Source: Sinomonas atrocyanea (lineage in GTDB: Bacteria; Actinomycetota; Actinomycetes; Actinomycetales; Micrococcaceae). Taken from it: 64,000 nucleotides of DNA. This document shows, in pieces, positions 1 to 64,000 of this stretch. The notes beneath the pieces are model-generated. The model was not told the origin of the DNA. It worked only from the letters and a program-made list of their open reading frames with translations, and did not search any database. Positions within the stretch are counted from its first letter, which is position 1. The number at the start of each line of letters is the position of its first letter. A program made the position numbers and the translations under genes. The DNA is taken from assembly GCF_030812675.1 (NCBI RefSeq), contig NZ_JAUSTE010000012.1:62001-126000 (forward strand), read 5' to 3'.

Positions 1-1138
1 ATGTCCAGCCGGGGAAGTGTTCGGCGAGCGCCCCGGCCAGGGCGGCCAGGCCCTCGCCGAGCCGCTGGCGCCGCTCGGCCACGAGGACGTCCTGGTGCTC
101 GAGCAGCTCGGCCGCGACAAGCTGCTCGAGCACCGGCGTGCCGAGGTCCAGGCTGGTCCTGGCCTGGGCAAGCCGGGCCACCATGGCCCGCGGGGCCCGG
201 ATCCAGCCCACCCGCAGGCCGCCCCAGGCGAGCTTGGCGAGTCCACCGAGCGTGACCGAGGCCGGGGCGAAGGCGGCGAGCGGCGGCAGTGGCCCGCGGC
301 TGATGTCCAGCAGGGCCGTCGTCTCGTCGGCGACGAGGACCGTGCGGTGCCGCTCGGCCAGCCGGGCGAGCTGCTCGCGCCCGGTCGGGCTGAGGCTCGC
401 GCCGGTGGGGTTGTGGAAGTCGGGCATGGTGTATGCGAGCGCCGGCGAGGCTGCCCGGAAGGCGGCGGCCGCTGCCTCGAGGTCCCACCCGCCGGGCGTG
501 ACGGGCAGCGCCACGAGCCGCGCCCGCGCGGCCTGGAGCGTGTCCATCGCGTGCGGGTAGGTGGGTTGCTCGACCGCTGCGCGGTCGCCGGGGGAGAGGA
601 GGGTGCGGGCCACGAGGGAGATGGCGTGCTGGACCCCGGTGGTGACCATCACCTGGTCCGGGTCGGTGGGGACGCCTCGTGCGGCATAGTGCTCGGCGAT
701 CGCGATGCGCAGCCGCGGCAGCCCGATGACCTCGTAGCCGGAGCGGGCCAGCTCCGGGCCGAGCGCGTCCGCGGCGCGGCGGACGCAGTCCCCCACCGGG
801 CTCGCTGCGGGCATCGTTGCCTTGGTCAGGTCCAGCACGCCGGCCTCGTCCGGTGCGGCGCCCGCGGGACGATCGGGGAGGACGACGTAGCTTCCGGAGC
901 CGCGGACGCTGCGCAGGCAGCCGAGCTCGCGCAGCAGGCCGTAGGCGCCGGCCACCGTGGTGCGGGACATCCCGAGCGCCGCCGCGAGCTCCCGTTCGGC
1001 CGGCAGCCGGACGCCGTCGGGGAGCCGGCCGTCGACGGCGAGGAGCCGGAGCCTCTCAGCGAGCTCTGAATAGAGGGGCCCGTGGCCCGGCAGGGCTCCC
1101 AGCATCCGCCCGAGCCTCTGGGGTGTGACCGTGACCAT
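1..1138 (-). CDS. MocR/PdxR-type GntR regulator with aminotransferase domain (3' end cut by window)
   Basis: A fusion of an N-terminal GntR winged helix (about residues 12-80, LPAERELAAALGMSRTTV) to a class I aminotransferase-like PLP domain, where the GGLAKLAWGGLRVGW stretch holds the probable PLP lysine. MocR proteins use PLP as effector rather than catalysing transamination. The frame is open to base 1, so the C-terminus lies outside the window. The start at 1138 is chosen because a TAGCGT -10 on the minus strand (1150-1145) ends 6 nt before the ATG, suggesting a leaderless mRNA. It is divergent from a YczE-type membrane protein, a recurrent MocR partner, with a 7-bp inverted repeat between them. 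The target gene is inferred from this arrangement only. Confidence 0.88.
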   Translation of the reverse strand, partial: MVTVTPQRLGRMLGALPGHGPLYSELAERLRLLAVDGRLPDGVRLPAERELAAALGMSRTTVAGAYGLLRELGCLRSVRGSGSYVVLPDRPAGAAPDEAGVLDLTKATMPAASPVGDCVRRAADALGPELARSGYEVIGLPRLRIAIAEHYAARGVPTDPDQVMVTTGVQHAISLVARTLLSPGDRAAVEQPTYPHAMDTLQAARARLVALPVTPGGWDLEAAAAAFRAASPALAYTMPDFHNPTGASLSPTGREQLARLAERHRTVLVADETTALLDISRGPLPPLAAFAPASVTLGGLAKLAWGGLRVGWIRAPRAMVARLAQARTSLDLGTPVLEQLVAAELLEHQDVLVAERRQRLGEGLAALAGALAEHFPGWT

Positions 1139-1155
1139 AAGGCCACGCTACCGGA

Positions 1156-1180
1156 ATTGGCACTGTCGGATGATGCCAAT
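1156..1180. promoter_or_regulatory. Perfect 7-bp inverted repeat, candidate MocR operator
   Basis: ATTGGCA (1156-1162) and TGCCAAT (1174-1180) form a perfect inverted repeat separated by 11 bp, in the short divergent gap between the MocR gene and the yczE-like gene. TTGGCA on either strand could double as a -35 element. Regulator binding is inferred from position and symmetry. Confidence 0.55.
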
Positions 1181-1199
1181 ACTCCGGGAGAGTGGTCCC

Positions 1200-1889
1200 G
1201 TGAAAGCCTTTCTCGACAGCCGCCGCCTGCCCGTCCGGCTCGTCCGGCTCTACGTGGGGCTTGCAGCGTACGGCGTGGCCATCGCCCTCCTCCTGCGCTC
1301 GGGCCTCGGATCCTCCCCCTGGGATGTCCTCTCCCAGGGCGTGGCGCGCAGCGTCGGCCTCAGCTTCGGGATGACCACGGTGGCGGTCAGCGTCCTCGTG
1401 CTCGCCGCATGGATCCCGCTGAGGCAGCGGCCGGGCTGGGGGACGCTCTCGAACACCCTGCTCATCGGCGTGTTCGCCGACCTCGGCCTGGCATGGATCC
1501 CCGCACCGGCGGACGGGGCGCTCCACCTCCTCTGGCAGTCCGCGGCCCTCGTGGGGGGCCTCGTGCTGCTCGCCCTCGCCTCTGCCCTCTACATCGGCGC
1601 GAGGCTCGGCCCGGGCCCGCGCGACGGCCTCATGACCGGGCTCGTGGCCCGCACGGGCCGCCCCGTGTGGCTGGTGCGCTGCGCGATCGAGCTGACGGTG
1701 GTGCTGGCCGGATGGCTTCTGGGAGGGACGGTCGGGATCGGCACGGCCGTGTTCGCCTTCGGGATCGGTCCGCTCATCCAGGCCGCCATGCGCCTCCTGC
1801 GGGTGGACCTCGGGCCGCACCCGCGCCGGGTCCGGGAGGCCGGCCGCGTCCCCGACGGCCAGGGGATCAGCGGCGCCGCAGCACGCTGA
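1200..1889 (+). CDS. YczE/YitT-like integral membrane protein
   Basis: A 229-residue hydrophobic protein with about five predicted membrane segments and the YczE-type motif GLGSSPWDVLSQG near the N-terminus. The GTG at 1200 is preferred because GGGAG (1186-1190) sits 9 nt upstream; an upstream in-frame ATG at 1125 would overlap the divergent regulator. The substrate is unknown; some family members are proposed to transport or export small molecules. The partner MocR regulator across the shared promoter probably controls it. The 3' end overlaps the convergent rlmA-like gene by 23 bp. Confidence 0.8.
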   Translation: MKAFLDSRRLPVRLVRLYVGLAAYGVAIALLLRSGLGSSPWDVLSQGVARSVGLSFGMTTVAVSVLVLAAWIPLRQRPGWGTLSNTLLIGVFADLGLAWIPAPADGALHLLWQSAALVGGLVLLALASALYIGARLGPGPRDGLMTGLVARTGRPVWLVRCAIELTVVLAGWLLGGTVGIGTAVFAFGIGPLIQAAMRLLRVDLGPHPRRVREAGRVPDGQGISGAAAR

Positions 1890-2715
1890 GCTCGACGGCC
1901 GCCGTGGCGGCCAGATCCTCTGCCCCGGCGAGCCGCTCGAGCTCGGCGCGCTCCGTGTGGTGGCCGGCCGGGCCCATCTGGGCCAGGTCCGCCGCCGAGG
2001 CCGGGCTGAGGACGAGCTCGAAGGACAGCTGCGTGCGCGAGACGGGCTCGTAGTCCCCGGCGGCGGCCAGTTCCAAGGCCTCGGCCTTGCCCTCCGGCAC
2101 GTCCAGGAGGGGCAGTCTGGCCCGGAGCTCGGCGAGGTGCTGGGGAAGGGGCGTCACGGCCACGAGGAGGCCCCCGGGCCGGGTGACGCGTGCGAACTCC
2201 GGGAGGTTCCGCGGGGCGAAGACGTCGAGCACGGCGTCGACGGCGCCCGCGGCCACGGGAAGCGGCTTCCACAGGTCCCAGACGAGCGCTGCGGCCCGCT
2301 CCAGCCGCGCAGCACGCCTCAGGGCCTGCGGGGAGAGGTCGAGCGCGATGGCCCGCGCGCGCCGGGGACCGCCGGCGGCCAGCCTCCCGAGCACCGCATC
2401 CAGGTAGTATCCGGTCCCGGCACCGGCGTCGAGGACCGCGGCGTCCTCCGGCAGCGCGGAGCACGCGCCTGCCAGCGCCTCGGCGATCGGGGCATAGTGG
2501 CCCGTTCGGAGGAAGGCCCCCCTCGCGGCGACCATGTCCGCCGTGTCCGGCGTGGAGCGGCTCGGGCGCCCCGTGAGGAGGTTGACGTAGCCGTGCCGCG
2601 AGGCGTCGTAGCGGTGCCCCTCGGCGCAGACCAGCGCCCTGGCGCCGCTGGCCGCCGCGTCCCAGTCGGCGCCGCAGTGCGGGCAGATCAGCAGGTCCAG
2701 GGCGTCGGCGAGCAT
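1867..2715 (-). CDS. RlmA-type 23S rRNA (guanine-N1) methyltransferase
   Basis: 282 residues. An N-terminal zinc site (C11, C14, C30, H34 in the CPHC...CAEGH pattern) is followed by a Rossmann SAM-binding motif (VLDAGAGTGYY). This is the architecture of RlmA(I)/RlmA(II)/TlrB, which methylate N1 of a guanine in helix 35 of 23S rRNA; the RlmA(II) branch can affect macrolide sensitivity. The start is set at 2715 because TACGAT on the minus strand (2728-2723) ends 7 nt before it (leaderless); the ATG at 2724 would lie inside that -10. It is divergent from the S9 peptidase. The exact target base is not deducible here. Confidence 0.82.
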   Translation of the reverse strand: MLADALDLLICPHCGADWDAAASGARALVCAEGHRYDASRHGYVNLLTGRPSRSTPDTADMVAARGAFLRTGHYAPIAEALAGACSALPEDAAVLDAGAGTGYYLDAVLGRLAAGGPRRARAIALDLSPQALRRAARLERAAALVWDLWKPLPVAAGAVDAVLDVFAPRNLPEFARVTRPGGLLVAVTPLPQHLAELRARLPLLDVPEGKAEALELAAAGDYEPVSRTQLSFELVLSPASAADLAQMGPAGHHTERAELERLAGAEDLAATAAVELSVLRRR

Positions 2716-2757
2716 GCCTCCCATCGTATCGGGGCCACACTGCGTAGGATTCGGCGC

Positions 2758-4779
2758 ATGCTCCCTGCGCACCTCGACCTCGTCCGCTCGCTGTCCGCCC
2801 CTTCCGTGCACCCTGCCGCCGGCCACTGCGCCGTCGCGGTGGCCCGGCCCGACTTCCGCGCCGACGCCGCGGTGGGCCAGCTCTGGGAGGTCCCCCTGCA
2901 CAGCGGCGCCGCCCGGCTGCTCACCCGGGGCTTCCGCGACACCGCGCCGCAGTACTCGCCGGACGGCCTCGTCCTGGGGTTCCTGCGCGCCGCACCCGCA
3001 GGCCGGCCGCAGCTGGCGATCGTGGACGCCCACGGGGGCGAGCCGCGCATCCTCACGGACGCCCCGCTCGGCGTGGCGCAGTTCGCCTTCTCCCCGGATG
3101 GCACCCGGATCGCCTACACGGCGCGCGTTCCCGAGCCCGGCCGCTACGGCTCCACCGACGGCGTGGCGGCAGGCGCCGAGGACCCCAGGCTCATCCGCGA
3201 CCTGAACTACCGCATGAACGGCGTGGGCTACACCGGCGACCAGCGCACGCGCCTGTTCATCCTCGACGTCCCCGCCCTCGACGCGGAGCCCTTCGTGGCC
3301 GCGCGCGGGCGGGCCGCGGCAGAGGAGGGCGCCAAGGAGCAGGGCCCCGCCGCCGGCGAGGGCGGCGCACAGAAGGGGCTCCCCGAGGCCCGCCAGCTCA
3401 CGGACGGCAGCGTGGACCACAGCGAGCCGCGCTTCAGCGCAGACGGCGCCTGGGTCTACACCGTGTCCGGCTTCGACCCCGCCGCCGTCGACACCCTGGG
3501 CAGCCGGGCGGTCCGCACCCCCGTCACCGGCGGCGCGAGCGAGGCCCTCGACCTCGGAACCCCGGACGCCGCTTCGGTCGACCTGGCCGCGGAGGCCCCC
3601 GACGGCTCTGGCGTGTTCGTCCTGGCCTCGTCGCTCGGCGAGTCCGGGGCCGACTTCGTGGGACGCGCGACCCACTTGTTCTGGCACACCCCGGCCGACG
3701 GCGCGACGGTCCGCCTCTCCGCGGAGGGAGACGACCTCGGCGAGGCCGCGGGGGCCCTGCAGGTCACCTCGGACGGACGGGCCCTCGTCCTCGCCCGCGC
3801 GCGAGGGACCGTCCAGCTGACCGCCTTCGCTCCCGACGGCGCCCGCGAGCAGCTGACGTCGGGCCCGCTCGTGGTGACCGGCGCGGGGGAGGCGCGCGGC
3901 GCCGTCGTCCTCGCAGCGGCCGACGCCGACGGGCCGGGCGAGCTCTACCGGCTCACCGAGGACGGGGGGATGGAGCAGCTGACCGACGTCAACGCGCCCC
4001 TGCGTGCGGCGGCGCCGCCGCGCGCGCCCCGGGAGTTCACGGGCACGAGCGCGGACGGGAGCGAGGTGCACGGCTGGGTGGTGCTCCCCGAGGGGGACGG
4101 GCCGCACCCGACCCTGCTCATGATCCACGGCGGCCCCTTCGCGCAGTACACCGGCGCCTGGTTCGACGAGGCCCAGGTCTACGCGGGCGCCGGGTACGCC
4201 GTGGTGATGTGCAATCCGCGCGGGGCCGCCGGCTACGGCGAGGAGCACGCGCGCGCCATCCGCGGACGCATGGGCACGCTGGACCTCGAGGATGTCCTGG
4301 GCTTCCTCGACGCCGCGCTCGCCGCCTTCCCCCGGCTCGACGCGGGACGGCTCGGCATCCTCGGCGGCTCCTACGGCGGCTACCTCACCGCCTGGACGAT
4401 CGCGCACGACCACCGGTTCAAGGCCGCCGTGGTCGAGCGGGGCTTCCTCGACCCGGTCAGCTTCGTGGGCTCGAGCGACATCGGGTGGTTCTTCCCGGGC
4501 GAGTACACCGGGTGGGACCCGGCGGCCATGACGGCGCAGAGCCCCATGGCCCGAGTCGGCGACGTCCGTACGCCGACCCTCGTGGTGCACTCCGAGGAGG
4601 ACTGGCGGTGCCCCATCGAGCAGGCCCAGCGGTACTACGCGGCCCTCCGGCTCGGCGGTGTCGACGCGGAGCTGCTGGTGTTCCCGGGCGAGAACCACGA
4701 GCTCTCCCGCGCAGGCACCCCCCACCACCGCAGGGCGCGGTTCGAGCACATCCTGCGCTGGTTCGCGCAGTACCTCTAG
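2758..4779 (+). CDS. S9 family prolyl oligopeptidase-type serine peptidase
   Basis: 673 residues. The N-terminal half has beta-propeller character (repeated SPDGT, SADGAW blades). The C-terminal half is an alpha/beta-hydrolase with the nucleophile in GGSYGG (Ser538), Asp615 in SEEDWRCP and His647 in GENHELS. This matches acylaminoacyl-peptidase/dipeptidyl-peptidase relatives that trim small peptides in the cytoplasm; no signal peptide is seen. A charged Ala/Glu/Gly-rich insertion around residues 183-210 interrupts the propeller. The ATG at 2758 follows a TAGGAT -10 (2745-2750) by 7 nt with no ribosome-binding site, so it is probably leaderless. Confidence 0.9.
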   Translation: MLPAHLDLVRSLSAPSVHPAAGHCAVAVARPDFRADAAVGQLWEVPLHSGAARLLTRGFRDTAPQYSPDGLVLGFLRAAPAGRPQLAIVDAHGGEPRILTDAPLGVAQFAFSPDGTRIAYTARVPEPGRYGSTDGVAAGAEDPRLIRDLNYRMNGVGYTGDQRTRLFILDVPALDAEPFVAARGRAAAEEGAKEQGPAAGEGGAQKGLPEARQLTDGSVDHSEPRFSADGAWVYTVSGFDPAAVDTLGSRAVRTPVTGGASEALDLGTPDAASVDLAAEAPDGSGVFVLASSLGESGADFVGRATHLFWHTPADGATVRLSAEGDDLGEAAGALQVTSDGRALVLARARGTVQLTAFAPDGAREQLTSGPLVVTGAGEARGAVVLAAADADGPGELYRLTEDGGMEQLTDVNAPLRAAAPPRAPREFTGTSADGSEVHGWVVLPEGDGPHPTLLMIHGGPFAQYTGAWFDEAQVYAGAGYAVVMCNPRGAAGYGEEHARAIRGRMGTLDLEDVLGFLDAALAAFPRLDAGRLGILGGSYGGYLTAWTIAHDHRFKAAVVERGFLDPVSFVGSSDIGWFFPGEYTGWDPAAMTAQSPMARVGDVRTPTLVVHSEEDWRCPIEQAQRYYAALRLGGVDAELLVFPGENHELSRAGTPHHRRARFEHILRWFAQYL

Positions 4780-4787
4780 CGCCCGGG

Positions 4788-5468
4788 CTAGGCCGAGAAG
4801 CCGAGGGCCCGGGCGGCCCGCTCCGGGGTCGGCTGGGCCCAGCGGGCCGTGTACTCCTCGTTGGCGCACAGCGACCGGGGCTCCGCGCGGTCGAGGTAGA
4901 GGGTCCCGGCGAGGTGGTCCGTCTCATGCTGGACGATGCGGGCCTGCCAGCCCGTGAAGTCCGCCGAGCGGGCGCTGCCGTCCGGCGCGGTCCACTGCGC
5001 CCGGACGGCGGTGGCCCTGCGCACCACGGCGGTGTAGCCGCGCACCGAGAGGCAGCCCTCGTAGAAGCCTGCACGCCCGTCCCCGAGCGGCGCGTAGGCC
5101 GGATTGAGCATGGCGACGAAGGGCAGTGGCACGCGGTCGCGGGCGCGCGCCGACTCCTCGTCGGCGGCCCACGTGTCCTCCAGGACCGCAAGGCGCAGCG
5201 GGAGCCCGATCTGCGGTGCGGCGAGCCCCACGCCCGGTGCCGCGTGCATGGTGCGGCGCATGAGGAGGACCAGCGCGTCCAGGAGCTCGGCGTCGAGCTG
5301 GCCCTCGAAGGGCACGGCCCGGGTCCGCAGGACGGGGTGGCCCGCCTGCACGATCGGTGGGAGGCCGTCCGCGGCCACGAGCTCGGCGGCCGCCTCGGCG
5401 AGGCGGCCCGCGGTCCAGTCGCTCTCCGGGGCCCCGGCGCGGTGGTGGGCTGACGATGGGGTGCTCAT
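4788..5468 (-). CDS. def: Peptide deformylase
   Basis: 226 residues. All three deformylase motifs are present: GVGLAAPQ (79-86), EGCLS with metal ligand Cys139, and HETDH with His181, Glu182 and His185. The enzyme removes the formyl group from nascent N-terminal Met. An N-terminal extension of about 35 residues precedes the family core. TAGGCT on the minus strand (5480-5475) lies 6 nt before the ATG, so the mRNA is probably leaderless. It converges on the S9 peptidase gene with only 8 bp between the stop codons. Confidence 0.95.
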   Translation of the reverse strand: MSTPSSAHHRAGAPESDWTAGRLAEAAAELVAADGLPPIVQAGHPVLRTRAVPFEGQLDAELLDALVLLMRRTMHAAPGVGLAAPQIGLPLRLAVLEDTWAADEESARARDRVPLPFVAMLNPAYAPLGDGRAGFYEGCLSVRGYTAVVRRATAVRAQWTAPDGSARSADFTGWQARIVQHETDHLAGTLYLDRAEPRSLCANEEYTARWAQPTPERAARALGFSA

Positions 5469-5496
5469 GGGCCAAGCCTAGGCGGGGCGGGGGGCG

Positions 5497-6351
5497 CTAG
5501 CCCGCCGGCCAGCCGCAGGCCCGGGCGACGAAGCGGTAGAGGGCCGCCCGCAGCGCCGGCGAGGCCGCGACCTTCACCACGCCGGCCGCCTCTCCGACCT
5601 CGAGCCCGACGGGGATGAGGGTGCCGACCTTGTCTTCGGCCACCGCGTGCGGATCGCAGCGGGCCGGCCGCACCACGAGCGCGATCCTCGCCCGCGGCGC
5701 CAGGACGAGCGCGCGCGGCCACGGCCGCTCAGGATCCTCGCCGAGGAGCGGGGTGCCCTCCACCGAGGTGAGGACGGTCCGAGGCGGCACGCCGGATGGG
5801 CCGGCCGGTGGGTCTGCGACGAGTGTCAGGATGGCGGTCCTGGCCGTGGTGCCTGCACCGAGCGCGTCCTCGAGCCGCAGCCGGACCGCGCGGGCGGCCT
5901 CCTGGGCGAAGCACTGGTCTCCATGGAGCCGGGCCAGCACCCCGTGCGGGTCGGCCGCGGCCACCGTGCGCTCCGTGCCGTCGGCGAGCCGGACGCGGAG
6001 GGAGGGTGCGGCGTCGGACGCCCCCGCGCCGCAGCGGGGCGCCGCGAGCGCGGCGGGAAGGCTCAGGGTCTGGCCGGCGGCGAGCTCCGCGGAGCCGGCC
6101 CACGCCGTGCCGTCGGCGAACCGGGGATCGGCGAGCTCGGCCCCGACCACGGTGAGCGGGGCGGCGCCGGTGTCGGTGAGCTGGATGACGATGGAACCCG
6201 CGGCGTACTCGTCACGGAACTGGTCGACGGCGGCGGCCACCGGTGCCTCCGTCGCCGGCGCGGCAGGGGGAGCCGCGGGCGAGCAGCCTGCGGCGCACAC
6301 GAGCGCTGCGAGCGCGCACAGCGTCCGGGTGGCCGCGATTGACCGGGGCAT
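5497..6351 (-). CDS. Secreted lipoprotein of unknown function
   Basis: 284 residues. The N-terminus has a type II signal peptide with lipobox CAAGC (Cys23), followed by a Pro/Ala-rich linker. The mature part has no recognised motif; it is predicted to be mostly beta and holds several Cys residues (PRCGAG, GDQCFA, ARCDPH, ARACGW) that could form disulfides outside the membrane. Probable leaderless start: TACGCT (minus, 6363-6358) is 6 nt upstream of the ATG. The function is not assignable. Confidence 0.75.
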   Translation of the reverse strand: MPRSIAATRTLCALAALVCAAGCSPAAPPAAPATEAPVAAAVDQFRDEYAAGSIVIQLTDTGAAPLTVVGAELADPRFADGTAWAGSAELAAGQTLSLPAALAAPRCGAGASDAAPSLRVRLADGTERTVAAADPHGVLARLHGDQCFAQEAARAVRLRLEDALGAGTTARTAILTLVADPPAGPSGVPPRTVLTSVEGTPLLGEDPERPWPRALVLAPRARIALVVRPARCDPHAVAEDKVGTLIPVGLEVGEAAGVVKVAASPALRAALYRFVARACGWPAG

Positions 6352-6369
6352 GCCCCCAGCGTACGTCCG

Positions 6370-7257
6370 CTAGTGCCGCCCCACGACGACGCGCAGGAAG
6401 TCCCCGGCGGCCGGATCGAGCGGCCCCGACGCCCGCCATACCGCGCGCAGCACGCGGCCGAGCTTGAGGCCGGGCGTGGCCACCTCGACGAGGCGCCCGC
6501 CCCGCAGCGCGGCCTGCACCGCGAGCCGGCTGACCACCCCGGGCCCCAGCCCCGCCGCGACGCTTGCCGCCAACGCCGCGTTGCTGCCGACCTCGAACCG
6601 TTCCCCGGAACCGTGCGGGGCGAGCACCAGATCGGTGATCTGGCGCGTCCCCGATCCGGGCTCCCGCACCACGAGCCCCGCCGAGGCGACCCCGGCCGGG
6701 GACACCTCGCCGTCGGCCGCCCACGGATGGTCCGGGCGCACGACGACGACCAGCTCGTCCCGCCCCACGTCCAGGTACCGGAAGCCCGTCTGCACCGTCG
6801 GGCCCTCCACGAAGCCGAGGTCGGCAGCTCCGGAGCGGAGGCGGTCGAACACCTCGTCCGAGTTCCCGACGTCGAGCGTGGTGCTCACCCCGCGCAGCCG
6901 CTGCTGGGCCGCGGCCAGCCACCCCGGCATCAGGTGCTCGGCCACCGTGAGCGACGCGCACAGGTGCAGGGTCCCGCGGCCGCCCTCGAGCGCGCCGACC
7001 GCCCGGCCCACGTTCTCCGCGGCGCCGACGACCTCGGCGGCCAGCCCCGCGACCACCCGGCCCCGATCCGTCAGCTGCGTCCCCCGGGGAGTGCGCCGTG
7101 CGAGCGGGAACCCGGCCTCGCGTTCCATCTGCTCGAGCAGGCGCGAGGCGTTGGGCTGGGCCATTCCGATCAGGCGCGCGGCGCCGCCGATGCTGCCCTC
7201 CTCGGCGAGCGCCGCGAGGAACCTGTAGTGCCGCAGCTCCCAATCGCGCACAGACAT
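6370..7257 (-). CDS. LysR family transcriptional regulator
   Basis: 295 residues. The LysR winged helix occupies residues 8-66 (FLAALAEEGSIGGAARLIGMAQPNASRLLEQME), followed by a periplasmic-binding-like effector domain from about residue 95. The gene is divergent from the arylsulfotransferase-like gene across a 90-bp gap, so regulation of that gene is likely (inference). TATGCT on the minus strand (7269-7264) ends 6 nt before the ATG, suggesting a leaderless transcript. The effector is unknown. Confidence 0.9.
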   Translation of the reverse strand: MSVRDWELRHYRFLAALAEEGSIGGAARLIGMAQPNASRLLEQMEREAGFPLARRTPRGTQLTDRGRVVAGLAAEVVGAAENVGRAVGALEGGRGTLHLCASLTVAEHLMPGWLAAAQQRLRGVSTTLDVGNSDEVFDRLRSGAADLGFVEGPTVQTGFRYLDVGRDELVVVVRPDHPWAADGEVSPAGVASAGLVVREPGSGTRQITDLVLAPHGSGERFEVGSNAALAASVAAGLGPGVVSRLAVQAALRGGRLVEVATPGLKLGRVLRAVWRASGPLDPAAGDFLRVVVGRH

Positions 7258-7347
7258 ATCGCCAGCATATGGTGCCAGGTCCGGCGCTCAGCTGGGACAC
7301 AGCCGGGAACCCTATGGCGCACAGGCGCCGATTCCTAGACTGGACGC

Positions 7348-8847
7348 ATGATCAGGGTCAGCCGCCGCCACTTCCTCCAGGGCGCCGGGATCGCCGTCGC
7401 CGGTGCATTCGCCGGGGCGGGCGTGGCCCGGTCGAGCATCTTCCCCCTCCCGCCGACCGCCGCGGCGGCCGCGCCCACGCCCAGCCCGTCGACCTCCGCG
7501 GGAGCCGGACTCCCGGACCGGACCTTCACCACCACCAAGCTGACCGCTCCCAGAGTGAGCATCTGGACCTCGGCCGCCACGGCCCCGGGTCTGCTGTTCA
7601 CCGGGCCGATGGGGCACGGGACGAACGGCCTCATCATGGACAACTCCGGGGCGCCGGTCTGGATGGAGCCCACCGGCGCCGGCGTCACGGACCTGCGCGT
7701 GCAGACGTACAAGGGCAACCCGGTCCTCACCTACTGGTCGGGCAAGGGGATCGGCGGCCACGGCGAGGGGGTGGGGATCATCAAGGACACGGGCTACACG
7801 ACGATCGCTCAGGTCTCCGCCGGCGGCGGGCTCAAGGCGGACCTCCACGAGTTCACGCTCACCTCGGCCGGAACCGCCCTGCTGACCTCGTACCCCACGG
7901 TGCAGGCCGACCTCACCCCGCTCGGCGGCCCCGCAGCGGGCTACATGTACGACTGCCACGTCCAGGAGGTCGACGTCGCGAGCGGAGCCGTGCTCTTCGA
8001 CTGGACGGCTTCCCAGCACGTCGGCCTCACGGAGTCCTTCGTCAAGCCCGCCGACGACCCCACGGCCAACGGGGCGAGCGCCGCGACGGCCTTCGACCCG
8101 TTCCACGTCAACTCGGTCGACCGCCGTGCGGACGGGTACCTCGTCTCAGCCCGCCACACCCACGCCGCCTACCTCGTCGGCCCGGACGGCTCGGTGCGGT
8201 GGCGGCTGGGCGGGGCCCGGAACGACTTCTCGATCCCCGATGCTGCGGCGTTCGCCTGGCAGCACGACGTCCGCCAGCGGCCCGGCGGCCTCATCAGCAT
8301 GTTCGACAACCACTACAAGGACGGCACCACCGGGACCTCCCGCGGCCTCATCCTCGCCGTCGACGAGCGTGCCCGGAAGGTCACCCTCCGGCTAGCCCTC
8401 GAGCGCGGAGGCCACCGCGGCAACGCCATGGGAAACGTCCAGTTCCTCGACAACGGCCACTACCTCGTCGGGTGGGGATCGGACCCTGCCGCCACCGAGT
8501 TCACGGCCGACGGCACGCCTGTCGCCGAGGCCACGGGGATCGGCGGCGGGTGCTACCGGGCCTACCGCCACGTCTGGTCCGCGACGCCGACGACGCCGCC
8601 CGACGTTGCCGTCGTGACGGGGAACGGCTCCTCCATGCAGGCCTACGCCAGCTGGAACGGCGCGACCGAGGTGGCGAGCTGGAGGTTCCTCACGGGGAGC
8701 AGCCCGCAGACGCTCAGCGAGGCCGCCGTCGTGAAGAAGCGCGGCTTCGAGACCAACGCGGCCGTCGCCGCGGCGGCGCACCTCGCGGTCCAGGCCCTCG
8801 ACGCGAAGGGCACCGTCCTGGCGACATCCGCGGTCATCGCGGCGTAG
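7348..8847 (+). CDS. Tat-exported arylsulfotransferase-family protein
   Basis: 499 residues. The N-terminus carries a twin-arginine signal (SRRHFLQ, Arg6-Arg7) followed by a hydrophobic Ala/Gly stretch. The mature part has the repeated His-rich segments of the ASST/arylsulfotransferase propeller family (DCHVQEVD, DPFHVNSVDRR, SARHTHAAY, WQHDVRQ, FDNHYKDG). Classical ASST enzymes transfer sulfate between phenols via an active-site His; whether this actinobacterial branch does so is unproven. TAGACT (7336-7341) ends 6 nt before the ATG, so it is probably leaderless. It is divergent from a LysR regulator. Confidence 0.82.
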   Translation: MIRVSRRHFLQGAGIAVAGAFAGAGVARSSIFPLPPTAAAAAPTPSPSTSAGAGLPDRTFTTTKLTAPRVSIWTSAATAPGLLFTGPMGHGTNGLIMDNSGAPVWMEPTGAGVTDLRVQTYKGNPVLTYWSGKGIGGHGEGVGIIKDTGYTTIAQVSAGGGLKADLHEFTLTSAGTALLTSYPTVQADLTPLGGPAAGYMYDCHVQEVDVASGAVLFDWTASQHVGLTESFVKPADDPTANGASAATAFDPFHVNSVDRRADGYLVSARHTHAAYLVGPDGSVRWRLGGARNDFSIPDAAAFAWQHDVRQRPGGLISMFDNHYKDGTTGTSRGLILAVDERARKVTLRLALERGGHRGNAMGNVQFLDNGHYLVGWGSDPAATEFTADGTPVAEATGIGGGCYRAYRHVWSATPTTPPDVAVVTGNGSSMQAYASWNGATEVASWRFLTGSSPQTLSEAAVVKKRGFETNAAVAAAAHLAVQALDAKGTVLATSAVIAA

Positions 8848-8905
8848 CGTGGGGGCCACGGGCCCTCCGCTCCGGGAGCGGCCCCGCCCGAACGGAAGGT
8901 GCGAG

Positions 8906-9859
8906 GTGAGCCGTGCACGCCGCGACGCTGCGCTCGGCGTCGCCTGCGTGCTCGGTGCATCCGTGCTGTGGGGCACCACCGGCACGGCGTCCGCGCTCGC
9001 CCCGTCCGTGACGCCGCTCGCCGTGGGCGCGGCGTCCATGGGGTTCGGCGGCCTCCTGCTCGCCGCGACCGCCCACCGGCAGCTTGCCCGGCACCGGCGC
9101 ACGCTGGTCCGCTCCTGGCCCGCCATCGCGGCGGGAGGAGCGGCGGTGCTCGCCTACGCGCTCACCTTCTACTCCTCGATGCGCCTCGCCGGCGTCGCGG
9201 TCGGCGCCGCCGTGTCGATCGGCGGCGCCCCCGTCGCCGCCGCGCTGCTCGAGCGCCTCGTCGACGGGCGGCCCCTCTCCGGCCGGTGGGCCGCCGGGGC
9301 GGCCGCCGGGATCAGCGGCGCGGTGCTCCTGTGCCTCTCCCGGGCAGCAGGCAGCGCGCCCGGGGCGCACGGAGCAGCCCAGACGCTGGCGGGGGTCGCG
9401 CTGGGAGCCGCGGCCGCGGCGTCGTACGCCCTCTACTCGTTCACGTGCCATCGGCTGATCCGGGCCGGCATCGGCTCCCGTGCCGCCGTGGGGGCCACGT
9501 TCGCCCTCGCGGCGCTGGGGCTGCTCGTGGTGCTCGCCTTCACCGGCGGGGCCTTCCTCGCCTCCTGGGGCAATGTCGCCGTGGGCGCCTACCTCGCCGT
9601 CGTGCCGATGTTCCTGGGCTACCTGCTGTTCGGCTGGGGCCTGGCCCGCGTCCCGGCCAGCGTCGCCACCACGGCGTCCCTGGCCGAGCCGGTGGTCGCC
9701 GCCGTCCTCGCCGTCGCGGTGGTGGGGGAGCGGCTGCCGCCCGCGGGCTGGGCGGGGATGGCGCTGATCGTGGCGGGCCTCGCCGTGCTCACTGTGCCCG
9801 TCCCCGCGCTGGCGGGGCGGCGTCGTGTATCCGCGGACGCGCCGAGAGTGGAGGGATAG
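8906..9859 (+). CDS. EamA/DMT family transporter
   Basis: 317 residues, about ten hydrophobic segments forming two EamA repeats (SVLWGTTGTASALAP in the first; PMFLGYLLFGWGLARVPASVATTASLAEPVVA in the second). Drug/metabolite exporters of this class move amino acids or small metabolites across the inner membrane; the substrate is unknown. The GTG at 8906 is chosen over an in-frame ATG at 8849 because GGAAGG (8894-8899) lies 6 nt upstream and the extra residues are not membrane-like. It is followed after 2 bp by the PHP gene, so the two are probably co-transcribed. Confidence 0.85.
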   Translation: MSRARRDAALGVACVLGASVLWGTTGTASALAPSVTPLAVGAASMGFGGLLLAATAHRQLARHRRTLVRSWPAIAAGGAAVLAYALTFYSSMRLAGVAVGAAVSIGGAPVAAALLERLVDGRPLSGRWAAGAAAGISGAVLLCLSRAAGSAPGAHGAAQTLAGVALGAAAAASYALYSFTCHRLIRAGIGSRAAVGATFALAALGLLVVLAFTGGAFLASWGNVAVGAYLAVVPMFLGYLLFGWGLARVPASVATTASLAEPVVAAVLAVAVVGERLPPAGWAGMALIVAGLAVLTVPVPALAGRRRVSADAPRVEG

Positions 9860-9861
9860 CA

Positions 9862-10887
9862 ATGGACCCCGTCGAGGCGCTCCGCGAGATCGCGTTCTGG
9901 CTCGAGCGAGAGCAGGCCGAGACCTACCGGGTCAGGGCCTTCCGATCGGCCGCCGGCATCGTGGCCGCCATGCCGGCGGACGAGGTGGCCTCGCGCGCAC
10001 GTGGCGGCAGCCTGCGGCGGGTCAAGGGGATCGGCGAGCGCACCTATACCGTGATCCGCGAGGCGGTCGACGGCGGGGTCCCCGCCTACCTCGGCGAGCT
10101 CAGGGAGCGGGCGGCCGCGCCCCTGGCCGAGGGCGGCGAGGGGATCCGCGGGCAGCTGCGCGGCGACCTGCACGCGCACTCCGACTGGTCCGACGGCGGC
10201 TCCCCGCTGGCCGAGATGGCCGAGGCAGCCCGCTGGCTCGGCCGCGAGTACCAGGCCCTCACCGACCATTCGCCGAGCCTGACCATCGCGCACGGGCTCG
10301 ACGCCGAACGGCTCCGTCGGCAGATCGACGCCGTGGCCGAGGCGAACGCGTCACCCGACGTGGAAGGATTCCGGCTGCTCACCGGCATCGAGGTGGACAT
10401 CCTCGAGGACGGCGCCCTGGACCAGACGCCGGAGCTGCTCGGCCGCCTCGACGTCGTGGTCGCGAGCGTGCACTCCAAACTCCGCTCGGAGTCCGGCCCG
10501 ATGACGCGGCGCATGCTCGCCGCGGTCGAGGACCCCCACACGGACGTGCTCGGCCACTGCACGGGCCGCCTGCTGCGCGGAGGCCGCGGCCCGCGCCCGG
10601 AGTCCCAGTTCGACGCCGAGCGGGTGTTCGCCGCGTGCGCCGAGGCGGGCGTCGCCGTCGAGATCAACTCCCGTCCCGAGCGGCAGGATCCCCCCGACCG
10701 GCTCATCCAGACCGCGCTCGACGCCGGCTGCCTCTTCAGCATCGACAGCGACGCCCACGCGCCGGGCCAGCTGGACTTCCTCCAGTACGGCGCCGCGCGC
10801 GCCGAGGCGAACGGAGTCCCGGCCGAGAGGATCGTCACGACGTGGCCGCTCGAGGACCTGCTCGACTGGACCGGCAGGCGGCGCTGA
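9862..10887 (+). CDS. PHP-domain phosphoesterase with PolX-type helix-hairpin-helix N-terminus
   Basis: 341 residues. Residues 1-85 resemble the PolX 8-kDa domain (EQAETYRVRAFRSAAGIV) and helix-hairpin-helix (RRVKGIGERTYTVIREA). Residues from about 100 form a PHP metal-dependent phosphoesterase (GDLHAHSDWSDGG, TDHSPS, GIEVDIL, VVASVHS, SDAHAPGQLDF). The nucleotidyltransferase palm of bacterial DNA polymerase X is absent, so it cannot be a polymerase; a 3'-5' nuclease or AP-site end-processing role is a reasonable inference. GAGGG (9851-9855) provides the ribosome-binding site. Confidence 0.82.
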   Translation: MDPVEALREIAFWLEREQAETYRVRAFRSAAGIVAAMPADEVASRARGGSLRRVKGIGERTYTVIREAVDGGVPAYLGELRERAAAPLAEGGEGIRGQLRGDLHAHSDWSDGGSPLAEMAEAARWLGREYQALTDHSPSLTIAHGLDAERLRRQIDAVAEANASPDVEGFRLLTGIEVDILEDGALDQTPELLGRLDVVVASVHSKLRSESGPMTRRMLAAVEDPHTDVLGHCTGRLLRGGRGPRPESQFDAERVFAACAEAGVAVEINSRPERQDPPDRLIQTALDAGCLFSIDSDAHAPGQLDFLQYGAARAEANGVPAERIVTTWPLEDLLDWTGRRR

Positions 10888-10956
10888 CCGCCGCTGCGGT
10901 TTGGCGCCCCCGCCCGCGGGTAGGCGACGGGCATGCCGACCAGCAGGAGGAACATC

Positions 10957-11754
10957 ATGCCCTTCGAACCGCGCACCGCCATCGTCACCGGCTCGGACTC
11001 CGGGATCGGCCGCGCCACCGCCGTCGCGCTCGCCGAGGCGGGGCTCGACGTCGGCATCACCTGGCACACTGACCGGGACGGCGCCGCGCGCACCGCCGAC
11101 GCCGTCCGCGCGGCCGGCCGGCGCGCCGTCGTCGAGCAGCTCGACGCCTCAGACGCCCCGCGCTGCGCGGACACCGTGGACACGCTCGCGGACCAGCTCG
11201 GGCGGCTCGACGTCTTCGTCAACAACGCGGGCACGGGGGCCAACGTGCCCTTCCTCGAGATGGACTACGGGCGCTGGCGCGGGATCGTCGCGACCGACCT
11301 CGACGGACCCTTCATATGCCTCCAGCGCGCCGCACGCCGGATGGTCGCCCAGGGCGCCGGGGGGCGCCTGATCGCGGTCACGAGCGTGCACGAGCACCAG
11401 CCGCGCGTGGGGTCCTCCGCCTACGACGCCGCCAAGCACGGCCTCGGCGGCCTCATCAAGACCATGGCGCTCGAGCTCGGGGCCGAGGGGATCACCGCCA
11501 ACTCCGTGGCCCCGGGGGAGATCGCCACGCCGATGACGGGGCAGGAGGACGAGGACCCGCGCACGGTCCACCGCCCGGGCGTGCCGCTCGGCCGGCCCGG
11601 CGACGCCCGCGAGGTCGCGGCCGTCATAGCGTTCCTCGCCTCGCCCGCGTCCGCCTACGTGACGGGAGCCTCGTGGACGGTCGACGGCGGGATGCTGCAG
11701 ATGGGCCCGCAGGCGGGGTCCCACCTCAGCGACGACGCCTGGCGCAAGGGGTAG
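10957..11754 (+). CDS. Short-chain dehydrogenase/reductase
   Basis: 265 residues. The classical SDR motifs are present: TGSDSGIG cofactor loop, NNAG, catalytic Ser plus YDAAK, and the C-terminal ASPASAYVTGASWTVDGG. The enzyme should oxidise or reduce a small alcohol/ketone with NAD(P)H; the substrate is unknown. The start at 10957 is preferred over an ATG at 10933 because AGGAGG (10945-10950) is spaced 6 nt from it. It stands alone between the PHP gene and a tiny gene on the same strand. Confidence 0.9.
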   Translation: MPFEPRTAIVTGSDSGIGRATAVALAEAGLDVGITWHTDRDGAARTADAVRAAGRRAVVEQLDASDAPRCADTVDTLADQLGRLDVFVNNAGTGANVPFLEMDYGRWRGIVATDLDGPFICLQRAARRMVAQGAGGRLIAVTSVHEHQPRVGSSAYDAAKHGLGGLIKTMALELGAEGITANSVAPGEIATPMTGQEDEDPRTVHRPGVPLGRPGDAREVAAVIAFLASPASAYVTGASWTVDGGMLQMGPQAGSHLSDDAWRKG

Positions 11755-11817
11755 ACCGGTCTGCATCTGGGGTGTTGGGTGCATCACAGAAGGACCGCCT
11801 CTGCGTACCGGTCTAGC

Positions 11818-11823
11818 TATGAT
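11818..11823 (+). promoter_or_regulatory. Candidate -10 element for the 58-residue gene
   Basis: TATGAT is a near-consensus -10 hexamer in otherwise GC-rich DNA, 65 bp upstream of the small gene at 11889. No good -35 is visible. AGACCGGTCT at the SDR stop codon and ACCGGTCTA just before this hexamer share ACCGGTCT. Confidence 0.45.
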
Positions 11824-11888
11824 GGCGGGGCAGGCTCAACGAGGAGGCTGCCAGGGCCACCCCTGATACCAGAGAAGGCATTCAGCGC

Positions 11889-12065
11889 ATGACTTTCGAC
11901 TCTCATTCCGTGACCCTCAAGATCTGGGACCCCTCGACCGTCGACCACACGCTCGAGGAGGCCATCTCGCACGTGTCCACACTCGCCGGGGCGCACCGCG
12001 ACCACGTCAAGGTCAGCCGCAGCGGTCCGGACGTCTTCACCGTCCATGTCGGGGACCTCGCCTGA
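11889..12065 (+). CDS. Small 58-residue protein of unknown function
   Basis: An ATG-to-TGA frame of 58 codons starting MTFDSHSVTLKIWDPSTV and ending VFTVHVGDLA. Third codon positions are almost all G or C, as in neighbouring real genes. The predicted layout is strand-helix-strand with a central EEAISHVSTLAGAHRDHV helix. A purine-rich AGAGAAGG lies 10 nt upstream, and a TATGAT hexamer about 65 bp upstream could be its promoter. I do not recognise a family. Confidence 0.6.
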   Translation: MTFDSHSVTLKIWDPSTVDHTLEEAISHVSTLAGAHRDHVKVSRSGPDVFTVHVGDLA

Positions 12066-12184
12066 GCGAAGCCCCTCGGAGGATCTGACCGGGGCGCCGT
12101 TCCAGCACAGCTGGGGCGGCGCCTCCCGCATGTCGGGGCCAATGGCACTTCCGCGGCCGGCCGCCCGGGGGAGACGGTGGGGGC

Positions 12185-13240
12185 ATGGCCGGAGCCGGCA
12201 CCGGAGGCGACCACGGCGCACGACGGCGCCGGGCCCGCTCGCGCGTGCTGCTCGCCGCCGCGGCGCTCCTCGTACTGGTCGGCTCGGCCGTCGGCTGGTT
12301 CGCGCTCACCCGTCCGCCGGGTACGGGGCCCGGTGCGTCCCCCACCGCCTCGATGCGCCCCACAGCGAGCGCCAGCGCGACGGCTGCCGCCTCGCTGCCC
12401 GACCTGGGCCCTGGCGCCCTGAACATCCTGCTCATCGGCAGCGACATCCGCGGCAGCGCCCGGGACGCCCTCGCGCGCCAGGCCGCCTCCGGCGGCACCG
12501 CCGACCAGCGGGCCGACATGATGATGCTCCTGCACGTCCAGGCTGACCACCGCCGGCTGTTTGGGATCTCGATCATGCGCGATACGTGGGTGACGGTGCC
12601 CGGGCACGGGGAATCCAAGATCAACGCGAGCCTCGCCCTCGGCGGGCCGTCGCTCGCCGCCGCGACCGTCGGCTCGATCCTCTCGGTCCACATCGACCAC
12701 TGGGCCCTGCTGGACTTCGACGGCTTCACGGCGATCACGGACGCACTCGGCGGGGTCGACGTCGACGTGCCGGTCGCGTTCACCGCGACGTTCGGCACCC
12801 ACCACGCCTTCACGCGCGGCGTCAACCACCTCGACGGCCGGGCGGCCCTCGAGTTCGTGCGCGAGCGCTACGCCTTCCCCGACGGCGACTACCAGCGCGT
12901 GCGCGACCAGCAGGCCTTCGTCCGCTCCGTCATCGCCGAGCTCCTCGCCCAGGGGCGCGTGGGGAACCCCGCCGGGGTGCTCGCCCTGATCGGGCTCGCC
13001 GGCCCGCACCTCGTCACGGACCCGGGACTCGGGGCAGACGGCCTGGCCGTTCTCGCGTTCGGGCTGCGGCACGTGGATCCGTCGTCGGACGTCTTCTTCA
13101 CGCTGCCGACGTCCGGCACGGGCACCTCACCTGACGGGCAGTCCATCGTGATCGCGGACCGGGCCGGAATGGCCGCCGTGGCAGCGGCGCTCGCCACCGA
13201 CAGCCTCGGGCAGTACGCCGCCCTCCACGGCCTCTCCTAG
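12185..13240 (+). CDS. LytR-CpsA-Psr (LCP) family protein
   Basis: 351 residues. A short basic cytoplasmic tail, one membrane segment (about residues 20-40) and a Ser/Thr/Ala-rich linker precede an LCP catalytic domain (NILLIGSDIRG, ISIMRDTWVTVPGHGESKIN, GGVDVDVPVAF, EFVRERYAFPDGDYQRVRDQQAF). LCP enzymes attach teichoic acid or arabinogalactan-type polymers to peptidoglycan outside the cell. Unlike the second LCP protein in this window it has no C-terminal LytR_C domain. A GGTGGGGG purine run sits directly before the ATG. Confidence 0.88.
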   Translation: MAGAGTGGDHGARRRRARSRVLLAAAALLVLVGSAVGWFALTRPPGTGPGASPTASMRPTASASATAAASLPDLGPGALNILLIGSDIRGSARDALARQAASGGTADQRADMMMLLHVQADHRRLFGISIMRDTWVTVPGHGESKINASLALGGPSLAAATVGSILSVHIDHWALLDFDGFTAITDALGGVDVDVPVAFTATFGTHHAFTRGVNHLDGRAALEFVRERYAFPDGDYQRVRDQQAFVRSVIAELLAQGRVGNPAGVLALIGLAGPHLVTDPGLGADGLAVLAFGLRHVDPSSDVFFTLPTSGTGTSPDGQSIVIADRAGMAAVAAALATDSLGQYAALHGLS

Positions 13241-13276
13241 CCGGTTCCCGGCCCGGCTCCCGCCTACACTGGCCCC

Positions 13277-15646
<2,370 letters not shown>

Positions 15647-15656
15647 GCGTCCTCGG

Positions 15657-15935
15657 CTAGGCCGTCGCGTACCGCCCGGAGCGCTCGGCCCGGGCGCGTG
15701 CCTTGGCCGCTTCCTCGTCGCGGTTCTTCGGCGGGGTCGTGGCCACCAGATCGTCGAGCAGGTGCGCGGTGATGTGCGCGATCTCGGCGACGGCGTGATC
15801 GAACGCGTCCTGGTTGGCCTTGGAAGGCTTCGTGGTGCCCGCGATCTTGCGCACGTACTGCAGGGCCGCTGCGTGGACCTCCTCCGAGGTGGCCGCAGGC
15901 TCGAAGTTGTGGAGGGTGTGGATGTTCCGGCACAT
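15657..15935 (-). CDS. DUF2277 family protein
   Basis: 92 residues beginning MCRNIHTLHNFEPAAT, the hallmark of the DUF2277 family, followed by a helical region (EEVHAAALQYVRKIAG) and a charged C-terminal tail. The start is chosen at MCRNIHTL because upstream codons are unlike the family. The gene is convergent with the UvrA-like gene. Family function is unknown. Confidence 0.85.
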   Translation of the reverse strand: MCRNIHTLHNFEPAATSEEVHAAALQYVRKIAGTTKPSKANQDAFDHAVAEIAHITAHLLDDLVATTPPKNRDEEAAKARARAERSGRYATA

Positions 15936-16084
15936 GCCTCGACGATACGCGGCAGGGCCGCCTGGGTCACTGGTGCACAGACGCCCGGGTGCCGTGTCCG
16001 TCGGCTGTTCTGTCGGTCCGGTGCGGGACACTGGCGGCAGGCGATGGACTCGTCGCCGGGGGAGCACCGAGGAAGGCACAGACC

Positions 16085-16246
16085 ATGGGATTCATCTTCC
16101 GCAGGACCGCGAAGCTCGGGAAGAACACGCGGCTGAACATCTCCAAGAGCGGGGCCTCGGTCAGCCGGCGGATCGGCCCGGTGACGGTCAACAGCCGCGG
16201 CAGGATCAGGATCAGGCTCGGCAAGGGCCTGTCCTGGAGGCTGTGA
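16085..16246 (+). CDS. DUF4236-like small basic protein
   Basis: 53 residues with the pattern GFIFRRTAKLGKNTRLNISKSGASVS at the N-terminus, typical of DUF4236 domains, which are often N-terminal to longer proteins; here it stands alone and ends RLGKGLSWRL. It is very basic (many Arg/Lys). GAGGAAGG lies about 8 nt upstream of the ATG. Function unknown. Confidence 0.7.
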   Translation: MGFIFRRTAKLGKNTRLNISKSGASVSRRIGPVTVNSRGRIRIRLGKGLSWRL

Positions 16247-16349
16247 CTGGCCAGACGGGCGTGCGCGGGACCTTCTTCGGCCCTACTCGTCCACCCGGCG
16301 CGGCGGTGCGCTGGCAGGGCAATCCCTGCACGCGGAAGGACTGGTCATC

Positions 16350-17654
16350 ATGGGCGACGCAGCGGTACCGGATGCCTTCGCGCCGGAGGACGGCCGGCTT
16401 GGTCTGGGGGACCCCGACTTCCCCCAGCACGCCTTCGAGCGCTACGCGGCCCTGCGCGCCGCCTGCCCTGTCCACCGTGCGCTGCTCGCAGACAGCACGC
16501 TCGGGTCGGTGCCGGCGCCCCTCCGCGATCGCCCGCTCTGGGCGGTGACCGGATACGACGCCGCGGTGGCCGCGCTGGTCGACGAACGCCTCAGCGTGGA
16601 TCCACACACCGGGTTCACCGCTGAGGACCTCGCGGCGATGCCTGGCGGGAACGAGCCCGAGACGCGCGTGCTCCTGCGCACCATGCTCTCGGTGGACCCG
16701 CCTGAACACACCAGGCTGCGCAAGCTGGTGCAGCCGAGCTTCACCGCGCGGGCGATCGCGGCGTGGGCGCCGCGGATCCAGCAGATCGCCGACCGCCTCC
16801 TCGACGCCGCCGAGGCGGGGGCCGCAGCCCGTGGCGAGGCCGCTCCCCGGCGGGGGCTCGAACTCGTGTCCGCCTACGCGTATCCGCTTCCCATTGCGGT
16901 GATCTTCGAGCTCCTGGGCATCCCGGAATCGGACCGTTCCCGCGTCCACGGGTGGACCGAGGATCTGTTCCGCTCGGGCCTGGAGCCCGACGGGCGCATG
17001 GCCGCCGGCATGCGTGCGTTCGCCGCCTACGGCCGGGAGCTTGTCGCCGCCAAGACGGCCGCACCGGGGGAGGACCTGCTCACACAGCTGGTGCACGCCG
17101 CCCAGGACGGCGACAGCCTGGACCAGGACGAGCTGGTGGCGATGATCTTCCTGCTGATCCTTGCCGGGCATGTCACCACGGTGAACCTGATCGCCTCCGC
17201 CGCGTACGCCCTGCTCACCCATCCGGATCAGCGGGCCCTGCTGGCGGACGACCCCGACCTCGTTGACGGCGCGATCGAGGAGACGCTGCGATGCTGGGGG
17301 CCGGCCGAACTTGCCAGCGAGCGGTACGCCCTCGAAGACCTCGAGCTGAGCGGGATCGACGTCCGGCGCGGCGATCTGGTGCTGCCGATCCTCGCAGCCG
17401 CCGACCGGGATCCGGCGCGGTTCGCCGACCCCGACCGGTTCGACCTTGCCCGCCCGGATGCCCGTCGCCACCTGGCGTTCGGCAAGGGGGTGCACGCCTG
17501 CCTCGGCGCGCCGTTGGCCCGGCTCGAGGGCCGGATCGCCGTGGGGACATTGTTCAGGCGCTGCCCGGATCTCCGGCTCGCAGTCCCTGCCGAGCAGATC
17601 CGCCAGAGAGCCATGCCCTTGCGCGGAATCGATGCTCTGCCGCTGACGTACTGA
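16350..17654 (+). CDS. Cytochrome P450
   Basis: 434 residues. Canonical P450 signatures are present: I-helix AGHVTT (272-277), K-helix EETLR (E311, R314) and the heme-binding loop FGKGVHACLG with axial Cys384. It is a soluble bacterial class I type without a membrane anchor, so it needs a ferredoxin and reductase, which are not encoded nearby. Substrate unknown. It is the last gene before the putative dif site, 95 bp upstream of it. No clear ribosome-binding site; the start follows GACTGGTCATC. Confidence 0.93.
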   Translation: MGDAAVPDAFAPEDGRLGLGDPDFPQHAFERYAALRAACPVHRALLADSTLGSVPAPLRDRPLWAVTGYDAAVAALVDERLSVDPHTGFTAEDLAAMPGGNEPETRVLLRTMLSVDPPEHTRLRKLVQPSFTARAIAAWAPRIQQIADRLLDAAEAGAAARGEAAPRRGLELVSAYAYPLPIAVIFELLGIPESDRSRVHGWTEDLFRSGLEPDGRMAAGMRAFAAYGRELVAAKTAAPGEDLLTQLVHAAQDGDSLDQDELVAMIFLLILAGHVTTVNLIASAAYALLTHPDQRALLADDPDLVDGAIEETLRCWGPAELASERYALEDLELSGIDVRRGDLVLPILAAADRDPARFADPDRFDLARPDARRHLAFGKGVHACLGAPLARLEGRIAVGTLFRRCPDLRLAVPAEQIRQRAMPLRGIDALPLTY

Positions 17655-17749
17655 AACCCATGAACTCGAGCAGCGATGGGCTCGCCAGCCTGCGCTGCAC
17701 ACGCCGGGAATCCTCGGCCGGCGCGGCATCGCTCCTCTTTCGCCCATCG

Positions 17750-17777
17750 CGCGCCGATAATCGACATTATGTCAACT
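17750..17777 (+). other. dif: Putative chromosome-dimer-resolution site (dif)
   Basis: An 11-6-11 layout: XerC-type arm CGCGCCGATAA (17750-17760), centre TCGACA (17761-17766), XerD-type arm TTATGTCAACT (17767-17777). Compared with the E. coli arms GGTGCGCATAA and TTATGTTAAAT, 7 of 11 and 9 of 11 positions match, and the inner ATAA...TTAT symmetry and 6-bp spacer are preserved. It lies in a gene-free gap and gene orientation shifts across it (11/17 on + to the left, 29/42 on - to the right). The sequence match is seen directly; function as the XerCD crossover site at the terminus is inferred. Confidence 0.85.
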
Positions 17778-17908
17778 AATGGCTCGGAGGGCTGCCGAGC
17801 GCACCGGCTGCATCGTTCCGCCGCTTCCCCGATGCTCCGCGGCGTCGGGCCGCGCCCGGCCGCCCCCGGGACCCCCGTCGGAGCGCAGCCCTGAAAACCC
17901 GGAAATCG

Positions 17909-17926
17909 GCGAGAGGTACCTCTCGC
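17909..17926. repeat. 18-bp perfect palindrome near dif
   Basis: GCGAGAGGT directly followed by its reverse complement ACCTCTCGC, 131 bp right of the dif-like site and 46 bp left of the XerD half-site, then GGTTTTGTG. It could be a dimeric protein operator or fold into a small hairpin with a GTAC loop. No adjacent gene starts here. Confidence 0.6.
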
Positions 17927-17972
17927 GGTTTTGTGGCCCCGCGCGGGCGGCGCGTTCTTCGGGGCCCGTCGA

Positions 17973-17983
17973 TTATGTCAACT
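17973..17983 (+). repeat. Second copy of the XerD arm (dif half-site)
   Basis: TTATGTCAACT is identical to the XerD arm of the dif-like site; with the preceding A the two copies share 12 bp, in the same orientation, 206 bp apart. The sequence where a XerC arm would lie (TCTTCGGGGCC) does not match, so it is a half-site only. Confidence 0.6.
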
Positions 17984-18037
17984 GCGCCGGAATCAGCCGG
18001 TGGGAGTTCGTGTTCGATTCGCACGGCGGAGACCGCC

Positions 18038-19270
18038 TCAGATCCGGCCGTCACGTCCGGTGAGCCGACGGCCCCGCGCCTCGAGATAGGCCCTCTCCCC
18101 TGCGCCCGGCGCCAGCCGCGCAGCCTGGGCGAACTCGGCGGCCGCCTCGGCGTCACGGCCCGTCCTCGCGAGGAGGTCGGCTCGCACGGCGTGGAACACG
18201 TGGTATCCCGTGAGGCCGAGCCCGTCGACGAGCGCCAGGGCGACCGCCGGGCCCTCGGCCTCGGCGACCGCGACCGCCCGGTTGAGCGCGACGACCGGCC
18301 CCGGCGCCACCTCGGCGAGCAGGTCGTACAGCCTCACGATCCGGTGCCAGTCGGTGGCCTCGGCCGATCCGGCCACGGCATGAACCGCCTGGATGGCCGC
18401 CTGGAGCTGGTACTGCCCGAGCCGTCCGCGCCCGAGGCACTCCCGCACGAGCGCCCTGCCCTCGCCGATGAGCGCAGCGTCCCAGAGCGACCGGTCCTGC
18501 TCCGCGAGCGGGACGAGGACGCCTCCCGGCCCGGAGCGCGCCATCCGCCGCGACTCGGACAGCAGCAGCAGCGCGAGCAGCCCGACGGCCTCCGGTTCGC
18601 CCGGGAGGAGCCGGACCAGCACGCGGGCGAGCCGCACCGCTTCGGAGCACAGCCCGGCCCGAGCGGGCGGCTCCCCCAGCCCGGCCGAGTACCCCTCGTT
18701 GTAGATGAGGTAGATCACAGCGAGGACCCCCGAGAGCCGCTCGGGCAGCTCCTGGGCCGGCGGCAGCCGGTACGGGATGCGCGCGTCGCGGATCTTGGCC
18801 TTCGCGCGCGAGATCCGCTGGGCGAGCGTCGCCTCGGGGACCAGGAACGCGGCGGCGATCTGCGCCGTTGTGAGTCCGCCGATGATCCTCAGGGCGAGGG
18901 CCACCCTGGCCGGCATGGCCAGGGCCTGGTGGCAGCACACGAACAGCAGCGCGAGCCGGTCGTCGCCGAAGGGCTCCGAGCGGGGCGCGTCGTCGGCGAG
19001 GGCTGCCGCCGCGGCCTCCCTGCCTCCCCGGGTCACTTCCCGACGGAAGCGGTCGACGGCGCGGCGCCGCGCCGCCGTGATGATCCACGCGCCGGGGTGC
19101 TCGGGCGTGCCGTCGGCTGGCCAGCGCTCGGCGGCCGCGGCGAAGGCCTCCTGCACCGCGTCCTCCGCGAGGCCGAGGTCGCCCGTGGTGCGCACGAGCA
19201 CGGAGACCGCCCTGCCGTACTCCTCCCGGAACACGGCAGCGACGGCCCCGCCGTCCCCTGCCTCAGCCAC
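18038..19270 (-). CDS. ECF42-type RNA polymerase sigma factor
   Basis: 410 residues. Sigma region 2 (FREEYGRAVSVLVRTTGDLGLAEDAVQEAFAAA) and region 4 (LTTAQIAAAFLVPEATLAQRISRAKAKIR) are followed by a long C-terminal TPR-like extension (about 200 residues; YNEGYSAGLG, LNRAVAVAEAEGP), the hallmark of ECF42. These factors lack an anti-sigma factor and are typically linked to YCII/DGPF-domain genes, exactly as here. The GTG at 19270 overlaps the upstream YCII gene stop by 8 bp, implying translational coupling. The extension is thought to control activity. Confidence 0.88.
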   Translation of the reverse strand: MAEAGDGGAVAAVFREEYGRAVSVLVRTTGDLGLAEDAVQEAFAAAAERWPADGTPEHPGAWIITAARRRAVDRFRREVTRGGREAAAAALADDAPRSEPFGDDRLALLFVCCHQALAMPARVALALRIIGGLTTAQIAAAFLVPEATLAQRISRAKAKIRDARIPYRLPPAQELPERLSGVLAVIYLIYNEGYSAGLGEPPARAGLCSEAVRLARVLVRLLPGEPEAVGLLALLLLSESRRMARSGPGGVLVPLAEQDRSLWDAALIGEGRALVRECLGRGRLGQYQLQAAIQAVHAVAGSAEATDWHRIVRLYDLLAEVAPGPVVALNRAVAVAEAEGPAVALALVDGLGLTGYHVFHAVRADLLARTGRDAEAAAEFAQAARLAPGAGERAYLEARGRRLTGRDGRI

Positions 19271-19628
19271 CCGTGCTCGGCGCAGGGACGCCGGCGAAGG
19301 GACGGACCTCGATCGGCAGGCCCGTGATCTCGGCGAATCGGCGCCCCCAGGCCAGGGCCGCGTCCAGGTCGGGGGCCTCGATGATGTCGAAGCCGCCCAT
19401 GTGCTCCTTGCCCTCGAGGTAGGGCCCATCGGTGACGAGCACCTCTCCCCCCTCCGCGCGCAGCACCGTCGCGGACGACGCGTCGGCGAGCCCGTTCCCG
19501 TAGACGTAGGCCCCCGCCGCCTTGAGGTCCTCGGTCAGCTGCCCGAGCCTGGCCATAATGGGCGCGAGGAATTCGGGCGGCGGCACAACGCCGTCGGGCT
19601 GGTACATGCTGATCAGGTACTGGGTCAT
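19263..19628 (-). CDS. YCII-related (DGPF-type) protein
   Basis: 121 residues starting MTQYLISMYQPDG, with the DGPF-like core VTDGPYLEGKEHMGGFDIIEAPDLDAAL. YCII domains are small ferredoxin-fold proteins with a possible enzymatic or ligand-sensing role. It overlaps the downstream ECF42 sigma gene by 8 bp; this partnership is conserved in ECF42 systems, and these proteins are probable members of its regulon. GGAGGCGAGG lies a few nt before the ATG. Confidence 0.88.
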   Translation of the reverse strand: MTQYLISMYQPDGVVPPPEFLAPIMARLGQLTEDLKAAGAYVYGNGLADASSATVLRAEGGEVLVTDGPYLEGKEHMGGFDIIEAPDLDAALAWGRRFAEITGLPIEVRPFAGVPAPSTGG

Positions 19629-19747
19629 GGCTCCTCGCCTCCTGTCGTAGGGGCCCGTGCGGCCCCTCAGCTACTGGACGAACGGCCGGGGCGGATTTCG
19701 ACACCGCGGGCCGAAGAGGCGTCCGGTGAGGTTTCCCGCCCAGCTGC

Positions 19748-20224
19748 TCAGCCGGCGTCGGCCGCCGCCTCGAGGTCCGCGATCACGATCTTCCGCATGG
19801 AGAGCATGGCGGCGAAGGCGCGCTGCGCGCGGGCGCGGTCCGGGTCGGTGCGCAGTTCCTCAAGGCGCGTCGGGATGACCTGCCACGAGAACCCGAAGCG
19901 GTCCTTGAGCCAGCCGCACTGGCTCTCCATGCCGCCGTCGGCCGTGAGCGCGTTCCAGTAGTGGTCCACCTCGTCCTGGTCCCGGCAGAAGATCTGGATC
20001 GAGACCGCCTCCGTGAACGTGAACTCCGGGCCGCCGTTGAGGGCCAGGAACGGCCGCCCGTCGAGCTCGAAGGCGACGGTCATCACAGTCCCCTGCTCCC
20101 GCGGGCCGGCCTCCCCGTACCGCTCGATCCCGGTGATGCGCGAACGGGGGAAGATGCCCGCGTAATACCGGGCGGCATCCTCGGCCTGCGTGTCGAACCA
20201 CAGGCAGGTGGTCATCTCGGGCAT
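19748..20224 (-). CDS. PhnB/VOC-fold protein
   Basis: 158 residues of the PhnB-like vicinal-oxygen-chelate family: CLWFDTQAEDAARYYAGIFP, followed by the RFLALNGG-type block (here RPFLALNGGPEFTF), CRDQDEVDHYWNALT, and GWLKDRFGFSWQVIP. Members are small metal-site or ligand-binding proteins, often recruited to ECF and stress regulons. The start at 20224 is fixed by GGAGGA 3 nt upstream. It is on the same strand and upstream of the YCII-ECF42 pair, separated by 119 bp, so the same regulon is plausible. Reaction unknown. Confidence 0.85.
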   Translation of the reverse strand: MPEMTTCLWFDTQAEDAARYYAGIFPRSRITGIERYGEAGPREQGTVMTVAFELDGRPFLALNGGPEFTFTEAVSIQIFCRDQDEVDHYWNALTADGGMESQCGWLKDRFGFSWQVIPTRLEELRTDPDRARAQRAFAAMLSMRKIVIADLEAAADAG

Positions 20225-20373
20225 AGTTCCTCCGGGCGGTCCTGGGCATCCCCTGCTGCCCCGCATTCTTCCGCGCACCGCCCCGGGGCGGAAGGGTCTG
20301 GGCCGGCACCGCCGCACGCCGGGGTCGGGACGGACGACGCCGGCCGGTCGCCTCCCGCGCGTAGGCTGGAGGC

Positions 20374-20805
20374 ATGCGTCCTTCCCCTTCCTCTTCCGCG
20401 CCCTCGGCTCCCCGGGCCGGGGCCCCCGGCATCCGCCCGGGCATCGCGGCCGCCCTCGCCGACGCGGTCATCGTCCTCGCCTTCGCCGCCACCGGGCGTG
20501 CGAGCCACGGCGAGGCCGATCCCGTGCTCGGAGCGCTCGCCACGGCGTGGCCGTTCGCCGTGGGCCTCGCGCTCGCCTGGGCGCTGCCCCTTGTCCGCCG
20601 CAGGCCCCTGTCCGTGTGGCCGGCGGGCGTCCTCGCCTGGCTCGGCGCCTATGCGGTGGGAATGCTGCTGCGGGCCGTGACCGGCCAGGGCACGGCGGTG
20701 CCCTTCCTCATCGTGGCGGCGAGCGTGCTCGGCGTCGCGCTCATCGGTTGGCGCGCCGTTGCCCTCGGGGTGCGGGCTGCCCGGCGCCGGCCGGCCGGGC
20801 ACTAG
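20374..20805 (+). CDS. DUF3054 membrane protein
   Basis: 143 residues with four hydrophobic segments (ALADAVIVLAFAATGRASHGE; WPFAVGLALAWALPL; GVLAWLGAYAVGMLLRAVTGQG; PFLIVAASVLGVALIGWRAV), matching the DUF3054 family of small actinobacterial membrane proteins. TAGGCT (20362-20367) is 6 nt before the ATG, so it is probably leaderless. Function unknown. Confidence 0.82.
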   Translation: MRPSPSSSAPSAPRAGAPGIRPGIAAALADAVIVLAFAATGRASHGEADPVLGALATAWPFAVGLALAWALPLVRRRPLSVWPAGVLAWLGAYAVGMLLRAVTGQGTAVPFLIVAASVLGVALIGWRAVALGVRAARRRPAGH

Positions 20806-20844
20806 GCTGAATCCAGGGAACGCCCCTTCTTCGAACGGAGGACC

Positions 20845-21123
20845 ATGATCACCGCATTCGTCTTCATCCAGACGGACTCAAAGAAGATCCCCGAGGTGGC
20901 CGAGGAGATCTCCGCGATCCCGGGCATCAGCGAGGTGTACTCGGTCACCGGCGACTGGGACCTCATTGCGATCGCGCGCGTGCGCGAGCACGAGGAGCTC
21001 GCCGATGTTGTCGCCGACCGGCTGTCCAAGGTCGACGGCGTGATCGAGACGACGACCCACATCGCGTTCCGCGCGTACTCGCGGCACGACCTCGACGCGG
21101 CCTTCTCCCTCGGGCTGTCCTGA
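20845..21123 (+). CDS. Stand-alone Lrp/AsnC ligand-binding domain protein
   Basis: 92 residues that consist only of the RAM (AsnC_trans_reg) fold: MITAFVFIQTDSKKIPEVAEEISAIPGISEVYSVTGDWDLI...HIAFRAYSRHDLDAAFSLGLS. The Lrp DNA-binding helix-turn-helix is absent, so it should oligomerise and bind amino acids rather than DNA. CGGAGGA precedes the ATG by about 3 nt. It converges on trpD through a shared bidirectional hairpin; an amino-acid-sensing role is inferred. Confidence 0.88.
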   Translation: MITAFVFIQTDSKKIPEVAEEISAIPGISEVYSVTGDWDLIAIARVREHEELADVVADRLSKVDGVIETTTHIAFRAYSRHDLDAAFSLGLS

Positions 21124-21150
21124 CTCCAGGCGGGCCACGAGCAGGGTGGA

Positions 21151-21186
21151 GAACGGGGGCCGGGCCATGTGGCCCGGCCCCCGTTC
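21151..21186. terminator. Bidirectional hairpin terminator, AsnC-like gene / trpD
   Basis: A perfect 16-bp stem (GAACGGGGGCCGGGCC and its complement) with loop ATGT, lying between convergent genes. There is no T-tract, as is common for actinobacterial terminators. Confidence 0.85.
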
Positions 21187-21204
21187 TGGACCAAGGAGCG
21201 GGAA

Positions 21205-22290
21205 TCAGGAGCGGGTGAAGTCCACCCACGCCTGGAGCACCCGGGCCGCGGCGCCGGAGTCGATCGAGTCCTCGGCGCGCCGCTTCGCGGCGGCGAGCCG
21301 CTCGACCAGTGGGCCCTCCGCGGAGAGGTCGTAGGCCACAAGCCCAGCGGCTGCATTGAGCACCACGGCGTCGCGCACCGGGCCCCGGTCGCCGGCGAGG
21401 GTACGGCGGAGGACTCCGGCGTTGTGCGCGGCATCTCCCCCGCGCAGGTCGTCGAGCGTCGCCCTCGGGATGCCGAGGTCGAGCGGATCGAGGACCGACT
21501 CCGTGAGCTCCCCGTCCCGGACCTCCCACACGCGCGAGGTGGTCGTGATGGTGAGCTCGTCGAGCCCGTCGTCGCCGCGGAAGACCAGCCCCCGGCTCCC
21601 GCGCTCGGCGAGGACGCCGGCGATCAGCGGCGCCATCCGGGCATCCGCCGCCCCGACCGCCGAGGCCTGCACGTGCGCAGGGTTCGTGAGCGGGCCGAGG
21701 ATGTTGAACGCCGTCGGGATCGCCAGCTCCTTGCGCGGCACGGCCGTGTACCGGAACGACGGATGGAAGACCTGGGCGAAGCAGAAGGTGATGCCCACGT
21801 GCTCCGCGGCCGCTGCCACGCGGTCGACGCCCATGTCCAGCCGGACCCCGAGCGCCTCCAGGACGTCCGCGGAGCCGGAGGACGACGACGCGGCGCGGTT
21901 GCCGTGCTTGACAACCTTGGCGCCCGCGCCGGCCATGACGAGCGCAGCCGTGCTCGAGATGTTCACCGTGTTCTGCTGGTCCCCGCCGGTGCCCACGATG
22001 TCGAGCTTCTCCCCCGAGATCGTGATAGGCGTGGCACGGGCGACCATGCCCTTGACGAGGCCCGCGAGCTCGTCGACGGTCTCCCCCTTGGCGCGCAGGC
22101 CCACGAGGAACCCGGCGATCTGGGAGTCGGTGGCGTCACCGGCCATGATCGTGTCCATGGCCCAGGCCGCCTCGGCCTGGCTCAGATCGCGCCCCGCGAC
22201 GAGAGCGCCGATCAGGGACCGCCACGTGGGCGCGGTCGCAGGGGCAGATTCTCCAGGGGCAGATTCATTGCCGGAAGCCACGGTGTTCAC
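21205..22290 (-). CDS. trpD: Anthranilate phosphoribosyltransferase
   Basis: 361 residues. Transfers phosphoribose from PRPP to anthranilate, the second step of tryptophan synthesis. Motifs: GTGGD (PRPP binding), [29 protein letters not shown], and [11 protein letters not shown]. The GTG start at 22290 is chosen because TAGCAT (minus, 22303-22298) ends 7 nt before it; this is the leaderless pattern. It is separated from other trp genes, which are not in the window. A hairpin follows the stop. Confidence 0.94.
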
Positions 22291-22424
22291 GCCTCTGATG
22301 CTATCGACCCCGCACGGGTGGTGCCGAAACCTCCGGCCATGAGACGGGCCGCGGCCGCGCGCGGCCGCGGATCCGCATGTTTTCGAGGGTTTGTAGAAAA
22401 AGTTCCCAGAAGGTGCGGTTCGCG

Positions 22425-22457
22425 TTGGGCGAACCCGAGGTTTGTAGACATAATGTC
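22425..22457 (+). promoter_or_regulatory. ctaE promoter with symmetric -10 region
   Basis: TTGGGC (22425-22430), an 18-bp spacer and CATAAT (22449-22454) form a plausible promoter. The -10 lies inside the inverted repeat GACAT-A-ATGTC (22447-22457), a possible operator. Transcription would start at or next to the GTG at 22461. Confidence 0.55.
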
Positions 22458-22460
22458 CTT

Positions 22461-23099
22461 GTGACGACAGCGACTCATGCCCCGACAACCCCGGCACATC
22501 CCACGCTGAATCGCCCCAACATGGTCTCGGTCGGGACCGTGGTGTGGCTGTCCAGTGAGCTGATGTTCTTCGCCGGCCTCTTCGCCATGTACTTCACCCT
22601 GCGTGCCGCCTCGGGCGGCCTGTGGGCTGAGGAGACGGCCAAGCTCGACTTCCCCTACGCGCTCGTGAACACGATCGTCCTCGTGGCGAGCTCCTTCACG
22701 TGCCAGATGGGCGTCTTCGCGGCGGAGAGGCTCCAGCCCCGCCGTAGCGGCGGCGTCTTCGCGTTCGCCAAGTGGGGCATGGTGGAGTGGTTCATCCTCA
22801 CGTTCTTCATGGGCACCTGGTTCGTCGCCGGGCAGGCGACTGAGTACGCGAACCTCACCGCGGAGCACGTGACCCTGAATGCCAATGCCTACGGTTCCGC
22901 GTTCTACATGACGACCGGCTTCCACGGCCTCCACGTGATGGGCGGCCTCGTGGCCTTCCTGTTCATCATCGGCCGCGCCTTCGCAGCCAAGCGCTTCGGC
23001 CACTACGAGGCCACCTCGGCCATCGTCACCTCGTACTACTGGCACTTCGTGGACGTCGTGTGGATCGGGCTCTTCCTGGTCATCTACGTCCTCAGGTAG
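22461..23099 (+). CDS. ctaE: Cytochrome c oxidase subunit III
   Basis: 212 residues, five membrane helices, the actinobacterial short form of subunit III ([29 protein letters not shown] at the first helix; [28 protein letters not shown] at the C-terminus). It stabilises the aa3-type oxidase. The GTG at 22461 is preceded by a CATAAT -10 ending 6 nt upstream. It begins the ctaE-qcrC-qcrA-qcrB operon, while the other oxidase subunits are on the opposite strand 5 kb away. Confidence 0.96.
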
Positions 23100-23172
23100 T
23101 CCCCAGGAGCACAGCAGCAGATTTCGGACCGCGCCCGGACGGCGGCGGCAGCAAACGGATAGGAACGGATTC

Positions 23173-23958
23173 GTGAAGGCACTCTCGCAGAAGCGGCGTC
23201 ACCCGATGGCAGTCATCGCACTGTTGGTCATGGGGCTGCTGCTGACCGGCGGAATGTACGCAATGTTCAGCACTGCCAACCAGGCCAAGGCGGACACCAG
23301 CTTCTCGGCGTCGGACGTCAGCGAGGGGCAGAAGCTCTTCGTGGCGAACTGCGCCACGTGCCACGGCATGGGCGCCTCCGGCACGGCCGCCGGCCCGTCC
23401 CTGGTCGGCGTCGGCGCAGCAGCGGTGGACTTCCAGGTCGGCACCGGCCGCATGCCGATGCAGATGAACGGCCCGCAGGCGCAGAAGAAGCCGGTGCAGT
23501 TCAATGATGACCAGACCAAGCAGCTCGCGGCCTACGTCGCCTCGCTCGGCCCCGGCCCGGCCCTGCCGGACTCGGCGATGCTCGATGACAAGGGAGACGC
23601 CACCCACGGCGGCGAGCTCTTCCGCGTCAACTGCGCCATGTGCCACAACGCCGCGGCGGCCGGCGGTGCCCTGACCCAGGGCAAGTTCGCTCCGTCCCTC
23701 GCGGGCGTCACCGAGAAGCACATCTACGAGGCCATGGCCACGGGCCCGCAGAACATGCCGGTGTTCTCCGACGCCAACATCTCCCCCGAGGGCAAGCGCG
23801 ACATCATCACGTTCCTCAAGACGATCGAGACCCAGGGCTCGCCCGGCGGCGCCACCCTCGGCTCGCTCGGTCCTGTCTCCGAGGGCCTCTTCGTGTGGGT
23901 TGCAGGCCTCGGCGTCATCATCGGCTTCACGATCTGGCTCACGTCCCGCACGTCCTGA
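23173..23958 (+). CDS. qcrC: Cytochrome bc1 complex diheme cytochrome c subunit
   Basis: 261 residues. An N-terminal membrane anchor is followed by two cytochrome c domains with CATCH (Cys60, Cys63, His64) and CAMCH (Cys154, Cys157, His158), and a C-terminal membrane helix (LFVWVAGLGVIIGFTIWL). In Actinobacteria this diheme protein wires the bc1 complex directly to the aa3 oxidase, replacing a soluble cytochrome c. It starts with GTG and lies 73 bp after ctaE, in the same operon. Confidence 0.97.
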   Translation: MKALSQKRRHPMAVIALLVMGLLLTGGMYAMFSTANQAKADTSFSASDVSEGQKLFVANCATCHGMGASGTAAGPSLVGVGAAAVDFQVGTGRMPMQMNGPQAQKKPVQFNDDQTKQLAAYVASLGPGPALPDSAMLDDKGDATHGGELFRVNCAMCHNAAAAGGALTQGKFAPSLAGVTEKHIYEAMATGPQNMPVFSDANISPEGKRDIITFLKTIETQGSPGGATLGSLGPVSEGLFVWVAGLGVIIGFTIWLTSRTS

Positions 23959-24056
23959 CGCGCCAGCGCATCGCAGTATGGGCCGCCCAACGAGTGGCGG
24001 CATAGATTTGAACATCGTCCCCCGGCTGCCGGGGGCCAGGAAGGATGAGGGGAAAT

Positions 24057-25103
24057 ATGGGCAACCATAGTGACGGTTCTCCCCAGACCGGGGGCGCCGT
24101 AGCTACGGCTGGTCAGACAGAGAAGTTCGCGGATCCGGGACTCCCGCCGCACCGCCTCCGTCTGGCTGACACCGACCCCAGGGCTGCGAAGCGCGCTGAG
24201 CGCCAGGTCACGATTCTGTTCATCATCTCGGTGATCGGCACCATCGTGTTCCTCGTCGCGTACTTCGCCATCGACTTGGGCAGCGACTCGACGATCCCGA
24301 CGATCCGCCTGCAGAACATCCTGCTCGGCCTCGGCACCACCTTCGCCATGCTCGGCATCGGCACGGGGATCGTGCACTGGGCCAAGGCGCTCATGCCGGA
24401 CCACGAGGTCTCGGAGTCGCGGCACGCGATCAGCTCCGAGGAGGACCGCGTCGCCGCGGTCAAGATCGTCGACGACATCATCGAGGAGACGGGCATCAAG
24501 CGCCGTCCCCTCATCCGGAACACGCTCATCGGCGCGCTCGCGCTCGCCCCGCTCCCGGCCCTCGCCGTCTTCGGCGACCTGGGACCGAACGCGAACGACA
24601 AGCTGCGCCACACGATGTGGGCCCCGAAGAACGGCAAGAAGGTCCGCCTCACCCGTGACCCGGACGGCACGCCGATCAAGGCTTCGGACGTCACCATCGG
24701 CTCCGCGTTCCACGTCATTCCCGAGGGTCTGAACGACCTCACCGAGGGCAAGCTGAACGAGAAGGCAAAGGCCGTCGTCCTGCTCATGCGCCTCAACCCG
24801 ACGGACCTGCACATCTCGCCCGGCCGCGAGAGCTGGAGCTACAACGGCATCGTCGCGTACTCCAAGATCTGCACGCACGTCGGCTGCCCGGTGGCCCTCT
24901 ACGAGCAGCAGACCCACCACCTGCTGTGCCCGTGCCACCAGTCGACCTTCGACCTCACCCACGAGTGCGAGGTCATCTTCGGTCCTGCGAGCCGTCCGCT
25001 TCCGCAGCTCCCGATCGAGGTCGACGCCGACGGCTACCTCGTGGCCACGTCGGACTTCCACGAACCTGTTGGACCTAGCTACTGGGAGCGTGAGTACTCG
25101 TGA
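24057..25103 (+). CDS. qcrA: Cytochrome bc1 complex Rieske iron-sulfur subunit
   Basis: 348 residues. Three N-terminal membrane helices, an actinobacterial feature, precede a Rieske domain with ligands in CTHVGC (Cys272, His274) and CPCH (Cys291, His294); the disulfide pair is Cys277 and Cys293. The ATG at 24057 is favoured over 24045 because GGGG (24049-24052) is better spaced from it. Its TGA overlaps the qcrB GTG by four bases (GTGA), a sign of translational coupling. Confidence 0.95.
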   Translation: MGNHSDGSPQTGGAVATAGQTEKFADPGLPPHRLRLADTDPRAAKRAERQVTILFIISVIGTIVFLVAYFAIDLGSDSTIPTIRLQNILLGLGTTFAMLGIGTGIVHWAKALMPDHEVSESRHAISSEEDRVAAVKIVDDIIEETGIKRRPLIRNTLIGALALAPLPALAVFGDLGPNANDKLRHTMWAPKNGKKVRLTRDPDGTPIKASDVTIGSAFHVIPEGLNDLTEGKLNEKAKAVVLLMRLNPTDLHISPGRESWSYNGIVAYSKICTHVGCPVALYEQQTHHLLCPCHQSTFDLTHECEVIFGPASRPLPQLPIEVDADGYLVATSDFHEPVGPSYWEREYS

Positions 25104-26782
25104 GCGGCACTACCGCCTCCACCTATCAGCCGCCGACCAAGGTCGGCCGGATCGCCAGCTTCGTCGACCAGCGCACGGGCGCGTCGAGCGTGGTGCGGGA
25201 GTTCGGCCGCAAGGTCTTCCCCGACCACTGGTCGTTCATGTTCGGCGAGGTCGCCCTCTACAGCTTCGTCATCCTGCTGCTGTCGGGCACCTTCCTGACG
25301 TTCTTCTTCGATCCGTCGATGGCGGAGACGCACTACGCCGGCGCCTACGTGCCGCTGCGCGGCATGGAGATGTCCGTCGCCTACCAGTCTTCGCTGCACA
25401 TCTCCTTCGAGGTGCGCGGCGGCCTCTTCATGCGCCAGGTCCACCACTGGGCCGCCCTGCTGTTCGTGGCCTCGATGAGCGTGCACATGCTGCGCGTGTT
25501 CTTCACCGGCGCGTTCCGCAAGCCGCGTGAGATGAACTGGGTCATCGGCGGCGTGCTCCTCATCCTGGGCATGGCCGCCGGCTTCACCGGCTACTCCCTG
25601 CCCGACGACCTGCTCTCGGGCAACGGCCTCCGCATCATCGACGGCGTCATCAAGTCCATCCCGATCATCGGCACCTGGATCTCGATGTTCCTCTTCGGCG
25701 GTGAGTTCCCGGGCTCGGCCATCATCGGCCGCCTCTACGTGCTGCACATCCTGCTCATCCCGGCGATGATCCTGCTGTTCGTGGCGCTGCACCTGATGTT
25801 CGTCGTGGTGCACAAGCACACGCAGTACCCCGGCCCGGGCCGCAACGACGGCAACGTGGTCGGCTACCCCCTCGGCCCGGTCTACGCGGCCAAGGCGGGC
25901 GGCTTCTTCTTCATCGTGTTCGGCGTGATCGCCGCGATGGCCTCGGCCTTCACGATCAACCCGATCTGGAACTACGGTCCCTACGACCCCTCCCCCGTCT
26001 CGGCCGGCACCCAGCCGGACTGGTACATCGGCTGGGTCGACGGCGCGCTGCGCCTCATGCCGGGTGTCCTCGGCCCGATCGGCGGGTACCGGCAGCACTT
26101 CGAGTTCATGATCTTCGACCAGACGCTCACGCTCAATGTGCTCCTGCCGGCCCTCGTCCCCGCGGGCATCGTCTTCACCGTGCTGTTCACGTACCCGTGG
26201 ATCGAGCGGTGGATCACCAAGGACGAGCGCGAGCACCACGTCCTGGACCGTCCCCGGAACGCCCCGACGCGCACCGCGATCGGCATGGCCGGGTTCACGT
26301 TCTACTGCGTCATGTGGGCTGCAGCCAGCTCCGACCTCATCGCGACCCACTTCCACGTGGCGCTCAACGATGTGACCTACTGGCTCCGCGCGCTGTTCTT
26401 CGCAGGCCCGATCATCGCGTTCGTCGTCACGAAGAGGATCGCCCTGGCGCTCCAGCGCAAGGACCGCGAGATCGCCCTCCACGGCCGGGAGACCGGCCGC
26501 ATCGTCCGGCTCCCGCACGGCGAGTTCATCGAGGTGCACGCCCCGGTCGACGAATACAAGCGCTACCGTCTTGTGGGCTTCGAGTCGCCCCATGCCCTTC
26601 CGGCACAGCCGAATGCCAAGGGTGTCGTGGACCGCAAGGAGAAGCGCCGCGCGAAGCTCTCCAAGTGGTTCTTCGAGGACCGCGTCGCTCCGGTGACGCC
26701 GGCCGAGCTCGAGGCCGCCCACGCCCATGGGCACCACGAGGCGATCGAGTCGCACGACGAGGCCAAGAGCATCAGCCACTGA
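25100..26782 (+). CDS. qcrB: Cytochrome bc1 complex cytochrome b subunit
   Basis: 560 residues, with the b-type heme region (SLHISFEVRGGLFMRQVHHWAALLFVASMSVHMLRVFFTGAF; LHILLIPAMILLFVALHLMFVVVHKHTQYPGPG) and the Qo-site segment containing PYDPSPVSAG, where classical proteins have PEWY; actinobacterial proteins vary here. A long C-terminal cytoplasmic tail is rich in charge and His. GTG start overlapping the qcrA stop. It is the last gene of the operon; a strong hairpin follows. This subunit is the binding site of Q203-type inhibitors in mycobacteria. Confidence 0.96.
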   Translation: MSGTTASTYQPPTKVGRIASFVDQRTGASSVVREFGRKVFPDHWSFMFGEVALYSFVILLLSGTFLTFFFDPSMAETHYAGAYVPLRGMEMSVAYQSSLHISFEVRGGLFMRQVHHWAALLFVASMSVHMLRVFFTGAFRKPREMNWVIGGVLLILGMAAGFTGYSLPDDLLSGNGLRIIDGVIKSIPIIGTWISMFLFGGEFPGSAIIGRLYVLHILLIPAMILLFVALHLMFVVVHKHTQYPGPGRNDGNVVGYPLGPVYAAKAGGFFFIVFGVIAAMASAFTINPIWNYGPYDPSPVSAGTQPDWYIGWVDGALRLMPGVLGPIGGYRQHFEFMIFDQTLTLNVLLPALVPAGIVFTVLFTYPWIERWITKDEREHHVLDRPRNAPTRTAIGMAGFTFYCVMWAAASSDLIATHFHVALNDVTYWLRALFFAGPIIAFVVTKRIALALQRKDREIALHGRETGRIVRLPHGEFIEVHAPVDEYKRYRLVGFESPHALPAQPNAKGVVDRKEKRRAKLSKWFFEDRVAPVTPAELEAAHAHGHHEAIESHDEAKSISH

Positions 26783-26799
26783 CGCTGGCAGCCTCCCCA

Positions 26800-26842
26800 A
26801 CGGGAAGGACCCCCCACCATCATGGTGCGGGGTCCTTCCCGT
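26800..26842. terminator. Hairpin terminator after qcrB
   Basis: ACGGGAAGGACCCC (26800-26813) pairs perfectly with GGGGTCCTTCCCGT (26829-26842), with a nested CACCAT/ATGGTG inner stem. It lies between the convergent qcrB and GntR genes and can serve both. Confidence 0.85.
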
Positions 26843-26888
26843 CTGCGGCTCACCACGGATACTCGGCTGAGCGTTCCCCCAAGGCCGC

Positions 26889-27680
26889 TCAGAGCGCGCG
26901 GAAGCGCTTCGGCGAGTAGCTGCGGGGGGTGCGGACTCCCGGACGCTGGAGCGGCACCCAGAGCTTGTAGCGGTCGGCCCGGTAGTAGGACACCGAGTAG
27001 TCCACGATCGACTTCGAGACGTAGGCATGGCGCTGGATCTTGAGAAGCGGCGAGCCCATCTCGACGTTGAGGAGGCGGGCCGTGGACGGGGAGGCAGCCG
27101 TCGCCTCGATGGTGTCCTCCCCCCACTCCATGACGAGTCCGTACTTCTCGCTGAGCACCTGGTAGAGCGAGTTGGGTGGCGGCCCGTCGGTGAAGCCGGG
27201 GACCCGGCTGGCCACGATGTAGTTCTCGTCGACGCTCATCGGCTCCTTGTCCGCCAGCAGGAGCCGGCGGAAGCGGACCACAGGGGTGCCCTCGTCGACC
27301 TTGAGCTCCCGGGCGAGGTAGGCGGAGGCACCGATCTGCTCGAAGCTGAGGACCTTGGCGTCCGGGACCATTCCACGGCGCTGCATCTCCTCCGAATAGG
27401 AGGTGAGCTTCATCTGCAGGTCGAGCTTCGGGCGGCTGACGAACGTCCCGAGGCCGACGATGCGGTCCAGCACGCCCTCCGCCACGAGCGCATCGATCGC
27501 CTGGCGCACCGTCATCCGGGCCACGCCGAAGCGCAGCGAGAGGTCCCGCTCGGACGGCAGCGGGGCGCCGGGTGCGAGCTTCACGGCGATGTGCGAACGG
27601 AGGATCTCCCGCAGCTGGATGTACATGGCGGTCTTCGACGAGCGGTCGAGCTCGCCGTCGATGCCCTCGGCGTTGTGCAC
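26889..27680 (-). CDS. GntR/HutC-family transcriptional regulator
   Basis: 263 residues. GntR winged helix at about residues 16-82 (LPSERDLSLRFGVARMTVRQAIDALVAEGVLDRIVGLGTFVSRP), followed by a UTRA effector domain (SFEQIGASAYLARELKVDEGTPVVRFRRLLLADKEPM...). HutC/UTRA members sense sugars, amino-sugars or fatty acids; the ligand cannot be told here. The GTG at 27680 is fixed by GAGGAGG just upstream. It sits alone between the respiratory operons; control of either is not demonstrated. Confidence 0.9.
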   Translation of the reverse strand: MHNAEGIDGELDRSSKTAMYIQLREILRSHIAVKLAPGAPLPSERDLSLRFGVARMTVRQAIDALVAEGVLDRIVGLGTFVSRPKLDLQMKLTSYSEEMQRRGMVPDAKVLSFEQIGASAYLARELKVDEGTPVVRFRRLLLADKEPMSVDENYIVASRVPGFTDGPPPNSLYQVLSEKYGLVMEWGEDTIEATAASPSTARLLNVEMGSPLLKIQRHAYVSKSIVDYSVSYYRADRYKLWVPLQRPGVRTPRSYSPKRFRAL

Positions 27681-27813
27681 AGTCCTCCTCGTGAGCCGCG
27701 GGGCCGCGTGCCCCGGCAGGGGCCGCGGCACGTGTCGCGATTCAATCCTGACACACGCCCACGGGGCGCGCGCACGCCGCCCCACGCTCTCGGCCGAGGG
27801 CAGAAACGCCGAT

Positions 27814-27844
27814 GGCCGGCACCCTCATCGTGAGGGTGCCGGCC
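27814..27844. terminator. Hairpin terminator after ctaF
   Basis: A perfect 14-bp stem, GGCCGGCACCCTCA with its complement, loop TCG, 23 bp beyond the ctaF stop codon. No T-tract. Confidence 0.85.
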
Positions 27845-27867
27845 ACCGGCGTGAAGGCAGACCGAGC

Positions 27868-28269
27868 TCAGTGTGCGTGGTCTCCGCGGCTGTACTCGAA
27901 GACCCAGCCGACGAGCGCGACAATGGCGATGCCTGCACCGATGAAGAGGATCCACCAGCCGACTGCCACACCGAGGAAGCTGATCGCCGCCGAGGCGCCC
28001 AGGACCAGCGGCCACCAGCTCCAGGGGCTGAAGTGGCCCTGCTCGCCGGCGCCCTCGTGGATCTCGGCGTCCTCGCGGTCCTCGGGACGAAGCCCCACGC
28101 GGCGGCCGGTGACCATGATGTACGAGCTGATCATGACGCCCAGCCCGAACGCGAGCAGGAGGCCGATGATGCCGACCCATTCGGTCCAGTGGGTCATGAA
28201 CCCGTAGACGATCGCCACGGGCAGGAAGAACAGCCCCACGATCGCGAAGATCATCGTCTCGATTTTCAC
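27868..28269 (-). CDS. ctaF: Actinobacterial cytochrome c oxidase subunit IV
   Basis: 133 residues with four membrane helices, two before and two after a charged cytoplasmic loop ([37 protein letters not shown]), the typical layout of actinobacterial subunit IV. It is part of the aa3 oxidase. GTG start overlaps the ctaD TGA by four bases (GTGA), so it is the third gene of ctaCDF. Confidence 0.93.
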
Positions 28270-29990
28270 TTGGCGGTGTCCTTACGGTCGGCGGCCGCGA
28301 CGGCGGCGGTGGCCCCCGCGTGCTGGACTGCTCCAACGCTCGAGAGCTCCGGGTGGTGGAGGTCAAGCGCGGGACGCTCGGAACGGATGCGCGGCAGCGA
28401 CGTGAAGTTGTGCCGCGGCGGCGGGCAGGAGGTTGCCCACTCGAGCGATCCGCCGAAGCCCCACGGGTCGTCCACGAGGACCTTCTTGCCGTGGCGGGCC
28501 GTGATGTAGACGTTCCAGAAGAACGGAATCAGCGAAGCGCCCAGCACGAAGGAGAAGATCGTGGAGAACTGGTTCATCCAGGTGAAGTTGTCCTGGGGGA
28601 GGTAGTCGGCGTAGCGGCGCGGCATGCCCATGACGCCCAGCCAGTGCTGGATCAGGAAGGTGCCGTGGAAGCCGATGAGGAGCAGCCAGAAGTGGATCTT
28701 GCCGAGACGCTCGTTGAGCATCTTGCCGGTGAACTTGGGCCACCAGAAGTAGAACCCGGCGAACATCGCGAACACGACCGTGCCGAAGACGACGTAGTGG
28801 AAGTGCGCCACCACGAAGTAGGTGTCCGAGACGTGGAAGTCCAGCGGCGGCGACGCGAGGATGATGCCCGTGAGGCCACCGAAGAGGAACGTGATGAGGA
28901 AGCCGAGGCTCCACAGCATCGGCGTCTCGAAGGTCAGCGAGCCCCGCCACATCGTGCCGATCCAGTTGAAGAACTTCACGCCTGTCGGCACCGCGATCAG
29001 CATCGTCATGAACGAGAAGAACGGGAGCAGGACCGCGCCGGTCACGTACATGTGGTGTGCCCACACGCTGACCGAGAGGGCCGCGATGGCGATGGTCGCG
29101 AAGACGAGGCCCTTGTAGCCGAAGATCGGCTTGCGGCTGAAGACCGGGAAGATCTCCGAGACGATGCCGAAGAACGGCAGCGCGATGATGTACACCTCGG
29201 GGTGGCCGAAGAACCAGAACAGGTGCTGCCAGAGGATGGCGCCGCCGTTCTCCGGGTCGAAGATGTGGGCGCCGAAGCGGCGGTCCGCTCCGAGGCCGAA
29301 CAGCGCAGCGGCGAGCGGCGGGAACGCCATCAGCACCAGGATCGAGGTGATGAACACGTTCCACGTGAAGATGGGCATGCGCCACATGGTCATGCCCGGG
29401 GCGCGCATGCAGATCACGGTGGTGATGAAGTTGACGGCTCCGAGGATCGTGCCGAAGCCCGAGAGCGCGAGTCCGAAGACCCACAGGTCACCGCCCACCC
29501 CCGGCGTGAACGTCGTGTTCGACAGCGGCGCGTAGGCGAACCATCCGAAGGAGGCGGCGCCCTGGGGCGTGATGAAGCCGGCGGTCGCGATGGTGGAGCC
29601 GAAGAGGAAGAACCAGAACGCGAGGGCGTTGAGACGCGGGAACGCGACGTCGGGGGCGCCGATCTGCAGCGGCATGATCACGTTCGTGAAGCCCGCGAAG
29701 AGCGGGGTCGCGAACATGAGCAGCATGATCGTGCCGTGCATCGTGAACAGCTGGTTGTACTGCTCCTTGGTCTGCAGGATCTGCATGCCCGGCTCGAAGA
29801 GCTCCGCGCGGATGAGCAGTGCCATCACGCCGCCGAGGCAGAAGAACACGAACGACGCGATCAGGTACATGTACCCGATGGTCTTGTGGTCGGTCGAGGT
29901 GATCCAGTTGACGACGATGCGCCCCTTGGACGTCGGCACCACCGGTGCGCTTACAGCACCGGCAGAAGGCGACTGGGTATAGGTAGCCAT
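28266..29990 (-). CDS. ctaD: Cytochrome c oxidase subunit I
   Basis: 574 residues, twelve membrane helices. Heme-copper oxidase signatures include [14 protein letters not shown] (low-spin heme ligand), [11 protein letters not shown] with the Cu-B His and cross-linked Tyr, [10 protein letters not shown] (two Cu-B His), and HFHYVVFG (heme a3 and a ligands). It reduces oxygen and pumps protons. AGTAGGGACC, which includes the ctaC stop codon, is its ribosome-binding site, so ctaC and ctaD are coupled. Confidence 0.97.
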
Positions 29991-29995
29991 GGTCC

Positions 29996-30853
29996 CTACT
30001 TCTGGTTCTGGTTAGGGTTGCGGTCGTACTTCGTGTCCAGGAGGCCCTTGTCGAGGCCCGCCAGATGCGCCTGGAACTCCGCCTCGGGGACGACCTTCAC
30101 GCGGAACAGCATCTCCGAGTGGTACTCGCCGCAGAGCTCGGCGCACTTGCCGTCGTAGGTGCCTTCCTTCTGCGGCGTGAAGTACATGTAGTTCGGCTTG
30201 CCCGGGATCATGTCGCGCTTCTGGAGGAACGCGGGGACCCAGAACGAGTGGATGACGTCGCGGGAGGTGAGCTCGACGGTCACCGACTTGCCGACCGGCA
30301 GGTAGAGGGTCGGCAGCGTGTTGAGGTCGATCGCCTGGCCCGTCAGCTGCGCCTGGGTGCCGGCCTCGTGCACATCGTCCTTGACGACGCCGCCCTGCTT
30401 GTAGTTGAAGTCCCAGGACCACTGCTTGCCGACCACATTGACGGTCACGTCCGGGTTCGCGTTCGGGGTGTCGATCGCGCGCTGGTCGCGGTCGGTGAAG
30501 TAGAAGAACGTGAAGACGAGGAACAGCGGGATCGCCGTGTAGAAGATCTCGAGCGGCAGGTTGTAGCTCGTCTGGCGGGGGAAGCCCGTCGTGCCCTTGC
30601 GCCGGCGGTAGGCAACGATGCACCAGAGGATGAGGGCCCAGGTGATCAAGCCGATGGCCATGGCCGCGATCCAGGAATTCACCCAGAGGTCCGTCAGGAT
30701 CGGCGTATTGCTCGTGGTATCCCGATCAGTGGGTAGCCAGCCACGCTGGACCTCGGGTGAACATCCAGACAGCGCGAGCGCGCCGGCCGCGGCTACTGCC
30801 GAGACCGTGATGATGCGTGCGCGCTGCCTGCTGGTTCGGTTCTGCGACCTCAC
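29996..30853 (-). CDS. ctaC: Cytochrome c oxidase subunit II (lipoprotein)
   Basis: 285 residues. A signal peptide ends in a lipobox (LSGC), and two membrane helices follow ([45 protein letters not shown]). The cupredoxin domain has the Cu-A ligands His in DVIHSFWVP and [12 protein letters not shown]. It receives electrons from QcrC. GTG start at 30853. It is the first gene of ctaCDF; the 107 bp upstream are relatively AT-rich and should hold the promoter, but no convincing -10/-35 pair was identified. Confidence 0.96.
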
Positions 30854-30997
30854 AGACGGCCCTTCCTCTTGGTGCTTCTCTCCGGTGGCAGCACGGCAGA
30901 CGAGCTCCCGTGCACGCGACCGGGCGACATAGTTTTACTACTCGGTGTAGAGCTTACAGCGAACATCGGCCAATATCCCACATGTCCCGCAGACGCG

Positions 30998-31047
30998 TCG
31001 GCCGCGCCCCGACGGGACCGTTGGCGGTCCTGTCGAGGCGCGGCCGA
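30998..31047. terminator. Hairpin terminator after erpA
   Basis: A 23-bp stem with two mismatches (possible G-U wobbles) around loop TTGG; left arm begins TCGGCCGCGCC, right arm ends GGCGCGGCCGA. It lies 18 bp beyond the erpA stop and upstream of the ctaC promoter region. Confidence 0.8.
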
Positions 31048-31065
31048 TGCCGTGCCCGAAGCGGC

Positions 31066-31431
31066 TCAGTGGAAGGAATCACCGCATGCGCACGAGCCCT
31101 GCGCATTGGGGTTGTCGATCGTGAAGCCCTGCTTCGAGATGGAGTCCTCGAAGTCGATGGTGGCGCCCGCGAGGTACGGCACGCTCATCTTGTCCACGAC
31201 CACCTCGACGCCGTCGAAGTCCCGCACCGCGTCCCCGTCCAGCAGGCGCTCGTCGAAGTACAGCTGGTAGATGAGTCCCGAGCAGCCCCCGGGCTGGACC
31301 GAGACACGCAGGCGCAGGTCAGTGCGTCCCTCCTGCTCCAGCAGGCTGCGGACCTTCCCGGCCGCGACCTCGGTCAGCTGCACCTCGTGCGAGGCCAGGG
31401 CCTCGGCAGGCTCATTGATTGCAGTGCTCAT
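31066..31431 (-). CDS. erpA: Iron-sulfur cluster insertion protein (HesB/IscA/ErpA family)
   Basis: 121 residues. The A-type carrier signature is complete: Cys50 in QPGGCSG, and Cys114 and Cys116 in GSCACG. It delivers Fe-S clusters to apoproteins; position between the dipeptidase and the cytochrome oxidase operon is common in Actinobacteria, and QcrA is a possible client (inference). The start at MSTAINEP follows GAAGGTACGGA. Confidence 0.92.
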   Translation of the reverse strand: MSTAINEPAEALASHEVQLTEVAAGKVRSLLEQEGRTDLRLRVSVQPGGCSGLIYQLYFDERLLDGDAVRDFDGVEVVVDKMSVPYLAGATIDFEDSISKQGFTIDNPNAQGSCACGDSFH

Positions 31432-31549
31432 TCCGTACCTTCTCTCGTGCCGTCCTGCGTGGCCGGCGGAGTGCCCGCCCGGCCTCGTTGGGCCTTCCCT
31501 CCATGCTACGACCGAGGCGGCAGGCCCTGCCAACCCTCTGAGGGCGAGT

Positions 31550-32956
31550 TCACACTCGGTCGCGGTGCAGTCCGGCCAGGAGCAGGCTCTCCGCCACGAT
31601 GCACTTCTCGAAGTCCCCGAGGTGGAGGGACTCGTTGGCGCTGTGGGCCCGCGAGTCGGGGTCCTCGACGCCGGTGATGAGGACCTCGGCGGCGGGGAAG
31701 ACCTCCTTGAGGTCTGCGATGAACGGGATCGAGCCGCCCATGCCGGTGTGGACCGCAGGCGTCCCCCACGCCTCACCGAGCGCCCACAGCACGGTGCCGG
31801 CGGCCGCGGAGCCGGTGTCGGCCTGGTACGCGCTGCCCTTTTCCTTGGGGCTGAAGGTGAGGTGGGCGCCGAACGGCACATGGGCCTCGAGGTGCTCGCG
31901 GACGCAGTCCATCGCCGCGTCCGGGTCCTGTCCGGGGGCGAGGCGGAGGCTGAATTTCGCGCGCGCCCGGGCCTGGATGGTGTTGGACGCGACGTCCACG
32001 GCGGGGACATCGATGCCGATGATGGACAGCGCGGGCCGGCGCCACAGCCGGGCGGCGATGCTGCCCGTCCCCGCGAGGCGCACTCCCTCCAGCACCGAGG
32101 CGTCCTGCCGGTACTGCTCCTCGGGATAGTCGAGGTCGGCGTCGTCGTGGGCCACAAGCCCCTCGATGGCGACGTTGCCGGCGTCGTCGTGCAGCGTGGC
32201 GATCAGCCGGGCGAGGATGGTGGGGGCGTCGAGGACCGGGCCGCCGAACACGCCGGAGTGGACCGAGTGGCCGAGCACGGCCACCTCGAAGGTGCCGTCG
32301 ACGAGCCCGCGGAGGCTCGCCGTGAGCGCGGGTCGGCCGACCGCCCAGTTGCTCGAGTCGGCGACGACGATCACGTCCGCTGCGAGCCGTTCGCGGTGCG
32401 CCTCGAGGAAGGCGCGGAAGGACGGGGAGCCGAATTCCTCCTCGCCTTCGATGAAGAGGGTGACGCCGATCCCGAGCCTGTCAACGAGGACCTCGGAGAG
32501 CGCGCGGAAGGCTGCGAGGTGGACCAGGATGCCGGCCTTGTCGTCCGCACTCCCCCGGCCGTACAGCCGGCCGTCGCGTTCCGTCGCGATGAACGGCTCG
32601 GTGTCCCAGAGGTCCAGGTCCCCCGGCGGCTGCACGTCGTGGTGGGCGTAGAGAAGGACCGTGGGCTGGCCGGGCTCAGCCGCGTGCCGGGCGACGATGG
32701 CCGGGCCGCCCTCGGTGCCGTCGGGGCGGGGAGCGCGGAGGATCTCGGCGTCCTGGATGCCGGCGTCGCGGACGAGCTCAAGCACGGCCTCGGCGCTGCG
32801 CTCGATCTCGGCGGGCGGGAAGGACGGCCAGGCGATCCCGGGGATCGCGACGAGCCGGGTCAGCTCGGCGACGGTGTCGGCGAAGCGGCGGGCGACGGCG
32901 GCCCGCAGCGCCGCGACGTCGGCGGCGGGCACATGCTGGGGTAGATGTGAAGGCAT
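31550..32956 (-). CDS. M20 family dipeptidase
   Basis: 468 residues. Metal-site motifs of the M20 family: YAHHDVQPPGDLDLWDTEPF, GRGSADDKAG, IEGEEEFGSPSF, and the dimerisation/catalytic lid (LGHSVHSGVFGG), with GGSIPFIADL and the final RAHSANES. It probably hydrolyses dipeptides in the cytoplasm. TAATGT (minus, 32968-32963) is 6 nt before the ATG, so it is probably leaderless. Confidence 0.92.
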   Translation of the reverse strand: MPSHLPQHVPAADVAALRAAVARRFADTVAELTRLVAIPGIAWPSFPPAEIERSAEAVLELVRDAGIQDAEILRAPRPDGTEGGPAIVARHAAEPGQPTVLLYAHHDVQPPGDLDLWDTEPFIATERDGRLYGRGSADDKAGILVHLAAFRALSEVLVDRLGIGVTLFIEGEEEFGSPSFRAFLEAHRERLAADVIVVADSSNWAVGRPALTASLRGLVDGTFEVAVLGHSVHSGVFGGPVLDAPTILARLIATLHDDAGNVAIEGLVAHDDADLDYPEEQYRQDASVLEGVRLAGTGSIAARLWRRPALSIIGIDVPAVDVASNTIQARARAKFSLRLAPGQDPDAAMDCVREHLEAHVPFGAHLTFSPKEKGSAYQADTGSAAAGTVLWALGEAWGTPAVHTGMGGSIPFIADLKEVFPAAEVLITGVEDPDSRAHSANESLHLGDFEKCIVAESLLLAGLHRDRV

Positions 32957-33060
32957 GGCTTGACATTACAAGGGAGCCACTCCCCCATCAATGGCCGGCA
33001 CGTCCCCGCGGCCGGGCGTCCGCGGCGGTCGCACACGGCACCGCCCGGTATCCTTGGAGG

Positions 33061-33645
33061 GTGTTTGGACGCAAGAACGAGCCAGCTGCCGAGACGACCC
33101 CGCAGCCCGCCGAGCCCCAGGTCCCGGTCGTGGGCAAGGGGACCCCGACCCCGAGGCGCAAAGACCAGGAGGCGGCGCGGCGGCGTCCCCTCGTCCCCAC
33201 GGACCGCAAGGCCTCCAGGGCCGCCGAGCGGCAGGCCGCCGTGGAGGAGCGCCAGCGCGTGCGCCGGGCCCTCGAGACCGGCGACGAGCGGAACATGCCG
33301 TTCCGCGACCGGGGCCCGCAGAAGCGGTTCGCCCGCGATTTCGTCGACGCGCGCTTCAACCTCGGCGAGTACCTGATGTTCGCGGCCCTCGCCTTCGTGG
33401 TCATCTCGTTCATCGTCCCGCAGGCCGCCGCCGCCCAGGTGTTCATCCTCGGGGCCTTCTGGATCGTCTTCCTCCTGGTGTTCGTGGACACCTTCTGGCT
33501 CTCCCGCCGCCTCAAGCGCGCGCTGCAGGCCAAGTTCGGCGAGGTCGAGCGCGGCACCGTGTGGTACGGCAGCATGCGGGCCCTGCAGTTCCGCCCGCTG
33601 CGGCTGCCCAAGGCGCTCGCGAAGCGCGGCCAGTACCCGGCCTGA
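33061..33645 (+). CDS. DUF3043 membrane protein
   Basis: 194 residues. A long charged, Lys/Arg-rich N-terminal half (TPRRKDQEAARRRPLVPTDRK, DRGPQKRFARDFVDARFN) precedes two adjacent membrane helices and a basic C-terminal tail. This is the layout of the actinobacterial DUF3043 family. The GTG at 33061 follows TATCCT (33049-33054) by 6 nt, giving a leaderless start. Divergent from the dipeptidase. Function unknown. Confidence 0.85.
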   Translation: MFGRKNEPAAETTPQPAEPQVPVVGKGTPTPRRKDQEAARRRPLVPTDRKASRAAERQAAVEERQRVRRALETGDERNMPFRDRGPQKRFARDFVDARFNLGEYLMFAALAFVVISFIVPQAAAAQVFILGAFWIVFLLVFVDTFWLSRRLKRALQAKFGEVERGTVWYGSMRALQFRPLRLPKALAKRGQYPA

Positions 33646-33692
33646 CGGCCCGGGCCCCACAGCGGCCGGGGCATTCCCCGGCAGCCCTGACC

Positions 33693-33735
33693 ACGACGGC
33701 GGCGCGGCCCCACCCGGGTGCCGCGCCGCCGTCGT
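33693..33735. terminator. Bidirectional hairpin, DUF3043 gene / pyrD
   Basis: A perfect 16-bp stem (ACGACGGCGGCGCGGC and complement) with an 11-nt loop, between the convergent DUF3043 and pyrD genes. Confidence 0.82.
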
Positions 33736-33780
33736 CTGTCCTCCCGGCCCGGACGCGCGGGGCGCGGCCGAGGCTGGGGG

Positions 33781-34863
33781 TCAGCGAGTCCGCGCGGGGG
33801 CGGGCCGGCGGGCGAGGCCGCGGTTGACGGCTGCCGCCCAGAAGGGGCCCTCGTAGAGGAAGGCGGTGTAGCCCTGGACGAGGGTGGCGCCGGCGTCCAG
33901 GCGCTCGCGGACATCGTCCGCCGTCTCCACCCCGCCCACCGCGACGAGGGCGAGCCGGTCCCCCACCGCGGCCTTGAGGCGGCGCAGCACCTCGAGGGAG
34001 CGGCCCTTGAGCGGGGCGCCCGAGAGGCCGCCGGCCCCCGCGGCGTCGACGGCCTCGGCGGGGCTGGCGAGACCTTCCCGCGAGATGGTGGTGTTCGTGG
34101 CGATGATGCCGTCGAGCCCCATCTCGAGCGCAAGCCGGGCCACATCGTCGATGTCCGCGTCGGAGAGGTCTGGGGCGATCTTCACCAGCAGCGGCACCCG
34201 GCGGCCCGCGGCGGCCTCCGACTCCTCGCGCACCGCGGCCAGGAGCGGCCGCAGAGTCTCGACGCTCTGCAGGAGGCGCAGCCCCGGCGTGTTCGGCGAG
34301 CTGACGTTCACCACCAGGTAGTCCGCCACCGGGGCCAGCGCCCGCGCGCTGACGCGGTAGTCATCGGCGGCGTCCTCGAGCTCCACGACCTTGGTCTTGC
34401 CGATGTTGACCCCGATGACCGGCCGGTCGGCGCCGTAGCGCGCCTCGAGGGCGGCCCGCGCTGCGGCGATGCGGGGTGCCACGGCGGCGGCACCGTCGTT
34501 GTTGAAGCCCATCCTGTTCACGACCGCGCGGTCCTCGATGAGGCGGAACAGCCGCGGCCGGGGGTTGCCCGGCTGCGCCTGACCGGTGATGGTGCCGACC
34601 TCGATGTGGCCGAAGCCCAGCTCGGCGAGGGCCTCGATCCCCCGGCCCTCCTTGTCGAAGCCAGCCGCGAGGCCGAAGGGCGAGGGGAAGGCGAGCCCCA
34701 GGGCCTCGGTGCGCAGCGACGGCGCAGGCGCCGTGCACCTGGCGAGGACTCGGCCGAGCCCGCAGGAGTGCACAGCCCGGATCGCTCCGAACCCGATCCG
34801 GTGGGCCCGCTCGGCGTCCATCCAGGAGAAGGCAGCACGGAAGAACAGGGGGTAGAAGCGCAT
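33781..34863 (-). CDS. pyrD: Dihydroorotate dehydrogenase (quinone), class 2
   Basis: 360 residues. The N-terminal helices ([22 protein letters not shown]) for membrane association mark class 2. FMN and substrate motifs: [28 protein letters not shown] (catalytic Ser), [14 protein letters not shown], and GVGGVxT-like [11 protein letters not shown]. It oxidises dihydroorotate to orotate, feeding electrons to the quinone pool used by the bc1 complex encoded nearby. Confidence 0.95.
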
Positions 34864-34927
34864 GGGTCTAGTCTCCCATGCCCGCTGCTCTCTACTCTCG
34901 TTCTTGACGCCACGATCAGGAGGCCCC

Positions 34928-35908
34928 ATGCCGCTCCACTGGACCCAGGACTTCCTGGGCCGCGGTGTCGAGTCGGCTCCGCTCGGCCGCGGGCGGCACG
35001 GCGAGCTCGGCACGCTCATCAGGTTCGACCCCGCGGAGGGGACGACGGGTCCCGGAGGCCCGGCCCTGCAGCCGGCGGAGGGGGCCCTGCTCTACGTGCA
35101 CGGCTGGAGCGACTACTTCTTCAACCTCGAACTCGCCCACTTCGCCGCTGCCCGCGGCTACCGGTTCTACGCCCTCGACCTCCCCGAGCACGGGCGGAGC
35201 CTGGCGGGAGGGGAGATGCCCGGATTCGTCGGTTCGGCCGAGCACTACCTCGAGAGCCTGGACGCTGCGGTTGCCGCGGTCTGCGCCGACTCGGGCACCC
35301 GGCCGGTGCTCATGGGGCACTCGACAGGCGGCCTCGCGGCGGCGCTGTACGCGCAGCGGTCCGGGGAGCAGCTCACCGGGCTCGTCCTGAGCAGCCCGTG
35401 GCTCGTCGCGCACGGCGGTGCGGCGGCCGGCCGGGTCCTGGAGGCCGCCCTGCGCCCGGCGTCGCTGCGGTGGCCGCGCCAGCAGCTTCCCCTGCCGTCC
35501 CGCGGCTACTTCTGGCGCGCGGTCGCGAAGGAGGCCGGGGGCGAGTGGGAGCTGCGCGAGGACCTGCGCCCGCGCAACGCCTTCCCGGTGCGGGTGGGGT
35601 GGCTCCATGGCGTCCTCCAGGGGCAGCGCCTCCTGCGGTCGGGGCCGCGGATCGAGCTGCCGTCCCTGCTGCTCGCTTCCACCACCTCGGACGTCGGGCC
35701 GGTGTGGCGGGAGCGGATGCGCGAGCGGGACGCGGTGCTCTCCATCGCGCCCATGCGCCGGGCGGCTGCGGAGCTCTGCGTGCAGCTCGACGAGGCCCTC
35801 GTGGAGGGCGGCCTGCACGATGTGCTGCTCTCGCCCGCGCCCGTCCGCAACGAGGCCTACGGCAGGCTGGGGAACTGGCTCGAACAGCTCGGCTGGCAGG
35901 CCGGCTAG
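34928..35908 (+). CDS. Alpha/beta hydrolase (monoacylglycerol-lipase-like)
   Basis: 326 residues. [36 protein letters not shown] forms the oxyanion region and the cap entrance; the nucleophile elbow is MGHSTGG; the C-terminal [10 protein letters not shown] supplies the catalytic His. Similar to Hydrolase_4 / lysophospholipase-type esterases. AGGAGG (34918-34923) with 4-nt spacing fixes the start at MPLHWTQ. Its TAG stop shares a CTAG palindrome with the uppS stop on the other strand. Substrate unknown. Confidence 0.87.
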
Positions 35909-36735
35909 CTCACGGGGGCCCGGTCGACCGCGCCCCCATAGCGGCGGTCGCGGCGCGCGTAGATCTCCACGGCCTCCCAGAGGGTCCGCCGGTCGACGTC
36001 CGGCCACAGCGTGTCGAGGAACACCATCTCGGCATACGCCGACTGCCACAGCAGGAAATTGCTCAGACGTTGCTCGCCCGAGCTGCGCAGGAACAGGTCC
36101 ACGTCCGGCAGGTCCGGTTCGTCGAGGTATCGCTGGATGGTCTTCTCCCCCACGCTGCTCGCGCGCAGGCGGCCTGCCTCGACGTCGCGGGCGATCGCCG
36201 CGACGGCATCCGCGATCTCCGCCCGGCCCCCGTAGTTGACGCACATCGTCAGGTGGCAGACCGTGTTCTCGCGGGTGTAGGCCTCGGCCTCCTCGAGCTC
36301 CTTGATCACCGAGCCCCAGAGTCGGGGCCGCCGCCCTGCCCAGCGGATGCGAACCCCCCACGAGTCCAGAGTGTCGCGCTGGCGCCGCAGGACGTCCTTG
36401 TTGAACCCCATGAGGAACCGCACCTCCTCGGGCGAGCGCTTCCAGTTCTCGGTGGAGAACGCGTACACGGAGACGTACTCGATGCCGAGCTCGATCGCGC
36501 CCGCCATGACGTCGAGCAGCGCCGGCTCCCCGGCCTTGTGCCCCTCGATGCGCGGGAGGCCGCGCTGGTTGGCCCAGCGGCCGTTGCCGTCCATGACGAT
36601 CGCGACGTGCCGGGGCACGAACTCACGCGGGATGGCGGGCGGGGTCGCGCCCGAGGGGTGTGGGAAGGGCGCGGCAGGGGCAGGGCGGCCCGTGCGGGTG
36701 CGTCGCGGGGAGAGGGGTGTCACGAGGGCGGTCAC
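35905..36735 (-). CDS. uppS: Isoprenyl (undecaprenyl/decaprenyl) diphosphate synthase
   Basis: 276 residues. cis-prenyltransferase motifs: [50 protein letters not shown], and the C-terminal [27 protein letters not shown]. It makes the lipid carrier for cell-wall polymers. The GTG at 36735 has no clear ribosome-binding site; a second GTG at 36723 is an alternative start within a Pro/Thr/Arg-rich tail. It lies 57 bp after recO. Confidence 0.95.
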
Positions 36736-36792
36736 CGTCCGGGTCGGGTTGTGGGGTCTTCACGGCCGCGGACGACGCCGCGCGGCCGGCTG

Positions 36793-37557
36793 TCAGGGAT
36801 CGGCGGCCTCGCGCTCGACGAGCTTGAGGGAGCCCACCGCGCGTTCGAGGTGCCATTGCGCATAGGCGGCGACGAGCCCGGCGGCCTCCCGCCGGTGTGG
36901 AGGCTCGGACGCATCGGCCGCGACCCAGTCGCCGGCCAGAAGCGCGGCGAGCAGCCGGACGGTCTCCCTGGCCGGGGCCGGGGACCCGGGCGGCCGGCAG
37001 GCCGCGCAGACGATCCCGCCGAGGGCCGCACTGAAGGCCCCGTGCGGTCCCGGCTCGCCGCAGCGGGCGCAGTCGGTGAAGCTCGGCGCCCAGCCCGCGG
37101 TCGAGAGCGCCCGCAGGAGGTAGGAGTCGAGGATGAGGCCGGGCGGATGCGCTCCCCTGCTCAGCGCGGCGAGGGCACCGACGAGGAGCAGGTACTGCGC
37201 GGTCGCGGCGTCGGCCTCGGAGGCCGTGAGCCGCTCCGCGGTCTCGGCCATCGCGGCCGCCACGGTGTAGCGGGAGTAGTCGGCGGCGATCGGGGCGCCG
37301 TAGCTGGCCCGCGCGGCCGCCTGGCTCACGATCTCGAGGGACCGTCCGTGCACGAGCTGGAGCTCGGAGACCATGAACGGCTCGAGGCTCGCCCCGAAGC
37401 GGCTGCGGGTGCGCCGCACCCCGCGCGCAACCGCGCGGACCTGTCCGTGCGAGCGGGTCAGCAGGACCACGATCCGGTCCGCTTCGCCGAGCTTGTGGGT
37501 CCGCAGCACGACGCCGTCGTCCCGGTAGCTCCGGGATGCGAAGGTCGTCTCAGCCAT
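36793..37557 (-). CDS. recO: DNA repair protein RecO
   Basis: 254 residues. An N-terminal OB fold ([39 protein letters not shown]) is followed by a helical domain and a zinc motif (CARCG...CAACR). RecO loads RecA with RecR on SSB-coated ssDNA. Start at 37557 (MAETT) or the in-frame ATG at 37566 (MDVMAETT); GGGAG upstream suits the former better. The uppS gene follows. Confidence 0.92.
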
Positions 37558-37593
37558 GACGTCCATTCTCCCACCGGAAGTGACACCCGGGCG

Positions 37594-37629
37594 GCACGAC
37601 GGCGCCGGAGCGGCCCGGCGCCGTCGTGC
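37594..37629. terminator. Hairpin terminator after leuA
   Basis: GCACGACGGCGCCGG (37594-37608) and its perfect complement (37615-37629) with loop AGCGGC, 18 bp beyond the leuA stop on the minus strand. Confidence 0.8.
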
Positions 37630-37647
37630 GCACTGCGTCCGGGTGCC

Positions 37648-39502
<1,855 letters not shown>

Positions 39503-39550
39503 CTAGAAGGCCCCGCCACGGCAGCTAAGAAGAAGCAGCGCGGTTGGCAC
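39503..39550 (-). CDS. Leucine-rich leader peptide of leuA
   Basis: A 15-codon frame reading GTG-Pro-Thr-Ala-Leu-Leu-Leu-Leu-Ser-Cys-Arg-Gly-Gly-Ala-Phe-stop, with codons CTG CTT CTT CTT for the four leucines. CTT is a rare Leu codon in this high-GC sequence, which would sharpen stalling when leucine is short. TATCGT ends 6 nt before the GTG, so the transcript probably begins with the leader itself. Placed 110 bp upstream of leuA, it is a classic attenuation leader by position and content. Confidence 0.8.
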   Translation of the reverse strand: MPTALLLLSCRGGAF

Positions 39551-39556
39551 ACGCCC

Positions 39557-39562
39557 ACGATA
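39557..39562 (-). promoter_or_regulatory. -10 element of the leuA leader transcript
   Basis: TATCGT on the minus strand ends 6 nt before the leader-peptide GTG, matching the leaderless TANNNT pattern seen at many other genes here. Confidence 0.65.
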
Positions 39563-39636
39563 GCATCCGCTCATGGCGCGCCCGCCCGGGTGACGCCGCG
39601 GCGCCTAAGATGAAGCGTCCGCAGACAGGAGGCACC

Positions 39637-41601
39637 ATGACCATGCCAGCCGCGCCGTCCGGCGTCGACCGCCAGTACTTCGATGACCGGGTCAGGGCAC
39701 AGGACGACCTCTACCGACACGTCAACGGAGGGTGGCTGAGCTCGACCGAGATCCCCGCGGACCGGGCCCTGGTCGGCACGTTCGTCCAGCTGCGGGACCT
39801 CTCCGAGGAGAACGTCCGTGCCCTCATCGAGGACCTCGCCGGCGGCGACCACCCGGAGGGCTCGGACGAGGCGAAGATCGGCGCGTTCTTCCGCTCGTTC
39901 ATGGACGTCGGGCGCGTCGAGGAGCTGGGGGCCGCTCCCCTGCAGCCGCTGCTCGCCCAGATCGCGGCCGTGGACGACGTCGGCTCCCTCGTCACGACGT
40001 CGGCGCGCCTCGGGCGCGGGGGCACCGAGGGACTGTTCAGCTTCTACGCGGCACCCGACGCCGGCAACCCCGAGCGCGTGGTCCTGTATGCGAGCCAGGG
40101 CGGCCTCGGCCTTCCCGACGAGTCCTACTACCGGGATGAGAAGTTCTCCGAGACGGTCACCGCCTACGAGGACTACCTCCGCGACGTCTTCGCCCTGCTG
40201 GGCGCGGCGACGCCGGCGGAGGACGCGGCCGCGGTGCTCGGCCTCGAGCGGCGGATCGCGGCGCTCCATTGGGACCGGGTGGCGCTCCGCGACCCGCAGC
40301 GGACGTACAACCTCCGCACCGAGGCCGAGGCGACCGAGGCGTTCGGGCATTTCGCTGCCTGGGCTGAGGCCACCGGCGTCCGACCCGACGCGCGGGCCGA
40401 GCTCGTGGTGGGCAACCCGGACTTCCTCGCGGGCATCTCCGGGCTCCTGGAGGAGGTCCCCCTGCAGACCTGGAAGCTCTGGCTGACCGCCCATCTCGTG
40501 GGCTCCGCCGCGCCGTTCCTGTCCTCGGTATTCGTCGACCGCCACTTCTCGTTCTATGGCACGGTCCTCTCGGGCACGCCCCAGAACAAGGAGCGGTGGA
40601 AGCGCGGCGTCGGCGCGGTCGAATCCGGCCTCGGCATGGCGGTGGGCCGCCTCTACGTCGCGCGGCACTTCCCCGAGGGCCACAAGGCGGCCATGCAGGA
40701 ACTCGTGGCCAACATCGTCGAGGCGTACCGCGAGAGCATCTCCGTCCTCCCATGGATGGGCGGCCAGACGCGGGAGCGCGCGCTGGAGAAGCTCGCGGCC
40801 TTCCGGCCCAAGATCGGCTACCCCGACGAGTGGATCGACTTCTCTGATGTCGTGGTCGACGAGGCGGACCTCCTCGGCAACGTCTGGCGCGCCCACGCAG
40901 CGGAGCTCGACCGCCTGCTGGACGAGATCGGCAAGCCGGTGGACCAGGTCAAGTGGCTCATGACCCCGCAGACGGTCAACGCGTACTACCACCCGCTGAT
41001 GAACGAGATCGTGTTCCCGGCGGCCATCCTGCAGGAGCCGTTCTTCCACCCCGACGCGGACCCGGCCGTGAACTACGGCGGGATCGCAGCTGTGATCGGG
41101 CACGAGATCGGGCACGGGTTCGACGACCAGGGGTCGCAGTTCGACGGGACCGGCGCCCTGCGGAACTGGTGGACGGACGCGGACCGCGCCTCCTTCGAGG
41201 CGCTCACGGCCCGGCTCGTGGACCAGTTCGACGCACTGGCACCGGCGGAGACACCCGGCCACACCGTGAACGGGCGGCTGACGCTCGGCGAGAACATCGG
41301 CGACCTCGGGGGCCTGGGCATCGCCTACAAGGCCTACCGGCTGAGCCTGCACGGACAGGAGGCGCCGGTCATCGACGGCCTCACCGGGGCGCAGCGGTTC
41401 TTCATCTCGTGGGCCACGGTGTGGCGGCAGGTGTGCCGGCCGGAGGAGACGCTGCGCCGCCTCTCGATCGATCCGCACTCCCCCAACGAGTTCCGCACGA
41501 ACGCCGTCGCGAGGAACCTCGATGCCTTCCACGAGGCGTTCGGCGTGGCCGAGGGCGATGCGATGTGGCTCGCGCCCGAGGAGCGCGTGACCATCTGGTA
41601 G
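39637..41601 (+). CDS. M13 family zinc metallopeptidase (neprilysin/PepO-like)
   Basis: 654 residues. Zinc site HEIGH (His489, Glu490, His493) in VIGHEIGHGFDDQG with third ligand Glu552 in GENIGDLGG; substrate-binding NAYYHP and the C-terminal RTNAVARNLDAFHEAFGV are typical M13 features. No signal peptide, so cytoplasmic oligopeptide cleavage is likely. AGGAGG (39627-39632) sets the start at MTMPAAPSG; TAAGAT (39606-39611) is a plausible -10. Confidence 0.95.
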   Translation: MTMPAAPSGVDRQYFDDRVRAQDDLYRHVNGGWLSSTEIPADRALVGTFVQLRDLSEENVRALIEDLAGGDHPEGSDEAKIGAFFRSFMDVGRVEELGAAPLQPLLAQIAAVDDVGSLVTTSARLGRGGTEGLFSFYAAPDAGNPERVVLYASQGGLGLPDESYYRDEKFSETVTAYEDYLRDVFALLGAATPAEDAAAVLGLERRIAALHWDRVALRDPQRTYNLRTEAEATEAFGHFAAWAEATGVRPDARAELVVGNPDFLAGISGLLEEVPLQTWKLWLTAHLVGSAAPFLSSVFVDRHFSFYGTVLSGTPQNKERWKRGVGAVESGLGMAVGRLYVARHFPEGHKAAMQELVANIVEAYRESISVLPWMGGQTRERALEKLAAFRPKIGYPDEWIDFSDVVVDEADLLGNVWRAHAAELDRLLDEIGKPVDQVKWLMTPQTVNAYYHPLMNEIVFPAAILQEPFFHPDADPAVNYGGIAAVIGHEIGHGFDDQGSQFDGTGALRNWWTDADRASFEALTARLVDQFDALAPAETPGHTVNGRLTLGENIGDLGGLGIAYKAYRLSLHGQEAPVIDGLTGAQRFFISWATVWRQVCRPEETLRRLSIDPHSPNEFRTNAVARNLDAFHEAFGVAEGDAMWLAPEERVTIW

Positions 41602-41626
41602 GGCCCTGCGCCCACCGTCCTGGCAC

Positions 41627-41664
41627 GGCGGCCCCGGAATCCCTGCAGGGATTCCGGGGCCGCC
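41627..41664. terminator. Bidirectional palindromic terminator
   Basis: A perfect 38-bp palindrome (two 19-bp arms; left arm begins GGCGGCCCCGGAATCC, centre CTGCAG) between the convergent M13 peptidase and LCP genes. Confidence 0.85.
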
Positions 41665-41690
41665 GCTCTCTGACCGCTAGTTGGGCACCG

Positions 41691-43226
41691 TCACTGCCCG
41701 AAGGCTGCCTGGCAGGTGCTCTGGGCCGCGGTCTGGGCCACGAGGTTGTCCGGCATCTTCGGCGTGTAGTGCGTTCCGGTCGTGAAGTCCTGCCCGACGT
41801 AGACCTGCACCCCGTAGACGTTGGGCGCCTGCTGCACCTGGGACGAGGGGATCCCGAGGCTGGCGGCGACGTCGGCCGCGACGTCGGCGAAGTCGCCGCC
41901 GTAGTAGACGTTCGTCGTGGCGACCGGGGGCGCCGTGAACTGGGTCGTCTTCGTGAAGCCCTGGCCTGCGAGGAACTGCACCAGTGCCGCGGCCCTGCCG
42001 GTGACGGCCGAGCCGTCGGCCACGGTCACGGGCTGGATCGTCTTGTCGTACGCGGGCGGAGCGGGAGAGGAGGAGGACTTCGTCGGGGCGGCGCTCGCGG
42101 TCTGGTTCGGCGCGGGCGCCGGCGCGGTGAGGTCGCGGTTCTCCCGGAGCGCCTGGAAGAGCGCGCCGGCGGCCGGCTGCTTGATCTGCACCCGGTTGGG
42201 GTCCCCGGTGTAGGGCTCCCACGGCACGGTCACGAACGAGACCTTGGCCAGGTCCACGGCCTTGAGGCGGCCGGCGATGGTCAGCATCGTCTGGGGGCTG
42301 CCGAGCCCCTGGTCGACGGTGAGGTTCTTGGTGATCGTGTCAGCGATGGAGAGGAGCTTCGACACGTCCGAGAGGGTGCCGTCCGACTTCACCTTCCGCG
42401 CGAGCGACGCGAGGAACTCCTGCTGGGACTTGATGCGGGACAGGTCGCTGCCGTCGCCCACACCGTGGCGGCTGCGCAGGAAGGCCAGTGCCTGCTCGCC
42501 CTGGACCATGTTGTTCCCGGCGTTGAGCTTGAGTCCGGAGGCAGGGTCGTCGATCGGGGCGTTGACGCACACCTGCACCCCCCCGATCGTGTTGGAGAGG
42601 TCCTTGACGGCGTTGAAGTCGGCGACCATGAAGTGGTCGATCTTCAGCCCGGTGAGCGCGTTGACCGTGTCCACGGCGCAGCCGGGACCGGCCTCCGCCA
42701 TCGCGGAGTTGATCTGGCCCACGGTCTGCGCCGGGAAGTCCCGGTTCGTCTTGGGGTCGTGGCACTTCGGGATCGGCACCATGAGGTCGCGCGGGAAGCT
42801 CGTCATCGACACGACCTTGTTGTCCCCCGAGATGTCCATGAGGATCATCACGTCGGAGTTGCCGTACCCGGAGCTGTCCGCCTGGGAGCCATAGGCGGCG
42901 TCGGCGCCCGACCGGGTGTCGGTGCCGATGATGAGGATCTGGAGGGGGTCGGTCGCGTCGTTCGTCGCGTCCGCCGTCGCATTGCCGGCGCTCAGCGGCG
43001 CCTGGTGGAGGTTGGATCCGAGCCGGATGAACCAGTACCCGGCGAAGGCGATGACTCCCACGAGGACCAGCGCCACCACACCGCCGATGATCTTGAGTGC
43101 GAGATGCCGCCTCCCGAGGGGTCGCGCATGTCGCAGCGGGGCGGATCCGTTCGGGCGTGCATGGTGCACGCCGCTGCGTCGGGCGCTGCTGGGAGCAGCC
43201 GGCGCGGCATCGGCGCGTCGAGCCAA
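41691..43226 (-). CDS. LCP family protein with C-terminal LytR_C domain
   Basis: 511 residues. Basic N-terminal tail, one membrane helix (about 45-67), LCP domain (ILIIGTDTRSG, MTSFPRDLMVPIPKC, INSAMAEAGPGCAVDTVNALTG, GGVQVCVNAPIDD, FLRSRHGVGDGSDLSRIKSQQEF), a Ser/Pro/Ala linker and a LytR_C domain from about 405. It probably attaches glycopolymers to peptidoglycan on the outer face of the membrane. The start is TTG at 43226, supported by AGGAAGG upstream; TACTAT/TATATA about 40 bp upstream is a likely -10. Confidence 0.9.
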   Translation of the reverse strand: MARRADAAPAAPSSARRSGVHHARPNGSAPLRHARPLGRRHLALKIIGGVVALVLVGVIAFAGYWFIRLGSNLHQAPLSAGNATADATNDATDPLQILIIGTDTRSGADAAYGSQADSSGYGNSDVMILMDISGDNKVVSMTSFPRDLMVPIPKCHDPKTNRDFPAQTVGQINSAMAEAGPGCAVDTVNALTGLKIDHFMVADFNAVKDLSNTIGGVQVCVNAPIDDPASGLKLNAGNNMVQGEQALAFLRSRHGVGDGSDLSRIKSQQEFLASLARKVKSDGTLSDVSKLLSIADTITKNLTVDQGLGSPQTMLTIAGRLKAVDLAKVSFVTVPWEPYTGDPNRVQIKQPAAGALFQALRENRDLTAPAPAPNQTASAAPTKSSSSPAPPAYDKTIQPVTVADGSAVTGRAAALVQFLAGQGFTKTTQFTAPPVATTNVYYGGDFADVAADVAASLGIPSSQVQQAPNVYGVQVYVGQDFTTGTHYTPKMPDNLVAQTAAQSTCQAAFGQ

Positions 43227-43318
43227 GGAGAGGCCTTCCTGCGAGGGGCTGGGTCGGTATATAGTAACCGGCCACCCTGTGTGGGCCCTGTAGCCACAGC
43301 GGGGCGGCTCGCGCCGCG

Positions 43319-44269
43319 CTAGAACCCGAGCCGGCCCAGCTGCTTGGGGTCGCGCTGCCAGTCCTTGGCGACCTTGACGTGCAGGTCGAGGTAGATCCGG
43401 GTCCCGAGCAGCGCCTCGATGCCGCGCCGGGCCACCGTGCCGACCTCGCGCAGCCGTGCTCCGCCCTTGCCGATGATGATGGCCTTCTGCGAGGGCCGCT
43501 CGACGAACAGGTTCACCCTCACGTCGAGCAGCGGGTTGTCCTCGCTGCGTCCCTCCCGCGGCACGATCTCGTCGACCACGACCGCGAGCGAGTGCGGCAG
43601 TTCGTCGCGCACGCCCTCGAGGGCCGCTTCGCGGATGAGTTCGGCGACCATGACCGCCTCGGGCTCGTCCGTCAGCTCTCCGTCCGGGTACAGCGGCGGC
43701 GAGGGCGGCATGTGGCCGATCAGCACGTCCGCGACCGTGGAGACCTGGTATCCGTCCTGCCCGGAGACGGGCACCACGTCGGCCCAGCCCTCGCCGCCGA
43801 GCACTTCGCGCCCGAGGGCGTCGACGGCGAGGAGCTGCTCGGTGAGCTGGGCGCGGTCGACGAGGTCGGCCTTGGTGACGAGGGCGACGATCGGCTTGCG
43901 CGGGACGCCGGCCAGCTGGTTGGCGATGTACTTGTCCCCCGGTCCGATCCGCTCGTTCGCGGGAATGCAGAACCCGATCGCGTCGACCTCGGAGAGGGTC
44001 TCCGCCACGAGGTCGTTCAGCCGCTGCCCGAGCAGGGTCCGCGGGCGGTGCAGCCCGGGGGTGTCCACGAGGATCAGCTGGCCGTCCTCGCGGTGGACGA
44101 TGCCGCGGATCGTGTGCCGCGTGGTCTGGGGCTTCGCCGAGGTGATGGCCACCTTCTGGCCCACGAGCGCGTTGGTCAGCGTCGACTTGCCCGCGTTGGG
44201 GCGCCCCACGAGCACGGCAAATCCGGCGCGGTAGTCCGGGGCTCCGTGCCCCTCGGTCTTCTCAGCCAT
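43319..44269 (-). CDS. era: GTPase Era
   Basis: 316 residues. G1 GRPNAGKSTL, G3 DTPGLH, G4 TKAD, and a C-terminal KH domain (ERPSQKAIIIGKGGARLREVG). It matures and monitors 16S rRNA in 30S assembly. It overlaps the upstream CorC-type gene by 8 bp and ends the phoH-ybeY-corC-era operon. Confidence 0.97.
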   Translation of the reverse strand: MAEKTEGHGAPDYRAGFAVLVGRPNAGKSTLTNALVGQKVAITSAKPQTTRHTIRGIVHREDGQLILVDTPGLHRPRTLLGQRLNDLVAETLSEVDAIGFCIPANERIGPGDKYIANQLAGVPRKPIVALVTKADLVDRAQLTEQLLAVDALGREVLGGEGWADVVPVSGQDGYQVSTVADVLIGHMPPSPPLYPDGELTDEPEAVMVAELIREAALEGVRDELPHSLAVVVDEIVPREGRSEDNPLLDVRVNLFVERPSQKAIIIGKGGARLREVGTVARRGIEALLGTRIYLDLHVKVAKDWQRDPKQLGRLGF

Positions 44270-45560
44270 GGGTGTTCCCTGCCTCGTCGTTGTTCTCAGT
44301 TGTCGTGGTCGGCTCGGCGCGCTCGGCGAGGATGTGGCTGATCCGGTTCCGGCGCCCCACCCGCCGTTCGGCGGTGAGGCGGATTCCGTGGACCTCGGCC
44401 GTGCTCCCCACGATCGGCACGCGCCCGAGGCCCTTGGCGAGGAGCCCGCCGACGGTCTCCACCTCGTCGTCCTCGAGGTCGACGTCGAACAGCTCTCCGA
44501 GGTCGTCCAGCCCCATGCGGGCAGTCACCCGGAACCGGCCGTCGCCGAGGTCGAGGGCCTCGGCCTCGTCGTCGTCGTACTCGTCGACGATCTCGCCGAC
44601 GAGTTCCTCGATGAGGTCCTCGAGCGTGACCAGCCCGGCGGTGCCGCCGTACTCGTCGACGACGATGGCCAGATGCGTCGACTCGCGCTGCAGCTCCTTC
44701 AGCAGCTCGTCGACCGGCTTGGACTCGGGCACGAACCGCGGCTCGCGCGCGAGCGAGTCGACCGGCTCGCGTTCGGCACCGGCGGCCTCGTGGAGCCGCG
44801 CCGCGACGTCCTTGAGGTAGAGGACGCCGCTGACGTCGTCGAGGCTCTCCCTGAACACCGGGACGCGCGAGCAGCCCGACCGCAGGAACAGCGACATGGA
44901 CTGGCGCAGCGTCGAGCCGGACTCGATCGCGACGATGTCGGTCCGTGGCACCATGACGGCGCGCACGAGCGTCTCGCCGAGTTCGAACACGGACTGGAGC
45001 AGTTCGGCCTGCTCATCCTCGAGGTCCTCGGTGTCGCTCGAGCGCTCGACGAATTCGCGCAGCTCGGTCGAGGTGTACGTGGCCTCCTCGTGGCGGGGGT
45101 CGGTGCCGGTGGCCGCGCTGCCGATCCGCACGAGCCAGCCGGGGACCGGTCCGAGGGCGGCCCGGAGGCCGCTCAGGAGCGGCGCGGAGACCGCGGCGAT
45201 CGGCAGCGCGTGCTGGCGCCCGAGCTGGCGGGGCGAGACCCCGACGAGCAGGAAGCCGATGAGGGCCATGACCACGGTCGCGGCGAGCCCGGCGAGCCAG
45301 ACGTTGTCCAGCCAGCTGTGCACGAGGACGGCCACGGCCACCGCCGCGGCGGTCTCGAACCAGATGCGCCAGAACCGCAGCGCGTGCAGATGCGGCACCG
45401 GGTCCGCCAGGACGCGGGCGAGGGCCGCGGCACGGCCGGTCTCGATGTGCTCCTCCGCGTCGTGGCGCGGGAGGAAGGCGAAAGCCGCCTCAGCGGCGGC
45501 GAGGAATCCTGCGAGGACGACGAAGACGAGGGCGAGGATGAGCAGGAATGCGGTGGTCAC
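44262..45560 (-). CDS. CNNM/CBS-domain hemolysin-family (CorC/HlyC) protein
   Basis: 432 residues. N-terminal DUF21/CNNM membrane domain (three to four helices; FLAAAEAAFAFLPRHDAEEHI), two CBS repeats (MVPRTDIVAIESGSTLRQSMSLFLRSGCSRVPVFRES; HLAIVVDEYGGTAGLVTLEDLIEELVGEI) and a C-terminal CorC_HlyC domain. Family members act in Mg2+/Co2+ transport. GTG start overlaps the ybeY stop (GTGA). Confidence 0.92.
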   Translation of the reverse strand: MTTAFLLILALVFVVLAGFLAAAEAAFAFLPRHDAEEHIETGRAAALARVLADPVPHLHALRFWRIWFETAAAVAVAVLVHSWLDNVWLAGLAATVVMALIGFLLVGVSPRQLGRQHALPIAAVSAPLLSGLRAALGPVPGWLVRIGSAATGTDPRHEEATYTSTELREFVERSSDTEDLEDEQAELLQSVFELGETLVRAVMVPRTDIVAIESGSTLRQSMSLFLRSGCSRVPVFRESLDDVSGVLYLKDVAARLHEAAGAEREPVDSLAREPRFVPESKPVDELLKELQRESTHLAIVVDEYGGTAGLVTLEDLIEELVGEIVDEYDDDEAEALDLGDGRFRVTARMGLDDLGELFDVDLEDDEVETVGGLLAKGLGRVPIVGSTAEVHGIRLTAERRVGRRNRISHILAERAEPTTTTENNDEAGNTHG

Positions 45561-46030
45561 GCCACCGTCTCGCTCGGTGCCGGCCTCCCGAGGAATTCGG
45601 TGAGCAGCTCGCGCTGGAGCGCGAACATCTCGTCCCGTTCCTCCGGCTCCGCGTGGTCGAAGCCGAGCAGGTGCAGGATCCCGTGGGTCGCGAGCAGGAG
45701 CATCTCGTCGTCCGCCGTGTGCCCGCCGCGCTGGGCCTGCTGGACCGCGACCTGGGGGCAGATCGCGATGTCACCGAGCATGCCCTGCGGGGTGGGGCGC
45801 CCCGGGGCGCCGGGCGTGAGCTCGTCCATGGGCACCGAGAGCACGTCGGTGGGCCCCGGCTCGTCCATGAGCTCGAGGTGCAGGCGCTCCATCGCCTCCT
45901 CGTCGACGAGCAGGATCGACAGTTCGGTCTGCGGGTGGAGCCACAGGCGCTCGAACACGAACTGGCCAAGGCGCACGAGGGCCTCGGCATCGACCTCGAG
46001 GCCGGACTCGTTGTTGACTTCGATGCTCAC
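45557..46030 (-). CDS. ybeY: Endoribonuclease YbeY
   Basis: 157 residues with the zinc motif HGILHLLGFDH (His116, His120, His126) and the conserved TDVLSVPMDE. It takes part in 16S rRNA 3'-end maturation and 70S quality control. GTG start overlaps the phoH stop by four bases (GTGA), so the operon is translationally coupled. Confidence 0.96.
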   Translation of the reverse strand: MSIEVNNESGLEVDAEALVRLGQFVFERLWLHPQTELSILLVDEEAMERLHLELMDEPGPTDVLSVPMDELTPGAPGRPTPQGMLGDIAICPQVAVQQAQRGGHTADDEMLLLATHGILHLLGFDHAEPEERDEMFALQRELLTEFLGRPAPSETVA

Positions 46031-47106
46031 GAGTCCAGCTTAGACTCAGGCGCGCCCGCGACCGGCGTGGAGGAGCCCTGGGCGCGGGCTTGGTCCCGCC
46101 GGCGCTGGACCCGGGCGCGCTCCTTGGCATCCCACCGTCCGTAGGCGTCCACGATGTCTCCGACAAGCCGGTGCCGGACCACATCGCTGGCATCGAGCAC
46201 GGAGAAGTTCACGTCCTCCACCCCTTGGAGGATCTGCTGGACGATCCGCAGGCCCGAGGCGGCGCCTGTCGGGAGGTCGACCTGAGTCACATCCCCGGTC
46301 ACGACCATCTTCGAGCCGAACCCCAGGCGCGTGAGGAACATCTTCATCTGTTCGGGCGTCGTGTTCTGCGCCTCGTCGAGGATGATGAAGGCGTCGTTGA
46401 GGGTGCGCCCGCGCATGTACGCGAGCGGGGCCACCTCGATGGTGCCGGCCGCCATGAGGCGCGGAATGGACTCGGGGTCCATCATGTCGTGCAGGGCGTC
46501 GTACAGGGGGCGCAGATACGGGTCGATCTTGTCGCTGAGCGTGCCCGGGAGGAAGCCGAGCCGCTCCCCCGCCTCGACCGCGGGCCGCGTGAGGATGATC
46601 CGGCTGACGTCCTTGTGCTGGAGCGCCTGGACCGCCTTGGCCATCGCGAGATAGGTCTTGCCCGTGCCGGCAGGACCGATCCCGAAGATCACGGTGTTGG
46701 CGTCGATCGCGTCGACGTACTCCTTCTGGTTGGCCGTCTTGGGGCGGATCGTCCTGCCCCGGCTCGAGAGGATGTTGTGCGTGAGCACATCGGACGGGCT
46801 CGCGACCGTCTGGGTGCGCAGCATCGCGACGAGCTGCTCGAGCGACGCGGTGGTCACGGTGGCCCCGCTCGCGGCGATGGCCGAGATCTCCTCGAAGAGC
46901 CGCCGGATGTGCGGTACCTCGGCGGTCGGACCGACGATGGTGAGCTCGTTGCCGCGCGCATGGATCGACACTGCCGGGAACTGCTCCTCGACGTACCGCA
47001 GGGCTTCGTCGTGCGGGCCGAGGATGCGGACCATCTCGTCGCTCGAACCGAAGCGCAGCACTTCGGTGCGGGCCGCGGGCGTGGTGTGCGGGAACTCCGC
47101 GGTCAC
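46027..47106 (-). CDS. PhoH family ATPase
   Basis: 359 residues. P-loop GPAGTGKTYLAMAKAV, LTRPAVEAGERLGFLPGTL, Walker B FIILDEAQNTTPEQMKMFLTRLG, sensor VVTGDVTQVDLP, preceded by a KH-like N-terminal domain. A member of the YlxQ/PhoL group often paired with YbeY in RNA metabolism. The GTG at 47106 is chosen because an in-frame ATG at 47178 overlaps a TAGGAT -10 (47182-47177, minus); GGAGGAG lies upstream of the GTG. Confidence 0.93.
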   Translation of the reverse strand: MTAEFPHTTPAARTEVLRFGSSDEMVRILGPHDEALRYVEEQFPAVSIHARGNELTIVGPTAEVPHIRRLFEEISAIAASGATVTTASLEQLVAMLRTQTVASPSDVLTHNILSSRGRTIRPKTANQKEYVDAIDANTVIFGIGPAGTGKTYLAMAKAVQALQHKDVSRIILTRPAVEAGERLGFLPGTLSDKIDPYLRPLYDALHDMMDPESIPRLMAAGTIEVAPLAYMRGRTLNDAFIILDEAQNTTPEQMKMFLTRLGFGSKMVVTGDVTQVDLPTGAASGLRIVQQILQGVEDVNFSVLDASDVVRHRLVGDIVDAYGRWDAKERARVQRRRDQARAQGSSTPVAGAPESKLDS

Positions 47107-47176
47107 AGGCGTGTCTCTCCTCCTCGGTGCGGCCGTCGGCCGCTCGTGGCCGGCCCTCTGGCCGCCCGTCCAGTCC

Positions 47177-47182
47177 ATCCTA
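47177..47182 (-). promoter_or_regulatory. -10 element of the phoH-ybeY-corC-era operon
   Basis: TAGGAT on the minus strand, about 71 bp upstream of the phoH GTG, giving a roughly 60-nt leader with a GGAGGAG ribosome-binding site. No clear -35. Confidence 0.5.
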
Positions 47183-47364
47183 CTGCCGCGCCCGCCGCAG
47201 GGGCCGTGTGATGCGGGGGCCGTGCCGGGCCAAAGTCGTTGGAAATATCAATCGTGCATCACTTGGGACACTATTCCCCCCTCGGCCGGGACCACGCCGG
47301 AATGCTGTGCCAAGCTGGACGGTGGCCCCGCCGGAGGGGCACGGACTGATCTGCGAGGGAAGCG

Positions 47365-48315
47365 ATGGCACTTCGAGCTGGGCTGGGGAGCCGGCGCCGA
47401 CGCGGCGCGCGGACCCTCGCTGCCGCCCTCCTCGCCGCGGGCCTGCCCCTCGCCGGCTGCACGGCCGCGGGCACACCCCAGCCGAGCATCGCCGCGGGGT
47501 CGACGGCCGGGCCCAGCAGCGGGATGACGCAGGCCTCGGCCCCTCTCGAGACGTCCCAGACCTCGGCGAAGGCCCCGGTGTACTGGCTGGGCCGGGCGCG
47601 GGACGGGGTCTATCTGTACCGGGAGTTCCGCGATGCAGACTCCCGGGACAACCCCATCGCCACGGCCCTGCGGATCATGATGTCGCAGAAGCCGCTCGAC
47701 CCCCACTACTTCACGCCCTGGCAGTCGCCCAAGAAGCTCGCCGCGTCGGTCTCGGGGCGGAACTACATCACGGTCGATGTCTCAGACGACGCCTTCAACA
47801 CCGGCGTGGACGAGCCGACGGCCCAGCTCGCGGTCCAGCAGCTGGTCTACACCGCGACGGCTGCGGCGGCGAGCTCGGGACTGGTGGACGCCGGCCAGCC
47901 GATCTCGGTCATGCTCCTGGTCGACGGCCGGACCTCGCAGCTCGCCTTCTCGCGTGTCCAGCTGGGGCAGCTCATGCAGCGTGACCCCTCGATGATCGCG
48001 CCGGTGTGGATCATCGACCCGCAGGAGGGCACCCAGCTCAAGGGCGCGCTCAAGGTCTTCGGCAGGGCGACCCAGCCGGACAGGCCCTTCGCGTGGCAGG
48101 TCCTGCGGCACGATGCCCAGGGGAACCGGTCGGTGTACGTCAGCGGGAACATCACCTCGGGCCACGAGCCCGGGCACGTCGGCGAGTTCACCTTCTCGGT
48201 CAACCTGCCGCCCGGCGACTACGAAGTGCGGATCCTGCCAGCGGACGACGCCTCGCCGTCGGCCGCCTCGAGCACTGCCGCCTGGGACTCCAAGTCCTTC
48301 ACCATCACGGGCTAG
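47365..48315 (+). CDS. GerMN/Gmad2-domain lipoprotein
   Basis: 316 residues. Type II signal peptide with lipobox LAGC, a Ser/Thr/Pro linker, a GerMN domain (about 70-195: VYLYREFRDADSRDN...ALRIMMSQKPLDP...ITVDVSDDAFN...AQLAVQQLVYTATAAA) and a C-terminal Gmad2 Ig-like domain (LKVFGRATQPDRPFAWQVLRHDAQGNR...FSVNLPPGDYEVRILPAD). These domains are known from spore germination but also occur in envelope lipoproteins of non-sporulating Actinobacteria. A relatively AT-rich stretch at 47238-47276 probably holds its promoter. Role unknown. Confidence 0.88.
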   Translation: MALRAGLGSRRRRGARTLAAALLAAGLPLAGCTAAGTPQPSIAAGSTAGPSSGMTQASAPLETSQTSAKAPVYWLGRARDGVYLYREFRDADSRDNPIATALRIMMSQKPLDPHYFTPWQSPKKLAASVSGRNYITVDVSDDAFNTGVDEPTAQLAVQQLVYTATAAAASSGLVDAGQPISVMLLVDGRTSQLAFSRVQLGQLMQRDPSMIAPVWIIDPQEGTQLKGALKVFGRATQPDRPFAWQVLRHDAQGNRSVYVSGNITSGHEPGHVGEFTFSVNLPPGDYEVRILPADDASPSAASSTAAWDSKSFTITG

Positions 48316-49100
48316 CGGCCGTCCCGGGTCCCCCACCGGCCCAGGCGTTCGCCGGCGAGGGCGAGAGCGGCCGGCCCGGCGGTCGAGGACCGCAGCACGT
48401 GGGGGCCGAGCAACGCCAGACGCGCCCCCGCCAGCACGAAGCGCTCGAGTTCGGCCGGGCTGATTCCACCCTCGGGGCCGACGATGAACAGGACCTCGCC
48501 CTCGCCTGAGTCCACGCCGTCCTCGGGCGCCACACCGCGGAGGATGCCGGCGAGCGATTCGCTCGCCTCCTCGTGGAGCACGACGGCGAGCCGCGCCTGC
48601 GCGATGCGCTCGGCGAGGCGGGCGTCGTCGACCGCGGGCTCGACCGCCGGCACCCAGGCGCGGCGGGCCTGCTTGGCTGCGGCGAGGACCACGGAGCGCC
48701 ACTTCGCGAGCGCCTTGTCGGCCCGTTCACCCTTCCAGCGCACGATCGAGCGCTCGGCCTGCCACGGGATGACCGCGTCCACGCCGAGCTCGGTCGCCGT
48801 CTCCGCGGCGAGCTCGTCCCGATCGCCCTTCGCCAGCGCCTGGACGAGGACGAGTCTGAACGGGGGGCGCGCCTCGTGGTCGACAGAGTCGATGACGGCC
48901 TCGAGCACCGAGCCCTCGGCCCTGCTGACCGTGCCGACGGCGCGCGTCCCGGCGCCGTCAGAGACGTCGACGCCCTCCCCGACGCCCAGCCGCCGGACGG
49001 CGACAGCATGCCGCCCCTCGGCCCCGTCGACCGTCATGGTGCTGCCGGGGGCTGCGCCGTCGAGCGCGCCGGGGGCGACGTAGAAGAGCGGCCGGGACAT
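48312..49100 (-). CDS. rsmE: 16S rRNA (uracil1498-N3)-methyltransferase
   Basis: 262 residues, SPOUT-class knot methyltransferase: LVLVQALAKGDRDELAAETATELGVDAVIPWQAERSIVRW, the knot FIVGPEGGISPAELERF, and LGPHVLRSSTAGPAALA. It methylates N3 of U1498 in 16S rRNA. It follows dnaJ with a 2-bp gap, and its TAG stop shares a CTAG palindrome with the GerMN gene stop. Confidence 0.96.
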   Translation of the reverse strand: MSRPLFYVAPGALDGAAPGSTMTVDGAEGRHAVAVRRLGVGEGVDVSDGAGTRAVGTVSRAEGSVLEAVIDSVDHEARPPFRLVLVQALAKGDRDELAAETATELGVDAVIPWQAERSIVRWKGERADKALAKWRSVVLAAAKQARRAWVPAVEPAVDDARLAERIAQARLAVVLHEEASESLAGILRGVAPEDGVDSGEGEVLFIVGPEGGISPAELERFVLAGARLALLGPHVLRSSTAGPAALALAGERLGRWGTRDGR

Positions 49101-49102
49101 CG

Positions 49103-50230
49103 TCAGAGGTTGCCGAACTTGTCGCGGAGCTTGGCGAACATGCCGCCGCTGCCCACGAGCTTGCCCTCGCCGACCTGCTCGCCGCGCAGCTTGGCGAACT
49201 GGCGCAGGAGCTCCTCCTGCTCCGCGTCGAGCTTCGTAGGCGTCTCGACCCTGACGTGCACGAGGAGGTCTCCGCGGCCGGCGCCGCGCAGCCGGGCCAC
49301 GCCGAGGTCGTGCAGGGTCACCACATCACCGGACTGGCTGCCGGGCCGCAGCGTGATCCCCTGCTCGCCGTCGAACGTCTCCAAGGTCATCTCGGACCCG
49401 AGGGCGGCGGCGGTCATCGGGACGCTGAGCGTGGCGTGCAGGTCATCGCCCTCGCGCGTGAAGGTCGGGTGGGAGGCCACCCGGATCTCCACGTAGAGGT
49501 CGCCCGACGGTCCGCCGGCCGTTCCCGCCTCGCCCTGGCCGGCGAGCTGGATGCGCGTGCCGGTGGACACACCCGCCGGGATCTTGACGGTGAGCGAGCG
49601 CCGGCTCCGGATGCGGCCCTCGCCGCCGCACTCGTTGCACGGGCTGGGGATCTCGGTGCCGAATCCCTGGCAGGTGGGGCACGTGGCCATGGTCATGACC
49701 TGGCCGAGGATCGAACGGACCGGCCGCTGGATGTGTCCGGAGCCGCCGCAGACGCCGCAGCGGACCGGCTCGGTGCCGGGCTCGCAGCACGAGCCGTCGC
49801 AGCGGGTGCAGACCACGGCGGTGTCGACCTCGAGCTTCTTGTTGACGCCGAACACCGCGTCCTTGAGCTCGATCCGGACGGCGATGAGGGCATCCTGTCC
49901 GCGCCGGACGCGCGAAGCGGGGCCGGACTGTGCCGCGCCGCCGCCGAAGAAGGTCTCGAAGATGTCCTGGAACGCGAAGCCCGCCCCGTTGTAGCCGCCG
50001 GAGAAGCCGTTGTCGGTGCCGTTCTCGTTCCCCGTCGTGTCATAGACGCGGCGCTTCTGCGGGTCCGAGAGGACCTCGTAGGCGTGGGTGACCGCCTTGA
50101 ACCGGTCCGCGGCGTCTTCGCCCGGGTTCATGTCCGGGTGGAGCTTGCGGGCCAGCTTCTTGTAGGCCTTCTTGATCTCCTCGGGCGTCGCATCGGTCTG
50201 GACGCCGAGGGTTTCGTAGTGGCTGCTCAC
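49103..50230 (-). CDS. dnaJ: Chaperone DnaJ (type I)
   Basis: 375 residues. J domain with HPD ([16 protein letters not shown]), Gly/Phe linker, zinc-finger region with four CxxC pairs ([36 protein letters not shown]; the first lacks the usual final Gly), and C-terminal substrate-binding domains. It co-operates with DnaK. It lies 14 bp after hrcA in a CIRCE-controlled operon, so it is the heat-shock-regulated DnaJ copy. GTG start. Confidence 0.96.
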
Positions 50231-50244
50231 AGTTCTCTTTCTTC

Positions 50245-51261
50245 TCAGCTTCCGGCGATGATCTTCGACAGGTAGCGGGCGACCGCCCGCACTGCGGCCA
50301 TCGTGGCCGGATAGTCCATGCGTGTGGGGCCGAGGATGCCGAGCTTCGGGCCGTCGTCCTGCCCGTACCCGGTGGCCACCACGGAGGTCTCGGCGAGGCC
50401 GACATACGGGTTCTCCCGCCCGATGGTGACCGTGACGCCGCGCGGATCGCTCGCCATCTCGGACAGGAGCCGCAGCAGGACGACCTGTTCCTCGAGTGCC
50501 TCGAGCACCGGCGAGATGCTCTGCAGGAAGTCGCTGTTGGACCGGGCGAGGTAGGCCGTGCCGGCCATCACCATCCGGTCCTCACGGCTTGCCTCGGCCA
50601 GGGTGCCGAGGCCGTAGGCCAGCTCGGCGCCCAGCCGCTGGTCCTGGGGCGCGAGCGAGGCGACGACGTCCGCCGCGCCGGCGGCGAGCCTCGCGACCGC
50701 CGTGCCGGCCAGCCCCTCGAGGAATCGCTGCCGCAGGTAGGCGAGCCTGTCCCGGTCGACGTCCTCGCCCACGGTGTGCACGCGCTGCTCGACCGTCCCG
50801 GTGTCCGCGATGAGGACGAGCAGCACCTGGCGCGGGGCCATCGACACCGCCTCGACGTGGCGCACCTTGGCCCGGCCCAGCTGCGGGTACTGCACGACGG
50901 CGACCTGGTTGGTCAGCTGGGACAGGAGCCTGACCGTGCGCTCGAGGACATCGTCCAGGTCGTCCGCCCCGTCCAGGAGCGTCTGGATCGCCTGCTTCTC
51001 CGCCGCGGACAGCGGCCGCACCGCCGAGAGGTGGTCCACGAAGACGCGGTAGCCCTTGTCGGTCGGGACCCGGCCCGCGCTCGTGTGGGGGGCCGTGATG
51101 AGGCCGTCGTCCTCGAGGGCCGCCATGTCGTTGCGGATCGTGGCGCTCGAGACACCGAGCCGGTGGCGTTCCACGAGCGCTTTGGACCCGACGGGCTCGC
51201 GGTAGTGGACGTAGTCCTCCACAATCGCCCGCAGGACCTCCAGCTTCCGGGGCTCGTTCAT
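50245..51261 (-). CDS. hrcA: Heat-inducible transcriptional repressor HrcA
   Basis: 338 residues. N-terminal winged helix ([49 protein letters not shown]) and the HrcA dimerisation/effector region ([43 protein letters not shown]). It represses chaperone genes through CIRCE; a CIRCE copy lies upstream of this gene, so it is autoregulated. AGGAGGTGTG sets the ATG at 51261. Confidence 0.97.
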
Positions 51262-51300
51262 CACACCTCCTGCTCCGACGGCGGGCGGCGCGCCCGCGGC

Positions 51301-51327
51301 TTAGCACTCTCTGGGATCAAGTGCTAA
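51301..51327. promoter_or_regulatory. CIRCE operator upstream of hrcA
   Basis: TTAGCACT (51301-51308) and AGTGCTAA (51320-51327) with 11 bp between; extended to 9-bp arms there is one mismatch to the CIRCE consensus TTAGCACTC-N9-GAGTGCTAA. A minus-strand TAGACT -10 (51332-51327) abuts it, so bound HrcA would cover the transcription start. Confidence 0.94.
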
Positions 51328-51428
51328 GTCTAGTACGCCCACCGCCCCGGGCGGGAACCCCCGGGCTGTGCGCTCGGCCACGGCGCGTCCCCGGGTGCCG
51401 CGGCCCGGGCCGCCGTAGGATTCGGCGG

Positions 51429-52280
51429 GTGGACCGACTCAGCTATGACTCCTGGGGGCCGGCCGACCTCGCTGCCCCGTCCCGTGCCGAACTGCCCCTC
51501 GTCCCCGCCGATCTCGGGCTCGTCCTCGAAGACGCCGAGAGCGGATGGGTCGGTGCCGTGGTCCGCGTGGAGAAGTCCGGGGGCATGCACCTCATGAGCC
51601 TCGAGGACCGGCGCGGGCGCACCCGCTCGTTCCAGCTCGGATTCGGCTTCCTCCTCGATGGCCGCCCCGTCCGCGTCGGTCCGCCGGCCCCCCGGGCCCA
51701 GCCCGCTGCCCCTGCACGGACCGCGTCCGGCTCGGTGCGCGTCGAGGGCCTGCGGGCGCAGGTGGCCAAGGCAAGCCGGGTCTGGGTGGAGGGCAAGCAC
51801 GACGCCGAGCTCGTGGAGAAGGTCTGGGGAGACGACCTCCGCGTCGAGGGGATCGTCGTCGAGCCCCTGCACGGGGTCGACGACCTCGCGGGGGCGGTCG
51901 CGGCGTTCGGGCCCGGACCGGGCCGGAAGCTCGGGATCATCGTCGACCACCTGGTGGAGGGCTCGAAGGAGTCGCGGATCGTGGCCGAGGCCGTGGCTGT
52001 CCCAGGGGCCGCCGGGAACGTGCTCGTCGTGGGCCACCCCTACGTGGACGTCTGGCAGGCCATCAAGCCCTCGGTGCTCGGCATCCCCGCATGGCCCACC
52101 GTGCCGCGCGGCACGGGTTGGAAGACCGGGATCCTCAAGGCGTTCGGATGGCCGCACGGCACCGCGGAAGACGTGGGCCTCGGCTGGCAGAAGCTCCTCG
52201 GGGCGGTGCGCACGTACGCCGATCTCGAGCCCTCCCTGCTCGGCCGCGTCGAAGAGGTCATCGACTTCCTGACCGCCTGA
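51429..52280 (+). CDS. DUF3097 family protein (possible Toprim-like fold)
   Basis: 283 residues. The N-terminal region is followed by VWVEGKHDAELVEKVWGDDL (about 112-131) and, after a Gly/Val-rich strand, LGIIVDHLVEGSKESRIVAEA. The VEGKxD motif and a later strand ending in Asp resemble the Toprim fold of RNase M5/primase-like enzymes, though the second Asp of DxD is replaced (DHL). The GTG at 51429 follows TAGGAT (51416-51421) by 7 nt, giving a leaderless start; it is divergent from hrcA. Family function is unknown. Confidence 0.85.
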   Translation: MDRLSYDSWGPADLAAPSRAELPLVPADLGLVLEDAESGWVGAVVRVEKSGGMHLMSLEDRRGRTRSFQLGFGFLLDGRPVRVGPPAPRAQPAAPARTASGSVRVEGLRAQVAKASRVWVEGKHDAELVEKVWGDDLRVEGIVVEPLHGVDDLAGAVAAFGPGPGRKLGIIVDHLVEGSKESRIVAEAVAVPGAAGNVLVVGHPYVDVWQAIKPSVLGIPAWPTVPRGTGWKTGILKAFGWPHGTAEDVGLGWQKLLGAVRTYADLEPSLLGRVEEVIDFLTA

Positions 52281-52373
52281 TCGCGCAACCTTGGATATCC
52301 TTGGACTGCTCCCGGCGGCCGCAAGGCCCCGCGGACGTCAACACCGCAAGGACCCACAGGCAAGGATTCATCA

Positions 52374-52775
52374 GTGGCCGAGTACCCGAAGGACCCCCGC
52401 AGCACCGCCGGACAGGACAACGGTGCCACGGTCCCCGCGCCGCTGACGGCGTCCGAGGACCGGCAATGGGCGACCCTCGCGCATTTCGGCGGCATCCTCG
52501 GCTTCGTCCCGTCGCTCCTGATCTACCTCGTCTTCAAGGACCGCGGGCCCTTCACCGCGCAGGAGTCGAAGGAAGCCCTGAACTTCACCCTGCCGCCCAC
52601 GATCGCGGCGATCCTGCTCAACCTGCTCGGGTACATCCCGTTCGTGGGGAGCGTGTTCTCGGTCCTGGCGACCCTGCTGTGGATCGCGCTGACCGTGTTC
52701 TCGGTCACGGCCGGCATCCAGGTCAACCGCGGGCAGCCGTACCAGTACCGCTACAACCTGCACCTCATCAAGTGA
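52374..52775 (+). CDS. DUF4870 membrane protein
   Basis: 133 residues with the DUF4870 pattern: cytoplasmic ASEDRQWATLAHFGGILGFVPSLLIYLVFKDRGPFTAQESKEALNFTL, then two further membrane helices and the terminal GQPYQYRYNLHLIK. GTG start; AGGCAAGGA lies upstream. CCTTGGATATCCTTGGA (about 52289-52305) is a short direct repeat in its promoter region. Function unknown. Confidence 0.86.
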   Translation: MAEYPKDPRSTAGQDNGATVPAPLTASEDRQWATLAHFGGILGFVPSLLIYLVFKDRGPFTAQESKEALNFTLPPTIAAILLNLLGYIPFVGSVFSVLATLLWIALTVFSVTAGIQVNRGQPYQYRYNLHLIK

Positions 52776-52802
52776 CCGATCAGGGGAACGCTGCTGAACT
52801 CG

Positions 52803-54041
52803 TCAGGGAAGCAGCGCGCGCACGACCGCGTCGGCGAGGAGCCGGCCCCGCAGCGTGAGGACCAGCCGGCCCCGCAGCGCCGCTGGACCCTCGACGAGCC
52901 CGTCGGCGATCAGGCCGGCTACCGCCGCGCGGCCCTCGGCATCGAGGTCGGACGTCGGCAGGCCCGAGGCGAGCCGGACCATCAGGAGGACGCGCTCCAC
53001 GTGGCGGGTGCCGTCGTCGAGCGTCTCCCGGCCCGCGGCGGGCGAGAGGCCCTGCGCGAGTCGCCCGGCGTAGGCGGTGGGGTGCTTGACGTTCCACCAG
53101 CGGACGCCGCCCACATGGGAGTGCGCCCCGGGGCCGATGCCCCACCAGTCGCCGCCGTTCCAGTAGGCGAGGTTGTGCCGGCACTCGAAGCGGCCGGCCT
53201 GCTGGCCGCCGCGGGCCCAGTTGCTGACCTCGTACCAGTGGAAGCCCGCGCTGCCGAGCACCGCGTCGGCCAGCTCGTACTTCTCGGCATGGTCGTCGTC
53301 GTCCACCGCCGGAACCTCTCCGCGGCGGATCTGGGCGGCGAGCTTCGTCCCCTCCTCGACGATCAGGGCATAGGCGCTCACATGGTCCGGCTCGCACGCC
53401 AGCGCCGCGTCGAGCGAGGCGCGCCAGTCGTCGCGCGACTCGCCCGGGGTGCCGTAGATGAGGTCCAGGCTCACGTCGAGTCCCGCGTCCCGGGCCCATC
53501 GGACCGCCTCGGGCACTCGGGAGGGGGTGTGGGTGCGGTCGAGGACCTTGAGGACGTGCGGCACGGCGGACTGCATGCCGAAGGAGACCCGGGTGAAGCC
53601 GGCCTCGGCGAGGGCCTGGAGTGAGGCCGGCGTGACCGAGTCCGGGTTCGCCTCCGTGGTCACCTCGGCCCCCGGTTCAAGTCCCCATTCAGCGACCGCC
53701 GCCGCGAGGATCGCGGCAAGGTCCTGAGCGGGCAGGAGGGTGGGGGTGCCGCCGCCGAAGAACACCGTGGAGAGACGACGGCGCGGCACGCCCGAGGCGT
53801 CCAGCGCGGCCGCCGCGAAGCGCACCTCCGAGACGGCGGTCGCGGCGTAGTTCGCCTGCGAGGCGCCGCCGCCGAGCTCCGTGGCCGTGTAGGTGTTGAA
53901 GTCGCAGTATCCGCACCGGACGGCGCAGAACGGGATGTGGGCGTACAGCGAGAAGCCCCGCTCCCCCGCCGCCACGGCCGCCTGGGGCGGCAGGACGCCG
54001 TCGGCCGGGGCCGGGTCCCCCAGAGGAAGGGTGCTGGGCAC
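52803..54041 (-). CDS. hemW: Heme chaperone HemW (radical SAM)
   Basis: 412 residues. The radical-SAM motif CAVRCGYC (Cys39, Cys43, Cys46) is followed by the HemW/CPO-like core (TVFFGGGTPTLL, TTEANPDSV, RVSFGMQSA, DLIYGTPGES, YEVSNWARGG, WGIGPGAHSH) and a C-terminal helical domain. The Cys ladder is the HemW type (CxxxCxxC, without the extra Cys of HemN). GTG start; its first base is the last base of the lepA TAG stop, so translation is coupled. Confidence 0.94.
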   Translation of the reverse strand: MPSTLPLGDPAPADGVLPPQAAVAAGERGFSLYAHIPFCAVRCGYCDFNTYTATELGGGASQANYAATAVSEVRFAAAALDASGVPRRRLSTVFFGGGTPTLLPAQDLAAILAAAVAEWGLEPGAEVTTEANPDSVTPASLQALAEAGFTRVSFGMQSAVPHVLKVLDRTHTPSRVPEAVRWARDAGLDVSLDLIYGTPGESRDDWRASLDAALACEPDHVSAYALIVEEGTKLAAQIRRGEVPAVDDDDHAEKYELADAVLGSAGFHWYEVSNWARGGQQAGRFECRHNLAYWNGGDWWGIGPGAHSHVGGVRWWNVKHPTAYAGRLAQGLSPAAGRETLDDGTRHVERVLLMVRLASGLPTSDLDAEGRAAVAGLIADGLVEGPAALRGRLVLTLRGRLLADAVVRALLP

Positions 54042-55894
54042 TACTTCTTCGCCTTGTCCTTCGACTCGTCGGTGGTCAGCGCCGCGATGAAGGCTTCCTG
54101 GGGCACCTCGACGCGGCCGACCATCTTCATGCGCTTCTTGCCCTCTTTCTGCTTCTCGAGGAGCTTGCGCTTGCGGGTGATGTCGCCGCCGTAGCACTTG
54201 GCGAGGACATCCTTGCGGATGGCCCGGATGTTCTCGCGGGCGATGATCCGCGAGCCGATGGCCGCCTGGATGGGCACCTCGAACTGCTGGCGCGGGATGA
54301 GCTCGCGCAGCTTCGCGGTCATCATGGTCCCGTACGCGTAGGCCTTGTCGCGGTGCGTGATGGCGCTGAACGCGTCGACCTGCTCCCCCTGCAGGAGGAT
54401 GTCGACCTTGACGAGGTCGGCGACCTGGTCGCCGTCGGCCTTCCAGTCGAGCGAGGCGTAGCCGCGAGTCTTGGATTTGAGCTGGTCGAAGAAGTCGAAC
54501 ACGATCTCCGCCAGCGGGATCCAGTAGCGCAGTTCCACCCGGTCCTCGGAGAGGTAGTCCATCCCCTTCATCTGGCCGCGCCGGCCCTGGCAGAGCTCCA
54601 TGATGGCGCCCACGAACTCGTTCGGGGCCAGGATGGTCGCCGAGACCATGGGCTCGCGGACCTCGAGGACCTTGCCCGTGGGGAACTCGCTCGGGTTCGT
54701 GACGGTCACGACCGACTTGTCCTCGAGGGTCACGTCGTAGATGACGTTGGGGGCCGTGGAGATGAGATCGAGGTTGAACTCCCGCTCGAGGCGCTCGCGC
54801 ACGATCTCGAGGTGCAGGAGGCCGAGGAAGCCCACACGGAAGCCGAAGCCGAGCGCGGCGGAGGTCTCGGGCTCGTAGACGAGGGCCGCGTCGTTGAGCT
54901 TGAGCTTGTCCAGCGCGTCCCGCAGGTCCGGATAGTCCGAGCCGTCCAGCGGATAGAGGCCGGAGAAGACCATGGGCTTGGGGTCCTGGTAGCCGCCGAG
55001 GGACTCCGACGCCGGCTTGGAAAGGTTCGTGATCGTGTCGCCGACCTTGGACTGGCGCACGTCCTTGACGCCCGTGATGAGGTAGCCCACCTCGCCGACG
55101 CCGAGGCCCTTGGACGGGATCGGCTCCGGGGAGATGACGCCGATCTCGAGCAGCTCGTGGCTGGCCTTGGTCGACATCATCTGGATCCGCTCGCGCGGGC
55201 TCAGCGAGCCGTCGACGACGCGCACGTAGGTCACGACCCCGCGGTACGTGTCGTACACGGAGTCGAAGATCATCGCCCGGGCGGGGGCCTTGGCGTCGCC
55301 CACGGGTGCCGGGATGTCCCGCACGATCCGGTCGAGGAGGCCCTCGACGCCCACGCCGGTCTTGCCGGAGACCTTCAGGACGTCGTCGGGGTCGCCGCCG
55401 ATGAGGTTGGCGAGCTCCTCCGCGTACTTCTCGGGCTGGGCCGCGGGCAGGTCGATCTTGTTCAGCACAGGGATGATGGTGAGGTCGTTCTCCATCGCGA
55501 GGTACAGGTTCGCGAGGGTCTGGGCCTCGATCCCCTGGGCCGCGTCGACGAGGAGCACCGCGCCCTCGCAGGCCGCGAGCGAGCGCGAGACCTCGTAGGT
55601 GAAGTCGACGTGCCCGGGCGTGTCGATCATGTTCAGGGCGAAGGCCGTGCCGTCGACCTCCCACGGCATGCGGACCGCCTGGGACTTGATGGTGATGCCG
55701 CGCTCGCGCTCGATGTCCATCCGGTCGAGGTACTGCGCCTTCATGTCCCGCGGCTGCACGACTCCCGTGAACTGGAGCATCCGGTCGGCGAGGGTCGACT
55801 TTCCGTGGTCGATGTGCGCGATGATGCAGAAGTTGCGGATGATCGACGGATCGGTCGCGGCGGGCACGGGCGCTGTGCGGGCCATGGGAGACAC
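54041..55894 (-). CDS. lepA: Elongation factor 4
   Basis: 617 residues. GTPase motifs [27 protein letters not shown], then EF4 domains II, III and the unique C-terminal domain (QCRQF-like [56 protein letters not shown]). It back-translocates stalled ribosomes or aids 30S assembly. GTG at 55894 is preferred over an ATG at 55885 because GAGGA lies 9 nt upstream. It is divergent from rpsT across 268 bp. Confidence 0.97.
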
Positions 55895-56025
55895 GGTGAA
55901 CGGTCCTCACTGTCAATACGGTCGAGGCGTGGTTGCCCACGGTGGTTTGCTGACTTCCTAGTCTCCCATAGGCTGTGTGCGCGCCGCTCCCGCGTGCGCA
56001 GCCCCCGTGGACGCGGCGAGTCTGC

Positions 56026-56031
56026 TAGCAT
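56026..56031 (+). promoter_or_regulatory. Candidate -10 element for rpsT
   Basis: TAGCAT, about 130 bp upstream of rpsT in the 268-bp gap shared with lepA. No convincing -35 is visible. The rest of the gap shows TTGACA on the lepA side and no gene. Confidence 0.4.
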
Positions 56032-56162
56032 GATCTGCTGTGTGTCCGTGCAGGTCGGCGGGCACTGACGACCGGCTGCCATAGGCATCCCCACGCCGCT
56101 CAGTCGATGGTCGGTCCGAACGCCCTCTAGACCCTGTTGGCATCAACAAGAGAGTTCCATAC

Positions 56163-56426
56163 GTGGCAAACATCAAGTCCCAGAAGAAGCGCATTCTCAC
56201 CAACGAGAAGGCCCGCCAGCGCAACATGGCGGTCAAGTCGGAGCTGAAGACGGCCATCCGCGCCGTCACCAGCGCGATCGCCTCCGCTGACAAGGATGCC
56301 GCTGTCTCCGCTCTGGCCTACGCGAGCAAGAAGCTCGACAAGGCCGTGAGCAAGGGCGTCATCCACAAGAACCAGGCCGCGAACCGCAAGTCGGGCATCG
56401 CGAAGAAGGTCGGCAGCATCGGCTGA
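56163..56426 (+). CDS. rpsT: 30S ribosomal protein S20
   Basis: 87 residues: [21 protein letters not shown] at the start and ...[25 protein letters not shown] at the end, full-length S20. GTG start, with AAGAGAG upstream. It lies between lepA and holA on the opposite strand, as in many Actinobacteria. A perfect hairpin follows. Confidence 0.97.
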
Positions 56427-56443
56427 CCTGCAGGTCTTCCTGG

Positions 56444-56478
56444 AAGGGGCCGGCATCCGTGACGGATGCCGGCCCCTT
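56444..56478. terminator. rpsT terminator
   Basis: 17-bp arms beginning AAGGGGCCGGCATCCGT, essentially palindromic around a single G (a 5-nt loop in practice), followed by CTTCTGTCG. It lies 17 bp after the rpsT stop and also faces the end of holA. Confidence 0.88.
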
Positions 56479-56547
56479 CTGTCGTCCGTGGCCTCCGGTC
56501 CCGGGCCTCCGCGTCCCGGGTCGCTGGCCCGGATCGGCCGGTTCCGA

Positions 56548-57588
56548 TCAGCGGGCGCGGGCGGCCGAGCTGACTGTCGAGAGGGCGCGCTCGACCGCAT
56601 AGGCGGGATCGCGCGCGAGCCCCTTGACCTCGGCGTCGGCCTCCGCGACGGCCCGGATCGCTGCGGCGAGGCTCTGCGGCGTCCAGCCTCGGATGTCACG
56701 CTGGGCCTGCTCGACGAGCCACGGCTGCATGCCGAGCTCCCTGGCGATGGCCTGTGCTGATCCGTGGGCCCCCGCGACCTTGGCCAGCGTCCTGAGCTTG
56801 GAGGCGATGGCCGCGACCATCGGCACCGGGTCGACGCCGGTCTCGAGGGCGTGCCGGAAGGCCGAGAGCGCCTTCGCCTTCTGGCCGGCGAGGGCGGCGT
56901 CGGCGACTTTGAAGGCCGTGGCCTCGACGCGTCCGCCGTAGTACTTCTCGACCGTCGCGGCGTCGACTGCAGAGGATGCGTCGAGGATCAGCTGGCTGCA
57001 CGCGGCCGCCAGCTCCGCGAGGCTGCTGCCCACCGCGGCGACGAGGGCGTCCACGGCCTCGCGTTCGATCCGCCGGCCCGACCCGCGGAACTCGGCCTGC
57101 ACGAAGGCAGCCTTGTCGGAGTCCTTCTTCAGCGGCTGGCAGTCGACGACGGGCGCGCCCGAGGCCTTGACCGCGTCGAGGAGCTTCTTGCCCCGGGTTC
57201 CGCCGCCATGCCGGAGCACGAGGACGACGTCCGGCTCCGGGGCCGATGTGTACGCGAGCCCGTCGCGGAGGAACTCCTCGCTCATGGATTCGAGTCCGTG
57301 CACCTCGATGAGCTTGCTCTCGCCGAACAGCGATGGAGAGGCCGCCATCAGCAGCTCACCGCCGGCGTAGGCGCCGGCCTCGAGCCGGGTGACTTCGAGC
57401 TCGCCAGCGGCCTCCCTGGCCTTGGTCCGCACCGAATCCATAGCCCGGGCCGCGAGGTAGTCCTCCGGGCCCGTGACCAGGACCACGGGCGCGGGCCCGG
57501 CGTCGCGCCAGTCGACGGTCCCCGCGCTCCTGGCGCCGGCGGAGCCCCTGGGCGCCTGGGACCTGCTGGTCCGGGCTGGGGGCGTCAC
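56548..57588 (-). CDS. holA: DNA polymerase III delta subunit
   Basis: 346 residues, delta subunit of the clamp loader: PVVLVTGPEDYLAARAMDSVR, ELLMAASPSLFGESKLIEVHGLE, AQAIARELGMQPWLVEQAQRDIRGWTPQSLAAAIRAVAEADAEVKG near the C-terminus. It opens the beta clamp. The GTG at 57588 fits the family N-terminus; it lies 31 bp downstream of comEC in the same operon. Confidence 0.92.
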   Translation of the reverse strand: MTPPARTSRSQAPRGSAGARSAGTVDWRDAGPAPVVLVTGPEDYLAARAMDSVRTKAREAAGELEVTRLEAGAYAGGELLMAASPSLFGESKLIEVHGLESMSEEFLRDGLAYTSAPEPDVVLVLRHGGGTRGKKLLDAVKASGAPVVDCQPLKKDSDKAAFVQAEFRGSGRRIEREAVDALVAAVGSSLAELAAACSQLILDASSAVDAATVEKYYGGRVEATAFKVADAALAGQKAKALSAFRHALETGVDPVPMVAAIASKLRTLAKVAGAHGSAQAIARELGMQPWLVEQAQRDIRGWTPQSLAAAIRAVAEADAEVKGLARDPAYAVERALSTVSSAARAR

Positions 57589-57619
57589 GCGCGGCCCCCT
57601 GCGGTGGTCTTGCTGCACT

Positions 57620-59500
57620 TCACCCGTCCACTCTCCCACGCCGGGCCGCCCGGCCCAATCCGGACGCGGCGGCCGCGGCCGCACGGGCGCCGGCTGCGGG
57701 CCCTCGCATGCGCAGGAGCACCGCGCGCCATCGCCCGGACGAGAGCGCAGCCCACAGCACCACGGCGTTCGCCGCGGACACAGCGGCCATCACCGCCGTT
57801 CCGATGAGGCCCTCCGGCCAGGGCAGGGCCGCCCCCGGGAGCGATGCGAGCAGGCGCGCGACGGCGGCGACGGCCTGGGCGGCGGCGCCCCCGACCGCTG
57901 TGCACACGAGCGCCATCGGCGGACACCAGGGGCAGGTGGCGAGGGCCAGCGTCCCGGCCACGGTCACGAGCGGGACGAAGGGGGCCACCACGACGTTGGC
58001 GACGAGGGACAGGCTCAGGAACGAGGGCTGGATGAGCACCATGAGGGGGCCGCACATCAGCTGGGCCGAGAGGGGTACGGCGACGCCTACGGCGAGCCAG
58101 GTGGGCAGGCGCGCCGCGAGCAGGCCGGTGAGCGGCGGCCCGAGCAGTGCGATCCCGAGCGTGGCCGCCACCGAGAGCAGGAAGCCCATGCTCAGGGCGA
58201 GGTCCGGCTCGAGCAGGACGAGGACCAGCACGGCGCCGGACAGGGAGGAGCAGCTCCGCCCGGCGCGGCCGCTCACGAGGGCCACGAGCCCGACGGCGCC
58301 CATGGCTGCCGCCCTGAGGACACTCGCCTCGGGCCCGACCACGAGGGCGAACGCCGCGAGCACTGCACAGCTGGCGGCGGCGGCCGCCGGCCGCGGGGCG
58401 CGGGCGGCGCGCAGGGCCAGGAGCACACTGGCGGACAGAAGGGTGAAATTCGCTCCGCTCACTGCAGTGAGGTGGCCCAGCCCGACCTGCCGCATCGCGT
58501 CCTCGAGCTCCTGCGGCAGCGCTGCCGTGTCGCCGACGGCCATGCCGGGCAGGAGCCCTGCCGCATCCTCCGCCAGCCACGCGCTCGAAGCGCGGAGCGC
58601 TCCCCGGACCTCGCCCACGAGCAGGCCGACGGGCTCTCCGCCGACGACGCGCGGCCGGGACGAGGTGCTCAGCAGGGGCGGGCGTCCCGGCTGGGTCGCG
58701 GGGACGACGCGCCCGGCCACCTCGACGGTGGTGCCCGGCCGGAGCCCCCTGACCTCACTCCCGCCGATGAGCCGGACCGCGGACGATGCCGCGAAGGTGC
58801 GCCCGGCGTCGGTCGCCCGCAGGATCCGTCCCTCGGCCCCGAAGCGCGGTGCCGTGCCGAACCTGCTGGGCCCGCGCAGGGGCGTGGGCTCCGTGCGGAC
58901 TTCGACCGTGGCCACGGTGCTGCCGCCGCGGGCCAGCAGCTCGCCCACCGGTCCGGCGCGCTCGGCTGCGCCGTGTCCTCCGGCCGCGGCAAGGCCTGCC
59001 GCGCCTGCCAGGGCGGAGCACGCGGCGAGGACCGCGAGACCTGCCGCTCGCGCCGGGGTCGGCCCGGGGCGGCCGAGTGTGCTCCGGCCGCCCTGCGGCG
59101 ATCGCCGCTGGGGGCTGCGCCGCAGCGGGCCGCAGCGCCAGGGCCGAGACCTGCGGAATCGCGCCCTCCAGACGTGCGCCCTCCGGCAGCCGAACGCCAC
59201 GGTCGCCGCCGCTGCGGCGCAGACGAGGCTCGCGGCAAGGAGCGCCACCAGGATGCTGGCCGCCTCTGCGAACGGGCCCACCGCGGCGCCGAGCCACGCC
59301 GCCGCGCCCAGGGGAACGAGCCGCAGGTCCCTCCACCGGCCGCCGGCCGCCACGGGCTGCACCGCCTCCACGCTCCACCAGCCCGAGGCGAGCATGCGGA
59401 GCCGGTCCGGCGCGGCGGCCGTGCCCGCCGCACGCTCCCCGGCCGCGCCCTCCACCGCGGCCGTGCGGTAGCGGTCCCAGGCCCCGCGACGGCCGCTCAT
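57620..59500 (-). CDS. ComEC/Rec2-family competence membrane protein, no beta-lactamase domain
   Basis: 626 residues. N-terminal DUF4131-like helices, an OB-like extracellular part, and the Competence domain (AMRQVGLGHLTAVSGANFTLLSASVLLALR; SMGFLLSVAATLGIALLGPPL; LSLVANVVVAPFVPLVTVAG). About nine to ten membrane helices. The C-terminal metallo-beta-lactamase domain of Bacillus ComEC is missing; the protein ends soon after the last helix. It should form the DNA channel with ComEA. ATGA overlap with the comEA stop. Confidence 0.9.
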   Translation of the reverse strand: MSGRRGAWDRYRTAAVEGAAGERAAGTAAAPDRLRMLASGWWSVEAVQPVAAGGRWRDLRLVPLGAAAWLGAAVGPFAEAASILVALLAASLVCAAAAATVAFGCRRAHVWRARFRRSRPWRCGPLRRSPQRRSPQGGRSTLGRPGPTPARAAGLAVLAACSALAGAAGLAAAGGHGAAERAGPVGELLARGGSTVATVEVRTEPTPLRGPSRFGTAPRFGAEGRILRATDAGRTFAASSAVRLIGGSEVRGLRPGTTVEVAGRVVPATQPGRPPLLSTSSRPRVVGGEPVGLLVGEVRGALRASSAWLAEDAAGLLPGMAVGDTAALPQELEDAMRQVGLGHLTAVSGANFTLLSASVLLALRAARAPRPAAAAASCAVLAAFALVVGPEASVLRAAAMGAVGLVALVSGRAGRSCSSLSGAVLVLVLLEPDLALSMGFLLSVAATLGIALLGPPLTGLLAARLPTWLAVGVAVPLSAQLMCGPLMVLIQPSFLSLSLVANVVVAPFVPLVTVAGTLALATCPWCPPMALVCTAVGGAAAQAVAAVARLLASLPGAALPWPEGLIGTAVMAAVSAANAVVLWAALSSGRWRAVLLRMRGPAAGARAAAAAASGLGRAARRGRVDG

Positions 59501-60519
59501 CCGACGGTCACCAACGGCAGCAGCGACTCGAGCATCTTCGGCCCGATCCCGCTCACCGCGTCGAGGTCCTCGGGGGCCGAGAAGCGCCCGTGGGCCGCGC
59601 GGTAGTCGACGATGCGCTGGGCTAGGACGGGCCCGACCCGGGGAAGCACTCCGAGGTCCTCCGCCGTCGCAGTGTTGATGTTGACCTTGCGGGGACCGCC
59701 TCCTGCCGGCGCGGGGGTGCCGTCGGCCCGCTGGGGCGCGCTGCCGCCCGGTGCTCCGGCGGCGGTGCCGCCGGCGTGCAGGCCTTCCTCGGGTTCGCCG
59801 CGGACCGGAACCTTGAGGCGCGTTCCGTCCTCGACCGGCGCTGCCAGGTTGAGCCGGTCGAGGTCCGCGCCAGGCTTTGCGCCCCCGGCCGCGGCAATGG
59901 CCTCGTGGACGCGCGCCCCCGGGGCCAGGCGGTAGACCCCCGGAGCAGCGACTGCCCCCGCGACGTGCACCGTGGGGCCGCCCACCACGGGGCCGTCGAC
60001 CGTGGGCCCGTCGACCGGCGGCTGCGCCGGAGATCCCGAGGACGTCTGGTGGCCTGGAGCCTGCGGGCCCGCGCTCCCGGTACGCACGGGCGACGCGTCG
60101 ACCGGGGCGGCGGTGGGGGCGGCCCCGTAGGCGATCGCCCACCAGCCCGCGCACACCGCGGCGAGGAGCGCCGCGAGGACCGCGCCGAGCCGCACTGAGA
60201 CAGCGAACCTCGGTCGGTCCGCCCGGCGCCGGACGCCTGAACCATCCGCGTACCCGTACCCGGTGCCATCCGCCAGCCCGGTATCCTCCCCATCGCCGGG
60301 GTCGTCCGCCGGCCGGGTGTCGCCCGCGTCCCCGGAGTCATCCGCCAGACCGGCGTGGTGCGCGGGGTCGCCGCGCTCGGCCAGGCCAGCGCCGTGCCCG
60401 GGCGGGCCGATGTCGAGGAGGCCGGGCGGGGCATCGTCGGGAGGGAAGAGCGCGTCCCAGCGGTGGGCGGCCGCCCGCCGCCCACCGGTTCCCCTCCCCC
60501 GTCTGCCCACGGTCTCCAC
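59497..60519 (-). CDS. ComEA-family helix-hairpin-helix DNA-binding protein
   Basis: 340 residues. A long acidic, repeat-like N-terminal tail (DDSGDAGDTRPADDPGDGEDT), one membrane helix (about 108-128), an SLBB domain (VHVAGAVAAPGVYRLAPGARVHEAIAAAGG) and a C-terminal double helix-hairpin-helix (VNINTATAEDLGVLPRVGPVLAQRIVDYRAAHGRFSAPEDLDAVSGIGPKML). It binds incoming DNA for ComEC. The GTG at 60519 has a weak ribosome-binding site, so a later start is possible. Confidence 0.9.
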   Translation of the reverse strand: METVGRRGRGTGGRRAAAHRWDALFPPDDAPPGLLDIGPPGHGAGLAERGDPAHHAGLADDSGDAGDTRPADDPGDGEDTGLADGTGYGYADGSGVRRRADRPRFAVSVRLGAVLAALLAAVCAGWWAIAYGAAPTAAPVDASPVRTGSAGPQAPGHQTSSGSPAQPPVDGPTVDGPVVGGPTVHVAGAVAAPGVYRLAPGARVHEAIAAAGGAKPGADLDRLNLAAPVEDGTRLKVPVRGEPEEGLHAGGTAAGAPGGSAPQRADGTPAPAGGGPRKVNINTATAEDLGVLPRVGPVLAQRIVDYRAAHGRFSAPEDLDAVSGIGPKMLESLLPLVTVG

Positions 60520-60626
60520 GCTGCCATCAGGGCTCGGAGGCCATCGGGCTGGGCCCTCCTATGTGGACGACGCGCGTGGCCGCACCCGTGTGGAGGACGA
60601 GTGGCAGCCCAGCCGGCCGCGGCGGG

Positions 60627-61622
60627 CTAGCGAGGTGCGGGGCCCGGAGGAGCGGCGTCGGGCCCCTCGGGGCCGGCGACGACCACGGCGAGCACCCCGA
60701 GCCCGGTATGCGCGGCGAGGACTGCCGGCATCGCGGAGACCACCACGGAGTCCGGGGCCACGCCGAGGTCTGCGGCCAGCGCCGCGGCGAAGCCGGCCGC
60801 CTCGGGCCTGTTGCCGAAGTAGTGGACGGCGAGGACCGGGGGAACGTGGGCGGCCGCGCGGGCGACCGCGAGCTCCCGCAGCCTGGACACGGCCCGGGGC
60901 GCCGTGCGGATGCGCTCGAGGGGAACGATCAGCCCGTCGCGCAGAGTGAGGATGGGCTTGATGGAGAGCACCGTCCCCACCAGCGAGGCCGCTGCCCCGA
61001 TGCGCCCCCCGCGGCGCAGCTGCTCGAGGCTCGGCACGTAGAAGAGGACCTCCGCCCCGGCGAGCATGTCCTCGGCGGCCTGCCGCACGGCGTCGGGCCC
61101 GGCACCGGTGGCCGCCGAGAGCACCGCCGCCCGGACGGAGAAGCCGAGGGCCATGCCCGCGGTGCGCGAATCGACCACCGCCACGGGGATGCCGACGCGC
61201 GCCGAGGCGATCCGCGCGGCGTCGGCCGTCCCGGAGAGCTTCCCGGAGAGGTGCAGCGAGAGGACGGCGTCGAAGCCCGCCTGCTCGAAGGCCCGGTAGG
61301 CCCGCTCGAACTGGCCCGGTGCGGGCCGCGAGGTGCGCACCTGCCGGCCAGCGGCGAGGGCCAGGCCGAGGGCCGTGTCGACGTCCTCGCCTTCGGTGAA
61401 GATCTCCTCGCCGGCCATGACCGGCAGGACGATGCAGGCGAAGCACCCCGCCTGCTCGAACTCGTCCGTCCACGTTGGGGGCAGCGCGGCCGAGGAGTCG
61501 GTCACGACGGCGACGCGCGGCCGAGGCGCCGGCGTGGCGGCCGGGGCAGGCCCCTGGCGGAGCCTGCCCCACCGCCGCAGCCAGGCGATCGCAGGGAGTT
61601 CCTGTGCCTGTCCCTCAGCCAC
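60627..61622 (-). CDS. DegV family fatty-acid-binding protein
   Basis: 331 residues. DegV fold: VAVVTDSSAALPP near residue 37, RTSRPAPGQF, LSLHLSGKLSGTADAARIA, VVDSRTAGMALGF, VPSLEQLRRGGRIGAA, KPILTLRDG, AHTGLGVLAVVV. DegV/FakB relatives present fatty acids to a kinase; no FakA is nearby. GTG start 13 bp after the leuS stop, so it is in the leuS operon. Confidence 0.92.
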   Translation of the reverse strand: MAEGQAQELPAIAWLRRWGRLRQGPAPAATPAPRPRVAVVTDSSAALPPTWTDEFEQAGCFACIVLPVMAGEEIFTEGEDVDTALGLALAAGRQVRTSRPAPGQFERAYRAFEQAGFDAVLSLHLSGKLSGTADAARIASARVGIPVAVVDSRTAGMALGFSVRAAVLSAATGAGPDAVRQAAEDMLAGAEVLFYVPSLEQLRRGGRIGAAASLVGTVLSIKPILTLRDGLIVPLERIRTAPRAVSRLRELAVARAAAHVPPVLAVHYFGNRPEAAGFAAALAADLGVAPDSVVVSAMPAVLAAHTGLGVLAVVVAGPEGPDAAPPGPAPR

Positions 61623-61635
61623 GCGGGGTCACCGG

Positions 61636-64000
<2,365 letters not shown>

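Follow-up and report, generated by a model that had tools for sequence, protein, structure and literature searches.

The window analysed here, a 64,000-nucleotide stretch of the Sinomonas atrocyanea genome, contains a cytochrome P450 gene and a gene for a sigma-70-type factor, which converge on a gap at 17655–18037. This gap holds a 28-mer, CGCGCCGATAATCGACATTATGTCAACT, that is predicted to be the chromosomal dif site, followed downstream by a second, solitary copy of its XerD arm, referred to below as the satellite. The features of the region are as follows.

16350..17654, + strand: cytochrome P450 gene (PF00067), left neighbour of dif
17750..17777, + strand: predicted dif site, with the XerC arm at 17750–17760, the central hexamer at 17761–17766, and the XerD arm at 17767–17777
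17909..17926, no strand assigned: hairpin GCGAGAGGTACCTCTCGC that runs into a T-rich tail, situated in the interval from dif to the satellite
17973..17983, + strand: the satellite, a lone XerD arm TTATGTCAACT that repeats the one in dif exactly, 206 bp downstream and in the same orientation
17999..18016, + strand: conserved motif GGTGGGAGTTCGTGTTCG, just past the satellite, the core of which is present in 6 of 8 satellite-bearing Sinomonas genomes at up to one mismatch
18038..19429, − strand: sigma-70-type factor gene (Sigma70_r2, r4_2, and DUF6596), with its stop at 18038, right neighbour of dif
589..17072, + strand: copies of the octamer CGGGGGAG left of dif, comprising all 9 + strand copies in the window, on the leading strand
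21435..60501, − strand: copies of CGGGGGAG right of dif, comprising all 8 − strand copies in the window

Sequence and setting of the dif site

The 28-mer lies on the + strand and is composed of CGCGCCGATAA-TCGACA-TTATGTCAACT. It was the sole match in the window when up to three mismatches were allowed, and no match was obtained in 100 shuffles. An earlier note on this DNA had described a 28-mer with an 11-6-11 layout in a gene-free gap, and we found the same layout and coordinates, as well as the setting between two convergent genes. The same note had counted 7/11 and 9/11 arm positions in common with E. coli dif; our recount agreed. The earlier reading also held on alignment with a known actinobacterial dif. 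Kono et al. 2011 (PMC3025954) predicted dif in 66 of 66 actinobacteria, and the Frankia alni dif given there shares 10/11 bases with each arm and 24/28 bases overall (four differences).

A gene encoding a UvrA-like ABC protein is located at 13277–15646, ca. 2.1 kb left of dif, and an ORF resembling this gene was observed ca. 2.9 kb upstream of dif in one relative (G001; L035). The hairpin between dif and the satellite is probably a terminator for the convergent genes. GAGAGGTACCTCTC, in the hairpin region, is unique in the genome as an exact match. We considered it as a matS-like repeated terminus site and rejected it, with one exact place and near-matches distributed genome-wide (24 per strand at up to two mismatches, compared with 19 for the reversed-pattern control).

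Copy number, conservation, and recombination enzymes

In the 4.12-Mb genome, the 20-bp core GATAATNNACATTATGTCAA gave one exact match and one match with two mismatches. The earlier note had expected a single copy, and the exact core indeed occurs once, the next best match differing at 2 of the 18 specified bases. Several genomic copies, which that note had named as evidence to the contrary, were absent, the second match being an imperfect one on the dnaA-bearing contig. Its other counter-indication, a distant GC-skew switch with a better dif match there, did not arise either. This second dif-like core (AATAATCGACCTTATGTCAA; C9:167163–167182; L002/L049) is apparently intergenic and lies ca. 98 kb from dnaA. 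No integrase was recognized by eye among the ORFs of at least 150 aa near it, and it is possibly a relic att site.

When up to three mismatches were allowed, matches to the dif core were found in 56 of the 58 relatives (reversed-pattern control, 3 of 58); with no more than two, they were found in 128 of the 129 family genomes (reversed-pattern control, 0). A slightly modified pattern, allowed one mismatch, matched in 81 of the 89 order genomes (control, 0). The genome encodes XerD (344.7 bits, above the NCBI cut-off), FtsK_gamma (83.1 bits), and SMC (891.6 bits). Another protein that also scored strongly with the XerD model (263.7 bits, below the XerD cut-off and scored with this model alone) is probably XerC.

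Position of the terminus and a strand-biased octamer

Because the genome consists of 32 contigs, the position opposite dnaA was taken from relatives. We searched five relatives having one-contig chromosomes, taken as closed circles, with a DnaA model, and dif was located at 49.1–50.7% of the circle from dnaA in all five (fractions of 0.495 in G002, 0.497 in G003, 0.497 in G004, 0.491 in G009, and 0.507 in G013).

By convention, the cumulative GC skew has its maximum at the terminus. The cumulative GC skew of the window showed a weak minimum near 28 kb and no switch at dif. The extremum near 17.76 kb that the earlier note had predicted was thus not borne out, the minimum that appeared instead being of the opposite sign to that of a terminus. 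GC skew left and right of dif in G013 showed no difference (31 vs 29 samples, p = 0.94). As observed in the window and one relative, GC skew is uninformative as a terminus signal in Sinomonas.

We sampled 60 stretches of 20 kb from G013, split them at dif, and took as candidates the octamers with at least 150 copies. CGGGGGAG was the most strand-biased octamer (193 leading vs 16 lagging); in the three samples closest to the origin, its copies were not polar (4 vs 6). GGGNAGGG was weakly polar in the same samples (220 vs 159). On the window's own 128.9-kb contig, all 20 copies of CGGGGGAG to the left of dif were on one strand and all eight to the right were on the other (20:0 and 0:8), and the best strand switch fell at 17065–21435, with dif inside. 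Similarly, GGGGGAG was distributed 33:2 left and 1:16 right of dif, with the best switch at 17066–18671. The octamer-switch test also bracketed dif in G002, G003, and G013; since the octamer was derived by splitting G013 at dif, only the genomes other than G013 are independent tests. Its distribution makes CGGGGGAG, strongly polar in Sinomonas, a candidate FtsK-loading sequence.

Assignment of the chromosomal dif and its predicted working

The claim of the earlier note that the 28-mer is the dif of this organism is supported by the consensus, the one exact core, the conservation in the family, and the presence of genes for XerD, a XerC-like protein, and FtsK gamma. Its further claim, that dif marks the terminus, stood up as well, dif being opposite dnaA in 5 of 5 relatives and the octamer switching strand here. 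We conclude from the sequence that 17750–17777 is almost certainly the chromosomal dif and marks the terminus. It is very improbable that the 28-mer is instead an att site of an integrative element (a dif-like att or plasmid-type site): relatives do have dif-like sites close to genes for tyrosine recombinases (G013 at 1,033,291 and 4,099,211; G009 contig C2), but the 28-mer carries the family consensus, is the best copy in its own genome, and is flanked by host genes, none of the five neighbours scanned encoding a recombinase. Its coincidence with the polarity switch speaks strongly against an att site. The confirmation of dif anchors the terminus of a high-GC genome in which GC skew fails and the polar octamer serves instead.

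From established knowledge of the Xer/FtsK system, XerC would bind the left arm and XerD the right arm of this dif. FtsK would load on polar sequences pointing toward the terminus, most likely CGGGGGAG, and pump DNA from both replichores until dif reaches the septum. The gamma domain of FtsK would then activate XerD, and strand exchange across the central hexamer would convert a chromosome dimer into two monomers.

The lone XerD arm in the window and the genus

The genome has two exact copies of the 12-mer ATTATGTCAACT, one within dif and the other at 17972–17983. The satellite agrees with the XerD arm at 11/11 positions and has no XerC arm, with 2/8 XerC-core bases at the right spacing. There are four exact copies of TTATGTCAAS in the genome, and the 129-kb terminus contig holds only those of dif and the satellite. 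A third TTATGTCAAS site, 274–340 kb from dif in the nine Sinomonas genomes measured, was rejected as a satellite on account of its promoter-like context: a conserved sequence resembling a MerR-type promoter, AACCTTAACCCTCAA...GAAGGTTATAGTTATGTCAAS, there happens to include the XerD-arm 9-mer (L173–L181, L184, L187, L188, and L190).

Eight of the 15 Sinomonas genomes have the arm 175–206 bp downstream of dif, and it was not found in the other seven. The eight genomes first aligned had been picked for having the arm; therefore, its invariance at 10/10 positions is partly by construction. Between dif and the arm, 25 of 195 reference columns were invariant in these eight satellite-bearing genomes. 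We repeated the test with genomes selected by the hairpin core AGAGGNACCT, which picked the same 8 of 15; all eight had exact TTATGTCAAC, and the other seven did not. The independent lineages number fewer than eight because G003 and G014 are nearly identical.

Satellites in the family and the order

The family set consisted of 134 of 138 dif loci, each taken with flanks of at most 700 bp to either side and without dif itself (184,169 bases in total). The 138 genomes were the 129 family genomes and nine further members of the genus, and G078 (no match), G132 (ambiguous), G083, and G136 were left out. TTATGTCAA was present in dif orientation at 33 of the 134 loci, in 12 of 31 genera; 300 scrambled 9-mers were found at a mean of 0.15 loci and a maximum of 3. 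It was not found at the other 101 of the 134 loci, six of the 134 having less than 700 bp downstream of dif, and 19 of the 31 genera had none. On the opposite strand, TTATGTCAA occurred at 4 of 134 loci in two genera. These minus-strand arms within 700 bp of dif were rejected as satellites: three in g12 share a repeated, coding-looking context, and one is in g9 (G149). Three 8-base pieces of the XerC arm were present at three loci each among the 134.

The 33 loci contain 35 arms, 34 of which have no XerC arm (at most 4/8 XerC-core bases at the right spacing). All eight Sinomonas arms are downstream of dif, on the XerD side, and 26 of the 27 others are upstream, on the XerC side, at 209–585 bp. 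Among the 9-mers counted near dif in 54 hand-picked family loci, TTATGTCAA showed the highest enrichment (24 of 54), and it was absent from both strands of 398,890 dif-distant positions. A set of 80 named loci, drawn from at least 118 matched stretches that may overlap the 134-locus genomes, had the satellite on the dif strand at 15 and on the other strand at one. Of these 80, the locus of Sinomonas cellulolyticus (L083) matched window 5001–30000 best, at 85.4% over 5606 bp.

Across 172 loci (134 from the family and 38 from the order), TTATGTCAA satellites occurred at 28 of 87 loci whose dif arm is TTATGTCAA and at 4 of 45 whose dif arm is TTATGTAAA. TTATGTAAA satellites were present at only 1 of the 45 loci having TTATGTAAA as the dif arm, and a clean covariation of the satellite with the dif arm was rejected; this speaks against a strictly XerD-matched site. 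Of the 38 order loci outside the family, none had a copy of its own arm on the dif strand and two had one on the other strand; TTATGTCAA was present within 700 bp of dif at 1 of 38 on each strand. In the genus g52, tandem TTATGTMAA arms 44 or 63 bp apart were observed 246–324 bp upstream of dif in five of six genomes (L199, L200, and L202–L204).

Mobile elements at dif and alternative origins of the satellite

In several relatives, a tail, CTGCGTAT...GATGAATCA, directly follows the XerD arm (G001, L035; G009, L043; G011, L045; and the second site of G013, L054). A conserved element end, CTGCGTAT..CATCTGATGAATCA, is found beside XerD arms of dif or dif-like sites, also on contig C2 of G009 (L051). 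At the dif of G009 and on its contig C2, two genes come next, one encoding a Phage_integrase protein (400 aa) and the other a Cys-rich 506-aa protein having no Pfam match, and G013 has ORFs similar to the G009 element with 86% DNA identity. In G009, the stretch that the dif region shares with contig C2 spans ca. 4.0 kb, and its far end lacks a XerD arm. A match to the XerD arm with one mismatch lies 5.5 kb from dif in G009, outside the stretch shared with C2.

The lone XerD arms near dif could be non-functional scars of elements once integrated at dif, an explanation that we regard as unlikely but serious. dif is a hot spot for elements: in G001, G009, and G011, their tails adjoin the XerD arm directly, and CTGCGTAT is present within 25 bp after dif at 10 of the 134 family loci. 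The satellites are also oriented as dif, as element ends would be. In G069, a second site near dif has 7/8 XerC-core bases and the same element tail as dif, and is therefore a real dif duplicate. However, such a XerC arm is missing from 34 of the 35 satellites, including that of the window, and the far end of the one element for which copies were compared (G009) has no XerD arm. Selection by the independently sought hairpin core led to 8 of 15 Sinomonas genomes, all with exact TTATGTCAAC, and the arm is exact although so few columns between dif and the arm are invariant, which also speaks against scars.

It is rather unlikely that the satellite serves as a promoter element (with TTGACA on the opposite strand), as the operator of some other regulator, or as a cer/psi-like accessory sequence for selective Xer recombination. 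Its reverse strand reads TTGACATAA, and the distant TTATGTCAAS site described above lies in MerR-type-promoter-like sequence, both of which would suit a promoter; a scan of 17500–18200 that used the sigma-70 consensus only gave no promoter-like site. Accessory sequences of plasmids are on the scale of ca. 200 bp, and the satellite is at a similar distance from dif. Against an accessory sequence, the side of dif varies between Sinomonas and the other genera and thus fits no fixed synapse geometry.

Possible role of the satellite

Since the XerD half is present without the XerC half, the satellite should bind XerD alone, and our best guess is that it is a XerD-only binding site. Such sites would have been gained repeatedly, on either side of dif. 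By analogy, we tentatively suggest that, in this family (probably Micrococcaceae), lone XerD arms within ca. 600 bp of dif may unload SMC or otherwise dock XerD. The likeliest job, though at less than even odds, is that XerD docked at the satellite would unload SMC at the terminus, as XerD does in Bacillus subtilis. Unloading of SMC at XerD sites (XDS) in B. subtilis was reported by Karaboja et al. 2021, as cited in PMC10945525, PMC12322038, and PMC13342612, the last of which presents a Hi-C argument that dif is where SMC is unloaded in a wider range of bacteria. The 19 of 31 genera having no satellite and the arms that do not follow the TTATGTAAA dif count against the SMC-unloading role.

As a dif, the site is ordinary and of a kind already known; the lone XerD arm is the less expected part of the finding. 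The titles and abstract openings searched held no description of lone XerD arms beside actinobacterial dif, which is weak evidence of absence because the subscription literature was mostly outside the search. If the lone arms bind XerD, they would be small, deletable sites for probing the action of XerD on SMC or on dimer resolution in actinobacteria, and the family sample provides genera with and without satellites for comparison.

Comparison with known systems

The site resembles the F. alni dif, as presented in the available part of PMC3025954, in its 11-6-11 layout, most of its bases, a single exact core per genome, and its position at the terminus. It differs in the central hexamer (TCGACA here and TGCACA there) and in one base of each arm. 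That part of PMC3025954 makes no mention of a lone XerD arm near actinobacterial dif, whereas here one lies 206 bp away.

Like the KOPS/AIMS polar octamers (PMC5993296 and PMC13342612), the octamer of Sinomonas is on the leading strand and switches at dif. Unlike them, the octamer here is CGGGGGAG, and GGGNAGGG is weakly polar in the G013 samples (counts given above).

The att sites of IMEX and mobile elements that target dif are reviewed in PMC5357621. The satellite is similar in that Xer arms are in direct orientation near dif and such elements occupy dif in related genomes. It differs from a two-arm, dif-like att site in having no XerC arm (2/8 XerC-core bases), in the lack of a recombinase among the five neighbours scanned, and in an arm that is exact in 8 of 8 hairpin-bearing genomes.

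The XDS of B. subtilis are several and are spread over the terminus region. In contrast, we found a single exact satellite 206 bp from dif, and the exact arms on the 129-kb terminus contig are those of dif and the satellite only. In common with the XDS, the satellite is a putative XerD half-site near the terminus, in a genome that encodes both XerD and SMC. If the suggested role is true, the second job of XerD would extend, in terms of defined DNA sites, to bacteria other than Firmicutes, and the XerD/SMC sites would be concentrated beside dif rather than across the terminus region.
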